This document shows positions 1-64,000 of a DNA stretch of 64,000 nucleotides, in pieces; position 1 is the stretch's first letter; each line of letters begins with the position of its first letter. The notes under the pieces are model-generated. The model had not been told where the DNA came from, searched no databases, and saw nothing but the letters and a program-made list of their open reading frames with translations. The stretch lies in assembly GCF_020520425.1 (NCBI RefSeq), contig NC_079490.1:38820723-38884722 (forward strand). Reading direction: 5' to 3'. The DNA comes from Spinacia oleracea. Lineage: Eukaryota > Streptophyta > Magnoliopsida > Caryophyllales > Amaranthaceae. A program made the translations under genes and the position numbers.

Positions 1-609
1 CTTCTCTTGTCTCTCCTAGCAGCTCAACTGCTTGTTTCTGGCTGGTAAGTAGACCTGCTGGATTCACCAATTTTTTCGTGCACTGAGGGGATTAGCCTGC
101 TGTGCACGCTGCTTTGGATCCGAGTAGGTCGACTTGTAGTCGTCCCATTGTTTCGGAAGGTTCGGGGAGTAGGTTCCCCGAACCATCCTAGATGATTTTA
201 AGCCACCTCTTGAGAGTTCCATGTACTTTTCATCCATCGATATCCTAGGTGGGTTCCTGACAGTGGTGGAAGAGTTCGATTAGACTTGGAAGGTTCACCG
301 CTTGGTTGTGGCTCCATACTTAGTCACTCCTAGTCCTCTAGCGTGTACGACAGTTATTTCTTGTATTTTTCTCCTTTTCCTTCGCAAAGATGTTCTGCAT
401 TATTGTCATGGTCACGGTTAGTTGTTCCCTTGTAGGAACGGTGGTCTAGAGACTACCGTATGAGTATGAGTTGTCCTTCTCGGCTGGGAGTTGGCACACG
501 CTTCAGATCCAGGCTCAGAGTCTATATAATTGTTGAGATTTTCCATTTTGGAAGCAAAATGGTTGATTTTTAACGCTTTATAGAATCTTCCCCATAGACG
601 GCGCCAAAT
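1..609 (-). mobile_element. 5' interior (leader/gag start) of a Retand-like Ty3 retrotransposon, truncated by the window edge
   Basis: This segment reads leftward from the split LTR at 610-878. Directly left of the LTR is ggcgccaaat; read on the minus strand this gives a TTTGGCGCCGTC primer-binding site, the same as in the complete relative at 30,107-41,230. A short minus frame (418-621) resembles the start of that relative's leader frame, with an acidic stretch followed by an SQP-type segment. It soon hits a stop, so no intact gag is visible. The rest of the element lies beyond position 1. The assignment is by comparison with the second copy in the same window. Confidence 0.7.
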
Positions 610-878
610 TGTTCCAGACATGAAAAAATGAGTTTCGGATAAGTCCCTTTCGTTTATATGGTAGATCTAGCTTGCTTTGATTGTATGGAGTCCAAAAAAC
701 CTGCACAAGAGTAAGATTACTAGCCTCATGAGTGTTTCAGAGGAAAGCCCCTCTGATGCCTAAGTAAGTACTTGTTCGAACTAGAGAGAGTTCTCTATAG
801 AATTGTAAGTGTGAAGGTAATAAATGAATGTACCTTGATATGTGCGCTAAGGCGACATATTTATAGTTTTTGTGTACT
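610..878 (-). repeat. First half of a Retand-like LTR, interrupted by the CACTA element
   Basis: The segment begins TGTTCC and follows the 426-bp LTR of the element at 30,107-41,230 through the shared blocks ctgcacaagag, gaggaaagcccctc, gatgcctaagtaag and the tatttatag TATA-box region. It then breaks off exactly where CACTACAAAA starts. The matching second half resumes at 28,838. Divergence from the other LTR is clear by eye, so this is an older or different subfamily copy. Confidence 0.8.
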
Positions 879-1950
<1,072 letters not shown>

Positions 1951-2476
1951 TTGTATTTGCTCAACCCTTTCATCCATCTGTAAAAACCCATAATTATACT
2001 TGACAGAAAATTAAATTCCATGCAGAATTAAGCACGAAACCAGTTGACAAAAAGGAAGTAAATGATTAGCCGAAGAAGACGAGGCGGTGTTGTTAGCGAA
2101 GAAGAAAAGAGCAGAACGATGAGATGTTCGACAAGAGGAGTAGTTTGTGAATGGAAGCCTTATACTCTAAAACACCATTTTCGCCTCTCTTTCTTTCTCC
2201 TTCCTTGGGTTTTAGTTGGAGGGAGGGTAAGCACCAAATGCCAAATGGGGATCCCCACCCACAATCACCTATTTTGGGATTTATTTTTTGTAACCAAATT
2301 ATATACGGAGTATTGGAGTTTCAAAGCAGAGCAAGTAAAACAGGGGAAGAATCAATAAGGGATGAATGTGGGACCCATAAACGGAGAATTTTAACGTCTG
2401 CTGTTAACTGGTAGTGTTACTTAAACAAATGAAACTTATAAGGTAGGAAAATATAAAAAAAAATTATAAGGTAGTT
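1951..2476. other. CACTA interior with no recognised gene
   Basis: Short plus frames at 2,062-2,414 overlap and show no domain I recognise. The sequence could be an untranslated or promoter part of a captured gene, but nothing supports this directly. Confidence 0.4.
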
Positions 2477-3916
2477 GACAGGTTTAAGTCGTATCACCTA
2501 ATCAAAAGTAACCGAAGTCCACTAGCTAGGTAGCAAGGGAAGTCAGGATCAAATCCATAGGGAAACAGGCGTTCTTTCTACTATCAATTACTTAATCTAG
2601 ACTATTGGGAACAGGAATTGGTTGGTGGTTTGTATGCTAAAACTACGAACGATAATTAAACGAGTAAGAATCAATATATTATGGAATCTAGGGCATAGGT
2701 TCATCAACAAATAACAATCCAGGACAATGAACAATCACGATAATCAACAAAGTAATTAATTAGACTAGCATGCTCTCTCGAATCGATACTAATCATAGAC
2801 TTAGAGTTAACGGGCTCTCGCTACGTATTAACTCTAATTCCACCTATTGACACAAGCCTAAACATCAAATTGCATCTCTCGAATCTTAATTTGATATTGC
2901 ATAACTACCACAATTAAACCTGCGCAAATCTAATTGTATAGTGAAATAAACCAATCAATAGGAATCAATTACAATGCCAACAATCATGATTATTCAATAT
3001 CCCTTCATATTATTCATGGATCCCCAAACCCTAGAAATTAGACTACTCAAGCATATTAACAATAAACAAAGCAATTAGCATGATTGAAAACATAATTAGA
3101 GCTAAACAAAGAATTGAAATAGTGAACAATACCTTAATTGAAGAACAATGGAAATAGAAATCTTGAATTTTTATTGAAATTGAAAACTAAGTGTTTGCAT
3201 AATTTAGAGAGAAATTAACTAAGGAAAATAAAACTAAGGGTTTCAATACTAGAATAAGATGCCCACTAAAATAATCAAGCCTAGTATTTATAGTTTTCCC
3301 ATAAACATAAGGAAAAACCGGAAGAAAAACCGCGCCTAAAGCCTGCTGGGTTACTGTCGCCCGGTCGGGCAGCCAACCACCCGTCGGGCGACCAGCTCGA
3401 AATCCGCCCGTCGGGCGCAGGTCTGCCCGCCGGGCGGAGGGAGACCATGTGGAAGTCATGCGCACGCGCCCGGTCGGGCGCCTCTTGCCCGTCGAGCGAA
3501 GGGAGAGAATCTGCTGCTGCTGTTTCGATGGGCGCCCGATGGGCATCGGGCGAAACTCCGCCCGTCGGGCGCCTGCTGACTGCTTAAGTCTTATGCTTGC
3601 TCGCCCGGTGGGCGAGGGGAGATCAACTACCCTTCGTCCGCAACACCGAGTCTAACTTCCGGGGCTCAATCATGAGCATCTAAGGCTCCCGCAAGTTGAC
3701 AATAGTCGTCCCGAACACCCTCGGGATTAGGTAGTGGCCTAAATCATCATGAAACGGTTCTAAAAAGACCAATTTCTCACTAAGTAGACCTGAAACTCAA
3801 GGCACACTCAAATACACAGATTAGTACTAAAAACGGCTCCTAAGAGCTCATTTAACGCTTAAAAGTACTAAGGGACGGGGGTGAAAACACTATATAAAAC
3901 ACACATATCAAATCCC
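2477..3916 (-). mobile_element. Athila-like Ty3 LTR remnant with adjacent polypurine tract
   Basis: The segment starts tgacaggtttaag and ends acacatatca, a TG...CA pair. It is followed at 3,917-3,925 by aatcccccc, which on the minus strand is a polypurine tract ending next to TGATATGTGTG. This is the arrangement of a 3' LTR on the minus strand. The AT-rich body with an internal GC-rich block resembles Athila-type LTRs of plants. No internal coding part survives, because the tract runs straight into an (AT)n repeat, so the copy is truncated. The 5' border is less certain than the 3' border. Confidence 0.6.
3355..3625. repeat. Cluster of GC-rich gcccgtcgggcg palindromes inside the LTR
   Basis: About ten imperfect copies of a palindrome of the form gcccg(g/t)cgggc occur in ~270 bp within an otherwise AT-rich LTR. 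They are spaced irregularly and differ by one or two bases. The derived frames are Pro/Arg-rich and not convincing genes. Confidence 0.75.
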
Positions 3917-3928
3917 CCCAAGCTAGAT

Positions 3929-5038
<1,110 letters not shown>

Positions 5039-5134
5039 AACTCTACAACAGCAGGACTCAGCAGTAGCAGCAGCTACAACAGCAGGACTCAGCAGTAGCA
5101 GCAGCTACAACAGCAGGACTCAGTAGTAGCAGCA
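5039..5134. repeat. Three tandem 31-base units (ctacaacagcaggactcagc...)
   Basis: Three almost identical units beginning ctacaacagcaggactc follow each other. Only one base (cagcag to tagtag) varies in the third. The flanks contain related CAGCA-rich sequence. Confidence 0.9.
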
Positions 5135-5619
5135 GATTCTGAATGCCCAATACCTCTTAGCTTGCTGACAGTCTCTCAAAATCTGGAGAGATTACTCATT
5201 GATGACACCAGTCAGAAGTTCTATATTGAGATGTATTTCTTGAAAAAAAGGTAACTCTTTATGAAATAACCAACTAGATGAAGTTCCGTTTGCATGATAT
5301 ATGATGCATTTTGTTTACAAGTACAAAACAACTGTAGTCTTTTTACATGAAGTGTAAGCTTTCAAATTCGAGATGGAAGTTCCGTTTGCAGTGTGCCCTC
5401 TCACTCTACAAAGGCTTATATTAGTATATGAGAAGTGTCTATTTGCGTTATTTAAAACTAGAAAAGAAAGTAAAAAGGAGAAATTTAAAAAGAATGTGGA
5501 GATAAGAATGTGATTAGCATTCTCAAGTTTAATAAGGCACTTCCTGCTGGCTATTCTATTCTGTTTTATGTTAACTTTCTCTATATACTATTTTGTTTAA
5601 TAAGGCACTTCCTACTGGC

Positions 5620-5925
5620 TGAAATCTGGACTTAGCGCTCGGCTGCCTCCATGCTCATGAGAGCCGCTTTAACTTCACACGATGAAAAAGGTCTGTTAAT
5701 AACCTCCAGCTCCTTAGCACTCAATCTTGGAAAATAGTCCGCTAGTAATTGGATTCTGTTATTGTTGCACACTTCTTCTTGGAACAGTGATTTCCAGTAA
5801 GAAAGTACCAACTCTTTCACTTGAGTTTGGTCTGTACACCACATTCTGTTAGAGTCTTGTAAAGTCTCGATTATGTTCCTCTTTCTACGAATAATAGTTG
5901 AAACATGGAAATATCTAGTGTCACT
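5620..5925 (-). pseudogene. LINE (non-LTR retrotransposon) fragment, segment just before the reverse transcriptase domain
   Basis: The minus-strand translation contains YFHVSTIIRRKRN, then VKELVLSYWKSLFQEE and LINRPFS-like residues before a CEVKAALMSM motif. This is the conserved linker between endonuclease and reverse transcriptase in plant L1-type elements, where the SCEVKAAL motif just precedes the RT core. The sequence stops before the RT catalytic region. It is a small insertion or remnant inside the CACTA element. Confidence 0.7.
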
Positions 5926-6169
5926 TTAAAGTGAAAATGTTCTGTGGGTTCAGTAACTTTACCAACCTCGTGCTTGTGTGGGTGTGTTTTTATTTATGTG
6001 TGCATTTGTAATACTTTCCCATTTCTCAGATGGACTGTGAATCTGTGATCTATATTTCTTCCCAACCAGTTGTCATTAGAGTGCTACGAGAGGTTTTTCC
6101 AGCAATTAAGCTGCCCTATGTGTCCCATCCTGATTCTAGCTTAGATATTTTCTTTTATCTTTCATCCAG
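5926..6169. other. Likely retained intron upstream of the LpxB-derived exon
   Basis: The tract ends in ttcatccag, a good splice acceptor, immediately before LpxB-like coding sequence. It is open in one frame from 6,030, but that translation does not resemble the family, which fits an intron. Confidence 0.45.
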
Positions 6170-6990
6170 ATCAATGATGTCTCAATATGGTTTGCGATCT
6201 CTGTTTCCTATGGAAGATCTTGCTGTAATGGGGATTTTGGAGTTGTTGCCATATCTTTACAAGATTAGAGTATGTATAACACTACTTTCTATATGTCTGC
6301 TCATTTGTCAAATAAAAACGACTCACTTTATAAGTTTTGATTTGGTTCTAAAGTTTTGGTTATATGTTTTCGCGTTGCTTTACTACCTTGCTAGGAAAAC
6401 ATCATATAATATATTATCGTTTAAACCAACTAAGTAGGAATTCTCTATACTTTTTTTGTGTTTACAAATGTTATGAACTTGATATTATAAGTTTCAGAAG
6501 TGTTGAAGTGTCAAAAGGAAAGAGTTGGGGTGCATATTGGAGTGAACAGTGGGACTAATCATATTACTCACATTGTAGGTAAGGCTGAAGGAAACAGTGG
6601 AAGCAACTTTCTTGTTTAAACCGCACGTTGTTGTGACAGTTGATGCAAAGGGTTTCTGTTTTCGTTTCCTCAAAGAGCTACGAGGTATAACTTGGAGTTC
6701 AAATTATCTTAATTTTTTCTCCTAATTAATATGGTAATAGAAATTTAGACAAATTCCATTTGCAGCTTCTTATTGTGTTCAATAGTTAGACAGTCCTATG
6801 CATTTCCATTATGTCGCACCATCATTCTGGGCATGGAGAGGTGGTGAAGTAGGACTCAAGTGTCTATCTCAATTCGTAGACCACGTTTTATGTATTTTGC
6901 CCTTTGAGGAAGAAGTTTGCAGGGTAAATGGGCTAGCTGCGACTTTTGTGGGACATCCAGTGTTGGAAGATTGTTTGGAGCAGAATTTAG
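6170..6990 (+). pseudogene. Captured fragment of a lipid-A-disaccharide synthase (LpxB) gene, with introns
   Basis: Three exon-like blocks are separated by introns with GT/AG ends. Block 1 (6,170-6,269) encodes MMSQYGLRSLFPMEDLAVMG. Block 2 (6,579-6,684) encodes RLKETVEATFLFKPHVVVTV followed by a DAKGF motif. Block 3 (about 6,788-6,990) encodes HFHYVAPSFWAWRGGE and, further on, GLAATFVGHPVLED. These are central segments of plant LpxB, a mitochondrial glycosyltransferase of the lipid A pathway. N- and C-terminal parts are missing. Retained introns show capture at DNA level rather than through a cDNA. It lies on the plus strand of the CACTA element, opposite the transposase genes. The family call is strong; whether it is expressed is unknown. 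Confidence 0.85.
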
Positions 6991-7016
6991 TACGTCTTTT
7001 GACTTCTTTGTTTTAG

Positions 7017-7797
7017 AATGCATGTGTGTAATGAACTTTTATCCCATGTTTCCTCCTTTGTGCTCTACTGGTGGGAAAGATTTAGGTAGAAACTATCCCA
7101 AACTTCGACTAGGCCTACAGGTCATAGTACTTGAAAATTTTCAAACAGTCACGAAATCTGTGAAAAGCTTCTCAAATATCCTCCACAACACTTTGAACAG
7201 ACCAAAAATAAGTGAACAGACCAAAAACAGACAAAAAACAAGTACTATGAGTGAACAGACCAAAAATAAGTGAACATACCAAAAACAGACCAAAAACGAG
7301 TACTATGAGTGAACAGACCAAAAACAAAACAGACTATAGAAGTCAATCAAACAGAAAACAAGCTTATACAATGAGCAATTTCTATGCACAACTAAAACTT
7401 TTTATAGTAGTTGATTTCAGACTTATCTCTCACTCATGGTCAGAGTTCGAATGAGGTTTTATCAGGAGAGTAAGTCGGAGTCGCTGCTGTCTTGGATTGA
7501 CATTTAACATTGTGTTTTCTTTAGGCGTTACAGAAGGAGCATCATAAATTAACTAACAGAAACCATAGTTTGTTAACAACCCAGACCTAACACCAAACTC
7601 GTGTTTCAGCTAATATCAACATAATACCTTATTATGATAATCCTAAATCTAAGAATCTACCTTCTAATCTCACCATCATCCATAAATAATCGACAACTAT
7701 AAAGCTTGTTTCAGCTATAAGTTTATCTATAAAGCATGAAACGCAGTTAATTAATTCCATATGAAATTACCTTGCATTTGGCAATAGTGTCAAAGTC
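7017..7797. other. CACTA interior with a short degenerate minisatellite
   Basis: At about 7,190-7,330 a unit of 20-40 bases of the form tgaacagaccaaaaacagac is repeated five to six times with variation. The rest shows no coding signal before the stop of the Transposase_24-like gene at 7,798. Confidence 0.6.
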
Positions 7798-8597
7798 TCA
7801 TGTCTCGGCCTGGTTGTCACCATTGCCACCAGAATCATCAGTAATCTACAAAAAGAATTTTAATATGTAAATTAGATATGCCACATTTCAGGTAATGATA
7901 CATGATGCTCAATCAGAATAATTTCCAAAAATAACTAACCATAGTCATTGCTGATTCCGCACCATCTAAAAGGTTCGATGAAACATTCCCTTTGCGTATT
8001 TCCTTCAAAACATGTCCCAAAAAAGAAGCAATCATTTTAAATGACTGTGTTGTTTCTTTAAACTTGGTATTCAGAACTTGATTTTGTTTCGCAAGGTCCT
8101 CATTTTGCTTCTTGACAACTGATATTTCACCTTTCATGTTCTCCACTTCCGTAGCATTGTTGTTAACATATATTGACCCTTCTTTCCTCAGCAAACCTTC
8201 CACTCCAAAGATGTCGCTTTGCTTCACTCCAAATCCATAATTCAGAGGACGTTTAGGTACTTCACCTTTATACATGAGCTCATTAAAGACTGCATTCTCA
8301 ATTTCAATTACGGGCTTTGAAGAAGAGGAACTCGCAAGGTTTTCTTGGACCTTTTTGTTGGCATCCTCCTGTTATATAATATGAAAAGATCACTCAAAAT
8401 CTATCAACCAAGAATACTATGTACAAGTAAAGAAAAAAATAAATAGACTTCAAGAGACAAGATTGATTTATAGAATTAGCTCAATGCAATGATACCACAA
8501 ATTGATGAGGAAGTGCGCCCTCTTTAAAGCTTCCATCTTCTTTGGCGTAAACTGATTTGAAAAATGCCAATTCGCTAAAATCTCCTTTCTTCTCTTT

Positions 8598-10300
8598 CTG
8601 CAATTTCAGGAAAAAAATAAATTGAAAACTGAAAATTTGAAGTTCTTAAAACGACTATCACTATATTTGTTTAACACTTTGAGTTGTTATCCCCGTAGTA
8701 GGGTTGTTGGGTGCATTGCCACTTTGCCAGGGGGGACAGAGTCGACAACAGAGGCAGTGACATCAGCAAGCTCTCTGCTTGTGTCGGGCTAAGGGGAATT
8801 CAGGAGTACGTTGCCTCACTTAGGAAATATCTGATAGCTGCTTTAGTGCTTTTCATTAGACCCTTATCTGATCCATTTGCTACTTCACAATAAATAAGAA
8901 ACACTGATGGCTAATTGGTCTAATAATCTAGTCCAGTGTGGAAAATTCAATTGGAGATTTGAAGATCATATAGATACAGATTTATATATTATAAGAACGC
9001 CATGCTAAACAGCTGTCTTAAGGAGTCTAGCAGCAAATTTCGAGGAAGGAAAGAAATTATACAGTCATCTCTTGAATATGACTCTCTCTATCAAACTTCA
9101 CTTGAAAGATGTTGATGGACGGAGCTAAAATAGGAAACGTGAATATGTGGGATTTCATCATCAGGACATTGAATAAAACCAAACTTATTTCAGGTTAATA
9201 AAATAAGTGTGGATTAAGTTCACATTTGGCATTAGAATCAAACTTTCAGATACTGAGAAGTTATGCTGACATCTTTTCTATCTCTTTGCATGATGATTGT
9301 TTTTTGATATATGTTTCGTGTTAGATGTTTGCAATACTATGTTACTCGGTCTCTTCATTTGACCTCAAATACACAAGTTGGATGTTTTACATTCTAATTT
9401 TTGACTTGTGTATGGACACTTGACATTTCATTGCGGATCAAAATTCATGATATCTTTCATTAATTACCCAAGTCTGGTTTATGGACACGTACCCCTGAGT
9501 CCATGTAATATACTTCGTAGTTGCATTGCCAGCATGGCTGAATATATAGTTTAACTGGAATCTGTTAGGTTATAATTTAGGTTATTCACTACAGTGTTGT
9601 ACTGTTTTAGCAGTTCCTTTCTGATGATGATTTTTTATACCCTTTGTTTTATGTATCAAAGTGGTGTGATTATGTTTCTATTTGCCACCGATCTAATACT
9701 ACTAGTTACCTTTCTGTAATTAGTCACTAGGAAGCAGCATTGGGGACAGCACCAAATGGTTGGTCAACAAATTTAAAGGTTTGGAATGCCTTCACTTCCT
9801 CGATTTTGTTTCTTTCTGCTCAAGTTTTCGAATCTGCTTCTGTTTGAGGCGCTCACTTGTTTACCTTGTATGCCTTTGTTGTTTAAATTGAATAGTTTTT
9901 GCAACTTCATGCACTGCAGATGGACTTCATTGCCTCTGCTTTCTGATGTTTTCTACTTTAAACTTGAAGTAGCCACGCGCACCCGCTCCCATCCCCAGAC
10001 CACCCTCCAGAATCATACTTCTTAGTTCCTGTTAAAAGTTGACTATATTTGACAGTAATACTTTCAGGTAACCCCGTTTCCTGATCCTAAAAGCTCTAAG
10101 TTCATGAGAATCTAGGACAACTATCTCCAAAACGTTTGAAGATTCACATAATGTATACTTCTGCAACATGGTTTATAACAGAAACGAAGATTTCCCCAGC
10201 TATTGCTTTCAATTCCATTTGCCCGCATAACCAACTTTTCTAAATTTCTCTACTTTAACATTAGAAAACTAAAGAATGTCCTTATGTGCGAGATTAGATA
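8598..10300. other. Intron of the Transposase_24-like gene; no recognised coding sequence
   Basis: Mostly AT-rich DNA. Plus frames at 8,711-8,893 and 9,786-10,025 show no family I recognise. They could be further captured scraps but are left unassigned. Confidence 0.4.
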
Positions 10301-11672
10301 TGTTAGGTTATGATACATATGAACAACATAAATCATGCGGAAAAACCTATATGTCAGGAATCAAATTAATTGCACATAATCAAATAATTAGTCTAGGATG
10401 CATACACTTTGTAGCGTGCCCTCCCTAGCTGCGCCCGAACTGAACAAGAACAAGTCTTTAGGACTCCAAGTGTCGTCCTTCCGTAGAAAGTCCACAGCAC
10501 GTCCGGATCCGCCTTAAGATTGACCAACTAGAATCGCCCTTAAGGTACTATAATTTTCGGCTAAATAAGGCAAGAGTTTTGACTGATTTTTCTGCTTAAA
10601 AATCCTAGCTTTGAATACTTGAAATCTCGTGTATAAATTTGTGACCCTAGGCACATATTTATAGAGTATGGAAAAGGATTTAGAATCCTATTAGAATACC
10701 AATTAGTTTAATTAGAATCCCTTTAGGACTCAATTAAATAAATTCTATCTACTAGGATTAGGATTTAATCATAGAACGAATTCCAATAGCTTTAGGATTC
10801 GTATCGCACACAACCGCACACGAGCACGATCACCGCACAGCCCGCGTAAGCCTCACGGCTCACGCGAGCTGCACAACTCGCAGCCCACGAGCATTTCTCG
10901 CAGCCCACGATCCGCGCGCGCGCCATGCCTTGCTGGGCCTGGACTTGCGCTGGGCCTGGCGAGGCTTTGGCAGCGTGTGTTGGTGCGCATGGCTTGCTGG
11001 GCGCGGGCCTGGCTTCGTGCTGGGCCTTCGTCTAGCAAGTCTCGCCCGATGCAAATTCGTACGATGCGCTTCCGATTAAATTCCCGATTCCGGAATTCAT
11101 ATCCGATACGAACAATGTCTAACATTTTCGATTCCGGAATTAATTTCCGTTTCGAACAAATATTTAATATTTCCGGTTCCGATAATATTTCCGATTCTGA
11201 CAATATTTCCATTTCCGGCAATATTTCCGATTCCGGCAATATTTCCATTTCCGATAATATTTTTCGATACGTACCATGTTTCCGTTTCCGGCAACATCTA
11301 CGACTTGGATAATATTTATATTTCCGATACGATCCATATTTCCGTTTCCGGCAATATCATCGTTTCCGGAGTATTCATTTACTTGTCTTTGACGATCTTA
11401 GCTCCCACTGAAACCAAGATTCGTCGATTCCGAATATCCATAGATGGAGTATTTAATTCCATTAAATACTTGATCCGTTTACGTACTATTTGTGTGACCC
11501 TACGGGTTCAGTCAAGAGTAAGATGTGGATTAATATCATTAATTCCACTTGAACTGAAGCGGCCTCTAGCTAGGCATTCAGCTCACTTGATCTCACTGAA
11601 TTATTAACATGTTAATTAATACTGAACCGCATTTATTAGACTTAATATTAAATTCATACTTGGACCAAGGAC
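10301..11672 (-). repeat. 3' LTR of the copia-like element
   Basis: It matches the right LTR from tgttaggttatg to cttggaccaagg. The last ~13 bases seen in the right copy (ending ttccttca) are replaced here by attaatattaaatg, so this LTR lacks its exact inner terminus. It contains a GC-rich block (about 10,810-11,040) and runs of attccgattccgg-type repeats (11,080-11,380). The derived frames are artefacts of these repeats. Confidence 0.8.
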
Positions 11673-13029
11673 ATTAATATTAAATGTTCATTAAGCATTT
11701 TATTCAAGTTATGTGTTCCGGCAGGTGTGAATAAAATCATTGAAGAATTAAGCACATTATGTATTTAGACTCAATTCTAAAATCTTTTAGGTAAGCAAAA
11801 GGCTTTTGCTAATAGTCTAGAAACTACTCTTGTTTAATAGGTACGTCTAAGAACTTATTAGGTAAACCTATCAGTTTTGCCACGACATAAAAGGACTCCT
11901 TACTTATATCGTTGAGTTTCACCAAAACTAACATGTACTCACAATTATTTGTGTACCTTACCCCTTTAGGATCAATAAGTAACACCTCGCTGAGTGTAAA
12001 AATATTACTAGATTGATGTAAAGGTTATCCAAGTAAGTGTTATTTTGGCATGGCACCTTTTAACTCAATTTTTAAACTTTGGAACTTAAGGCTTTTACTA
12101 TGTTGGTTAGATTTTAAGTGAACTAAAATCCTTAATCATGCAACATAATCAAGCCATAATCTCATGCATAATTAAGACATATTTAAAGCAATAAACAACT
12201 TAAAACATGCATAAGATAAATGTGATCTAGTATGGCCCGACTTCATTTTGAAGCTTCAACTTCAAAGTCCGTCTTGAAAAATGGATTGGAAACTCCGTCT
12301 TGAATTTCACCATGGGAGGCGCGATTTTCTTCAAATAGGATAAGCTATAATTAAACTAATTACAAATATTTGATGGTACGCAGACCATATTTGAATTGAA
12401 AAACAAACTTTGGTGCATTAGACCAATTACATTCAAATTAATGGTACGCAGACCATATTTTCTATCTTATTTGGGCCATACTAGTCACTTTCAATAACCT
12501 GCAAAACAGTACATATGCAATATATACCATTCACCCATTCATTATCATGAATGGCCCACATAGCTGGTTAGTAAAACACATTGTTATGCATCACATAAAT
12601 ATTTGCAGCAATTAATCAAGGGCACCAATAATCTACCAATTATTCAGTCGTTATTAATTCTAATCAAGTTGTTTTAACCTTAAAGGATTTGTAGACCTAA
12701 TCAAGAGTTTATGACTAAAATGCTCCCACTTAAACCAATAACTTTATATGCTTTACTAATTTTAAACATAAAAATGTATTTCTAGTCTAACCGGAAATAT
12801 ACAAGTTTAATTAAAATTTAAAAAATTATAATCCATTAATTTATTTTCAGTTGAATTAAACGAATTTAAATTAATTCAAGGTTTAATTTTAGTAAAATAA
12901 TTAGCATAAATTAAAATTTATAATAATTATAATAATCAAAATAAAATCCCGAGAAAACAATTTAAATTATTAATTTTAAAATTAATTAAAATTATTTCCG
13001 AACTGAAAATTCAAAATTAAAACAAAACG

Positions 13030-13490
13030 TAGCAATCGTCGCAAGACGAGGCACTTGGGCTTGCGCCCAATCCCCGTCGAGCCACGAGGCAGCTACGCCC
13101 CGCTCGATCGATCGTTGCACACGGCACACACAGCCATACGCCACACGCAGCCACACGCCACACGCACACGCAGCCATCGCTGGCCATGCTGCGCGCAGCC
13201 TCTGTGCTGTGTCGCGTCTGCTGCTGCTTTCCCTCGCGAAGCATCGCTCGCTGCACGCGAGCCATCGCTCGCTGCGCGAGCCTGCGCTCGCTGGCACGAG
13301 GCAGTGCGCGCTGTGGCGCAGCACGCTTGCTGCCCAAACGCGACTGCTCGTAGTGCCTTGCCTATTGCCCACGCCCATCGCACAGCACACACGGCCATCA
13401 CCTTTGCCTCGCGCGCGCGCCATGCTATGTTGCTCGCTGCATTCGTGCCGCACGGGCGACGAGCTCCCTTGCTCGTCGTCGCGTGCCCGC
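13030..13490. repeat. GC-rich block in the interior of the copia-like element
   Basis: An isolated GC-rich stretch with cacacgcagccacacgc and cgctcgctgc-type repetition is open on both strands. Several overlapping Ala/Arg-rich frames arise from base composition, and none has a recognisable domain. Confidence 0.6.
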
Positions 13491-13493
13491 ACT

Positions 13494-14083
13494 ATAATAA
13501 ATAATAAATAATAAATAATAAATAATAAATAATAAATAATAAATAATAAATAATAAATAATAAATAATAAATAATAAATAATAAATAATAAATAATAAAT
13601 AATAAATAATAAATAATAAATAATAAATAATAAATAATAAATAATAAATAATAAATAATAAATAATAAATAATAAATAATAAATAATAAATAATAAATAA
13701 TAAATAATAAATAATAAATAATAAATAATAAATAATAAATAATAAATAATAAATAATAAATAATAAATAATAAATAATAAATAATAATAATAAATAATAA
13801 ATAATAAATAATAAATAATAAATAATAAATAATAAATAATAAATGATAAATGATAAATGATAAATGATAAATGATAAATGATAAATGATAAATGATAAAT
13901 GATAAATGATAAATGATAAATGATAAATGATAAATGATAAATGATAAATGATAAATGATAAATGATAAATGATAAATGATAAATGATAAATGATAAATGA
14001 TAAATGATAAATGATAAATGATAAATGATAAATGATAAATGATAAATGATAAATGATAAATGATAAATGATAAATGATAAATA
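13494..14083. repeat. Heptanucleotide array: (AATAAAT)n then (GATAAAT)n
   Basis: About 50 units of AATAAAT (13,494-13,843) with one short interruption near 13,785 are followed by about 33 units of GATAAAT (13,844-14,080). The two variants sit in separate blocks rather than mixed. Confidence 0.97.
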
Positions 14084-14100
14084 ATAAATATATTAATATT

Positions 14101-14200
14101 GGAACTTATTGAAACTTATTGAAACTTATCTGAACTTATCTGAACTTATTGGAACTTATTGAAACTTATTGGAACTTATCTGAACTTATCTGAACTTATT
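14101..14200. repeat. Ten tandem decamers of the ggaacttatt type
   Basis: Exact 10-base period: units alternate among ggaacttatt, gaaacttatt, gaaacttatc, tgaacttatc and tgaacttatt. Units 1 and 3-5 recur in the same order as units 6 and 8-10, apart from one base, which suggests a five-unit higher-order repeat. Confidence 0.93.
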
Positions 14201-14571
14201 GGACCTGAAACTTATTTTTTTGAGGTGAACATAACGCACCCTTAACATCATAAATTTACAAACTTTTGCGTTCGGAAAACTAAAACCTCCGAAAAGTCAT
14301 AGTTAGGCTTCGAATTTGGGAATTCTGGGTTCGGCCTAAAATTAATATTTTTGTCAAAATTTTAGAATGTCTTTTACATGCGGAATTGACACAAAAATCA
14401 CTCGATTTGGATGAGTAACGAAGAAACTGCCGAAAAACTGTGTACATATAATTAAATAAACGCAATTTGCAATTAATTAACAATTACGAAAATTAATCAC
14501 CCCTTTTTAATTCTTTGCAAATTTGTAAAATTTAACCTTGTTTAAGCAATTATATATCATGCAATTAATAA

Positions 14572-14588
14572 GGGGCTCGTGATACCAC
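14572..14588 (-). other. Primer-binding site of the copia-like element
   Basis: Minus strand reads GTGGTATCACGAGCC directly next to the LTR end. It is complementary in type to the 3' end of initiator tRNA-Met (TGGTATCA core). Confidence 0.75.
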
Positions 14589-15956
14589 TGTTAGGTTATG
14601 ATACATATGAACAACATAAATCATACGGAAAAACCTATATGCCAGGAATCAAATTAATTGCACATAATCAAATAATTAGTCTAGGATGCATACACTTTGT
14701 AGCGTGCCCTCCCTAGCTGCGCCCGAACCGAACAAGAACAAGTTTTTAGGACTCCAAGTGTCGTCCCTCCGTAGAAAGTCCACAGCACGTCCGGGTCCGC
14801 CTTAAGATTGACCAACTAGAATCGCCCTTAAGGTACTATAATTTTCGGCTAAATAAGGCAAGAGTTTTGCCTGATTTTCTGCTTAAAAATCCTAGCTTTG
14901 AATACTTGAAATCTCGTGTATAAATTTGTGACCCTAGGCACATATTTATAGAGTATGGAAAAGGATTTAGAATCCTATTAGAAGACCAATTAGTTTAATT
15001 AGAATCCCTTTAGGACTCTATTAAATAAATTCTATCTACTAGGATTAGGATTTAATCATAGAACGAATTCCAATAGCTTTAGGATTCGTATCGCACACAA
15101 CCGCACACGAGCACAAGCACCGCACAGCCCGCGCAAGCCTCGCGGCCCACGCGAGCTACACAGCTCGCAGCCCACGAGCATTGCTCGCAGCCCACGAGCA
15201 TTGCTGGGCCAGGCCTTGCACTGGGCCTGGCGAGGCTTTGGCAGCGTGTGTTGGTGCGCATGGCTTGCTGGGAGCGGGCCTGGCTTCGTGCTGGGCCTTC
15301 GTCTAGCAAGTCTCGTCCTATGCTAATTCGTACGATGCGCTTCCGATTAAATTCCCGATTCCGGAATTCATTTCCGATACGAACAATATCTGACATTTCC
15401 GATTCCGGAATTAATTTCCGTTTCGAACAAATATTTAATATTTCTGTTTCCTATAATATTTCCGATTCTGACAATATTTCCGTTTCCGGCAATAATTCCA
15501 ATTCCGGCAATATTTCCATTTCCGATAATATTTTTCGATACGTACTATGTTTCCGTTTCCGGCAACATCTACGACTTGGATAATATTTATATTTCCAATA
15601 CGATCCATATTTCCGTTTCCGGCAATATCATCATTTCCGGAGTATTCATTTACTTTCCTTTGACGATCTTAGCTCCCATTGAAACCAAGATCCGTCGATT
15701 CTGAATATCCATAGATGGAGTATTTAATGCCATTAAATACTTGATCCGTTTACGTACTATTTGTGTGACCCTACGGGTTCAGTCAAGAGTAAGCTGTGGA
15801 TTAATATCATTAATTCCACTTGAACTGAAGCGGCCTCTAGCTAGGCATTCAGCTCACTTAATCTCACTGAATTATTAACTTGTTAATTAATACTGAACCG
15901 CATTTATTAGACTTAATATTAAATGCATACTTGGACCAAGGGCATTATTTCCTTCA
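14589..15956 (-). repeat. 5' LTR of the copia-like element (1,368 bp)
   Basis: Bounded by TG (14,589) and CA (15,956), followed by the agata target duplication. It contains a GC-rich block (15,100-15,310) and the attccggaattc/tttccgtttccgg repeats shared with the left LTR. Confidence 0.85.
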
Positions 15957-16616
15957 AGATATGCATATACGAGTAAATATTACTCTTATTTGTTTATGAA
16001 TTTTTGACTTTTATATTACTGTTATTTGTTTATGAATTTTAGACTTAGCACCTATATAGCAATTGAAATGCTACAAACCAAATAGCTAGGTTGAAAATCA
16101 TACCATATCAACTCTTCGATTAGCAAAGCTTGTAGCACCACTGTTGTGCTTATTGCCTTGTAATGCTCGAGCATTTTTCCCATTTCAGATTTTTCCTAGT
16201 TTCATGAAACCAATGTTAGTATATATAGGTGAAACAAATAAAACTTAATTACTAAATTTAGGATATTTTGGGGTCACAAACCATGGCCTCTGGTAAAAGC
16301 CAATAATCTACCAAATCCGTCCAACTCCTAATGGACACTCCATCAGGCACGCCGACATAGTTCTCTTCTCAAGATTTATTCACTGGTTCGAAAAAATCCT
16401 TCTTCAATTTGTATCGATGATTGTTCCATGGTTTGTCAATACGCATCACTAGTGCCTTGTTAACTAGAGGTCCATCAGGTAACACAAAATGTTTCTTTAA
16501 AAAAAAAGAAGGAAAAATTAAGTTACGCCACATTAGTAAACAATAAAGTAGAAAGAGAAATTCAATACTCAAGCATGGATGATTATGGTGCAAACCAATG
16601 TTAACAAAATAGTTTG

Positions 16617-16684
16617 CCTAGCTAGTTCTGATCAGATCAGACTGATCTGATCTGATCTGTCTGATCTGATCAGAACTAGCTAGG
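16617..16684. repeat. 68-bp palindrome built from CTGATCAGATCAG units
   Basis: The sequence cctagctagttctgatcag on the left is mirrored by ctgatcagaactagctagg on the right, with several TGATCTGATC units between. It lies in an intron of the Transposase_24-like gene. A related cluster occurs at 26,047-26,216, and both are followed shortly by gattctgcagaaa. Confidence 0.85.
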
Positions 16685-18060
16685 TGAACTTAGTGATTCT
16701 GCAGAAACTTAACCCGGGGTCGGAACCCCCATGACCAAATAAAAACCTGAAAAATTGGCAACTGATTGATGAACATAGATGGAAAAAGAACAAATTTAAA
16801 GCTAATTAAACAGTTAAAGAAACCAACCAAAAAATCTTAACCAATGAAGCAACTAAGCTAAAATCAAACTACAATTAACATAAGTGTTAAGAACAATAAA
16901 TCCACATACCCGAATCATTGTAACAACATTAGTTTTTAACTTATTGTTCACAGCACGCCAACTTGGGACTCCCACTGGACAAAGTGAATCATTTTTTGCA
17001 ATATCTCCAAGGAAGCTCACAAGGATCTTCCCACCTTTTCGAATAGGTTGGTTGAATTCATTGAGCTTGACAATGTATTTGAACCCCTTTGCATCATGCC
17101 AAACGTCTCGAGGCAGAACTGGCCCCTTTACCAGATGTCGTATTCCATCAGCATCTGTCACGGGAGCTAAATCAGACTAAAAAATCACCAAGATCGATAA
17201 TTTACAGTTTGCATATTTGATGTAGAGACATGTTTGCCTATAGCTATAGCCTCCTCCTTCTCATCAAACTCCCTCGATTCTGGCCAATTTGGAATAATGA
17301 TTCGATGTCGAAGTGTTTGTTTCTTCACAGCAGTATCACTTCCTTCTCCTTGATCAAATTCATTTTCACTCTCAGAAGCCGATTCTTCAAATTCGTCCCA
17401 GTTGTAATTTGCCATGGTGTCTGGTGGTGTAGGAGATTGTGACATCACATGTTTTGTTGCTCCCAAAGGTGCAACAAATGCTCTTTTCTCTAAATGTGGT
17501 TTGACACTTGTAAAAGAAGATACCGGCTGTTGTCTAGCTTTTTGAGGCTGCTGTGTAGCTTTGTGAAGCTGATGGGTAGCTTTTTAAGGCTGACTGGTAG
17601 CTGTTCGAGGCTGTTGGGAAGCTTTGAAAGGCTGCAAAGAAGGCTGCAAGGTAGCTTTGAAAGGCTGCAACACAGGCTGCATAGTAAGCTGTTGTGGATT
17701 CGGTGTTGACGCTTTTTGTGTTGCAATTTCCGTCAGATTGGGAAACGTAGGTCCTTTATAGCATCTACTTTGTGTTGTTCCTGTAAGAGTGGGCGGAATT
17801 GGTTGTTGTAATGGGTTAGAGGATGGTTTTGTCTGGGTAAAGGATGGTTTTGATAATGCCTTCAGTTGTGGCTTTGAAACCATGGAAGTAGGCCGAGGCA
17901 AGGATGACTGTGGTGCAACCATGGTTTTTTTAGCAGCTACTGGTTGCTTAATGGGTTGTGATACCGCCCCAAATGTCTGTGACACTCCAAGTGTTGGAGG
18001 ACTGAACGATCCCCAGTTTTGGGTGGATGGATCAGAAGATTTTGGGGATTTAATGCAGCA

Positions 18061-18540
18061 ATGCTCGACCCTTCGTCAATAGCTACCAATGTTCTTTTAG
18101 TCCTGTAACTCATATTTTAGTTCCTGTTCAGAAAGTAAGAAACACAATCAGCAATGAATAAAAAGGTCATTAAACCAACTCAATTTCTACAAGAATGAAT
18201 CACTAAATAGGATAATAGGTATTCACTCAAAGTGACAATGATACACGTTAAATCAGTTTAACATTTTCACATAAACAAGAATTACAATGAGCAGAATACT
18301 CAGTATATATAGAAGCAAAGTGAAAATCTGATTGAGAAAAAGAAATTCATCCTGGCTCTAATTGGTCGTTAGCTCACGAGTGATCTAGAGTCTAGAATAT
18401 ACAAGTCATAGACTCAAAAGTCTGAAACCTTCAAGGAACTTGAAAACTTTATATTAGAAGGCCTTTTGCTCCGTTCATCCCTTTATTAAGTTTCATTATA
18501 ACCTGTCACATTACAAGCATAAGCACGAAACAAGATAGAG
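18061..18540. other. CACTA interior upstream of the Transposase_24-like gene
   Basis: AT-rich and likely to include the 5' leader or upstream introns of the minus-strand gene. No clear promoter could be fixed. Confidence 0.35.
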
Positions 18541-18601
18541 AAGGCAAACCAGAAAGGAAACAACTAACGTAAACGCACTGAAGATATTATCAGAAAGTGA
18601 A
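18541..18601 (+). pseudogene. Left partial copy of the STICHEL-like exon edge
   Basis: The stretch aggcaaaccagaaaggaaac through gcactgaagatattatcag recurs at 19,080-19,160 on the other side of the LINE fragment, with the right copy carrying extra bases in the middle. It is therefore a duplicated edge of the captured STICHEL-like fragment. Confidence 0.6.
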
Positions 18602-19079
18602 GATATTAGCACTATGGAAACAACTAACCTCCAGGTGGCTACCAAATCTCCCTGGAGGTCGAATTAGCACTATGGCCCCTACGAATGTGGAAAAGAATGA
18701 GTGTGTAGCAGCTTGGTGGAATGAGGAGGGTGATGGATGGCATTTGGAGGGATTGATCTCACATCTTTGGGTGCACGAACAGGAAGCTATCAAGATAATG
18801 AGGGTAGCAAGAAGTGAGCAGCCTGACATTCTGTGAAAGGACTACACAAGGAATGACAATTTCACGGTATGTAGTGCCTATCACCATGAAGTACAACGCA
18901 GGGAGCATAATGACAGTACCTCGAACCCAGCTACATCACAGTGGCTATGGCGTATGGTATGGAAAGCGGTGGTAGCCCCAAAAATCAAGAACCTCATGTA
19001 TAGAGCAATGAAGGAGGGCTTGCCCACTATGGATAAACTAGCAAGGAGAGACATGCCAGTTGATATTAGCACTATGCAC
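18602..19079 (+). pseudogene. LINE fragment, zf-RVT region at the end of ORF2
   Basis: The plus-strand translation includes WWNEEGDGWHLEG, then after a stop NDNFTVCSAYHHEV, SQWLWRMVWKAVVAPKIKN and LPTMDKLARRDM. This is the zinc-binding reverse transcriptase-associated (zf-RVT) region typical of the C-terminal part of plant LINE ORF2. An in-frame TGA (about 18,834) breaks it. The fragment is inserted inside the STICHEL-like sequence, which is partly duplicated on both sides. Confidence 0.72.
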
Positions 19080-19320
19080 TAGGCAAACCAGAACGGAAAC
19101 AACTAACAAGACAGATATGCAGAAGATCCGTAATGCACTGAAGATATTATCAGAAAGTGAGAAACAGCTCAGGGTGTCCAAGAATCAAACTACATGGCTT
19201 ACTGTAGCTCTATTGCAATTGAATTCTACAGATCCCTCTTTCTCAGATCCTAACGAGTCCAGGTTATCTGTAAGAACTTCAAATACTGAAGGTTGGGTTT
19301 TACTTTATCCTTATTTATAA
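19080..19320 (+). pseudogene. Captured fragment of a STICHEL-like (DNA polymerase III gamma/tau-like) gene
   Basis: The frame encodes KIRNALKILSESEKQLRVSK followed by NQTTWLTVALLQLNS. This resembles the segment of plant STICHEL and STICHEL-like proteins that follows the AAA ATPase core, where the ALK.LSE.EKQLR motif and TWLTVALLQL are conserved. STICHEL-like proteins regulate trichome branching and related growth. Only one exon-sized piece is present, on the plus strand, opposite the transposase genes. It is the third host fragment in this CACTA element. The family call rests on motif recognition and should be confirmed by a search. Confidence 0.68.
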
Positions 19321-21239
19321 ACTAAGATTACGCTTAGTCTAGGCTTAATGATACTTAACTGATCAGTAAAATGTTGGAGTAAATTGTTCAGCTGCAGATG
19401 GTGACTGTTGCAGTACAGTTACAAAAACCTTAGTTCAAATTAAGAGAAATAAAAGTACAACCGTAATATCTTAAAACCATCTCTCTTACTCATGTTCTTC
19501 TTCAACCTCAAAAGAATAATTACTTCCCCACTAATCTTTTTGTTTTTGGTATCAATTTTATATTATGTCAGAATGTCTAGGTAAATTAATCATAGACTTT
19601 TATTGAAAATGTTACTTTCATACGAGTTATAAATCATAGCCCAGATAGCCGGACTTCGGAAAAATGTAAGTCTTTTATATTTTCATCATATTTTTATATT
19701 TTTATGACACCAGGCAAAAGCTGAAGAACAATCTAAAACAAGTCATCAAACAAATCAGGAAGTTGTGAACCAGCAAAACAACATCAAGCAACAGCTGCAT
19801 GTCTGACATGTATTAACAAAATGATTTGGCTACCTTATTAGTTATTCCCCATTCTGTTTTGAAAAGAAAGGAGGGGAACCATACCTGGAATAAAGATCTT
19901 TGTTGCTTGATTCAGAGAGCCTAAATCAGTAATATCCTGAGCCTGTAGTTTTAAGAAAATGATTATCAAGAGAGTTACATAGGAGAGAAAACAAGCGATA
20001 AAAGGATCAATATTACAATACAAATGAGCTTAGAGAAGCTTGAAAAAAGCTGGCTATAATTATATAAAGTCGGTGGTCACATATGATTCTCAAAGTCAAA
20101 AGACATAGAAAGAGGATCCAATGGGTGATCCAGCAGCTTAGTATAGTAGTAAATGGCAGCTTTGAAGAGGTGGATGCACATTGTTAATTGTTAACATGAA
20201 TGCAGAACACAAACATCTACTAGAGAATCAATCCTGAATTGCAGAACTCGAAACAGACAGAAACATAAATGTAGAAATGTAAGTCTTTAAACCCAAAGAA
20301 GTAAAGTCATCTCTTGGCCTAATAAATTGAATAATAAAAGGAAGATTAGCATTTTAGTCAAATATTTTGTATACGTCAATATGCACCGGGACACATGAAT
20401 ATCATGCATTCCCCAATAATACATCAACATTATCCAAGTAAAATAGAAGTAAAGAGGTAACGTGTTGATACTTGTGTAATACTGGAAACTAATGGAGTGA
20501 TGTTTACTGTTATAAACAATGAAATTTAGTGAATTGTTTTTAGCAATATTTTACATTGGAGTCATTTCATGATTAACTCACAGCATTTCACTAATCTTAC
20601 AGATTCACGGTTTGTCTGTGTGGTTCTCCTTAGATAGCCAGGCATGATATTTTGGCAAACTCTGACAGATACGCTTTGTCAAAGGGGGGTAAAACTTTCA
20701 GAACCAAGACAGATGCATATAAACAAGAATCATTCTTTTCCCAATAAACCGTATTGTTTAGTTATAATGGACCAACCCACCCCTGACACACATTTTCTTG
20801 TGTACCACAGGCGCAACAAAAAGGGGAAGAAAAGCAACAACAACACTGCAACAACAATGAACCGAATCAAATACAAAAGGGGGAAATCACAAAAAATAAA
20901 GATAAATTGCCCCTTTTTCACGGAATTACAGTATAAAAATCTCTGCATCACCGTCAAAGAAACTAGTAGTAAGGGTACTTGGACATTAGTAGACAATAAA
21001 ATAAGTGAGTATAGATTAAGTATATACCTCATTATTCAACCAGATTAAACAATATGGCTCACAACGTCATGAATAAATACAAATCCAAAGCAAAACAATA
21101 AAAAATAAGCATGATCAATCGGTCCCACCCTCTTCCTCTACTGCTAAAGAATCCCCTAAATTAAACACATCTCTAGGCTTGTTCTTAACAACATGAAACC
21201 ATCCCTTTTGTATTTCATATTCTATGTAAAATACTTATT
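19321..21239. other. CACTA interior between captured fragment and TNP2 gene; no gene recognised
   Basis: AT-rich. Frames at 20,644-21,048 (+) and 20,730-21,032 (-) show no known motif. The stretch may hold the TNP2 3' untranslated region on the minus strand. Confidence 0.4.
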
Positions 21240-24200
21240 TTGCTTGAGATGAGAATACAAATGGATCATCTTGCAATAATCGTCCAGAATGCATCAATTT
21301 AGAGAAATTGACACATACTCCGCCATTTGGATATGCTTTTACACCCCTATGAATTTCTACCCAATCACAACGAAACAATACAACTTTGTAATCTCCGTAT
21401 TAATCTAATTCATAGATATCTTTCACTTTTCCATAGTAGGCATCTCCATCCGCTTCGACCATAATTCCAGAAGTTTGTGTCAAAAGACGAGAATCGCGAT
21501 CCGTGGAAAGGAATTTGTATCCATTGATTATGTATCCTTTTAATTTTCTACCATAAGAATGCAAACCACCCGCCAAAGCTTTTCTTAGTTTCCCATATTC
21601 GGTGGTTGCATCTATGTAATGTACCTACGATGATAAATCATTAAATCAAATACATATTTTTTAAAAGAAGTATGTATTCACATTAAAAGAACTTATGTAA
21701 CCTTATTTTGCAGCCACCCTCCAAATTCATCGATGATCCAGTTACTTTCATCACTCTCCGTGACAGGATTTTGTAAGTTCATTTGACGTTTCTCGGTTAA
21801 AAATTCACTTCATGGAAGAAGAACAAAATTAAAAATCATCTACTATAACAATTCATAATTAAAAAGAAAACCAACATAATACTTACTCCAGATCCCCTTT
21901 TATCTCATCAGAGTGAAGCAAAATGTAGCGATGAGCTTGTTTTAAGCTTTTGTCATCAAGGCGAATGCTGACCTCCTTCCCAATAACTCGACCACCGGAA
22001 TTAAACAAGTAATCATTGGGATTTGGAATGTCATCATCCATCCTTTTAGGTATGTTGAAGATGGTCTTAACAACTTGAAGATATCTCGAACAAAACCTAA
22101 TTGTCTCCTCTAAAAGGAAGCCTTCTGCAATAGATCCTTCGGGTTGGGCTTTATTGGTTACATGTGATTTCAAATGGGACAAGTACCTTTCAAATAAAAC
22201 ATTTGTACTTAATATATGATAAATGTGAAATATTTAATAAAAAGAATATAATTTAGACGTGTAAGATATTAACCTTTCAATGGGATACATCCATCTGTAT
22301 TGCACTGGTCCACCAAGTTTAACCTCCTCCACTAAGTGAATCAACAAATGGACCATGATTGTGAAAAATGAAGGCAGAAACTCCTTTTCCAACTCACAAA
22401 GAGTTAAAATAATTTCATTTTGAAGACCATCTAAATCATCTGGATCAATAGTAGTAGAGCACAACTTCTTGAAAAAGGAAGACAATCTAGCCAACAAGTC
22501 AATTACTTTTGTAACTTTAGAGGCCCTTAAGGCAACGGGAAGGATATCCTGCATTAGAACATGGTTGTCATGGCTTTTGAGGTTAATCAACTTCCTTTGC
22601 TTCATATTCACACAACTAGAAAGGTTGGATCCATATCCATCAGGAACTTTAATTTTCTGCAAAACATTTAGGAACCTCTCCTTCTCCTCGGTAGACATAA
22701 AATAGGAAGCCGGAGGCATGCATTCACCTCCGTTAGGATAGTACTCAGCCAAAGGTGAGACTTTATTCTCCATGCTTCAAGGGCTTCTCGATCATTCCTA
22801 CTATCTCTACTCTTATCCATACTAAGAAGAGTTCCCAAAATATTCTCAGACACGTTTTTCTCAATGTGCATCACATCTAAATTATGCCTTAGAAGATTAT
22901 GCTCCCAATACACCAAATCAAAGAATATGCTTCTCTTGGTACCAAAGTCACTTTCATCTTGGACATCATCATCATCATCATGTTCTCTTTGCCTCTTTTT
23001 CGGTGGTGCCTTCGACTTTCCGTAAACATGCTTCACCTTTTCTTGCTGCCTCAATATATCAGTGCCGCTAGGATGAGATGGGGCATTACCCCACTCATTA
23101 GTTCCAAACTTCTCACAAAACTTGTCACCTTGACATCGATATGGGTGATCTGAAGGTAACCATTTTCTATAGCTACAATAGCAAATCTTGCTCCCAAATC
23201 TATCAGAAGGCGTGGAATCTAAGCATATAGGACATGAATTGTAACCTTTTATGCTCAAACCAAAGAGCATTGCATAGCCGGAAAAGTCATTAATAGTCCA
23301 AAACAAAGCCGCACGCAAATTAAATTTCTCTCCAGCAAAAGCATCAAAAGCTTCAACCCCTTTCCACATCAATTTCAATTCATGCACTAATGGCTACAAA
23401 TACACGTCAATATCATTTCCGGGACTTGATTTTCCCGGAATAAGCGTGGACAGAATGAAAGAAGATGGTTTTATACATAACCATGGTGGAAGATTATAAG
23501 GAATCAACATCACTGGCCACGTACTATAAGTGGTGTTCATTAAACGGTAAGGATTAAAACCATCACTAGCAAGACCTAATCGAACACTAAGAGGGTCTAA
23601 TGCAAAATCTCTGTGACGCTCATCAAATGCCTTCCATGCTAAGCCATCTGAGGGATGCCTTAAAATCTTCTTATCATCTTCACCCAATCGCTCTGTATCA
23701 TGCCATCTCTTATCTTCTGCTGTTTCTGATGACATGTATATTCTTTTTAGTCTCGGTATAAGAGGGAAATATCGCATTACCTTAGCTGGCACACCTTTCT
23801 TACAAGTATCTGTACCTTGATCACTTACAATGTTGCCCCTATCCTTAGTTTTCGTCCACCTCGATGTACCACAAACATGACACTTGTCTTTCTTTGAAAA
23901 TTCACCCCAATACAACATGCAATTATTCGGACAAGCATTAATCTTTTCATACCCAAGGCCCAAGTCTTTTATCATTTTCTTACCGTAATAATAAGAAGAG
24001 GGAAAATCAAGTATTTGAGGAAATGCATCTAGAATTAGCTTCAACAGCATATTGAAAGATTCTATGGACCAGTGATTCAAACACTTCAAGTGAAACAAGT
24101 GTAACAGAAAAGAAAACTTTGAAAAATTGATACACCCCTCGTATAATTTCTCCTCAGAAGCTTCAAGCAACTTCTTATACGTCACATCTTCTTCTATTGT

Positions 24201-24647
24201 AAAATAATCATATTCTACATCTGTGTCATAGGCCACGGGTTCCTCAATCCATTCATCATCCTCTCGTGCTTCTAAATTTGGGCAATTGGGAGGCATATTA
24301 ACACTAAATGCTGATCTTAATATCCCTCCTATATTATCTCGACCTACAAACCCACTTTGGTTATCAAGGGATCCTTCACTAGTAATCCCTCCATCACTCT
24401 CAAAAATACGCTGAAACGTATCCCCTTTACCATGAAAAATCCAATCCTTAAATGGCTTATAAAATCCCTTAAACAAAATATGCCTCTCCACTTCATTTAC
24501 GGAGAACCATTTCTCTACCTTACAGTTCTTACATGGACATCTAATTTTTCCTTCGACTAGATCTTGCTTGGAAAACTCAATAAATTCCAAACAACTGTCG
24601 ACATATTCACGATGACCAGTGGGTAGATCGATCAAACTTTTATCCAT
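21240..24647 (-). pseudogene. TNP2-type CACTA transposase, disrupted
   Basis: The chosen start is ATG at 24,647, giving MDKSLIDLPTGHREYVDSCL and an IRCPCKNCK zinc motif, the Transpos_assoc N-terminus. The TNP2 core (Transposase_21) follows, with CPNNCMLYW, CHVCGTSRW, PSDGLAWKAFDE, then GYAMLFGLSIKGYNSCPIC. Next come a DUF4218-like part (KSHDNHVLMQDILPVALRA, WMYPIER) and, across introns at 22,187-22,273, 21,808-21,886 and 21,625-21,701, a DUF4216-like tail (YGDYKVVLFRCDWVEIHRGV). Defects: an in-frame TAG at 23,394-23,396, a frame change near 22,770, and TAA at 21,400-21,402. TNP2 is the catalytic transposase acting on the CACTA ends. Confidence 0.9.
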
Positions 24648-27600
24648 ATCTATACGAAATTAGCAGAGTAATTAGTAATATACGTCGGTCGTAGAATAGG
24701 AAATTTTTATATGTACTTATTAAAATATTATGATCATTCTTAGAACCTTGATATATCACACGAGATTAATTTAAGTCACATAACACCTCCGTACACAACT
24801 CTTCTTAATTCATACCATAACTTATGGTTTTTTATTTAATCATTCTTCATTAATGACTAATATTTGTTATCTATCTTCATCTTCTAAAATTTATTACCCT
24901 CTATCACTTCCATATTATATTTTCTTTTTGCGTACAAGATGATACTTTAAACTTCACATGAATTTGCAAGGAAAATAAAGCATGTGATTTTAGCGCACAA
25001 GGTGATACTTTAAAATTCACACGAAGACAACATTATAAATCCATTTTTAAAAGGAGTAAGAGTACCTTAAGTAACGTGGCATCACATAATCAGAATTTAT
25101 GGTAAAATTTCTTGAATTAAATGTAATTCAGCTAAGCAAAATTATGAAGTTGGGATAATGTAATTAGACAAAAATACCAACACAAAATGCCAAAGCTAAC
25201 AAAAACACCTACTTACAAATTTGAAGCTATTATATCAAAACATTTGAAATTAAATCAACAGGAATACAATAGAAAGATCCAACTTTTGCATGATTGACGT
25301 AAGTTAAGATAGCACAATAAACGTCAGTATATGCTCATTGTATATATATTAGACATCGAGGAAATGTAAAGCCACGGAAATTATATTCTAACACTTAACA
25401 AACCTAACTTGCAGAGTTGTAGCCCACCCTTGTCCATACAAAATTAGGGAAATAACAATTGTCCAATAAAAAACCTAAAACGGACTTTATAGTATACATA
25501 CCTCTAGTATCAAAGAGTAGATGCAACGCACGAACCGATGCACGAACCTACGAACAAAGCTAAAGACTCGCAGGAAACCTTGAACCGGTGTAGCAACGCA
25601 CGAACCGATGCATGAACCTACGAACAACGCCTACCAAACATACAATTTAAGAATTTAATCAGTCACAACAGAGGAAAACCAATTCCATGTAACTATTTCA
25701 ACCAGTACGGCTCCAACAATCAATCAAAGACCTAAAAAGGTTAAAAAAAATTAAACTTTCCCATGCATTTTCAAATAAGCAAAACCCAACATATGCAACC
25801 AAACAAAACTTCACTTTTATCATAAAATAGCTACAAAATTGCATTCATAAGCTCAACAATCTTAATGAAAAAGAATCAAAAATATGATTGTATTATTATT
25901 TTTTGGTTGTATCATATCTCAATTGTATCTGATAATGTGATGCGATCTCGCAAGGCACCCAGATTGCAATTGCTAAAGGATGGCAAAAAGTCATTGTGTG
26001 TTCAGATTCTAAAAAAGCTATATCAAGATTGAATCAACCATCCATTCTGATCAATTCAACAGTCCTGATCATATCAGTTCTGATCAATCCTGATCAGTAC
26101 TGATCAGAACTGATCTGATCAGGACTAATCAGGATTGATCAGAACTGATATGATCAGAGTTGATCAAAACTGATTTGATCATCACTGATCTGATCACAAC
26201 TAGGTGATTGTTGATTCTGCAGAAAATACAACAGAAAGATCCAATTTTTTTCTTTCAGATTTTTAATTTAATCGGTGAATAGCAACAGCAAGTCAAGGAC
26301 TTGCTCCTAACAGTATATTGGCAGCAGATTAGCAGAACAGAACCAAACAGAAAATCCGATCAAAGCCGCAGATAAGAAGAACAATATTCAGAGCAACGAG
26401 CATTAGCAATTCAACATCACGAGAATAAGAGAAATCAAACAATCCAGGAGTTTCAACAAATTTACAAAAACACCAAATATCATCCAACTCATTATTTAAG
26501 ACTAACGTGCCATAAAATTCCAGGAATTAGCAAAATTCGTTTCTATAAAACAAAAATAAATATCATCCAGCTCATTATTCAAGGAAGACCTTAGTTTCTG
26601 AATGCAACATCGTCTTTTGTTTCATTGACCATTAAGAGGAAAGCTACAAATACACAATGCTTATTCAAGAACTTGAAGACATGTGTTTTCAAAACATTAA
26701 AACTCAATCTTAGGTGTGAAAGAAAGCTGCTAAGTATTGTAAAACACGAGTCTAAAAAAATTAGAATAGGACAGGTTTATTACTATGAGATGGAATCAAA
26801 AGCAAGCCCCCACCCCAGCTAGATATTGCCTACACAGTTCATGCACTCACCGACAAATGTTCACTTCCAAGCTGCAAAGAGAGTGGTTACACCATCAACA
26901 ATCACTACAAGAAGCCCATTTATATTATTCTTCTTTCTGTCAATTTCTATTTATTGCATTTCATTTTGTGGACTGTCATGTAATGACAGCTTTTCTTAGT
27001 TTGTCCTCTAACATTAGCTGCCTAAAGTAGTGACGTCATCGTAGAATCAGGGTTAAAATTTTGTGTGTGCAGACGCCTATAAGACGTCACTAAGCTTGTA
27101 ATGTTCAGATTGAATAAATATATCAATGAAACGGAAACAAGCACAACTCTGCCTCTATATTGTCATATTCATGCCCACATTGCTTTGATGTTCAATATAT
27201 GAACGCAACTTATAAAGGAAGGGCAGGAGAGAAAGATCGAGCTTTTTTTAGTGGAGCACCAATAGCTGTTAATTCGAATAAAAGGGTAGTGAGTTTCTTA
27301 ACTCTACTAGTTAGAGTTTTCTTCTAACTCTAGAGGATCTGAACCTATGCATAAATAAACAGCCTTTGTCATCAATAAGAGAAATATTTGTTCACAAGGA
27401 TGTTGCCACTAAGTTAAGCAACTGCCTCCAGGTAAAGTATTCGTAGGATTGTTTTACATCAAAGGAGAAGCTATCAACGACACAACAACATTGGCGGTAC
27501 ACGGTCTATTCACTTGTATACTTCCGTCCTAATATGATAAAATTGAAGATCTGGTGCACATGTGTTATGCAATAATATTAAAGATAACTAAATAAAATAA

Positions 27601-28640
27601 AATTTAGGCCCGGGGGAAGGAAAGCAAAAAAACAAACTCAATTGTAAAGAATTAAACTAATCTAACTTTAACAAAACCCCCTAACCCTATAATTTACAGA
27701 TAAAAAACCAAAACAAAAACCAATTTCAAAAGCACAAACTAGCTGCTGCTACTATACACTGAAACCAAAAGAACTAAAATATAATGAAATTAGAATTCAT
27801 AATAAAATAAAATTCGAATTCATGAACTAGGAATCGAAACCCCTAACCGCCTGCTCTAGATGCCTTGACTATCAACCACTGCGAGGCTTGACAATATTGT
27901 GATACCATGTCGTGCTTAATAAATAATAACCGAATTTTCTTTAGAAAACTAATCAGATTTTTCTTGTTCCACCTCCCAATCCCCCAACCCAGGATTAAGT
28001 TAAATCATCCTGCAATCAAGCAAACACTCTAAATTTACTATGCAAAGCCTCCTTTTCCTGGGAGTTCACGCAAAGGACAAGCAATGGGAAAATAAACTTC
28101 TTCACATCAGCTAGTATAACTTAGACAATCAACAACCTCTAAAATTAACAATAAAGCCTATAATTTTGACAAATTTCGGCAACAAAAGTATAAAAACAAA
28201 AAAAAATACCTGGCGAATTTATCCGGCAACACCGAGGACGAAGGAGCAAATAAGAAACCAGAGGATGCTCAAATTTCTCCAATTAAAAACCAGAGAGAGC
28301 AACGGATTTATCTTGAATTTGTTGGGCGAATTGTGAATTCAATAATTGGGATTTTTCATGAATTTATACGATGAGGAGTGAGATAGCTTATACTGAGAGC
28401 TTTGATTGTGCTAACGTAAAGGTTGAAGACGAAATTCAAGGAAGTCGTTAATGGTGCTGAAAGTGAGGAGGAGAGAAGACGAATTCGTCGGGAAATTTGA
28501 CGAGGGTGGTTAGGTTTCGCAGCGCAGCAAAGGACGTCGGTGGGAGGTTGAGAGAAACGTGGGAGATGGAGTTAGAGTTAGGCGGGATTCTTCCAAAAAA
28601 ACAGAGAGAGTTAGGCGGGATTTTTTTCCCAAAATTAATA
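24648..28640. other. CACTA 5' flank of TNP2, no gene recognised
   Basis: Four kilobases of AT-rich DNA. A ~50-bp unit (aacgcacgaaccgatgca) is duplicated at 25,519-25,560 and 25,592-25,630. A TGATC-rich cluster lies at 26,047-26,216. At 28,208-28,300 the minus strand looks like an exon edge with a donor (cgccaggtattttt), so the TNP2 5' untranslated exon may start near 28,600. Confidence 0.45.
26047..26216. repeat. Cluster of TGATC/CTGATCAG repeats with palindromic symmetry
   Basis: Nearly twenty TGATC or GATCA cores occur in ~170 bp, many as ctgatcag or gatcagaactgatc. The tail gattctgcagaaa matches that of the palindrome at 16,617-16,684, so the two are copies of one family. Confidence 0.85.
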
Positions 28641-28837
28641 TGGTTTGCGTCCTCGTAAACACGTGTGTTCCACGTGTCTTTATTTGTAAATAGCGACGCT
28701 TTAAAACGTCAAAATATTTTGCGGCTCTATAAAGCGTCGCAATTTACAAATTAATATTCGCGCCCCGCCCCTCCCTGCGACTCTTTGTTAGACCGTCACA
28801 ATTGTTCCGTATCAATATGTACCTTTTTTTTGTAGTG
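28641..28837. repeat. Right CACTA terminus and subterminal repeats
   Basis: Contains aatagcgacgctttaaaac and ctataaagcgtcgcaatt, the same motif as the left end, before the terminal tttttttgtagtg. Confidence 0.8.
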
Positions 28838-28984
28838 TGTGGTAAATGCAGATAGGGCATTTACTGCTTTAGGGCCGCTTAAATGGGGTGTGGAGCCTTT
28901 AATAGAGGGTTTACTTATGTTGTGTTTAGCCAAATTGGCTTTTGGGCACCAGGCCCCATTGGTAGCCAATTGGGTACCCGAACA
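28838..28984 (-). repeat. Second half of the split Retand-like LTR
   Basis: Starting tgtggtaaatgc, it follows the 3' half of the intact LTRs through gggcatttactgcttt, ccattggtagccaattggg and ends ccgaaca. With 610-878 it forms one LTR of about 416 bp. Confidence 0.78.
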
Positions 28985-29721
28985 ATAAGTATTTAAGATT
29001 TTCAACAAGATGGCATTGAATTGTTCAGATTTAGTCATGGTCTCCTTCTACTCTAGGACCATTGATCAATGTAACTAGCTGACCATTAGATAAGTTCAAT
29101 GCAACATTGATGAGTGTTAGTACAATCATAGACATCGGTGAATATGATTGTGGACTTCTGGTTGCAACTTTAGAATTCCGGAGTCGAACCCGTAGTATTG
29201 TTTCTGGTTCCGAACCCGACCTTTTATTAGCAATTTGTTCCAATAAGATTAATTAACTAGATCCTGAAAAAATGATCCAGAGCAAAAAATATGATCCGAA
29301 TTTTCCAATCCGTTACCCAAATTTGACCCGAAACGACAACCGAAATAACTAGAAATTCAAATTGATTTGATCCGGTCTGAAATCGAAACCGGCACACAAT
29401 TGATTTGACCCAAAACAACACGGCTCGAATCGACCTGAACCGAAATAACCAGACCGATTTTCATGAGAATTGGAAGTAGCGTAACCAAAAATAACTATAC
29501 AATTTGAATCAACCCCAATCCAAGCTAAACCCGAAACACAAAATTTTATAACTAAGATTATATCTTTATATTTTTCTATTTCTTACGTCACATCTTCTCT
29601 ATCATAGTGTCATTTATTAGTAGAAAAACCGAATCGCCTAAATTTACTTGAAAATGCCACCATTATCATTTACCCGAATACCATACCATAACCAAGTCCA
29701 CAAATTCTTATTTACAATGGT
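28985..29721. other. Flank of the split retrotransposon; no gene recognised
   Basis: Short minus frames (28,796-29,243) carry no recognised domain. From about 29,260 to 29,520 the sequence is a degenerate gacccgaa/ccgaaa-rich repeat. No target duplication partner can be seen because the other end of the retrotransposon is outside the window. Confidence 0.4.
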
Positions 29722-30004
29722 TGTACAATAAATATTGTACACCAAAGTAAAAGTTAACTCAAAAGGTTTAAAAGTTAAACTTATATAGGTAAAAGTTATC
29801 CATTTTTTAATGATAAATTTTTTCATTTTAATAAAAATTGGTTCTTCAAAATCACTAGTAATGTATAAAATTAATCATTTAACCTTTTTAAAATGCTTAT
29901 CTATCAACGTTTTTTTTACTAATATAAAAATTAATCAAAACTAGATTAAAGTTACAAAAAAATAGGTAAAAGTTATCTTGGTGTACAATAAATTTATTGT
30001 ACAC
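29722..30004 (+). mobile_element. MITE, left copy, with tgtacaataaat...ttattgtacacc ends
   Basis: Both ends carry a near-palindrome (tgtacaataaatattgtaca on the left, gtacaataaatttattgtac on the right) next to gtaaaagtta/ggtaaaagttatc. It has no coding capacity and is ~280 bp. A second copy lies in reverse orientation at 41,251-41,512. Confidence 0.7.
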
Positions 30005-30106
30005 CTAGTGCGCACAATACCTAACCAGCTATCGTATGCACTTAACCCCTTATTATTTTGGTAAGAAATATTGTAAAACTACAATCATAATTGAATATAT
30101 ATATAT

Positions 30107-30532
30107 TGTTCCGGTGTTGTAAATATGGAAACAATGGGCTTCGAATGAAGGCCCTTTCGTATGTGTTGAAGATCTTGCTTGTTTGAGTGAGTAGAGTCCG
30201 AATTCACCTGCACAAGAGCAAAGTCACTAGCCTCGGGGGTGTTTCCGAGGAAAGCCCCTCCGATGCCTAAGTAAGAACGATGCTCGGATTCTAGAGAGAA
30301 GTTCTCTAGAAGAGTAGTCTTAAGGCGATAAATTGGACGTACCTTGAGGTGTGAGCCTTGGCGGCCTATTTATAGTGTTTGCATAATAAATGCCCATAGG
30401 TCATTTATTGCTTTTGGGCCTTGGGCCTTAATGGATGGCTGACTAGCCATTGGTAGGTTTGATGCTGTTTGTTTAGAGCCATTGGGCTTTGGACTTAGTG
30501 GCCCAATTGAGAATCAATTGGGAGCCCAAACA
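30107..30532 (-). repeat. 3' LTR (426 bp)
   Basis: TG...CA bounded; I found no difference from 40,805-41,230. Minus-strand TATA box CTATAAATAG lies at 30,365-30,374. Confidence 0.93.
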
Positions 30533-30548
30533 TCATGCCCCCCAGACC
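30533..30548 (-). other. Polypurine tract next to the 3' LTR
   Basis: Minus strand reads TCTGGGGGGCATGA immediately before the LTR start TGTTTGGG. It is G-rich as expected for the plus-strand primer of a Ty3 element. Confidence 0.7.
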
Positions 30549-30704
30549 CGGTCCATTTAGAATTAAATGGGCGGGTTTCCAGCTGTCAGAAGTCCGAAAG
30601 TTCCCTCTCTTTTTTGAAAAGGGATGATTTGCATTGATGACAAGTGTTGGGAGTTGTATTGTGTCGTGGAGATCGTGGGTTGAGGAAGTTGATGCGCCCC
30701 CTTT

Positions 30705-30716
30705 CTTTTCTATAAA
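30705..30716 (+). promoter_or_regulatory. TATA box of the antisense gene
   Basis: tctataaatactg lies ~260 bp before the ATG at 30,972, followed by a CT-rich leader. It is outside the LTR, so the antisense gene has its own promoter candidate. Confidence 0.55.
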
Positions 30717-30971
30717 TACTGAGTGCTTTGCTCTTTTCGAACTTTTTACTCTTTCTTTCAAACCCATTCTCTCTCTAACTTCCGGCGATCGCAGTTTTTA
30801 AGTTTCTTCAGATCTACGAAATTCGGCCAACTTTAGACTTCGGGAACTTGTGTTGTTCGTTTTATCGGCGAATTCCGCTTCGGAAAAAGGTAACTTGTTT
30901 CTGAATTCTCCTTTTTTCTTCGCTCTTCCTTCTACCCCTCAATCTAAACCCTAGACCGAGATTTCGCGACC

Positions 30972-33900
30972 ATGGCAAAGAATAGGGGCAAAAGCAAGTT
31001 CGTCGTTGGCTCCTCTAGTGAGAGGGAGAACGCGCCTTCGGGGAGGTTATCGAAAACTTCGAGGGGTCGGCCTTTGGCGAGGCCGGTGGAGAAGCGCTCG
31101 ATTGGTTGGGATGCTTCCGAAGATGATGTAGTTGGTGGGTCTAGCGTGTCTGAACGCGCAACTTCTGGTGAGAGAGCTGGTTCTTCGGGTGCTCGCCGTC
31201 GTTACCCCGAGTTTCCAGTTCACTGGACGGAAGCTGATCCGAAGGGCAGGTATGCCTCAATTTTGCACGAGACCACCAAGATCGACGGTCCGTTGGAGAA
31301 ATCGGTCAGTGGTGACTGGTTGGTGGAAGCGAAGTTGGGGAATTATCATCGGAAGGCCGAGGAGCTATACGGAATTCAGCATGCCTTGGGGTACTGGTGC
31401 GAGCTTCCTGAACAAGAGCGTCCTCGGGTGACTCATCCACCGAGGGGGTTCATTTCTGTGTACACTCATCATTTGGAGAACGGTCTCCGCTTTCCTTTGG
31501 ATCCGTTCGTATCCGAGCTTTTGGTGTCGTACAACATTAGTTTGGCCCAGCTCACACCCAAATCTATGAGGCACATAATCGGATTTAGATGGGTGTGTGA
31601 CTTTGTCAATTTCCCTTGCTCTGTCGCTATTTTTCGGGATCTTCACGATCTGGTTCTCAACCATGCTTCCATGGGTGATGGGTATGGTTGGTGGACCATT
31701 GTCAACAAGAAGTCCCGAAAGAGGGGGGAGCCGAACTACATTACGGCGTACCCTTACCTTAGCTCTGACCACAATTGGAAGACGGAGTGGTTGCTCGTTC
31801 GTGTGCCGACGGATCCGAAGCATCCCAACTTTTATCGTCCTCCGAAGTGGTTCGTGGCTCCTGATCCTGATATGAGGGGTGTGGCAGCTCCAGATCGGAA
31901 TCATCGCCACTATGTGGACCTCCTCCAGTGGTTCTTGGCTCAAGAGGATAACTATCGACTGCCGTCTAGCTGGCTCCCGAATCTTAATTACATTTTGCGG
32001 GAGGACATTCTTGTTGTTGCCGGTCTCAGCAGGATTTTTGACAGGGGTAGGTGTCTTTCGGCTGAGACCGTTTTTTCAGTGAGTTTGTCCTTCTCTTTCC
32101 TGCTTCGTTTTGCTGACATATTTTGTGCTTTGTTTTTGCAGAGTACGGCTTTAGCTCCATTGATCCTAAGAAGTTGGGCATTTCTTTGGATTTGAAGACT
32201 ATTCACGACCCGGCTCCCGAGTACAAGTTCGGAAAAGATAACCCTCGTAATCCTCGCCTGAAGGATTACGTGTTGTCTCCTTCGGGGGTTGCTCGGATAT
32301 CCGAAGTTCGAGCTGATCCGTGGGATTCTGCCTCCTCTATTGAAGCCGTTCCTGTGAAGGTTGTGCTTCCTGTGTTGAAGACAACTTCGGACCCGGTGAG
32401 TGTTCATTTATAGGCTCGATTTTCTGTTTGTCTTCTTCTTTTCGGTTGGCCGTCGGCTAACGTCTTGGTCCTGGACCATCTTTTTAGGGTCCTGGGACTG
32501 ACGCTGTGCCGCGTGCCGTTCCTTCGGTTTCATCTCCGGCTCGGATAGATATCTCTTTATCTAGGAACTGGGTACTTCACGCTTTTTTCTCTATTTCTTC
32601 CTTTTTCTTCTTTTACATTTGTTGACCCTTGGTCTCCCCTTTTTAGGATCAACGCAAAAGGAAGGGTAGCACTCTTTTGAGGCCTTCCACGCATCCGAAG
32701 AAAGCAAAGGCTTCTCAGCCCTCGGAGAAGGTATTTGTTCTGACTTGGAGTTTTTTGTAGTCCGTTCTCCCTTTTTCCGAAACTGATCTTTGAACGCTTG
32801 CTATGTAGGAAGCGGTTTCGGAAGTCATGCCTCCTCCTAAGAATCTTCTTCACTTCATGCCCTTGCCAGGGCAGAAGTTAAAGAGTGTGGTGGTTGCTGA
32901 ACCGCCGCCCGTGGACCAGCCGCTGATCGAGGAAGATATCATCCCCTCTCCACTGAAGCCATCTGCTGCTTTGGGGATCGAAATCCAGGATATCACCGAG
33001 GTGATGGAGGCAATTGAAGCCGATTTTGTTCCTGGTTCGGATGTCCCTGAGGTAGCTGAGGAGAAGAAGGAGTCTGCTGATCTTCCCTTCGAGAGAGAGA
33101 AGAGTCCAGACAAGGAGATGGTAGATCTCTCGGGCCCCGAAGCTGCGGTTCCCGAGGTTCAGAGGGAGGTTCCCTCTGCTGGAGAGGAGGAGCAGCCCGA
33201 GCAAGGTCTGACGAGGAAGAGGCGCCACTCAACTTTGGGTTCTACTTCTACCTCGGCCCTGGATAGGCTGATCCATGCTGATCCCTGTTCGGATGTTCCG
33301 CTAAAACGGATCCCCGAAGAAGTAAGGGAGGCGATGGCTCGGTATGCCAGGGCTCCGATTTTGGGAGAGGACCCCTTGGCTCACGTGGGATCCTTGGTGG
33401 GCCCCGAAGCTGCTCGGGAGAATCTGCTTCGTGCTAACCCGCAGTGGAGGGTTCCTGGGGCTGAAGAGAGGAATCCGGCTATGATGGCCCAGTACTATCT
33501 GAACGAGGTAATTGCTGGATTTTTCTCTTTGAGTTGTGTTTTTGTTTTATGCTTTTCCTATTTTTGCTCATCTTTCCCTCGTTCCCAGGCTGTTTTCTGG
33601 TCCTCGTTCGCTTCCGAGTGCAGCTCGGTTGAGGAGAAACAATTGAGGAAATATCGTGAGGCTTATGCTCGTGATATTCCCATTTTGGACCAGAAGGCTG
33701 GGCAACTCCTTTCCGAGCTTACGGAAGTCAAGCAGCTATACCTTCAGTATAGTCGCGAGGCTAGAGAGTCTGCTGAGAAGATCGGGGCCGAGGTTGGCCA
33801 GCTCATCTTCCGAGTTGAAGAGGATGCTGAGAAGATTGCTTCCTTTGCTAAGGAAAAGAAGGATATGGCCGCTAAGTTCGCTAGCGAACTTGAAGAAAAA

Positions 33901-34389
33901 GATAGACTCTTCCAGGAGATGAAGTCTAAATTTGAAGCGGCCGAGAAGGAGAGTAAAGAGGCAGAGTTGAGGCTTTGCCATTTTGTCCAGCATCGGGAGC
34001 TGATTCAGCAGCAAGCCGATAAGGTGCCTGTTCTTCGGCTGAAGCTCCGGGAAAAGGACGACTATATTCGGAAGTTGGAGCAGGAGCGAGTCGACCTCTA
34101 CACTGCTGATCAGTGTAGAGAGCAGTACTGGAATGGCATCCTGGGTGCTCGGCGCATGTTTGCGAAGCACATGCCTCACTTCCCTTGGAACGAGAAAGTT
34201 CCCCTCTGGATGCAGGCCGAGGACCACTTGGTGGAGTGCCAAGCTGACCGAGATGAAGCTGAAGCTGAACGCCAAGCCGCTCTTGCAGAGGCTCGGGCCC
34301 AGAAGGCGACTTCCGAGGGTGATACTACTGCTGGGGGTTCTTCGAAGGATGCACCCCTAGGGGCTGCTCCTGAGACTCCCAAGAGTTAG
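30972..34389 (+). CDS. Antisense extra gene of the retrotransposon (putative gypsy-type/Transposase_28-like domain plus coiled coil)
   Basis: Exons 30,972-32,078, 32,144-32,395, 32,488-32,571, 32,647-32,730, 32,809-33,507 and 33,589-34,389 join through GT/AG introns into one open frame of 1,008 codons. The start follows a purine-rich ATTTCGCGACC leader. Residues ~1-80 are basic and Ser-rich. About 150-330 resembles the domain labelled 'putative gypsy type transposon' (Transposase_28), with LRFPLDPFVSELLVSYNISL and LTPKSMRHIIGF. The middle is acidic and Pro-rich, and ~755-930 is a long Glu/Lys coiled coil. It runs opposite to pol, between pol and the 3' LTR, as in Tat-lineage extra frames. Its function is unknown; a structural or regulatory role is only inference. 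Unlike gag-pol it has no stop or frameshift. Confidence 0.82.
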
Positions 34390-34611
34390 GGATTCGGGCA
34401 GTCGTCTTCTTCAGAGTCGGTCGGTTCCAGTTGAGGACTTCCGAATATGTGCTTGCTTTTCCCCCTTTTGCCTCGGCGCTGCGTTGTACTCATTTCTTTT
34501 TGCTTTCTTAGTACTTCGGTAGGCCGGTATTGTCTGTTGATGGCTGCCGATTTTAACTGTTTCATTTTGTCTTCAATTTTTGAGGTTTTTAATGTATTTG
34601 TACTCTCCCCA

Positions 34612-34626
34612 AATATTGAATAAAAA
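34612..34626 (+). terminator. Polyadenylation signal region of the antisense gene
   Basis: ttgaataaaaaatgaatg lies ~230 bp after the stop, a near-upstream AATAAA-type element. Confidence 0.5.
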
Positions 34627-34689
34627 ATGAATGTTTGTTACTTGGCTGCTTCTTTTCAACTTTGTACTTTCGCAATTTTAGGTCTTTAA

Positions 34690-35045
34690 ATCCGTAGATT
34701 TTTCGAGCTCCTCTTTCTGTAGACTTGCTAAAAACCTTTTGATCTTGCGAGCTCTTTAAATCCGTAGATCTGTTAAGAGACTTTTTAACTTTGCGAGTTC
34801 TTCAAATCCGTAGATCTGCTAAGAGACTCTTTAATTTTGCGAGTTCTTCAAATCCGTAGATCTGCTAAGAGACTTTAATTTTGCGAGTTCTTCAAATCCG
34901 TAGATCTGCTAAGAGACTCTTTAATTTTGCGAGTTCTTCAAATCCGTAGATCTGCTAAGAGACTCTTTAGTTTTGCGAGTTCTTCAAATCCGTAGATCTG
35001 CTAAGAGACTCTTTAGTTTCCAGACTCTTCAAATCCGTCGATCTG
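34690..35045. repeat. Tandem array of a ~46-bp unit (gcgagttcttcaaatccgta...)
   Basis: About seven units beginning gcgagttcttcaaatccg and ending gagactctttaatttt. One unit lacks four bases and the outer units are more diverged. It lies between the antisense gene and the end of pol, the position where Retand-type elements are known to carry amplified tandem repeats. Confidence 0.9.
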
Positions 35046-35439
35046 CTCAGAGGTTTGGATTGTTCTTCCGATCTCTTGTGGTTCGGAAACCTGGGCAAGA
35101 GATCGCTAGTCTGCCTCTTAGTTATGCCTTCGGCGATCCGTGGATCTGAGCCGGAGTTTTATAACTTGATTCGAGCGACTGTTTGTGGCGAACAAGTTTT
35201 ATTTGGTTATCGCGAATCCGAGGATTCCGGACGATTCCCTGAAGTGTATGATTTGGTCATTTCTTGCATTTTATCAAGGAATGGGCAAAGTCAACCTGTT
35301 TTTAGTCTCGGATTGATCAGATCCGAGGCTGCATATATATATAAGGGGACAATAAATATAGAGATAAGTTTAATGAAACACATGGTGCCAATGGCTTTCC
35401 TCTTCTCATTAAACAACTTACTTGGTTTACAGACAGAGA

Positions 35440-38400
35440 TCATACAAAATATTTCTTGAGAACATCGGTATTCCAATGGTTCTTCAAAATTGTTCCATCT
35501 AACTGTTTCAGCATAAACGTGCCTGGCCTTTTTTCGGAATGGATGATGTATGGTCCTTCCCAAGTGGCTGAGAGTTTGTCATGGATCCGTCCTTTCTGAA
35601 CCGAGGCGGCGTTTCTGAGTACTAGATCACCGACTTTTAGGGGTCTGGCGTTGACTCTTCGGTTATAATGCTTGTTGACCCTCTGTAAATAGGCTGCGTT
35701 GAGTGTCCTTGCGTCGTTCCGAGCTTCGTCCAGTAGATCGAGAGCTTCGGACAGAAGTTGGTTGTTGCTTTCTCCTTGGAGCCCATCATACCTGTTGTAT
35801 GCCTGGATCCTCAGGCTTTCTGTTCCGATTTCCACAGGGATTACAGCTTCGGATCCATATACAAGGTGGAACGGTGTTTGCCCGGTAGCTTCTTTCTCAG
35901 TGGTCCGAAGGGACCATAGCGTTCCGGGTAGCTCTTCTAACCACTTGTTTTTGTCATCCTCGACTCTTTTCTTGAGTGCATTGAGGATGAGTTTGTTAGC
36001 ATCTTCGGCTTGCCCGTTGCTTTGTGGGTGACACACTGCCGAGTAAGCTAGGTGTATGCCGAACTGTTTGCACCACTTTTGCAACGGGGTGTTGTCGAAC
36101 TGTTTCCCGTGGTCGAAGACCATCAGTCTTGGTATGCCGAACCTTGTGATGATGTTCTGCCATATGAATTTGCGGACCTGAGGTTCGGTGATGGAGGAGA
36201 CAGCTTCGGCTTCGATCCATTTGCTAAAATAGTCGACTCCTACAATCAACCACTTCTTCTGGTTCGTCGCTGAGGGGAAGGGACCAATGATGTCTAACCC
36301 CCACTGTGCGAATGGTAAGGGATACAGTGTTGATTGTAGGGTTTGAGCTGGTTGATGGATGGCTGGTGCGAACTTTTGGCATTTCTCGCATTTCCTTGCC
36401 ATCTGCTTTGCCTCGGAAACCATAGTGGGCCACCAGTACCCAGCCCGAAGGGCTTTATGTGCCAATGTCCTGCCTCCGATGTGGTTTCCGCATATCCCGA
36501 GGTGGATTTCCCTTAGGATGTAGTCAGCGTCTGTTGGACCCACACATTTTAGCAGCGGAGCAGAGAATGATTTCCTCATGAGCTCTCCTTCGGCGCTGAT
36601 GATGAACCATTTGTTGAATCTTTTCAGTTTTCTCGCCTGCAGCTTATCTTCGGGAAGTTCTCCCATTTCTTTGTATGCAACTACTGCGTCCATCCAGCTG
36701 GGTTCGGTACGTAAACTGCATACTGTGGTGGGTAGCAAGTCAATGCTTCTCTCTTGGTGAACTTCCACGTGGACCGACCTGTTTAGGTCGATGAGTGTTG
36801 AGCTTGCGAGTTTTGACAGTGCGTCTGCTTGCGTGTTTTGTCCTCGGGGGATGAGGATGACTTCAAAGGATCTTAACTTTGACGTTAAGGATTTAATTTT
36901 TGCTAAGTAGGCTGTCATGATGGGCCATTTGGCCTCATACTCCCCTCGGATCTGGTTGGCTACAAGCTGGGAATCAGTTTTGAGGCAAACATGCTCGGCC
37001 TCCAGGGATAAGCAAAGCTCTATCCCTGCGATTGCGGCCTCATATTCGGCCTCGTTGTTAGTTGCTTTGAAGCCGAACTTTAATGCATACTCTATGCTTT
37101 TCCCCGTCGGGGGGATTAGTACAACTCCTGCTCCTGAGCCGTTTATTGTGGAAGATCCGTCAGTGAAGACCTCCCAAGTGCTTTTCGTATCATCCAGCAT
37201 TTCCTGGTATGAGCACTCGGCCAAGAAGTCTGCCAATGCTTGTGCTTTGATTGCTGTCCTCGGCTGATATTTGATGCCGAACTCTGATAGTTCGAAGGCC
37301 CAGGCAGCCAATCTTCCTGACCTCTCTATTTTGTCGAGTACTTTCTCGAGCGGTTGGTCAGTTAGTACTGTGATCTGGTGGGAGTCGAAGTATGGCCTCA
37401 GTTTTCGTGCAGCTACCACTACTGCATATGCGACTTTCTTGATGAGCGGGTACCGGGTTTCGGCCCCTGTGAGTGTTCGGCTGGTGAAGTAGATTGGCTG
37501 TTGCTTCTTTTCTTCTTCCCGAAGAAGCACTGCGCTGACGGTTCCAGGGCTAACTGCGACATATAGGTACAGGGTTTCCCCCTCCTTTGGTCTGGCCAGT
37601 GTCGGCAGTTGAGCTAGGTGGGCTCTGAGTTGCTGAAAAGACGTGATCAACTAGCCTCTGGTAGGTGGCTCCGGCATTTTTCAAGCCGAAAGGCATCATT
37701 TTGTAGTTGAACACTCCTGCGCTTGTGATGAACGCTGTCTTTGCCCTGTCATCGGGGTGCATGAATACTTGGTGGTAGCCTGAAAAGGCATCCATGAAGC
37801 TGAGCAGTGCATGGCCGCTGGTGGAGTCAACCAATTGATCTATCCTTGGCAGGGGATAGCAGTCTTTGGGGCAGGCTCGGTTCAGATCTGTGAAATCCAC
37901 GCACATTCGCCATGAGCCGTTCGCTTTTTTGACCATCACCACGTTGGCCAGCCACTTCGGATACATGCATGGTTCGATGAATCCGGCCTCTTGCAACTTT
38001 TTCACCTCCTCGGCGATGGCTTTGTTTTTCTCCGAGGAGTAATTTCTCTTTTTTTGCTTGATTGGCCGAGCTTCAGCGTTGACGTCCAGCTTGTGACAAA
38101 TCAGCTTCGGATTTATCCCTGGCATATCTGCTGCTGACCATGCAAAGATGTCTTTGTGATCCCTGAGTAGTCGGATCAAATCGATTCGGAGCCCCGAGCT
38201 TAGGCCCTTGCCTATTCGGACGCTCCTGTCTGAATTATCTTCGAGGAAGATATCCTCCATTTCTTGATCTGGCTCAGGAGACAGGGTTTCGGGGCGAGCA
38301 TCAACTTCTGCGGGAGATAGGCTGCTCGTGCTTGCTCTTCTCCTTTTTGCCTCGCTTTCCTCTCCCGTGGCTCCTTTTTCTTCCTCGGGGCCGTCCCCTA

Positions 38401-39025
38401 GTTTGGGCTTTCGGACAGCAGTGTGGCAGGTTCTTCTCGCCACTTCTTGATCACCTCTGATTCGTTCGGCAAATCCTGCATCCGAGACGTATATCATCAG
38501 CTGATGGTATGTGGAGGGGACTGCTTGCATCTTGTGAATCATGGTTCTTCCCATGATTACGTTGTATACGGAGTCGCAGTCCATCACCAGAAATTCGTCC
38601 CGAAGGGTTTTTGCCGCCTGGCCTTCACCCACTATGACTGGTAGGGTGATCTTTCCTCGAGGGATAGCTGCGGATCCGTTGAATCCGATCAGAGGATAAC
38701 TGACTTTCGTCAGTGCTTCCTCTGATTCTTCGAGGATCAGCTGCTCGAAGCAGTTTCTGAAGATGATATTGACGGCACTTCCTCCGTCGACTAACACTCG
38801 ATGTACGTTGTGGTTATTGAGGTCCATGGAAATGACTAGAGGATCGTCATGTTTGTACTGGACTCCGAAGCAATCATCAGCAGTGAAGGTCATGTTCGGG
38901 GGATGTGGCTGGTTGTCTCCCACCGCGCTGAAGTTGACCCGATGGGAGAGGGCTCTTAGGTGTTTCTTGCTAGCCTGGCCAGACTTCTGTTCCCCGAACA
39001 CTACTAGGATGTCGTTTTTCTTGTG
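35440..39025 (-). pseudogene. pol of the Retand-like element: protease, truncated reverse transcriptase, RNase H, integrase
   Basis: The first part (37,550-39,025) has a protease motif VLVDGGSAVNIIF and the N-terminal RT region (RMCVDFTDLNRACPKDCYPL, SFMDAFSGYHQV, MPFGLKNAGATYQR). Near 37,645 it joins, out of frame, to a segment (35,440-37,650) that normally lies well past the RT catalytic site. The YxDD motif and thumb are missing, a deletion of perhaps 300-400 bp. The second part has a remnant Ty3 RNase H, an archaeal-type RNase H (FTDGSS, NNEAEYEAA, TDSQLVANQ, QADALSKLAS) and an integrase with HHCC zinc finger (CEKCQKF), D (GLDIIGPF), D (FDHGKQFD) and E (QSNGQAED). No chromodomain is seen. 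The protein cannot reverse transcribe. Confidence 0.9.
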
Positions 39026-40790
39026 TCATGTTGCTTCGTAGACCCTCTTCTGGGGTTGCTCATGTTGTTTGCCACTGGCGGCCTTTTCTTTTTCCTCCCT
39101 TCGGTCTAACAAGTACTGTTTCAGGTAGCCTCGACGAACGAGGTCCTCAATGTTGTCTTTCAGCGAGTTGCATTCTTCGGTGTGGTGACCGAAGTCATCA
39201 TGAAACTCGCACCACTTGTTCTTGTTTCTCCGAGCTGGGTTGGACTTGAGCTTCCCCGGTAGTTTCCACTTTTCATCATTTCTGTTGAGGCTAAAGATCT
39301 CTTTTCGGGGCAGAGCTAGTGGAGTGTAGTTAGTGTATTTGGGTTGAAGTTCGCCCCTTCTCCCGTCTTTCTTCGGGCTCATCTCTCTAGCTCCTACTTT
39401 CTCTTTCCCTTTCCTTGAGCTGCCCTCGGGCTTGCTCTGGGTATTCTTTGTGTCTCTCGGATCCGACGATCCTTTCAGTCTTGCAGCGGCCTTGTTGAAC
39501 TCTTCAGTTCTGATGAACGCATCAGCCATTTGGAGCACGTCAGCTATTCTGGAGGGGTTCTTCATTGAGAGTTCGTCACGGAACTTCCCCTCCTGGAGCG
39601 CGTGCTTCAAGGCGAAGATGGCCACGTCTGGCTGCAAGTTTGGTATGTTTGTTGATTCCTTCATGAATCTGGCCATGAATTCTCTTAGACTTTCGTCTCT
39701 TTCTTGTTGGATTGAGGTCAGTTCTGCTGTGGTTCGCTCGGGGCGATTGTTGCTCACGAACTGTGTGCAGAATCTCTTTTTCAGCTTTTTCCAGCTCTTG
39801 ATCGATCCCTTCGGCAGCGATCTAAACCACTCTCCTGCCACTCCAGTTAGCGTGGTTGGGAAATATTTACACCAACATGCTTCGGAGTAGGGACTCAGGA
39901 ACATTTGCTGCTCGTAGGAGATGACATGATCCCTCGGATCTGTGATTCCGCTGTAGGTTAGGTGTGCTGGCAGTCTTACCTTCGGTATTTCTTCCATGAT
40001 TAGCTCGTCCGAGAAAGGGGATGACGTGGGAGTCATGATTCTTTTCCCGAGTCTAGCCCTGATGCATTCGTTGCCGAGGTTCTGTGATTAGAACGTTCGG
40101 GCGTACGATGGGGGCTAGGGGTTCGATCATGCCTCCTGTCTCTTCTTCTCTCTCGGCTACTGACCTCGGGTCGTTCGCCAGATCTGCTTGGCTCGCCTAC
40201 CCCGAGTCTCGTGTGGATCGAAGGTCTTAACCTTGAGTGGACCGAGGGCCTCAACCTGCTGAGCACCGAGCTTCGGATCCGAGTGTTACGAGTAGTCGAT
40301 TCGCTTTGGAGAGCTGTTGGAGTAGGCGATGGTCTTGCAAACCAATCTGGCTGTTGTTGTGCCCTTTTTTGGGTGTCCCACGTGCTTTCCATCCATCTCG
40401 ACGTCAAGTGAGTTCCTGTCAAGGGGAGGAGCTCTCTTTCGGGTCTGGACACTTCTACACTGGGTTGTTCGTTCAGCCTTCGCCTGGTCCTCCTTTCTTC
40501 TCTGCGGTCGTTTGCCAATCCTTGCTGCTTCTCATTGAAGAGGAAGTTTTGCATGATGGTCATGGCCGCAGTGAGCTCTTCCCCAGTTGGAATCGGAGGT
40601 CATGCGTTTGTGGCGGTCATAGCTCTGCTTGGCTGTGACCTCGCCATCGATTGAGGGTGCTCCTCTTGGTCAGATTCTGAATCTGACCGCACCATCATAT
40701 CGTCATCATTGTTGTTAATAGCATCATTAACCATTTTCGCGAAAAGAGGTGATTGATGTCTTTCAAAGGCTTTGAAGTGTTCTTCCCCAC
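39026..40790 (-). pseudogene. gag region of the Retand-like element
   Basis: An N-terminal leader frame (from ~40,790) has an acidic stretch and is ended by TGA at 40,600-40,602. It resumes in the same frame to 40,033 as an Arg-rich segment with RLRPSVHSRLRPS repeats. A +1/-1 frame change then leads to the capsid-like Retrotrans_gag part (39,026-40,036) with EWFRSLPKGSIKSW and a zinc-knuckle-like HDDFGHHTEEC. It ends at TGA 39,026-39,028, after which pol continues in the same frame. The two TGA codons are consistent with CGA to TGA changes at methylated CpG. Gag forms the particle that packages the RNA. Confidence 0.82.
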
Positions 40791-40804
40791 AGACGGCGCC
40801 AAAT
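40785..40804 (-). other. Primer-binding site of the Retand-like element
   Basis: Minus strand reads ATTTGGCGCCGTCTGTGGGG directly after the LTR end. The TGGCGCCGTCTG type is common in Tat-lineage elements; the priming tRNA was not determined. Confidence 0.75.
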
Positions 40805-41230
40805 TGTTCCGGTGTTGTAAATATGGAAACAATGGGCTTCGAATGAAGGCCCTTTCGTATGTGTTGAAGATCTTGCTTGTTTGAGTGAGTAGAGTCCGAA
40901 TTCACCTGCACAAGAGCAAAGTCACTAGCCTCGGGGGTGTTTCCGAGGAAAGCCCCTCCGATGCCTAAGTAAGAACGATGCTCGGATTCTAGAGAGAAGT
41001 TCTCTAGAAGAGTAGTCTTAAGGCGATAAATTGGACGTACCTTGAGGTGTGAGCCTTGGCGGCCTATTTATAGTGTTTGCATAATAAATGCCCATAGGTC
41101 ATTTATTGCTTTTGGGCCTTGGGCCTTAATGGATGGCTGACTAGCCATTGGTAGGTTTGATGCTGTTTGTTTAGAGCCATTGGGCTTTGGACTTAGTGGC
41201 CCAATTGAGAATCAATTGGGAGCCCAAACA
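40805..41230 (-). repeat. 5' LTR (426 bp)
   Basis: Same sequence as the 3' LTR. TATA box at 41,064-41,073 on the minus strand (CTATAAATAG) would drive the genomic transcript. Confidence 0.93.
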
Positions 41231-41250
41231 AAAGGTATTGCGCGCACAAA

Positions 41251-41512
41251 GTATATGTACACCAAGATAACTTTTACCCATTTTTCTGTAACTTGAACCT
41301 AGTTTTGATTAACTTTTATAATAGTAAAAAGAAGTTGATAGAAATAGTTAAATGATTAATATTATACATTATTAGTAGTTTTGAAGAAAATATGTTTTAC
41401 TGAAATGAAAGAATTTATCACTAAAAAATAGATAACTTTTACATATATAAGCTTAACTTTTAAACATTTAGAGTTAACTTTTACTCCGGTGTACAATATT
41501 TATTGTACACCC
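41251..41512 (-). mobile_element. MITE, right copy in inverted orientation
   Basis: Reverse complement of the MITE at 29,722-30,004: ccggtgtacaatatttattg at its right end and accaagataacttttaccc at its left end. It starts ~20 bp from the LTR. Confidence 0.7.
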
Positions 41513-41788
41513 TTTGAAAATAAGAATTTATGTTGCCTGAAATAGTATCACGTACTTGACCTAAATATGTCTTATTTATTTATTTTTGTAAGTACGTACA
41601 CACATGCATAAGCTTAGCTGGTTTCCTATGTTGATGGATCAACACCTAAATTGGTAACAATAAACACTATTTGGTCCTAACTAATTTGTCCTTTAATTTT
41701 ATCCTAAAATTTCAAACTTATGGTACTAATTAAATGGTGTTATAGAGTGAAGTGTTTATCAAAAAGGTCGGCTTAGGCCGTACCTAAT
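41513..41788. other. Flank with left MULE target-site duplication
   Basis: No gene. The last nine bases, gtacctaat at 41,780-41,788, recur at 54,290-54,298. Confidence 0.8.
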
Positions 41789-41890
41789 TATTTACACTAT
41801 AGTAAACCTGGTCCATGCTATGGACCAGGGTATTATAGTCTTTGCGTTGTTGCGTGCGAGAAGTTGTTTGTAACTGTCACGTGCTTTCCT
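41789..41890 (+). repeat. Left MULE terminal inverted repeat
   Basis: Starts tatttacactatagtaaac, then cctggtccatg and atggaccagggta. It matches the reverse complement of 54,180-54,289 with gaps. Confidence 0.75.
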
Positions 41891-42074
41891 AATTATATAT
41901 ATGTTTTTTTTTTAATTTCCTTTTTCCCGGCTTTTGAACTTCTCACTCAACTTCTCTCTCTAAACTGTTTCCCAACTTCTCTCTGAATTTCTCTCTCCAT
42001 TTCAAATTTAATTTCAGTGATTATTTTCATCCATTTGCATCAAATTACTCTTCCGATCTTCTTTTTTCTAAAAA

Positions 42075-45000
42075 ATGGTGAAGAAAGCGGCACCGAAGAA
42101 TCCGGCAGCGAAGAAACCGGCAGCGAAGAAACTTGAATTCGACAATTCCGTCGCTGAAATGGCTGTTGAAGCTCCTCGAAGGCGAGGAAGAAGGCCAAAT
42201 GCTGTTTCTGAAGAAATTCCTGGTAATTCGAACTTATTTTTTGTTTGATTTTGAATTATTGAAATGTTTGTGGTTTTTGCTGAAATTAGGTTTAGTGTTT
42301 TATGCAGTTACTGTTTCAAAGATATAGTTACCTTTTATTTGCTGTTTCTGAAGAAATTCCTGTTAATTCGAACTTATTTTTTGTTTGATTTTGAATTATT
42401 GAAATGTTTGTGGTTTTTGCTGAAATTAGGTTTAGTGTTTCATGCAGTTACTGTTTTAAAGATATAGTTACCTTTTATTTACTGTTTCTGAAGAAATTTC
42501 TAGTAATTCGAACTTATTTTTTGTTTGATTTTGAATTATTGAAATATTTGTGGTTTTTGTTTGAAGTTACTGTTTCAAAGATATAGTTACTTTTTATTTT
42601 ATGTTACGAAGTTTTTAAGTGTTTTTATTAGTGACTGGTTTGTTCGTAGTTTTTTAGAGTAATTATATTTTTAAAAGGTTACTATATTTCTAAAACAGTA
42701 ACTATGTTTTTAAAATAGTTATTGTCTTTTTAGAAAGTAAATTAACTTTAAAATAGTAACTATGTGTTATAATTAGTTACTATCTTTTTTAGAAAGTAAA
42801 TATAACTTTAAAACAGTAAATATGTGTTATAAATAGTTACTGTGTTTTTAGAAAGTAAATAAACTTTAAAATAGGAACTATGTGTTATAAATAGTTACTA
42901 TCGTTTTTAGAAAGTAAATATAACTTTAAAACAGTAACTATGTGTTATAAATAGTTACTATCTTTCTTAAATGTTATTATAAAATTAACAGTTACTATGT
43001 ATAATAAATAGTTACTATCTGATTTAAATGGATACTCTATGTTTATGTATTTATTATATTATTTGAAAGGTTACTATATGATTTTATTGGTTACTATGTG
43101 ATTGTAATGGTTACTATATAGTAATATTTTGTTTTATAATTGTTTTGTTTCAGTTGCTAAGGAATCTGTGTCTATAAAGAAGAACAAAAAGGCTGGCAGT
43201 CCGAAATCAAAAGCAATTGCGCTTGTATCTGAAAAAGAACCAATTGAAGAAGAACAACCTAATCAACTAGTTTTACAAAATTCTTCTCTGGTTGACGTTC
43301 CACAGCCTGAATCTCATCAACTTCATTCACAAGTTTTGAAAGAAGTTGGAGCTGATGGCCTGCCTATCGTGTAAGTGTTAGTTTAATTTAGTTAATTGTT
43401 CTAAATAGTTACTATATGTTCAAAATAGTTACTATGTTCTAAATAGTTACTATATTTTTTTAAATAGTTACTATATGTTGTAAACAGTTACTATATGATT
43501 CCAAAGGTTACTATATGTTGTAAACAGTTACTATATGATTCCAAAGGTTACTACATGTTTTAAATAGTTACTATATGATTCCAAAGGTTACTATATGTTT
43601 TAAATAGTTACTATATGTTTTGAAATATGTTCTAAATAGGTTCTATGTGTACTATGTTTACAATAGTTACTATATGACTCCAAAGGTTACTATATGTTTT
43701 AAACAGTTACTATATGTTCTAAATAGGTTCTATGTGTACTATGTTTACAATATTGACTATATCAAAGGTTACTATATGTTCTAAATAGTTACTTTATGTT
43801 TTAAACAGTTACTATATCTTCTAAATAATTACTATATGTTATAAATAGGTTCTATGTGTATGTGTAGTATAGGTACTATATTATTTGAAAGGTTACTATA
43901 TGTTTTAAACAGTTACTATATTTTCTAAATAGTAACTATATATTTCTAATAGTTACTACATGTTTTAAACAGTTACTATGTGTTCTAAATAGTTACTATA
44001 TGATATATAAAGCTGACTTACTTTCATTATTCATTTTTTTCAGGTTTAATTTTGATACACAATGTTCAGGAGGATCATTGTGTAAATTAATTAAAGACTT
44101 CTCTCCTGATCAAAAGGCAGCTGTTCAAGAGATAGGGTTTGGAGGATTGTTAGGCCTTCAATTAAGTCGAAAAAACACTCAGATGATGTACTGGTGCATC
44201 AAGTGCTTTGATGGTGTGAGTTCTCTGTTTACAATCAGTGATTCCAAGCAATTTGAAATCACTGATTATGATGTGTACGATTTGTTTATGCTCCCCCTTT
44301 CTGAGCTGGAGGTTGAAGGGGTTAAACGTGGGCGCAATTCCACTAATCCTGATTTTGATTTGAAGATCAAGTGGAGAAAAGAGTTCGGTTTTGAAGAGGT
44401 CAATGCTCAAATTCCTATAAGGTTGCTTGAGGACAAGATTAAATTGTTGACAGATGGTGGTGATCTGTTTAAACAATTATTTGTTTTTGTTGCTTTCTCT
44501 ACATTTTTTACTCCAACAGCCAATAGGACTGTAGATTTGAGATTGGCTAAGGCTTTGGAAGATCCTAAAATGATTTCCAAATACAATTGGTGTAAATACG
44601 TTCTTGACGTATTATGTGAGGAAACAGTGAAATTTAAAAATAGTTTATTGAAAGGCAAAGATCAAAAGACATTTGGAGGCTGTGTTGTGTTTTTGCAACT
44701 TGTGTATTTTCAGAGGATTAAGTTTAGGAATTCCAGTGGTATTCCTGATCAATTACCTCTTATTCAGCATTGGACATCGAAGATGGTAACCGATCGGATT
44801 CATGCTGAAAATGCCAATATGAGTGCATTATATGGTTCTGGTATATTGGAGAAGGGGAAGTATCCAATTTCCAAAAAGTTTGTTTTTGTTGATGGTCAAA
44901 TAGATTTGACCCAAATCAAATCTATTTCGAAAGAAAATGAAGCAGGCAGCAGTGGGGGAAGAGCTGAACAGCCCTATGTTGGGCGTCGAATTCCAAGTCG

Positions 45001-48000
45001 GCGTCCTAGGATTCTTCAGTTTGAAATCCCTAATTCTCATCCTACAGATGAAGAAATTTTCTCTAAAGCCACTGATGTAAGTTTATTTTATTATTGATAT
45101 ATTTGTCAATATATAGTATAGTTATTTTTTATATGCTATAGTTATCTTTTATACACTATTGTTATCATTATCTTTGGTTTAGTAAATGTAGGTATATATA
45201 ATTATCTTTTATATTCTATAGTTATCTTTTCTGTACTATAGTTATCTTTCACATACTATGTTACCATTACTTTGTTTTAACAAATAGTAACTATATGTTT
45301 TAAACAGTTACTATATGGTATAAATAGTTACTATATGTTTTATGTACTATAGTTATCTTGTGTATACTATAGATATCTTTTATATACTATAGTTACCTTT
45401 TATTTACTATAGTTATCTTTTATTTTCTATAGTTATCTTTTATATTCTATAGTTACTTTTCATATACTATAGTTAACTTTTATACAGTTATCTTTATATA
45501 CTATAGATACCTTTTCTTATAATATTTTTTGTATTTTTAGTTAAATTTTCATATTATGTTCCATATTTAAATTTATGTATTTTGTTATTAGGATTTTCAT
45601 GGTCAGTGGTTGTTGATGAAGAGAGATCTGGATGTAGTTTCAGCCATCCATGCTGAAGAGCTGTTCAAATTAAAGGCTTCAATGCCTTCGCAGAACCATG
45701 GCGATGATATTTTGGAAAATTCCACTTATCAAAAGATGGTTGATGAGTTGGTGGAGATTCATCAGTTGGTGAAGAATCTACCAAATGGTTGGGATGACAT
45801 TTTTGGTTCAAGTAACAATCCAGTTGTTACTGCTGCCCCTCAACCTTCTGCCGTTGTTCCAACTGAGCCTGCAGTTGTTACAGCTGCTGTTGTTGATGCA
45901 ACAACATCTACCGAAGCAATTATTCGAGAAGTTGATCCTGACACTCAAATAAATGCAGTTCTTGATTCTTTGAAAAGCAAAGATAAAGAAATTACGGAGG
46001 ATGATGATGAAGAAATAGAAGAATATGAGCGCGTGTGGGCTGGATTTCAAAAATGCATCATTAACAACCATGCTGTATCAAGAGTGAATGTCAGTGTCTA
46101 TGGCATAGAGGAAAATGTGATGTTTATGTCTCCGTTTATGATAGCATTTGAAGATTTAATGAGGCATCTTCCAGCATTTGTTCAAGAAGCTGTGGACTTT
46201 GCTGCTCTGACTGATGGAGAGGGTATTTTGACTGAGTAAGTAGAAGTTTTCTCATTTAATAATTTATAGTTACCTTTCAAATAATATAGTTACCATTCAT
46301 ATATTATAGTTACCTTTCATATATTATAGTTACCTTTCATATAATATAGTTACCTTTCATATAATGTAGTTACCTTTCATATAATATAGTTACTTTTTAT
46401 TATTTATAGTAACCCTTCATATAATATAGTTACCTTTCATATAATATAGTTACCTTTCTTAAAAGTGAAGTTGTTGCCCTAACTTTATAGTAACCTTTCA
46501 TATAATATAGTTACTATTTGTATACTATAGTGTCCTTTTGTTTACTATATTTACCTTTTATATTCTATTGTTACCTTTTATTTATTATAGTAACCTTTAT
46601 AATTCTTCTGACATATTTATTGTTTCTTTTTTATGTTTTTCAGTGATAAAGTTATAGAATACAATCATTTTATTGCGGTAGGAAGAGATGACATGTGGAC
46701 CCTTCCTTCCACATTTGATATTCTTTTGATTCATATTGAAGCTTGGGCTTTTTTATTGAATGAAAATGAAAGGAATCCTGCTGGTTCTCCTCAGAAGCTG
46801 TTTTTAGGTGGCACATATTGTGTAAGTTATATTTTTAATAATATAAAATGTTAATTATTTTAAATTTTTTTGGCCTTTGTTTAATTTTTCTTTTAATATT
46901 GATTTGCAGAAATATGTTGCTGATTTGATTGAGAAACCAGGCAATGAAAAAATCTTGTCTGAATTGTGTGTTTGTCTTAATTATGGTGTGAAAGATGTAA
47001 ATGGAGTTCAATCGTTGAAAGATTGTAATATGGTGTGATTTATATTTTCTTTATATAACCATATTATCTTCTTTTTTTTGTCTCCTTTCTTGTAGTTGTA
47101 ATCTGTTGTTTTTCTTTTTTATATAGATTTTTGCTCCTGTTCTGATTGAAGACCCGAAGCATTATTACCTGTTTGTCATTAGTATGAAAGACAAAAGTGT
47201 CTATTTCTTTGATAATATGCTTCTGGAACCAAAAGAGATGGAACAAAGGAAGAAAGCTTATTCTGTCTTGGTAAGTTTTTTTTATAGTTACCTTTTTTGT
47301 TGTTGTAGTTACTCTATAAATGTTATAGTTACCTTTATATTAGTCTTTCTTTTTTAGAGGAACTATATTTTTGACAAGGTTACTATTTGTATAAAACAGT
47401 AACTATGTTTTTAAAATAGTTACTATCGTTATAAAATAGTTACTATATGATTCCAAAGGTTACTATATGTTGGTAATGGTTACTATATGATTTTAATGGT
47501 TCCTATATGATTCTAATAGTTACTATATGATTTTAATAGTTACTATATGATTTTAATGGTTACTATATGATTTTAATAGTTACTATATGATTTTTAACCA
47601 ACTGGTAATAGTTACTATATGATTTTAATAGTTACTATATGATTTTAATTCTTACTATATGTTGGTAATAGTTACTATATGATTTCAAAGGTTACTATAT
47701 GTTGATAATACCTACTATATGTTTTGTACAGTGTTCTTCATTGGAAAAACTACTGAAAAATATGGATAACATTCATCATGAAGATATTAAAAGCTTCAAA
47801 TTTATCCCGATCGGTGGTAATTGGAAGCGAGGTGCTTATGACAAAGACTGTTGTGTCTATTTGATGATGTTAATGATGGTTTTTCATGGTGTTGAAACGG
47901 TACAAGATGGTGTTGGGATTTTTGACTTTGATCCCTTGGCAGATGTAAGTTTTTGTGTTAAAAATAATTAATGTTATTCATATTTTTCTTTTCATTCTTT

Positions 48001-48426
48001 ATAGTTATTGTTTTGTTATCATAGTTACTGTTTTTATTCTAATAGTTACTGTTCAAATATTTGCAGGAAGATTTCAGGAAGTTTCTCAGGGCTTGTATTT
48101 GTGGCACCATTGTGTTGTCAGATTTGAATTGTTACAGAGATGAATATCTGAAACGAATGGTTGCATTCAGGAAATACAGGAAACAAGATGTTTTGGATGC
48201 CCTAATTAAACAAAGGGAAGAGTTGACGCAGAAATACATGAATGATGCTTCAAAAATTGAAATTGTTGCAAGAAATAGTTCAGCAAGGAAATCCAAACAT
48301 GTTGAAACAGAAGATGAAGCTGAGACAGATGTCAATGTTGAAGGGAAAGGACGTGGCAAAGGCGGGAGACGCACCCGAGGAGGCAGACGCGGGAAGGCAC
48401 GTGGACGAGGTGCTTCACGTGGTTAA
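42075..48426 (+). CDS. ULP1/C48-like protease-domain protein carried by the MULE, 9 exons, 1,019 aa
   Basis: Exons 42,075-42,222, 43,154-43,370, 44,044-45,076, 45,592-46,235, 46,644-46,821, 46,910-47,032, 47,127-47,270, 47,732-47,944 and 48,067-48,426 all have GT/AG borders and sum to 3,060 nt without a stop. The N-terminus is Lys/Ala-rich with an AT-hook-like RRRGRRP. The C-terminal third has the C48 pattern: His ~793 (DPKHYYLFV), Asp ~810 (SVYFFDN), Cys ~869 (YDKDCCVYLM). The usual DCG is DCC here, and the oxyanion Gln is not obvious, so activity is uncertain. The tail is RGG/GKGRGK-rich. C48 enzymes remove SUMO-type modifiers; the role in transposition is unknown. It runs tail-to-tail with the transposase gene. 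Confidence 0.87.
42200..42590 (+). repeat. 140-bp tandem triplication across the exon 1 donor of the ULP1-like gene
   Basis: Three copies beginning gctgtttctgaagaaattcc start at about 42,201, 42,341 and 42,481 (the third shorter). Each includes the end of exon 1 and the start of intron 1. Copy 1 has the donor ctggtaatt; copy 2 has ctgttaatt; copy 3 has ctagtaatt. Confidence 0.92.
42600..44043. repeat. AGTWACT motif arrays in introns 1 and 2 of the ULP1-like gene
   Basis: Dozens of copies of atagttactat, agtaactatg and gttactatatg, spaced mostly 10-25 bases. Exon 2 (43,154-43,370) between them has none. Confidence 0.93.
45077..45591. repeat. AGTWACT/ATAGTTATC motif array in intron 3
   Basis: Repeated tactatagttatctttta and tagttactat units. 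The variant here is tagttatctttt more than tagttactat. The exons on both sides lack it. Confidence 0.9.
46236..46643. repeat. ATAGTTACC motif array in intron 4
   Basis: Units of atataatatagttacctttc repeat about every 20 bases. The motif variant is fairly uniform within this intron. Confidence 0.9.
47271..47731. repeat. AGTTACTATATGATTTTAAT array in intron 7
   Basis: Ten or more near-identical units tactatatgattttaatag in direct tandem, 20-21 bases each, among looser copies. Confidence 0.9.
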
Positions 48427-49424
48427 TAATTATTGCTGAAAAAACAATTTAATTTTTTGTGTTTGTATGTAGTCGAATTACTACTTAGAATGTACAATTC
48501 TAAGTTTGATATAGTTACTGTTCAAATATTTTTTGTGTTTGTATGTAGTCGAATTCTAAGTTTGATATAGTTACTCTCAATGATTTTTAATTGTTTGATA
48601 TATGAGAGTAATTATAACTTTTGCAGTATTTGTGTGATATTGTTCAATTTACTTATTTTAAATATAGTTTCTATTTGAATGAAATAGTTACCTTTCTTCA
48701 AATATAGTTACTCTTATAAATTTGTAAGTCATATGATGGCATAACGAAAGTTACTATATTATCAAAATAGTAACTATATTTTATATAGAGTTACTATATG
48801 TAAAGAAGGGTGACCACTAAATGTGAAGAGTTGGTATATATAAAAAGTGAATAATTTTGTGTATAAATTCAAATAGTTACTATCTTACAGATATAGTTAT
48901 CTTTAATAAGATACAATTACTCTCTTTTTTATGGTATTTTATTTTTGAGTAACATATAGTTACTATAAGTCATTTTGATTGCATAAAAAACGTTACTATA
49001 TTTTTTTAGAATAGTAACTATATTGTTCTAAGAGTTACTATATTTTTTAAATAGTAACTATATTTTATAAAAAGTTACTATATTGTAAAAAAAGTAAGTA
49101 TATTTTATAAAGAGTTACTATATTATCAGAATAGTAACTATATTTTATTAAGAGTTACTATATTGTCAAAATAGTAACTATATTTTATAAAGAGTTACTA
49201 TATTTTCAGAATAGTAACTATATTGTATTAAGAGATACTATATTGTCAAAATAGTAACTATTTTATAACGAGTTACTATAAATAAAAATTGTGTGTTTAT
49301 AAAGAGTTACTATACTGAATGTATAGTAACTATGTATTGTAAAGGAGAACTATAGTATAAACACTCAATAAATTTGTTTAAAAATGTTGAAGTAACTGTA
49401 TATGATAATAAAACAAGAACATCA
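48427..49424. repeat. Intergenic AGTWACT array between the two convergent MULE genes
   Basis: Regular alternation of agttactatattgtc and aatagtaactatattttata, giving inverted pairs roughly every 40 bases. This is where the two transcripts would end. Confidence 0.9.
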
Positions 49425-52400
49425 CTAAAATAGTTGTTCTTTAGGTATAAATAATTGAATATTGGGTGTCTTGGATCCAAATTCTTTGTGTTTCTTTTTT
49501 CCTTTCTTTGATGGCTGCTTGTAATTGTCATATTGACCCTTTATTCTCTTCTTACTCTTTCCTTTAGTATTAGCACGATCAGGATCAAGCACAATTGTTA
49601 TTTCAGAATTAGTTGATTCCCCGTCTTGTGTTTCTCGTTGTGCTTCAGCTTTTGCCTTTTCTTGTTCTGCTATCTTTGCAGCTTCTTCTTTTGCCTTCCT
49701 TTCTTCTTCCTTTTTTATGATTTCATCAACTGCTTTATTATCCATTTTAAACTTCTCCTCGATAAATTTTCTGGCCTTTGCTATCTTATGCCCTTTCAAA
49801 ATTAAGTTATAGTATCTGTGGTATAGAGTTTAAGTGTTAAGTAAAATATCAACTGTAATTGTAAATATATGAAAATGAACTAATGTATATTGAAAAAATT
49901 ACCTTCTGATCATATGTAATCTCCAACCAGTAAAATTGTTGATTTCACCTTTCTCCCTTTTTATTGTATCAACCCTTTCCCATATCTGTTTCTTTGCATA
50001 TCTAGTCCATCTTGTTGTTATGTAACGATCTGGAATTGTATTGATTGAATGTATATGCAATATTCTTAAACAATGGAAGCACAACCATCCAGATTCTTCA
50101 AAGTTTTTGCATGTGCAAGTGACGGTTGAATCTTCCATTTTGTATTGAACTTCTTGCCTTGATCCTGTTAGATTATTTACATATAATGTAATATTATTCA
50201 AAAGAACATCTACTCTAAATAATAAATAAAGATTTATAGTTTTTTTACCTGTTATTCCTTCTATCCACACTTCAAAAAACATTGTTCTTCCTACACTTCC
50301 CTTGAACATTGTACTACTTGCCACAGAAAGCTTGAACTCTTCTTCAAAATCACGAAAAAGTGTTATCGTGTATACATTTGCTGCATGTTTTAATATAGCA
50401 CTCATACTTAGCTCTGAAGTTGGTATTCCCCTTGTACAGTCAAAGTCGTCTTTTTCTTCGGTTTTTCTCCATCGATTTATTGTAGCTTGAAAAATACTAT
50501 AGAACTCTGTTAATGTTGTACTTTTATTTGCTTTAAAACCAACAGCATGGTTTGTACTTTCACTTCTTTGTGAAGAAAGTATACCGGCAGAAAAAAAATC
50601 TTTACTTAAAGCTGTACACCATTTTTCTTTAAGACCATACAATCTGTTGAACCAGTCATCTTTTTCCAGCTTAAAAGTGTTGATCATAGATTTCCAAGTT
50701 TCTTCAAAATCATTTGGTGTTATACACCCACTTAAACACTTGTAGAATGCGTTTTTGAAGTTTTTATCAGACTTCAATAAACCAAACCTACTGTTTGCAT
50801 TTTTACTCAAGTGCCACAAGCATAACCTGTGTCTTGAAGAAGGAAAAACCTGAAAAACAATAATGAATATATATAGTTCCACAAAATAGTAACTATATTT
50901 TATAAAGAGTTACTATACTTTATAAAGAATTAGTATATTGTCAAAATATTAACTATATTTTAATAAGAGTTTCTATATTTTCAAAATAGTAACTATACTT
51001 TATAAAGTGTTACTATATTGTCAAAATAGTAACTATACTTTATAAAGTGTTACTATAATTTTAGAATAGTAACTATATTGAATTAAGAGTTACTATATTG
51101 TCAAAATAGTAACTATATTTTATAAAGAGATACTATATTGTTAAAATAGTAACTATATTTTATAAAGAGTTACTATATTGTCAAAATAGTAACTATAATA
51201 TATGAAGAGGTACCTGTTCTATTCCAGCAGCAATAGCTGCATCTTGATCAGTGAAAATTGATATAGGATGCTTTCCTCCCATAGCCTTCAGAAAAGTTTC
51301 AAACACCCAAACGAAAGATTCTGTGGTTTCATCCCCAATGAAAGCACAAGCAAACATTGTGTTTTTCCAATGGTTATTGATACCAACAAATGGAGCACAT
51401 ATGAGATTGTACTTATTGGTTCTGAATGTAGTATCAAAAACTAGAACATCTCCATATATTTTGTAATCTTCTCTCATCATAGAATCCCTCCAAAATAGGC
51501 ACTCAACTTTTCCTTCAGCATTGAGTCTTACTCTGAAAAAGAACTCGGGATCTATTGATTGTATGTCATACAGTTTGTTCACTAGTGTTTGTGAATCCTT
51601 GCCATCAATTTGCTTCATTTTTAACTTGTAGCAGTAGTTTAGATGATCAATCATCGTATGACCTACACAGTCGTCTCCGCCAGTTTCTGTTGACATATAC
51701 CTATAAGACTCCATTGGTCTTAGACCACATTCTGACATTGCCTCAATAGCTTCTTTTTTAGGTTCTGTCATTTGTCGTTCCGATCGGTGGAGATAATTAC
51801 TTATTTCTCTTGTCAATGGGTGATTATGTACCACTACATGCTTTTCTATTTCAAAATCTCCATTTTCATTCTTCTTTGCAAATATTTGAGCTTCACATTT
51901 TGTTCTTGTTATCATAACCCTCTTTCTCCTTTCTTTCTTTTTTGCATCTGATTGATCATCTTCATTTTTGAGTTCTTTGTTTTTAGGAGGGTCTCTTATT
52001 CCAGCAGCAGAGCAGTAGAAGTATTTTCCATTAACAATTGTGGTTCCTTCTTTATATCTATTCTTCCCTTTTCGTACACTAAAACCAATAATAGCAGCAT
52101 GTTTGCAATATAGATCATAAATCTCATCGGTTGTTTTCCTTGCTTCTCCAATTAAACTGCCATCTAATTCTTTATCAATGTTTTCTTCCTGCTCATTATT
52201 TGGATTTTCAAAGATGTTGTGGTTTGTATCAATTGAATGTATTATTGAACCTGTACAAATACAAATATAGTTATCATTAAATGTGATAGTTACTCTTAAT
52301 ATTTATATAGTTACTCGTTATATTTTATAGTTACTATATAATTAACATAGTTACTTAGGATCTATTGATTGTTATAGTTACTCTACAGTTAATATAGTTA

Positions 52401-54074
52401 TTCTTTATATGTTATAGTTACTATAAGTTAAATGTAGTTTATTGCTTATATAGATTATTTCGTTATGTGAAGTTACTCTATAATTAATATAGTTACCTTT
52501 CATAAATTATAGTTACTTTATTATAAATATAGTTATCATTATATGGGATAGTTACTCTTCATTTTATACAGTTACTGTTTATATATTATAGTTACTCATA
52601 GTTAATATAACTCCTTTTTATATGTTATAGTTACTCTACAGTATATAGTTCTTCTTTATATGTGATAGTTACTCTTCATTTTATATAGTTACTTTTTATA
52701 TGTTATAGTTACTCTATATTTAACATTGTTACTTAAGATCTATTGATTGTTATAGTTACTCTACAGTTAATATAGTTACTCTTTACATGTAATAGTTACT
52801 CTATATTTAACATACTTACTTAGGATCTATTGATTGTTATAGTTACTCTACAGTTAATACAGTTATTCTTTATATGTTATAGTTACTATAAATTAAATGT
52901 AGTTATTTCTTATTTATATTATTTCATTATGTGAAGTTACTCTATAATTAATATAGTTACCTTTCATAAATTATAGTTACTTTATTATAAATATAGTTAT
53001 CATTATATGGGATAGTTACTCTTCATTTTATACAGTTAATGTTTATATATTATAGTTACTATAACTCCTTTTTATAAGTTATAGTTACTCTACAGTATAT
53101 AGTTCTTCTTTATATGTGATAGTTACTCTGCATTTTATATAGTTATTTTTTATATGTTATAGTTACTCTATATTTAACATTGTTACTTAAGATCTATTGA
53201 TTGTTATAGTTACTCTACAGTTCATATAGTTACTCTTTACATGTAATAGTTACTCTATATTTAACATACTTACTTAGGATCTATTGATTGTTATAGTTAC
53301 TCTACAGTTAATACAGTTATTCTTTATATGTTATAGTTACTATAAATTAAATGTAGTTATTTCTTATTTATATTATTTCATTATGTGAAGTTACTCTATA
53401 ATTAATATAGTTACCATTCATAAATTATAGTTACTTTATTTTAAATATAGTTATCATTATATGTGATAGTTACTCTTTATTTTATATAGTTACTGTTTAT
53501 ATATTATAGTTACTCACACTTAATATAACTCTTGTTTATATGTGATAGTTACTCTACAGTATATAGTTCTTCTTTATATGTGATAGTTACTCTTCATTTT
53601 ATATAGTTAGTCTCCATAGTTTATAGTTACTCTACAGTTACTATAAGTCCTGTCTATATGAGATAGTTACTCTACATTAAACATAGTTTCTCTTTGTATG
53701 TTATAGTTACTCTGCGTTAAATATAATTCCTCTTTCTATGTTAGTTACACTACTGCAATTATAATATGTTAACTATATCAATATAACAGTTACTATATAT
53801 ATATTAAAAGATACTATATCATACCTTCTTCAATACATTGATTTGCAACCATAACTTGCTGAGATGTGCCTTCATCTTCATCTTCAACATCATATACTTC
53901 TCTATGATTCTCAAAGTTTTCTAAAATAATAATAATTACTCAATGAGTATGAAAGTTACTATAATTTTCTTCGTAGTTAGTTATTAGGATTCGAATATTG
54001 CCGTCATAATTATACAATTTTTCTTCTATTGCGCGATTTAAATCGATATTCAAATCGATTAAATCGTCCTCCAT
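49425..54074 (-). CDS. FAR1/FHY3-type MULE transposase with SWIM zinc finger, 6 exons, 833 aa
   Basis: Exons on the minus strand: 54,074-53,960, 53,920-53,825, 52,250-51,214, 50,849-50,249, 50,164-49,903 and 49,815-49,425. They have GT/AG borders and sum to 2,502 nt with no stop. Domains: acidic N-terminus; FAR1 DNA-binding zinc domain ~113-216 (LYCKHAAIIGFSVRKGK, YFYCSAAG, TKCEAQIF, HNHPL); MULE DDE domain with Asp ~343 (VFDTTF), Asp ~405 (FTDQD), C/H at 426/429 (HRLCLWHL) and Glu ~513 (QRSESTN); SWIM finger C633-x-C635-x9-C645-x-H647; Lys-rich coiled tail. FAR1-type proteins derive from such transposases. It should bind the element's ends and cut. The spliced frame is intact, suggesting an autonomous source. 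Confidence 0.92.
50850..51213. repeat. AGTWACT array in intron 3 of the transposase gene
   Basis: About eight 40-bp units alternating agttactatattgtcaaaa and tagtaactatattttataaa, the same higher-order unit as in the intergenic array. Confidence 0.92.
52251..53824. repeat. Intron 2 of the transposase gene: AGTTACTCT motifs in three ~463-bp tandem copies
   Basis: The marker acttaggatctattgattg occurs near 52,345, 52,810 and 53,272, with long near-identical stretches between, giving a ~463-bp period. Each copy is itself made of tagttactctat / tagttacctttc motif variants. Confidence 0.9.
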
Positions 54075-54179
54075 TGTTGAAGCTCGAAGAGAGAGAAGCT
54101 GTTGGAGGAGAGAGAAGCTGTTGTAAGAGAGAGAAGCTGCTGCTGGAGGAGAGAGATTTCAATTTTAGGGTTTCGCGCA

Positions 54180-54289
54180 TTCTGTTATTTTGGAACACGT
54201 GATTTCAAACGGTTCAGCGCTGCAAATTACCTAATTACCCTGGTCCATGGTAACCTTAATGGTGGACCGGGTCCATGCAAGCGGAATTG
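54180..54289 (-). repeat. Right MULE terminal inverted repeat
   Basis: Contains taccctggtccatggtaacc and ggaccgggtccatgcaagc, the inverted counterpart of the left end, followed by gtacctaat. Confidence 0.75.
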
Positions 54290-54408
54290 GTACCTAATAC
54301 CTATTGGCTAACATAGAGGAGAAGTGTTAACTATCGAAAATAATATAAGTTTCAATTCTATATTGTAATCGTATCGGTCGATTGACAATGAGAGGCCGGG
54401 ATAACATG

Positions 54409-54695
54409 CAGTGGCGGAGCCAGGATTTGTAGGTTGGGGGGCGAGAAATTTGTAAGTTGGGAGCGAGAAATATACATAAAAAATGTGAACATTTTATAGG
54501 TATGAGGAAAAAAAGAAGGAAATTTTGCTGAAGATGGGAGTTGAACCTTGTATCTTTGGGTTCAAATATGCTCATTTGACCACTGGAGCAAAGGCAAATT
54601 GATAGGTTATACTTACCGTTGTTATAACATATATCTTATTTTTTTCACCTTTTGGGGGGCGGCCGCCCCTACTGGCCCCCCTGTCTCCGCTACTG
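54409..54695. mobile_element. hAT-type MITE with 8-bp duplication ATAACATG
   Basis: Starts CAGTGGCGGAGCCAGG and ends CCTGTCTCCGCTACTG, an imperfect 16-bp inverted repeat. The flanks 54,401-54,408 and 54,696-54,703 are both ataacatg. An 8-bp duplication and a CAGTG-type end fit the hAT superfamily. It is 287 bp and non-coding. Confidence 0.9.
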
Positions 54696-54703
54696 ATAAC
54701 ATG

Positions 54704-55384
54704 TCAAGCTTTTAAGTTTATTGGTTATCTATTTTAGATGGAATTTTAACATATATAGAAAGAGAATGACAGTAATAACGTCCAAAATTTATATATAAAG
54801 AGGTTGCTAAATGCAATTTGATTTTATTTGACGCAACTCTTTTTACTTTCATTTTTTCATTCTAAATTAAATCCTAACCATCACTTTTATTATTTTCTCT
54901 CAATATTTTTAGATATTATTTTGGTTCAAATACATCTGACTTTCAATTTGCACGTAATACTTAATTCGTTTAAATTCGATTTGTACGAAATGTTAACTAT
55001 ATTTTGTTCAATTTGTACGAAATGGTTAATTAAATTATGTCATTCTGTACAAAATAAAATTATTTATTTCATATAAATTGCATGAAATGGTTCAAAAAAA
55101 CAAGGAAAAAACGAAAATTACCTCAATTCTAAGATCTTACAAGTCAAAAAAATCGTTCATTGCAATCAGAATAAATATTCTAATTTGATTAGATACACAT
55201 ACACGCGACACTAAAAAAAATGATTTGAACCAAAATAATATAAAAAAGGTTTAGAGAAAATAAAAAAAGTGAGGATTAGAGTTTTTTAGAATAAAAAAAT
55301 GAGTGTAAAAAGGGTTGCGTCAATTAAAATTTGATTGCGTTTAGCAACCGTGTATATAAAGGATAAATATATAGTAAAACAACC
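54704..55384. other. AT-rich spacer, nothing recognised
   Basis: Low-complexity T- and A-rich DNA; the frame at 54,828-55,076 has no domain. Confidence 0.5.
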
Positions 55385-55480
55385 AATACAAGTTGGCGAA
55401 ATTGGTGAGGAACTCTATCACCTTGTGACTTGGAGGTCACCGGAGCGAGCCCCAACAACTGCGAAATACTTGGGAGTGAA
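55385..55480 (+). repeat. Possible tRNA-derived SINE head
   Basis: Contains agttggcgaaattggtgagg (A-box-like) and ~35 bases later ggtcaccggagcgagcccc (B-box-like). No tail or target duplication was identified. Confidence 0.3.
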
Positions 55481-55515
55481 TTAAGACAAGACATGCGTAG
55501 ATGGGCTAGTTAACC

Positions 55516-56030
55516 TTGACAGAAATGTGTCCTTCGCCCAAGGTGCATTGGTCTATACCAAGGTTTAGACTAATTACAGAATAATTAATTCAATAAGATC
55601 AAGTGATCAATATATCTAGCTGGAATAATGTATCTGATCAGCAAGTTCTAATCCTTATTAAGCTCCCAACTTACTCTTGACTAAACCTACAAGGTCACAC
55701 CAATGGCATATAACAGATCGTTGGATTAAATGAATCCGAAATTCATTTAATAGCTAATCTGGAATTTAGTTAAAAAAACAGTAAATATACAATAAGCCGT
55801 TGGATCATAGTGGTATGTTGTGTATATCGTAGGCCGGACCGTACGAATAATTGTATCGTACGACATTGGGTCGTCAAGTACTATACAAAAATAATGGCCA
55901 CAAGGCCTTAGACGCATATACGAAAGGGGACAAGCAACGCTGCAGCCCACGAGCCAAGCGCGCAAGGCCAATGGGCGATGTAGCACTATGCAATATCCCA
56001 ATATTTGATGATTTCATAAAATATATTTTA
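55516..56030 (+). repeat. Truncated copia-like LTR, same family as 56,145-57,147
   Basis: Shares gtgtccttcgcccaaggtgc, agatcaagtgatca, cttactcttgactaaacct and the tcgtacgac blocks with the next LTR but is more diverged and shorter. It is probably an older partial copy. Confidence 0.65.
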
Positions 56031-56144
56031 TAGCAGAAATAAAGTTATAATTACTAATAATGAATTTTCCTTGTTAGGTAGTCTCTTTTAATAATTTTCG
56101 AAAGTTTATAAAAGCTATTTTAATTTTAGTATGACTCTTATCTT

Positions 56145-57147
56145 TGAAGGAAATATGTCCTTCACACAAGGTGCATTAGTCCAATTCCAAGGTTCGGATT
56201 AATTACGAACTATTAATTCAGTGAGATCAAGTGATCGGAACAGCTGGCTGGAGTAATGCTTCCGATCAGTGAGTTCTAATCCTAATTAAGATCACAACTT
56301 ACTCTTGACTGAACATATAAGGTCACATCATTGGCATGTAACAAATCACCAGATTAAATGTATCGGAAATTCATTTAATAGCTTTTCGGGAAATTAGTTC
56401 GGAAAACATAATTATACGATTTAACATTGGATCGTGAAATCGTATATCATGTTGCGTAAATTAGTAAGTTAGGCGAAAAGAATAATCGTATCGTACGACA
56501 ATGGATCGTCAAGTATGAAACGATAAATAAATTAGCGAAGGATAATTTAATCGCAAATACGAAAGCAAACCACGAGCCAAGCATGCTTTAAGGCGCAAGG
56601 CCCATGGGCGCAACACGCATGATTGCAGCGCTGGCCCATGGCTTTGGCTGCTTGGATGCGTGCACAAAAGGGCAGCAGCTGCTGTGTTATGGCCCGCGGC
56701 CCAGCAGCAGGCTACCTGCGTTTGCTCGCACTCCTCGTGGGCCTTGCTGGCCGGTTGAGCCTTGTGCTTGGCCGATTAGCTTGGTCCATTAGAAAGTTTA
56801 TTTTAATAACATATTCTAGATGTTTTCCTAACCTAATGCAACCAGATTATTCTAACCTAAGGCTAGAGAGAAACCCTAATTCTCTCTTTGCCTCCATTAG
56901 GGTGTTCTTCCCAAAAAGAAAATATCTTGAGTGACTTCTAAGCCATCGATCTCAAGACGAATCTAAACGTGTCGGTGAACCGAGTAGAGGAACAACATTT
57001 CGAGTTCTTGTACGTGTTCGTGATACGTTGAATCTAGGAAAAACACGCTACAAATGTAAGTCTGCTTGATCTGTACTTTATACATGATTCCTGGCTTTGG
57101 GTCGGGGTTGTTCCGCTATTATGTTATGTATTTAACTGTAAACCCCA
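56145..57147 (+). repeat. 5' LTR of a copia-like element (about 1.0 kb)
   Basis: Starts tgaaggaaatatgtcc, carries a GC-rich block (56,580-56,790) and ends taaacccca, followed by gtggtatcatgagc. Exon-like splice donors and an aaaccctaattctctc leader lie in its 3' part. Confidence 0.78.
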
Positions 57148-57150
57148 AAA

Positions 57151-57164
57151 GTGGTATCATGAGC
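57151..57164 (+). other. Primer-binding site of the copia-like element
   Basis: gtggtatcatgagc matches the tRNA-Met type TGGTATCA core just after the LTR. Confidence 0.7.
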
Positions 57165-58138
57165 AACATGTATTTAAAGTACTTATTGGAATGTTATTAT
57201 GTTTGTGATTAATGTCGAATTTTTCTGAATTTTTTCGTGAATTTTTTGAATTTTTCTGGATTATTAGATAGATCGTAGAAAATGTTCTGAATTCGTAAAA
57301 TTTCGGAAATTCAATTTTTTTGACCCTAATCTGATTGAAAACGGTGTTTTAAAATTAACTCATGAGAACAGAATCGCAAAAACAGGCCCCAAAGTTTGTA
57401 TTTTTGGGCGTTTTTGCGATATGAGTAAATCTAAGTAATGAATGTTATAACTAAGTATAAAGCTAGGCTGTTATTACTAAAGTTAAAACATGAAGGACCT
57501 TGAAGAGGAACCTTCACCTTATGTCACATGGCAATGCCAAAGGTTTTAGCAAGATTCAGTATCTCTTGAAACAGAATAAGGTAAAAGTTACATGGATAGA
57601 TTTCAAAATGCAAATGGTTTTTGCATTACAATCAATCGTGTATAGTGCATGTGATATATGCAAGATAACTCGTAAATGTTGGATTATGACGATTTTATAC
57701 CAATTTCTATTGATCTAGATCAAAGATCATTAGAATAATATCAAGAACATCCAATATATTCGACATGTAGGATGCGCACTTGATAAGAGGAAGTAAAGAT
57801 GAACTAAAGTTTTGATGCTACATGCATAGCCTAAACAAAAGTTGGATCTTGGTGTTAAGCAAACCACAAACATACACGGGCAATTAGGCGTCGTGATTAA
57901 AAGGTGGTAACATAGGTTCTAAACCATATGTGATGCATGGGAAACTGAATCAATGATTAGTTTCCAGGTTCTTGGTTGAAAAATGTATCCCCCACATCTC
58001 TGTGAACTGGTTGGAGTATTCCAAAAGGGAAGCATCATTTGAAATTCTACATAATTGAAATGAATTCATTATTGTCGAAGAAGAAATAAAAGGGAATTGT
58101 ATCTAGTAGGAGTTCTTCAATGAACTCAGGTTGATCAC
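57165..58138 (+). mobile_element. Interior remnant of the copia-like element
   Basis: About 1 kb with no intact frame. A gag-like gene would be expected after the primer site, but only short frames with many stops remain, so it is decayed or deleted. Confidence 0.45.
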
Positions 58139-58608
58139 TGTAGGGGAATACAGTTAAACATACATAACATGTGCGGAACATCCCCAAAGCCAGGAAGCAT
58201 GTATAAAGCACAGTTTAAGCATACTTACAGTTGAAGAGTGTTTTCCCGAGTATAGTATCAACGAACACGAACAAGGAACTCCACTTGTCGTTCCTCTACT
58301 TGGTTCACCGACACGTTTAGATCCGTCTTGATTATTGTAGCTTAGACAACCCACAAGATATTTGCTTTTCGGAATGAACAGTTTTTTTTTAGCAGATCTA
58401 GAGAAAAACTAAACAACGTAATTTAGGAATTAGGTTTAGGGTTACTGCAAAACAGATTGTTGTGTGTCTGTGGAAATAATATAACCTAAATTTTATATTA
58501 GGTGTAACCGGCCAAGACCAAGGGGCCTTGAACGGCCACACCCACACACGCGAGCACTCCCCGCGCACAACCCACACTGCAGGCCGAAGCCCACAACGCG
58601 CAGCCGAG
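58139..58608 (-). repeat. Inverted copy of the copia-like LTR
   Basis: Starts tgtaggggaatacag, the reverse complement of the LTR end ctgtaatcccca, and continues inverted through the aagacggatct/gatccgtcttg and GC-rich blocks before meeting the direct LTR. Confidence 0.75.
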
Positions 58609-59153
58609 CAGCATGGGCGCAACACGCATGATTGCAAAGCTGGCCCATGGCCTTGGCTGCTTGGATGCGTGCACAAAAGGGCAGCAGCTGCTGCATTGTG
58701 GCCCGCAGCCCAGCAGCAAGCTAGCTGCGTTTGCTCGCACTCCTCGTGGGCCTTGCTGGCCGGTTGAGCCTTGTGCTTGGCCAGTTAGCTTGGTCCATTA
58801 GAAAGGTTATTTTAATAACCTATTATAGATGTTTTCCCCACCTAAGGCAACAAGATTATTCTAATCTAAGGTAAGAGAGAAACCCTAATTCTCTTTGTGC
58901 CTGCATTAGAGTGTTCTTCCCAAAGAGCAAATATCTTGAGTGACTTCTAAGCCATCGATCTCAAGACGGATCTGAACGTGTAGGTGAACCAAGTGGAGGA
59001 ACAACGTATGGAGTTCTTGTTCGTGTTCCTGATATGTTGAATCTAGGGAAACCACGCTACAAACGTAAGTCTGCTTGATCTGTACTTTTATACATGATTC
59101 CTGACTTTGGGGTTGTTGTTATTATGTTATGTATTTAACTGTAATCCCCAACA
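58609..59153 (+). repeat. 3' part of a direct-orientation copia-like LTR
   Basis: Matches 56,606-57,147 from gcatgggcgcaacacgcatg to taatccccaaca. It lacks the first ~460 bases of the LTR. Confidence 0.75.
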
Positions 59154-59422
59154 ATTATGAGCACATATATATATATATTCTGTTAACCCTAAAATTACTT
59201 TTACCCTTTTGGGTCAGTCGTTCTCCTTGGGTTTTGTGTTGCTTGCGTGAGATTCCGTTATACTCATCTTCTTGCCTACTTCATTAATAATTCTTGATAT
59301 TTTGATTATCATCATCACCATGAATTACCTTTGCATGATCAACACAATTTCCACTGAGCTTTCTGTTCCTTATGTCATATTTTCCCGTTGACAATTTTTC
59401 ATTGAGCAAATAAATTAAGATG

Positions 59423-59691
59423 CACTACAAGAATTTGTATCATTAATGACAACCTAATTATGACGGGTAAAAAATCTAATTGCAAAAGCCTTTTGCGACG
59501 GGGCTAACAACCAAACAAAGACGGGAACAACCGTCCCAAATGTCTTTTATGACGGGTTATCAACGGGATTTGCCATTAACAAGGGTTCCTTTCTATGACG
59601 GGTTCGCGATAGAAAATCCCGTCATTAATCAACAGTTATTGGCCTTTACCGACGGGATTTCTCGTCGTTCATGGTACAATTTTTTGTAGTG
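59423..59691. mobile_element. CACTA MITE with ATG target duplication
   Basis: Starts CACTACAAGAATTTGTATC and ends TACAATTTTTTGTAGTG. The flanking triplets are atg on both sides. Internal gacggg(a/g)ttt repeats are arranged in both directions. 269 bp, non-coding. Confidence 0.92.
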
Positions 59692-61205
59692 ATGTCGCCG
59701 ATATGACCGAATGAGTCGTCACATGTTTTTCCATACTAGTTTCGGTGTTTGATTATATATTATTCGTCACGGGAGGTAATCACACGCGCCTAATATTTTT
59801 GGTTGTTTGTGTGAATTATTATTATACGTAATACACACGTTTATCTCTTGAAGTTGTATAATATTATGAGATTACTTATTTACTCTATCTGTAATTGTAT
59901 TTTTAATATATGATTGAAATTGTCTATTTATTAGGTGAACTCTTATCTTGTGTTCATATGCGTAAGTGTTTTGTTCAAAAATATATATTTATGAGTAGAT
60001 TGTTTGATTTATATGTATGTGTTTAATAGCTAGAGTGCTACAGTATTATAGCTTCGGATTTGTTAAAGTTCCGTAAATTTCTTTTGAAAAATAGGTCAAA
60101 GTGAGATAAGGTTTTGGAGTTAGTGGTATTATTATGTACAGATCAACTAAGAGTAATTTTTTGGAACAAGATTTATTGCAAAAGACGAGTAACGTTGGAG
60201 AAGTATATAGAGGATCGAATTACTTTGTTATGTTTCGGATTACTTTAGGAACTTGTGCTATTATTGAGAAGAATGCAGTATTTCCTGTTAATGAGTTTTG
60301 ATCATATTATGAGGGGACGGTTGAAAATAATTATATATTCTTGGTTTGAGGTTCAGCGTTATATATACCTTAGTCCTTGGCATGTTGGTAATGAGATGAT
60401 AACCATTAATTAGTAGAGGAGTCAGATACAATCTTTATTATTTTCTAATATCCTCATAGTGGAATTTGGTCCAAAAGTAGTCTGGACTCAGAGAGTCTGT
60501 TTAGCAACTATTGAGAATTTTAAGTTTTTATACTTGTTGGTTTATTCGTTCGAATTACCCATGTCCAAGACTAGGTATAGAACAAAGAGCGCGCATGACA
60601 CCTATTGGTTTAAGTAAGTCTAGTGACTAGTGAGGAAGGATGACATTATTATATTCGAGGTATAATTTGAGCTCATATTTGATAAGATCTATATTTTAGA
60701 GTATGGAGTTAGTCATACCCTTGGAATTATACGTGTAACGTAGTTTCATACTACGTTGTTTAAATGAGAGAGTATTATTCTATATTGGTATGCTTTTATT
60801 AAAGGTGATTCAGCTTTTTGCTGACGTGTGTTTATTTTCTATGTGTGTTTATGGCCATGTCGATCTTCTTCTTATGATGGCTTTGCGACGACCCTTTTGG
60901 TGTTTGTCCTCTATGATGAGCAGTCAATATTGATTGGAGCAGATTGGTCGTGCAGGATCGCAATTACAAGTTGAAGGAGCTCAAGTGTTATCGTTTAGTC
61001 TTTTATGATAGTTTAATACTTTTCAGTTATACAATTGTAAATACATCACCTAGTAATGGAGTTGTGATAGTTTGAGTTTTGTAAGCCTTAGCACTTGACA
61101 ATGTGGTCAAAGTGTAGCGGTGATACCTCCGATTTAGGTATAAGCTTCCGCAATTTTTTAAAAAGTCTTTTATTTTTCTTATTTATTTAAAGTTAGTAAA
61201 TCAGG
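59692..61205. other. Retrotransposon-like remnant, no gene recognised
   Basis: AT-rich, with a terminal cagggtgttaca at 61,201-61,212 like the end of a Ty3 LTR. Frames are short. The type is not certain. Confidence 0.35.
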
Positions 61206-61918
61206 GTGTTACACACTACATATATAGTGCAAATCAACAACGGGCGCATGGCCTTCGCTGGACGCGCGCGGAGAAGCACAAAGCAGCAGCGACAGCTCGC
61301 TGCACATCGCGACCTAAGGCCAAGCACCTATGCGCGCGTTGTGGATAATCCGTGCGAGTTGGCCTTCCAAGGCCTTGTGCCTTTGGTCGGTTGGCTTGCT
61401 TGCTTCCCAAGAGTTTGTAGGAAAGAATACTGTAAAATCCGAAAATGTGAATGTAATGTGGGCCGAATATTTAATTTATGTAAAGCTGTGACGTGTTATA
61501 AAACACTGTCTTAGAAGCAAAATTCGCCCCGACTATGGTGCAATCGTAATAGGCGTTGCCCCCCAAGATTTTACACAGCAATTCGTTTTAACGTGCACTC
61601 GAATAAAACGAACTAGGAACTCATAGTATGCCCAGAATAAAACAGAGAAGAGATGAAGAGGAGAATTGTATTTCGGTGTGTCTCAACTGATTCCCAAAGT
61701 TGATTTATATAGGAACCAAAAATCGTAACCGAAAATCAGAATTTATTATTGAAATAAAACCAAAAGATCAGAATTCAAATGGGACATTTAAAACACTTGT
61801 AACCGAAAATCTGAAGTTTAATTCGCAATTAAAACGGAAGCGAGAATCAAGGAACCGTTTCCTTAATAAATGCGACCGTTACGTTTTTTATTGAAGAATG
61901 TGGAGTGAGCTACGTAAC
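61206..61918. other. Decayed LTR-like sequence hosting the hAT element
   Basis: A GC-rich block (61,235-61,400) resembles those in the copia LTRs here. The last eight bases, tacgtaac (61,911-61,918), are the target duplication of the next element. Homology may continue after 62,967. Confidence 0.4.
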
Positions 61919-62959
61919 TAGAGATGGCAGCGGGTCCAGGATTCTACCCGGACCCTGTCGGACCCTACCCTAAAATTAGGGTATGGGTCTTTATTTTTTA
62001 GACCCTATAGGGTAAGGGTAGGGTATGGGCATATGCTGTTTTCTTTACGGTAGGGTAAGGGTCTTAATTTTTCAGACCCTTACCCTACCCATACCCTACC
62101 CACGGACCCTTAAGACCCATACCCTACCCATACCCTACCCACGGACCCTTAAGACCCATACCCTACCCATACCCTATATTTAGACCCGCTTAAATTTTGT
62201 TATTTTTATGTACTTCACTTTTTTTGTAGGATCTTGATGAAGGAGTAGATGATGATATGGACGATAACTACTACTAAAGTACTGAAAGGATGCCTATTTA
62301 TTAACATTAATGTTGTGTAGTTAAGAATGTGGGATTTTGTAACTTATGAGCTTCGTACTTTAAGATGTATTGTGTTTAAGGAAAGACAAGGATAATTTTT
62401 GAAGACTAGCTATTTATTTGTTTTAAAATGCCTTATTAATCGTTGTTCTTGTATTATTTTTGCATATTACATACAATTGCATACAAAAAAGGAAATAAAA
62501 GTTATAGTTTAACGCAGACCCGCATAAGACCCTAGACCCTACCCATACCCTGTTGGACCCATAGGGTCCGGGTAAGGGTCTTATAATTTTCACTACAAGA
62601 ATTTGTATCTTTAACGACAACCTAATTACGACGGGTCAAAAATCCCGTCGCAAAAGCCTTTTGCGACGGGGCTAACAACCAAACAATGACGGGAATAACC
62701 GTCGCAAAAGTCTTTTACGACGGGTTTACGTTGGATTTACGATGGGATTTCTATTAACGACGGCCCCCTTTTATGACGGGCTCGCGACAGGAAATCCCGT
62801 CGTTAATCAACGATTATTGACCTTTCGCGACGGGATTTCCCGTCATTAATAGTACAATTTCTTGTAGTGTTTAGACCCTATAGGGTAAGGGTAGGGTATG
62901 GGTATATGTCAAAAAATTAGGGTCCGGGTATTACTAGACCCTACCCATTGCCATCCCTA
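61919..62959. mobile_element. hAT-like element rich in CCCTACCC repeats, 8-bp duplication TACGTAAC
   Basis: Starts TAGAGATGGCAGCGGGT and ends ACCCATTGCCATCCCTA, an inverted repeat. The 8-bp flanks 61,911-61,918 and 62,960-62,967 are both tacgtaac. Both arms contain tandem accctacccataccct runs facing each other. A middle part (62,220-62,275) encodes an acidic tail followed by a stop, which might derive from a transposase 3' end. A CACTA MITE is inserted inside it. Confidence 0.87.
62591..62869. mobile_element. CACTA MITE, second copy, TTT target duplication, nested in the hAT-like element
   Basis: Starts CACTACAAGAATTTGTATC and ends TACAATTTCTTGTAGTG, flanked by ttt on both sides. It is closely similar to 59,423-59,691 and keeps more intact gacgggatttcccgtc palindromes. 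Confidence 0.93.
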
Positions 62960-63036
62960 TACGTAACTGAACGGTCTCATAATAACTGGACCGTCAGTTA
63001 CGACTTGGCCCAAAAAGAAGGCCACACCACACCGCG

Positions 63037-63083
63037 CACGTGCCACGTGCCACGTGCCACGTGCCACGTGCCACGTGCCACGA
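63037..63083. repeat. Tandem (CACGTGC)n G-box array
   Basis: Six consecutive CACGTG hexamers with a 7-base period. CACGTG is the plant G-box core bound by bZIP and bHLH proteins. The array is in an LTR-like region before an accaatatgggac block. Confidence 0.85.
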
Positions 63084-64000
63084 ACACGAACCGGACGGAC
63101 GGCGGCGCGCGTGTGGGGATTCCCTTCTTAGCCCAAACCACTAGGGGAAGCACTTCAAGAAGTAAACAACACTTCCCTATATTTAAACAAGGAGAAAAGT
63201 TCATTTTCTTTCCATGTGGGACAAAACCCTTTCCTTTAAATACTCCACTTAAAAATGCCACTTTTCATTTCCACCAATATGGGACTTTTTCACAATATGA
63301 TAAAACTCTTTCATTGCATTGTTTCCAACAGAGTTTATTAGGGATTAAACTCTAGTTTCAGAAGAAATCCCGTTCAATCAGATCCATTGTTTAAGTAGTG
63401 ATGCTACACCTTTTATATGGACAGAATTACGAAAATTGGTGGATTTCTATCTCTTACATTATAATCTGACTTGTTTAAAATATCAAAGGATGAGATAAAT
63501 TGTGTGACTCACTTGATGAATGAGCATTGCATGCACTCATCAAGTGAGTAGATGTTCGAGGACGCTGAATTATTAGTATAGTGCTTTAGAGATGATGGTG
63601 GTGGAAGAAGAAGAAGAAAAAGAAGAAGATGGTGATTGATGATTGATGGCATGAAGGGAAAGAAGAGGAGTAGTATAAGTGAAAGAAAGCCCAAAAAAAA
63701 GTTTTGAGTTTTTGTTTTTAGAGAATAATAGATAATTAATTTTGTGGGGTTTAAGTATTAAGTTAATATTCGGATTAGTAGAGAAAATGGTTGAGTAGGG
63801 CAAAAAGGTAAATTCACGCTAACGGGGATTTGACGGAATGGACGGAAAATGCTCATTAAGGGCATTTTGTGTTATTTTTTAAAACCTCAGAGGGATTCGG
63901 TGCATTTTGGAAAGTTTAACGGTATTTGGTGCATTAAGGCAAACTTCAGGGTCATTTGTTGAAAAATCCGTTTTAAATACTAGGTATAAATTTTCATTTC
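63084..64000. other. Window end, no gene recognised
   Basis: Contains an LTR-like stretch (63,110-63,360) and a gaagaagaagaaa low-complexity run at 63,600-63,640. The minus frames at 63,509-63,803 are low-complexity artefacts. Confidence 0.45.

Follow-up and report, generated by a model that had tools for sequence, protein, structure and literature searches.

The stretch of spinach (Spinacia oleracea) DNA analysed here, 64,000 nucleotides long and called the window below, contains a MULE of the FAR1/Jittery type that is recently active, apparently autonomous and free of long TIRs. It encodes a ULP1-like protein beside its transposase, and its non-coding DNA is filled with a short periodic motif, AGTWACT. 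By analogy with the VANC proteins of Arabidopsis VANDAL elements, we consider it probable that the ULP1-like protein is an anti-silencing factor acting on this motif lattice of its own element. To our knowledge, few transposons have a system that undoes host silencing of their own family.

Boundaries of the element and copies in the spinach genome

The perfect 9-bp duplication that an earlier note on this DNA had placed around the element proved exact on re-check, in coordinates and in repeat, with no extension to 10 bp (Table 1). Because 60 of 400 random pairs of 190 × 190-bp windows share at least one 9-mer, this duplication alone is modest evidence. The evidence becomes strong through the other copies, whose ends are the same but whose duplications differ: a genome search revealed target duplications in each of the nine copies, the window copy counted, of which both ends could be seen, eight with an exact 9-mer at the common boundary, while in copy c11 the repeat is an 11-mer shifted 2–3 bp from the shared boundary. 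The family thus has the 8–11 bp target-site duplications of MULEs. Long terminal inverted repeats are absent; the ends have only an interrupted inverted similarity, beginning 17 bp in, with a score reached by 0 of 2,000 random pairs over 60 bp and by 1 of 2,000 over 110 bp. Non-TIR MULEs are described as accepted MULE members (PMC6446971). The right-end sequence GGTGGACCGGGTCCATGCAAG occurs 278 times genome-wide with at most one mismatch, and its backwards control 0 times.

Seven other full copies diverge from the window copy by 0.27–0.73%. Both genes are open in two of the eight full copies, the window copy among these two, and all splice dinucleotides of both genes are intact in six of the eight; c09 and c10 each have one changed splice site in the transposase gene. 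The young copies differ by gains and losses of 20 and 40 bp. Copies c02 and c05 are longer by 2.8 and 1.9 kb; expanded arrays were rejected as the source, the extra DNA being inserted foreign sequence. No further copies were found within the 64-kb window. The proposal of an intact two-gene MULE with a ULP1-like gene, mobile in recent times, is supported by the ends, the duplications and the near-identical copies, and the related copies with matching ends and 9-bp duplications that it predicted elsewhere are present. In a genome search for empty sites, the joined flanks of the window copy matched only themselves; those of c03, a 4.4-kb copy, matched seven other places at 71–76% identity. Five of these seven matches run across the junction (query 113/114), reaching 132–200, and the other two stop at 116, no more than 3 bp away from it. 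The matches that run across the c03 junction count in favour of recent activity.

Table 1. Features of the element, in window positions
Feature	Position	Strand	Details
Complete element	41789..54289	.	12,501 bp, 2 convergent genes; defined by target-site duplication and ends common to copies
Left target-site duplication	41780..41788	+	GTACCTAAT
Right target-site duplication	54290..54298	+	GTACCTAAT
Left end	41789..41838	+	hairpin-like ACCTGGTCCATGCTATGGACCAGGGTA after 17 unmatched bases; end shared with other copies
Right end	54230..54289	-	17 unmatched bases, then ACCCGGTCCA...TGGACCAGGGTAA
ULP1-like gene	42075..48426	+	1,019 aa; 9 exons, stop codon included; Peptidase_C48 match
ULP1-like exons 1–5	42075-42222, 43154-43370, 44044-45076, 45592-46235, 46644-46821	+	
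ULP1-like exons 6–9	46910-47032, 47127-47270, 47732-47944, 48067-48426	+	
ULP1-like exon 3, containing a DUF1985-like stretch	44045..45076	+	stretch at aa 219–314 of the protein, below Pfam cut-off
Transposase gene	49425..54074	-	833 aa; 6 exons; FAR1, MULE, SWIM
Transposase exons	54074-53960, 53920-53825, 52250-51214, 50849-50249, 50164-49903, 49815-49425	-	
ULP intron 1, motif array	42223..43153	.	19 centres
ULP intron 2, motif array	43371..44043	.	23 centres
ULP intron 3, degenerate array, AGTTATC units	45077..45591	.	5 centres
ULP intron 4, array with AGTTACC units	46236..46643	.	13 centres
ULP intron 7, motif array	47271..47731	.	17 centres
Spacer between gene 3' ends, motif array, both orientations	48427..49424	.	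26 centres
Transposase intron 3, 40-bp two-site units	50850..51213	.	12 centres
Transposase intron 2, largest array	52251..53824	.	50 centres

Gene models and protein domains

For predicted splicing, GT/AG junctions were tried close to chosen places, at most 8 bp away for the ULP1-like gene and 14 bp for the transposase. The expected lengths of 1,019 and 833 codons were both obtained, but the open chains are not unique, numbering six for the ULP1-like gene (1,017–1,021 codons) and four for the transposase (825–833). The two models cover the listed long frames with domain or splice support, leaving room for a small third gene. The ULP1-like gene accounts for 3,060 of the 5,562 bp of coding DNA, and when copies are compared with the window copy, six of seven give it a pN/pS below 1 (small counts).

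The transposase matches the Pfam families FAR1 (E = 1e-14), MULE (PF10551, 1.5e-27) and SWIM (2.7e-4), so that by domain content it has the complete Jittery/FAR1-type set of DNA-binding domain, core transposase and SWIM; no MuDR-type DNA-binding family appeared among its Pfam matches up to E 1. The ULP1-like protein matches Peptidase_C48 above the cut-off (E = 4.1e-6, aa 774–880) and contains His793, Asp810 and Cys869, which we take to occupy the places expected of the ULP1 triad. Its DUF1985 match is weak and under the Pfam cut-off (E = 0.023 for the whole protein, 0.0075 for exon 3 alone), and exon 3 alone matches PMD at 0.04. Sequence search yielded no credible homologues in the PDB, and an NCBIfam search with one exon of each protein gave no match.

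A periodic motif in the non-coding DNA of the element

With one end base free and sites counted as centres, AGTWACT occurs 169 times in the 6,939 bp of introns and spacer, twice in the 5,562 bp of exons and 31 times in the 51,499 bp outside the element. Of 158 distances between neighbouring centres, 121 equal a multiple of 20 bp to within 1 bp; there are 90 exact 20-bp steps, 31 of which switch the central base yet keep the dyad spacing. When no motif was chosen beforehand, the top two enriched 6-mers were AGTTAC, with 145 occurrences against an expected 11.2, and AGTAAC, with 149 against 12.7. Fourteen tandem-repeat units taken from the repeat list were compared with AGTTACT on one strand: ten match at 7/7 positions, three at 6 and one at 5, while random units of the same composition matched 7/7 in 12 of 3,000. 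Outside this core the remainder differs between units. Both motif orientations are present, mostly one. Four introns of 84–94 bp contain no centre, and near the ends of the full element there is one site in the first 286 bp and none in the last 215 bp. Among young copies no constraint on the core was found (variable columns, 31 of 1,169 in cores vs 102 of 4,839 in spacers, p = 0.27); against one older relative, identity is 79% in cores and 63% in spacers, in an alignment possibly anchored by the core.

Genome-wide, the motif pair spaced 20 bp apart occurs 4,095 times and its backwards control 17 times; these pairs belong to 9,900 that lie 12–41 bp apart. In the genome a few pairs also lie at other steps (13, 17 bp). 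The motif is also present in transposase-free elements: all three transposase-free motif clusters examined have the family's right end, and in a 3.7-kb non-autonomous element the sites reach to about 80 and about 106 bp from the ends.

Comparison with known systems

The earlier note had likened the element to Kaonashi-type MULEs. KAONASHI (KI) MULEs with their KIU genes likewise lack long TIRs and have a ULP1-domain gene opposite the transposase, but KI-MULEs carry a mudrA transposase (PMC2528002) and three genes are given for these elements (PMC13317346), as against two gene models here. We rejected Kaonashi membership because the transposase is FAR1-type and not mudrA-type. Jittery-like MULEs with ULP sequences have already been reported from melon and grapevine (PMC2528002); they share a Jittery-side transposase and a ULP region with the spinach element, whereas periodic motif arrays are not mentioned in the available text of that report.

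The motif arrays find their closest likeness in VANDAL21 (Hiun)/VANC21 and VANDAL6/VANC6 of Arabidopsis, which are described as having degenerate ends, a second gene and a short motif concentrated mainly in non-coding DNA, introns included, and often tandemly repeated. The VANDAL transposase (VANA) is MuDR-type. A 2022 EMBO J study by Sasaki reportedly covers eudicot VANC–Ulp1 systems with domain gain and loss, including Ulp1, and is said to find that motif sequence, density and helical periodicity determine specificity. According to the published descriptions, VANC21 and VANC6 recognise short motifs that form arrays, chiefly in the non-coding parts of VANDAL elements (PMC5735166), the target motifs being YAGTATTAY and AGTTGTCC/AGTTGTAC (PMC5735166; PMC10398659), and a review notes the Ulp1 domain in some VANC genes (PMC13317346). 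In spinach, too, the motif is dense in non-coding DNA and rare in exons and elsewhere. VANC21 and VANC6 are described with a DUF1985 domain, of which the spinach protein has the weak match given above. The spinach element differs in its FAR1-type transposase, the absence of a vanB gene or any third gene model, the AGTWACT word with its 20-bp step in both orientations, and an anti-silencing role that is presumed here. The label "cargo" in the earlier note undersells the ULP1-like gene, which makes up over half of the coding sequence, has pN/pS below 1 in most copies and accompanies a periodic motif, absent from that note, that resembles a VANC-type target array.

A VANC-like model and its alternatives

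In the model that we favour, the FAR1-MULE-SWIM transposase would move the element, generating the 9-bp duplications, and the DUF1985-like/ULP1 protein would most likely work as VANC anti-silencing proteins do. This protein, and not the transposase or a host protein, would bind the dyad-symmetric AGTWACT sites, set mostly about two helical turns apart in the larger introns and the spacer; binding would remove methylation, perhaps with a contribution from the protease fold, and lift silencing from its own family and its non-autonomous relatives. The chances seem about even that self-recognising anti-silencing of the VANC type evolved on, or was brought onto, the FAR1/Jittery MULE branch outside VANDALs, and that it uses a dyad-symmetric word in a helical lattice of 20 bp, serving a whole clan of elements, autonomous and transposase-free, within one genome. 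The literature searched, at the level of titles and beginnings of abstracts and with queries other than the motif word itself, yielded no account of a FAR1-type MULE with a VANC-like system. Several observations speak against the VANC-like reading. Regular motif spacing by itself is also an outcome of tandem duplication, the DUF1985 match falls below the cut-off, and both vanB and a MuDR-type transposase are absent; in young copies the cores are as variable as the spacers; at sister loci (about 41% aa) related words are sparse, with a few pairs 21 bp apart; a few pairs in the genome stand at steps other than 20 bp; and L031, the top-scoring DUF1985 locus among those of another kind, has no AGTWACT word in 10 kb. 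Small arrays of other units, of 18 bp for example, occur at L031.

Subterminal repeats of other plant transposons (Ac, Spm) help to assemble ends or activate promoters, and the arrays could similarly be binding sites of the transposase or its FAR1 domain. The FAR1 DNA-binding domain, the sites close to the ends of the 3.7-kb element and the retention of arrays where coding DNA is lost agree with such a role, but in the full element the terminal regions are nearly devoid of sites, most of which occupy introns and the central spacer, far from the termini, and the ends possess a conserved palindromic sequence of their own, with GGTCCA palindromes; we regard transposase binding as unlikely. It is also rather improbable that the arrays are neutral minisatellites, grown by slippage in introns and bound by no protein. 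Tandem arrays are numerous, copies differ by 20- and 40-bp steps and constraint on the core is not evident in young copies, all as slippage would have it. However, different arrays have the core and the 20-bp step in common and not the rest of the unit, flipped sites preserve the dyad spacing, the four short introns lack sites and exons nearly so, non-coding relatives retain one end together with arrays, and the core is better kept in the one deeper comparison, with its possibly core-anchored alignment.

A further alternative, that the ULP1-like gene supplies a SUMO/ubiquitin-like protease for transposition or host evasion, unlinked to the arrays, appears very improbable: despite the Peptidase_C48 match and the putative triad, that match covers only about 107 of 1,019 residues, Kaonashi proteases are judged unlikely to act on SUMO in the published account (PMC6117577), and linkage to motif arrays is the VANC pattern. 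For the VANC-like model, a single genome offers the candidate protein, the motif and its spacing, young copies that are intact, and natural arrays differing in spacers and density; therefore the motif-reading part of the protein, the importance of the 20-bp step and the role of the protease fold are directly testable outside Arabidopsis.

Other transposon genes in the window

The claim that every other transposase or pol gene in the window is broken was compared with 8 of the 19 listed long frames outside the element. Among these a Gypsy gag-pol and a CACTA tnp2 are each split over several frames, an appearance that introns may also produce.

A family of young copies

The 12,501-bp element is real, intact and young, and as a ULP1-bearing MULE it is of an already known kind. 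Re-examination confirmed the boundaries, the 9-bp duplication and both convergent gene models (ULP1-like and transposase) described in the earlier note. Since chance 9-mers are frequent (shared by 60 of 400 random window pairs) and the duplication alone is thus weak, the decisive evidence comes from other copies. Searching the 894-Mb host genome, in which the window occupies C4:38820723-38884722, with the transposase exon yielded at least 40 long matches of 98–100% identity (best 40 of 294 candidates scored), and the left end gave at least 40 of 89–100% (best 40 of 111). The right-end core had 278 matches with at most one mismatch, and its backwards control had none. We analysed the window copy together with the ten copies ranked 2 to 11 (c02–c11) among the 39 others listed as matches of the transposase exon. 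Both ends lay within the retrieved stretch in 9 of these 11; c02 and c05 each hold an insertion, and left-end matches are listed farther out on their chromosomes. Further copies with 9-bp duplications, which the earlier note had proposed to look for, were found: all nine two-ended copies have target duplications, every one different in sequence. In eight, including the window copy, the duplication is an exact 9-mer placed at the shared boundary, while the repeat of c11 is an 11-mer shifted by 2–3 bp. Eight of the nine measure 12.16–12.52 kb, and the ninth, c03, has been shortened by deletion to 4,414 bp. Compared with the window copy, the remaining seven full copies diverge at 0.27–0.73% of aligned bases.

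The insertions in c02 (L009/L010; 2.8 kb) and c05 (L015/L016; 1.9 kb, inverted ends of ~280 bp) are mutually unrelated, yet lie ~15 bp or less apart in ULP exon 8.

Both frames are open in two of the eight full copies (window and c04). Four have an open ULP1-like frame. Five show neither stop codons nor frame changes in the transposase frame, and two of these five, c09 and c10, have one altered splice site each. From small counts, and with stop codons excluded, 12 of 14 comparisons to the window copy gave pN/pS values under 1; c11 gave 1.07 in both of its comparisons. Aligning the full copies revealed variable columns at 71 of 5,562 coding, 17 of 501 terminal and 5 of 353 short-intron positions.

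Protein domains

The transposase matched MULE (E 1.5e-27), FAR1 (E 1e-14), ZSWIM1-3 RNase H-like (E 6.1e-11) and SWIM (E 2.7e-4) domains, and Asp343, Asp405 and Glu465/466 are its putative DDE residues. In the ULP1-like protein, Peptidase_C48 passed the cut-off (residues 774–880, E 4.1e-6), and His793, Asp810 and Cys869 are candidates for the residues of the ULP1 pattern. DUF1985 fell under the cut-off in the whole protein (E 0.023); exon 3 alone matched DUF1985 at E 0.0075 and PMD at 0.04, and its reversed sequence, an inexact control, had no domain match up to E 10. The N-terminal start is rich in lysine, alanine and proline and the tail in Arg/Gly. No credible relative emerged when solved structures were searched by sequence.

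A 20-bp lattice in non-coding DNA

With no motif preset, the top words in the non-coding DNA of the element were AGTTAC (145 against 11.2 expected) and AGTAAC (149 against 12.7), both contained in AGTWACT. Centres were defined as AGTWAC or GTWACT: 169 occur in 6,939 bp of non-coding and 2 in 5,562 bp of coding DNA of the element, 31 in 51,499 bp of the window beyond it, and 21 in 30,893 bp of the flanks of eight other copies. The full AGTWACT occurs 126, 0 and 2 times in the first three compartments, respectively. The four introns of 84–94 bp have no centre, and the termini have one in the first 286 bp and none in the last 215 bp. Of 158 distances between adjacent centres, 90 equal exactly 20 bp and 121 fall no more than 1 bp from a multiple of 20. 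The central bases differ in 31 of the 90 20-bp pairs, which indicates that the step is held by the dyad axis, not the strand. A regular step by itself would also be expected from tandem duplication. Among 14 repeat units taken from 49 TRF rows (one 40-bp unit was split in two), the best AGTTACT match on either strand was 7/7 in ten, 6 in three and 5 in one; 12 of 3,000 composition-matched random units scored 7.

Genome-wide, AGTTACT-N13-AGTTACT has 4,095 matches (1,928 + 2,167) and its backwards control 17 (7 + 10). AGTTACT pairs at 12–41 bp number 9,900 (4,690 + 5,210) against 897 (432 + 465) in the control, so that 41% of the pairs have exactly the 20-bp step. By hand tally of 100 listed pairs, all from the first part of one chromosome, 50 are at 20 bp, 35 at 40 or 41 bp and a few at 13 or 17 bp.

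Relatives with and without a transposase

L032, an older relative, matches the window element at 82% (amino acids) in ULP exon 3 and 75–95% in transposase pieces, and has 83 centres in 10 kb. Across seven non-coding stretches paired by eye, cores agree at 79% (458/581) and spacers at 63% (572/904), a comparison in which the core itself anchors the repeat alignment. Two sister loci are related to one another, with exon 3 at ~41% (amino acids; 43 and 46% in another comparison). Their GTYACTA words are sparse, mostly in presumed introns with few in presumed exons, and some pairs are spaced 21 bp; the count at L029 is raised by a 222-bp duplication. L031, the genome's top DUF1985 match among at least 149 (best 150 of 893 candidates scored), has no AGTWACT-type word across 10 kb.

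Three clusters of the spaced AGTTACT pair, among the places listed away from coding copies, were examined, and all three (L033–L035) contain the family right end. L033 holds a 3,728-bp element with both family ends and the duplication TTAGATTAT, no significant transposase match, and a ULP1-like trace of 36 residues (E 0.004). It has 48 centres versus 7 in the remaining 5,772 bp. Of the 47 gaps between adjacent centres, 25 deviate by at most 1 bp from a multiple of 20, and parts of its arrays are 66–78% similar to those of the full element. L034 and L035 (right end at 84 and 78%) contain 29 and 20 centres, respectively, over 7.5 kb. Neither gives a coding match at E 0.01 or better, and they are perhaps separate non-autonomous subfamilies with a diverged right end and arrays.

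A candidate anti-silencing system

VANC proteins counter silencing of Arabidopsis VANDAL elements. According to PMC5735166, the word recognised by VANC21 is YAGTATTAY, and AGTTGTCC/AGTTGTAC is associated with VANC6; in the cognate elements these words are dense mainly in non-coding DNA (introns, intergenic and terminal parts) and frequently belong to tandem repeats. Some VANC genes contain a Ulp1 domain, as stated in a 2026 review (PMC13317346) that cites Sasaki 2022. The window element shares this anatomy with its own word, AGTWACT, but differs from VANDAL in having a transposase of another branch and no vanB. Sasaki reportedly named helical periodicity among the determinants.

We consider it most likely that the ULP1-like protein is a VANC-like reader of the lattice that lifts silencing. 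From the observed anatomy, family and lattice we infer each protein–DNA and methylation step: expressed from the left end of the element, the protein would bind the lattice of its own element and of its siblings and displace silencing, whereupon the transposase would be made and act on the element ends. Counting against this reading are the weak DUF1985, the missing vanB, the transposase branch and the cores of young copies, in which no constraint was detected (31 of 1,169 core columns variable versus 102 of 4,839 in array spacers, p = 0.27). The strongest rival is that the arrays are binding sites of the transposase itself, because the arrays of the non-autonomous element approach its ends. 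As far as the titles and abstracts found in literature searches show, the pairing of a VANC-like 20-bp lattice with a transposase of the FAR1 type is new.

Coordinates of the L033 element and of further features in the window and genome
Feature	Position	Strand	Observation
Non-autonomous element	L033: 2577-6304		
140-bp unit	window 42200-42559		2.6 copies; duplicates the ULP exon 1 end and splice donor region into intron 1
17-bp AGTTACT pairs	C1:14136223-14136263; C1:14145164-14145187		step unlike the window-element family
c03 insertion-site relatives	C6:28539804-28539917; C1:98142988-98143102		alignment ends ≤3 bp from insertion junction
Gypsy-type element	window 35440-40087	-	gag, RT, RNase H and integrase matches across several open frames
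428-bp repeat	window 40803-41230; 30105-30532		100% identical; first copy lies beside the Gypsy-type element
CACTA tnp2 transposase + DUF4218	window 22234-24659	-	divided among several open frames
~1.37-kb direct repeat	window 10301-11676; 14589-15947		95% identity
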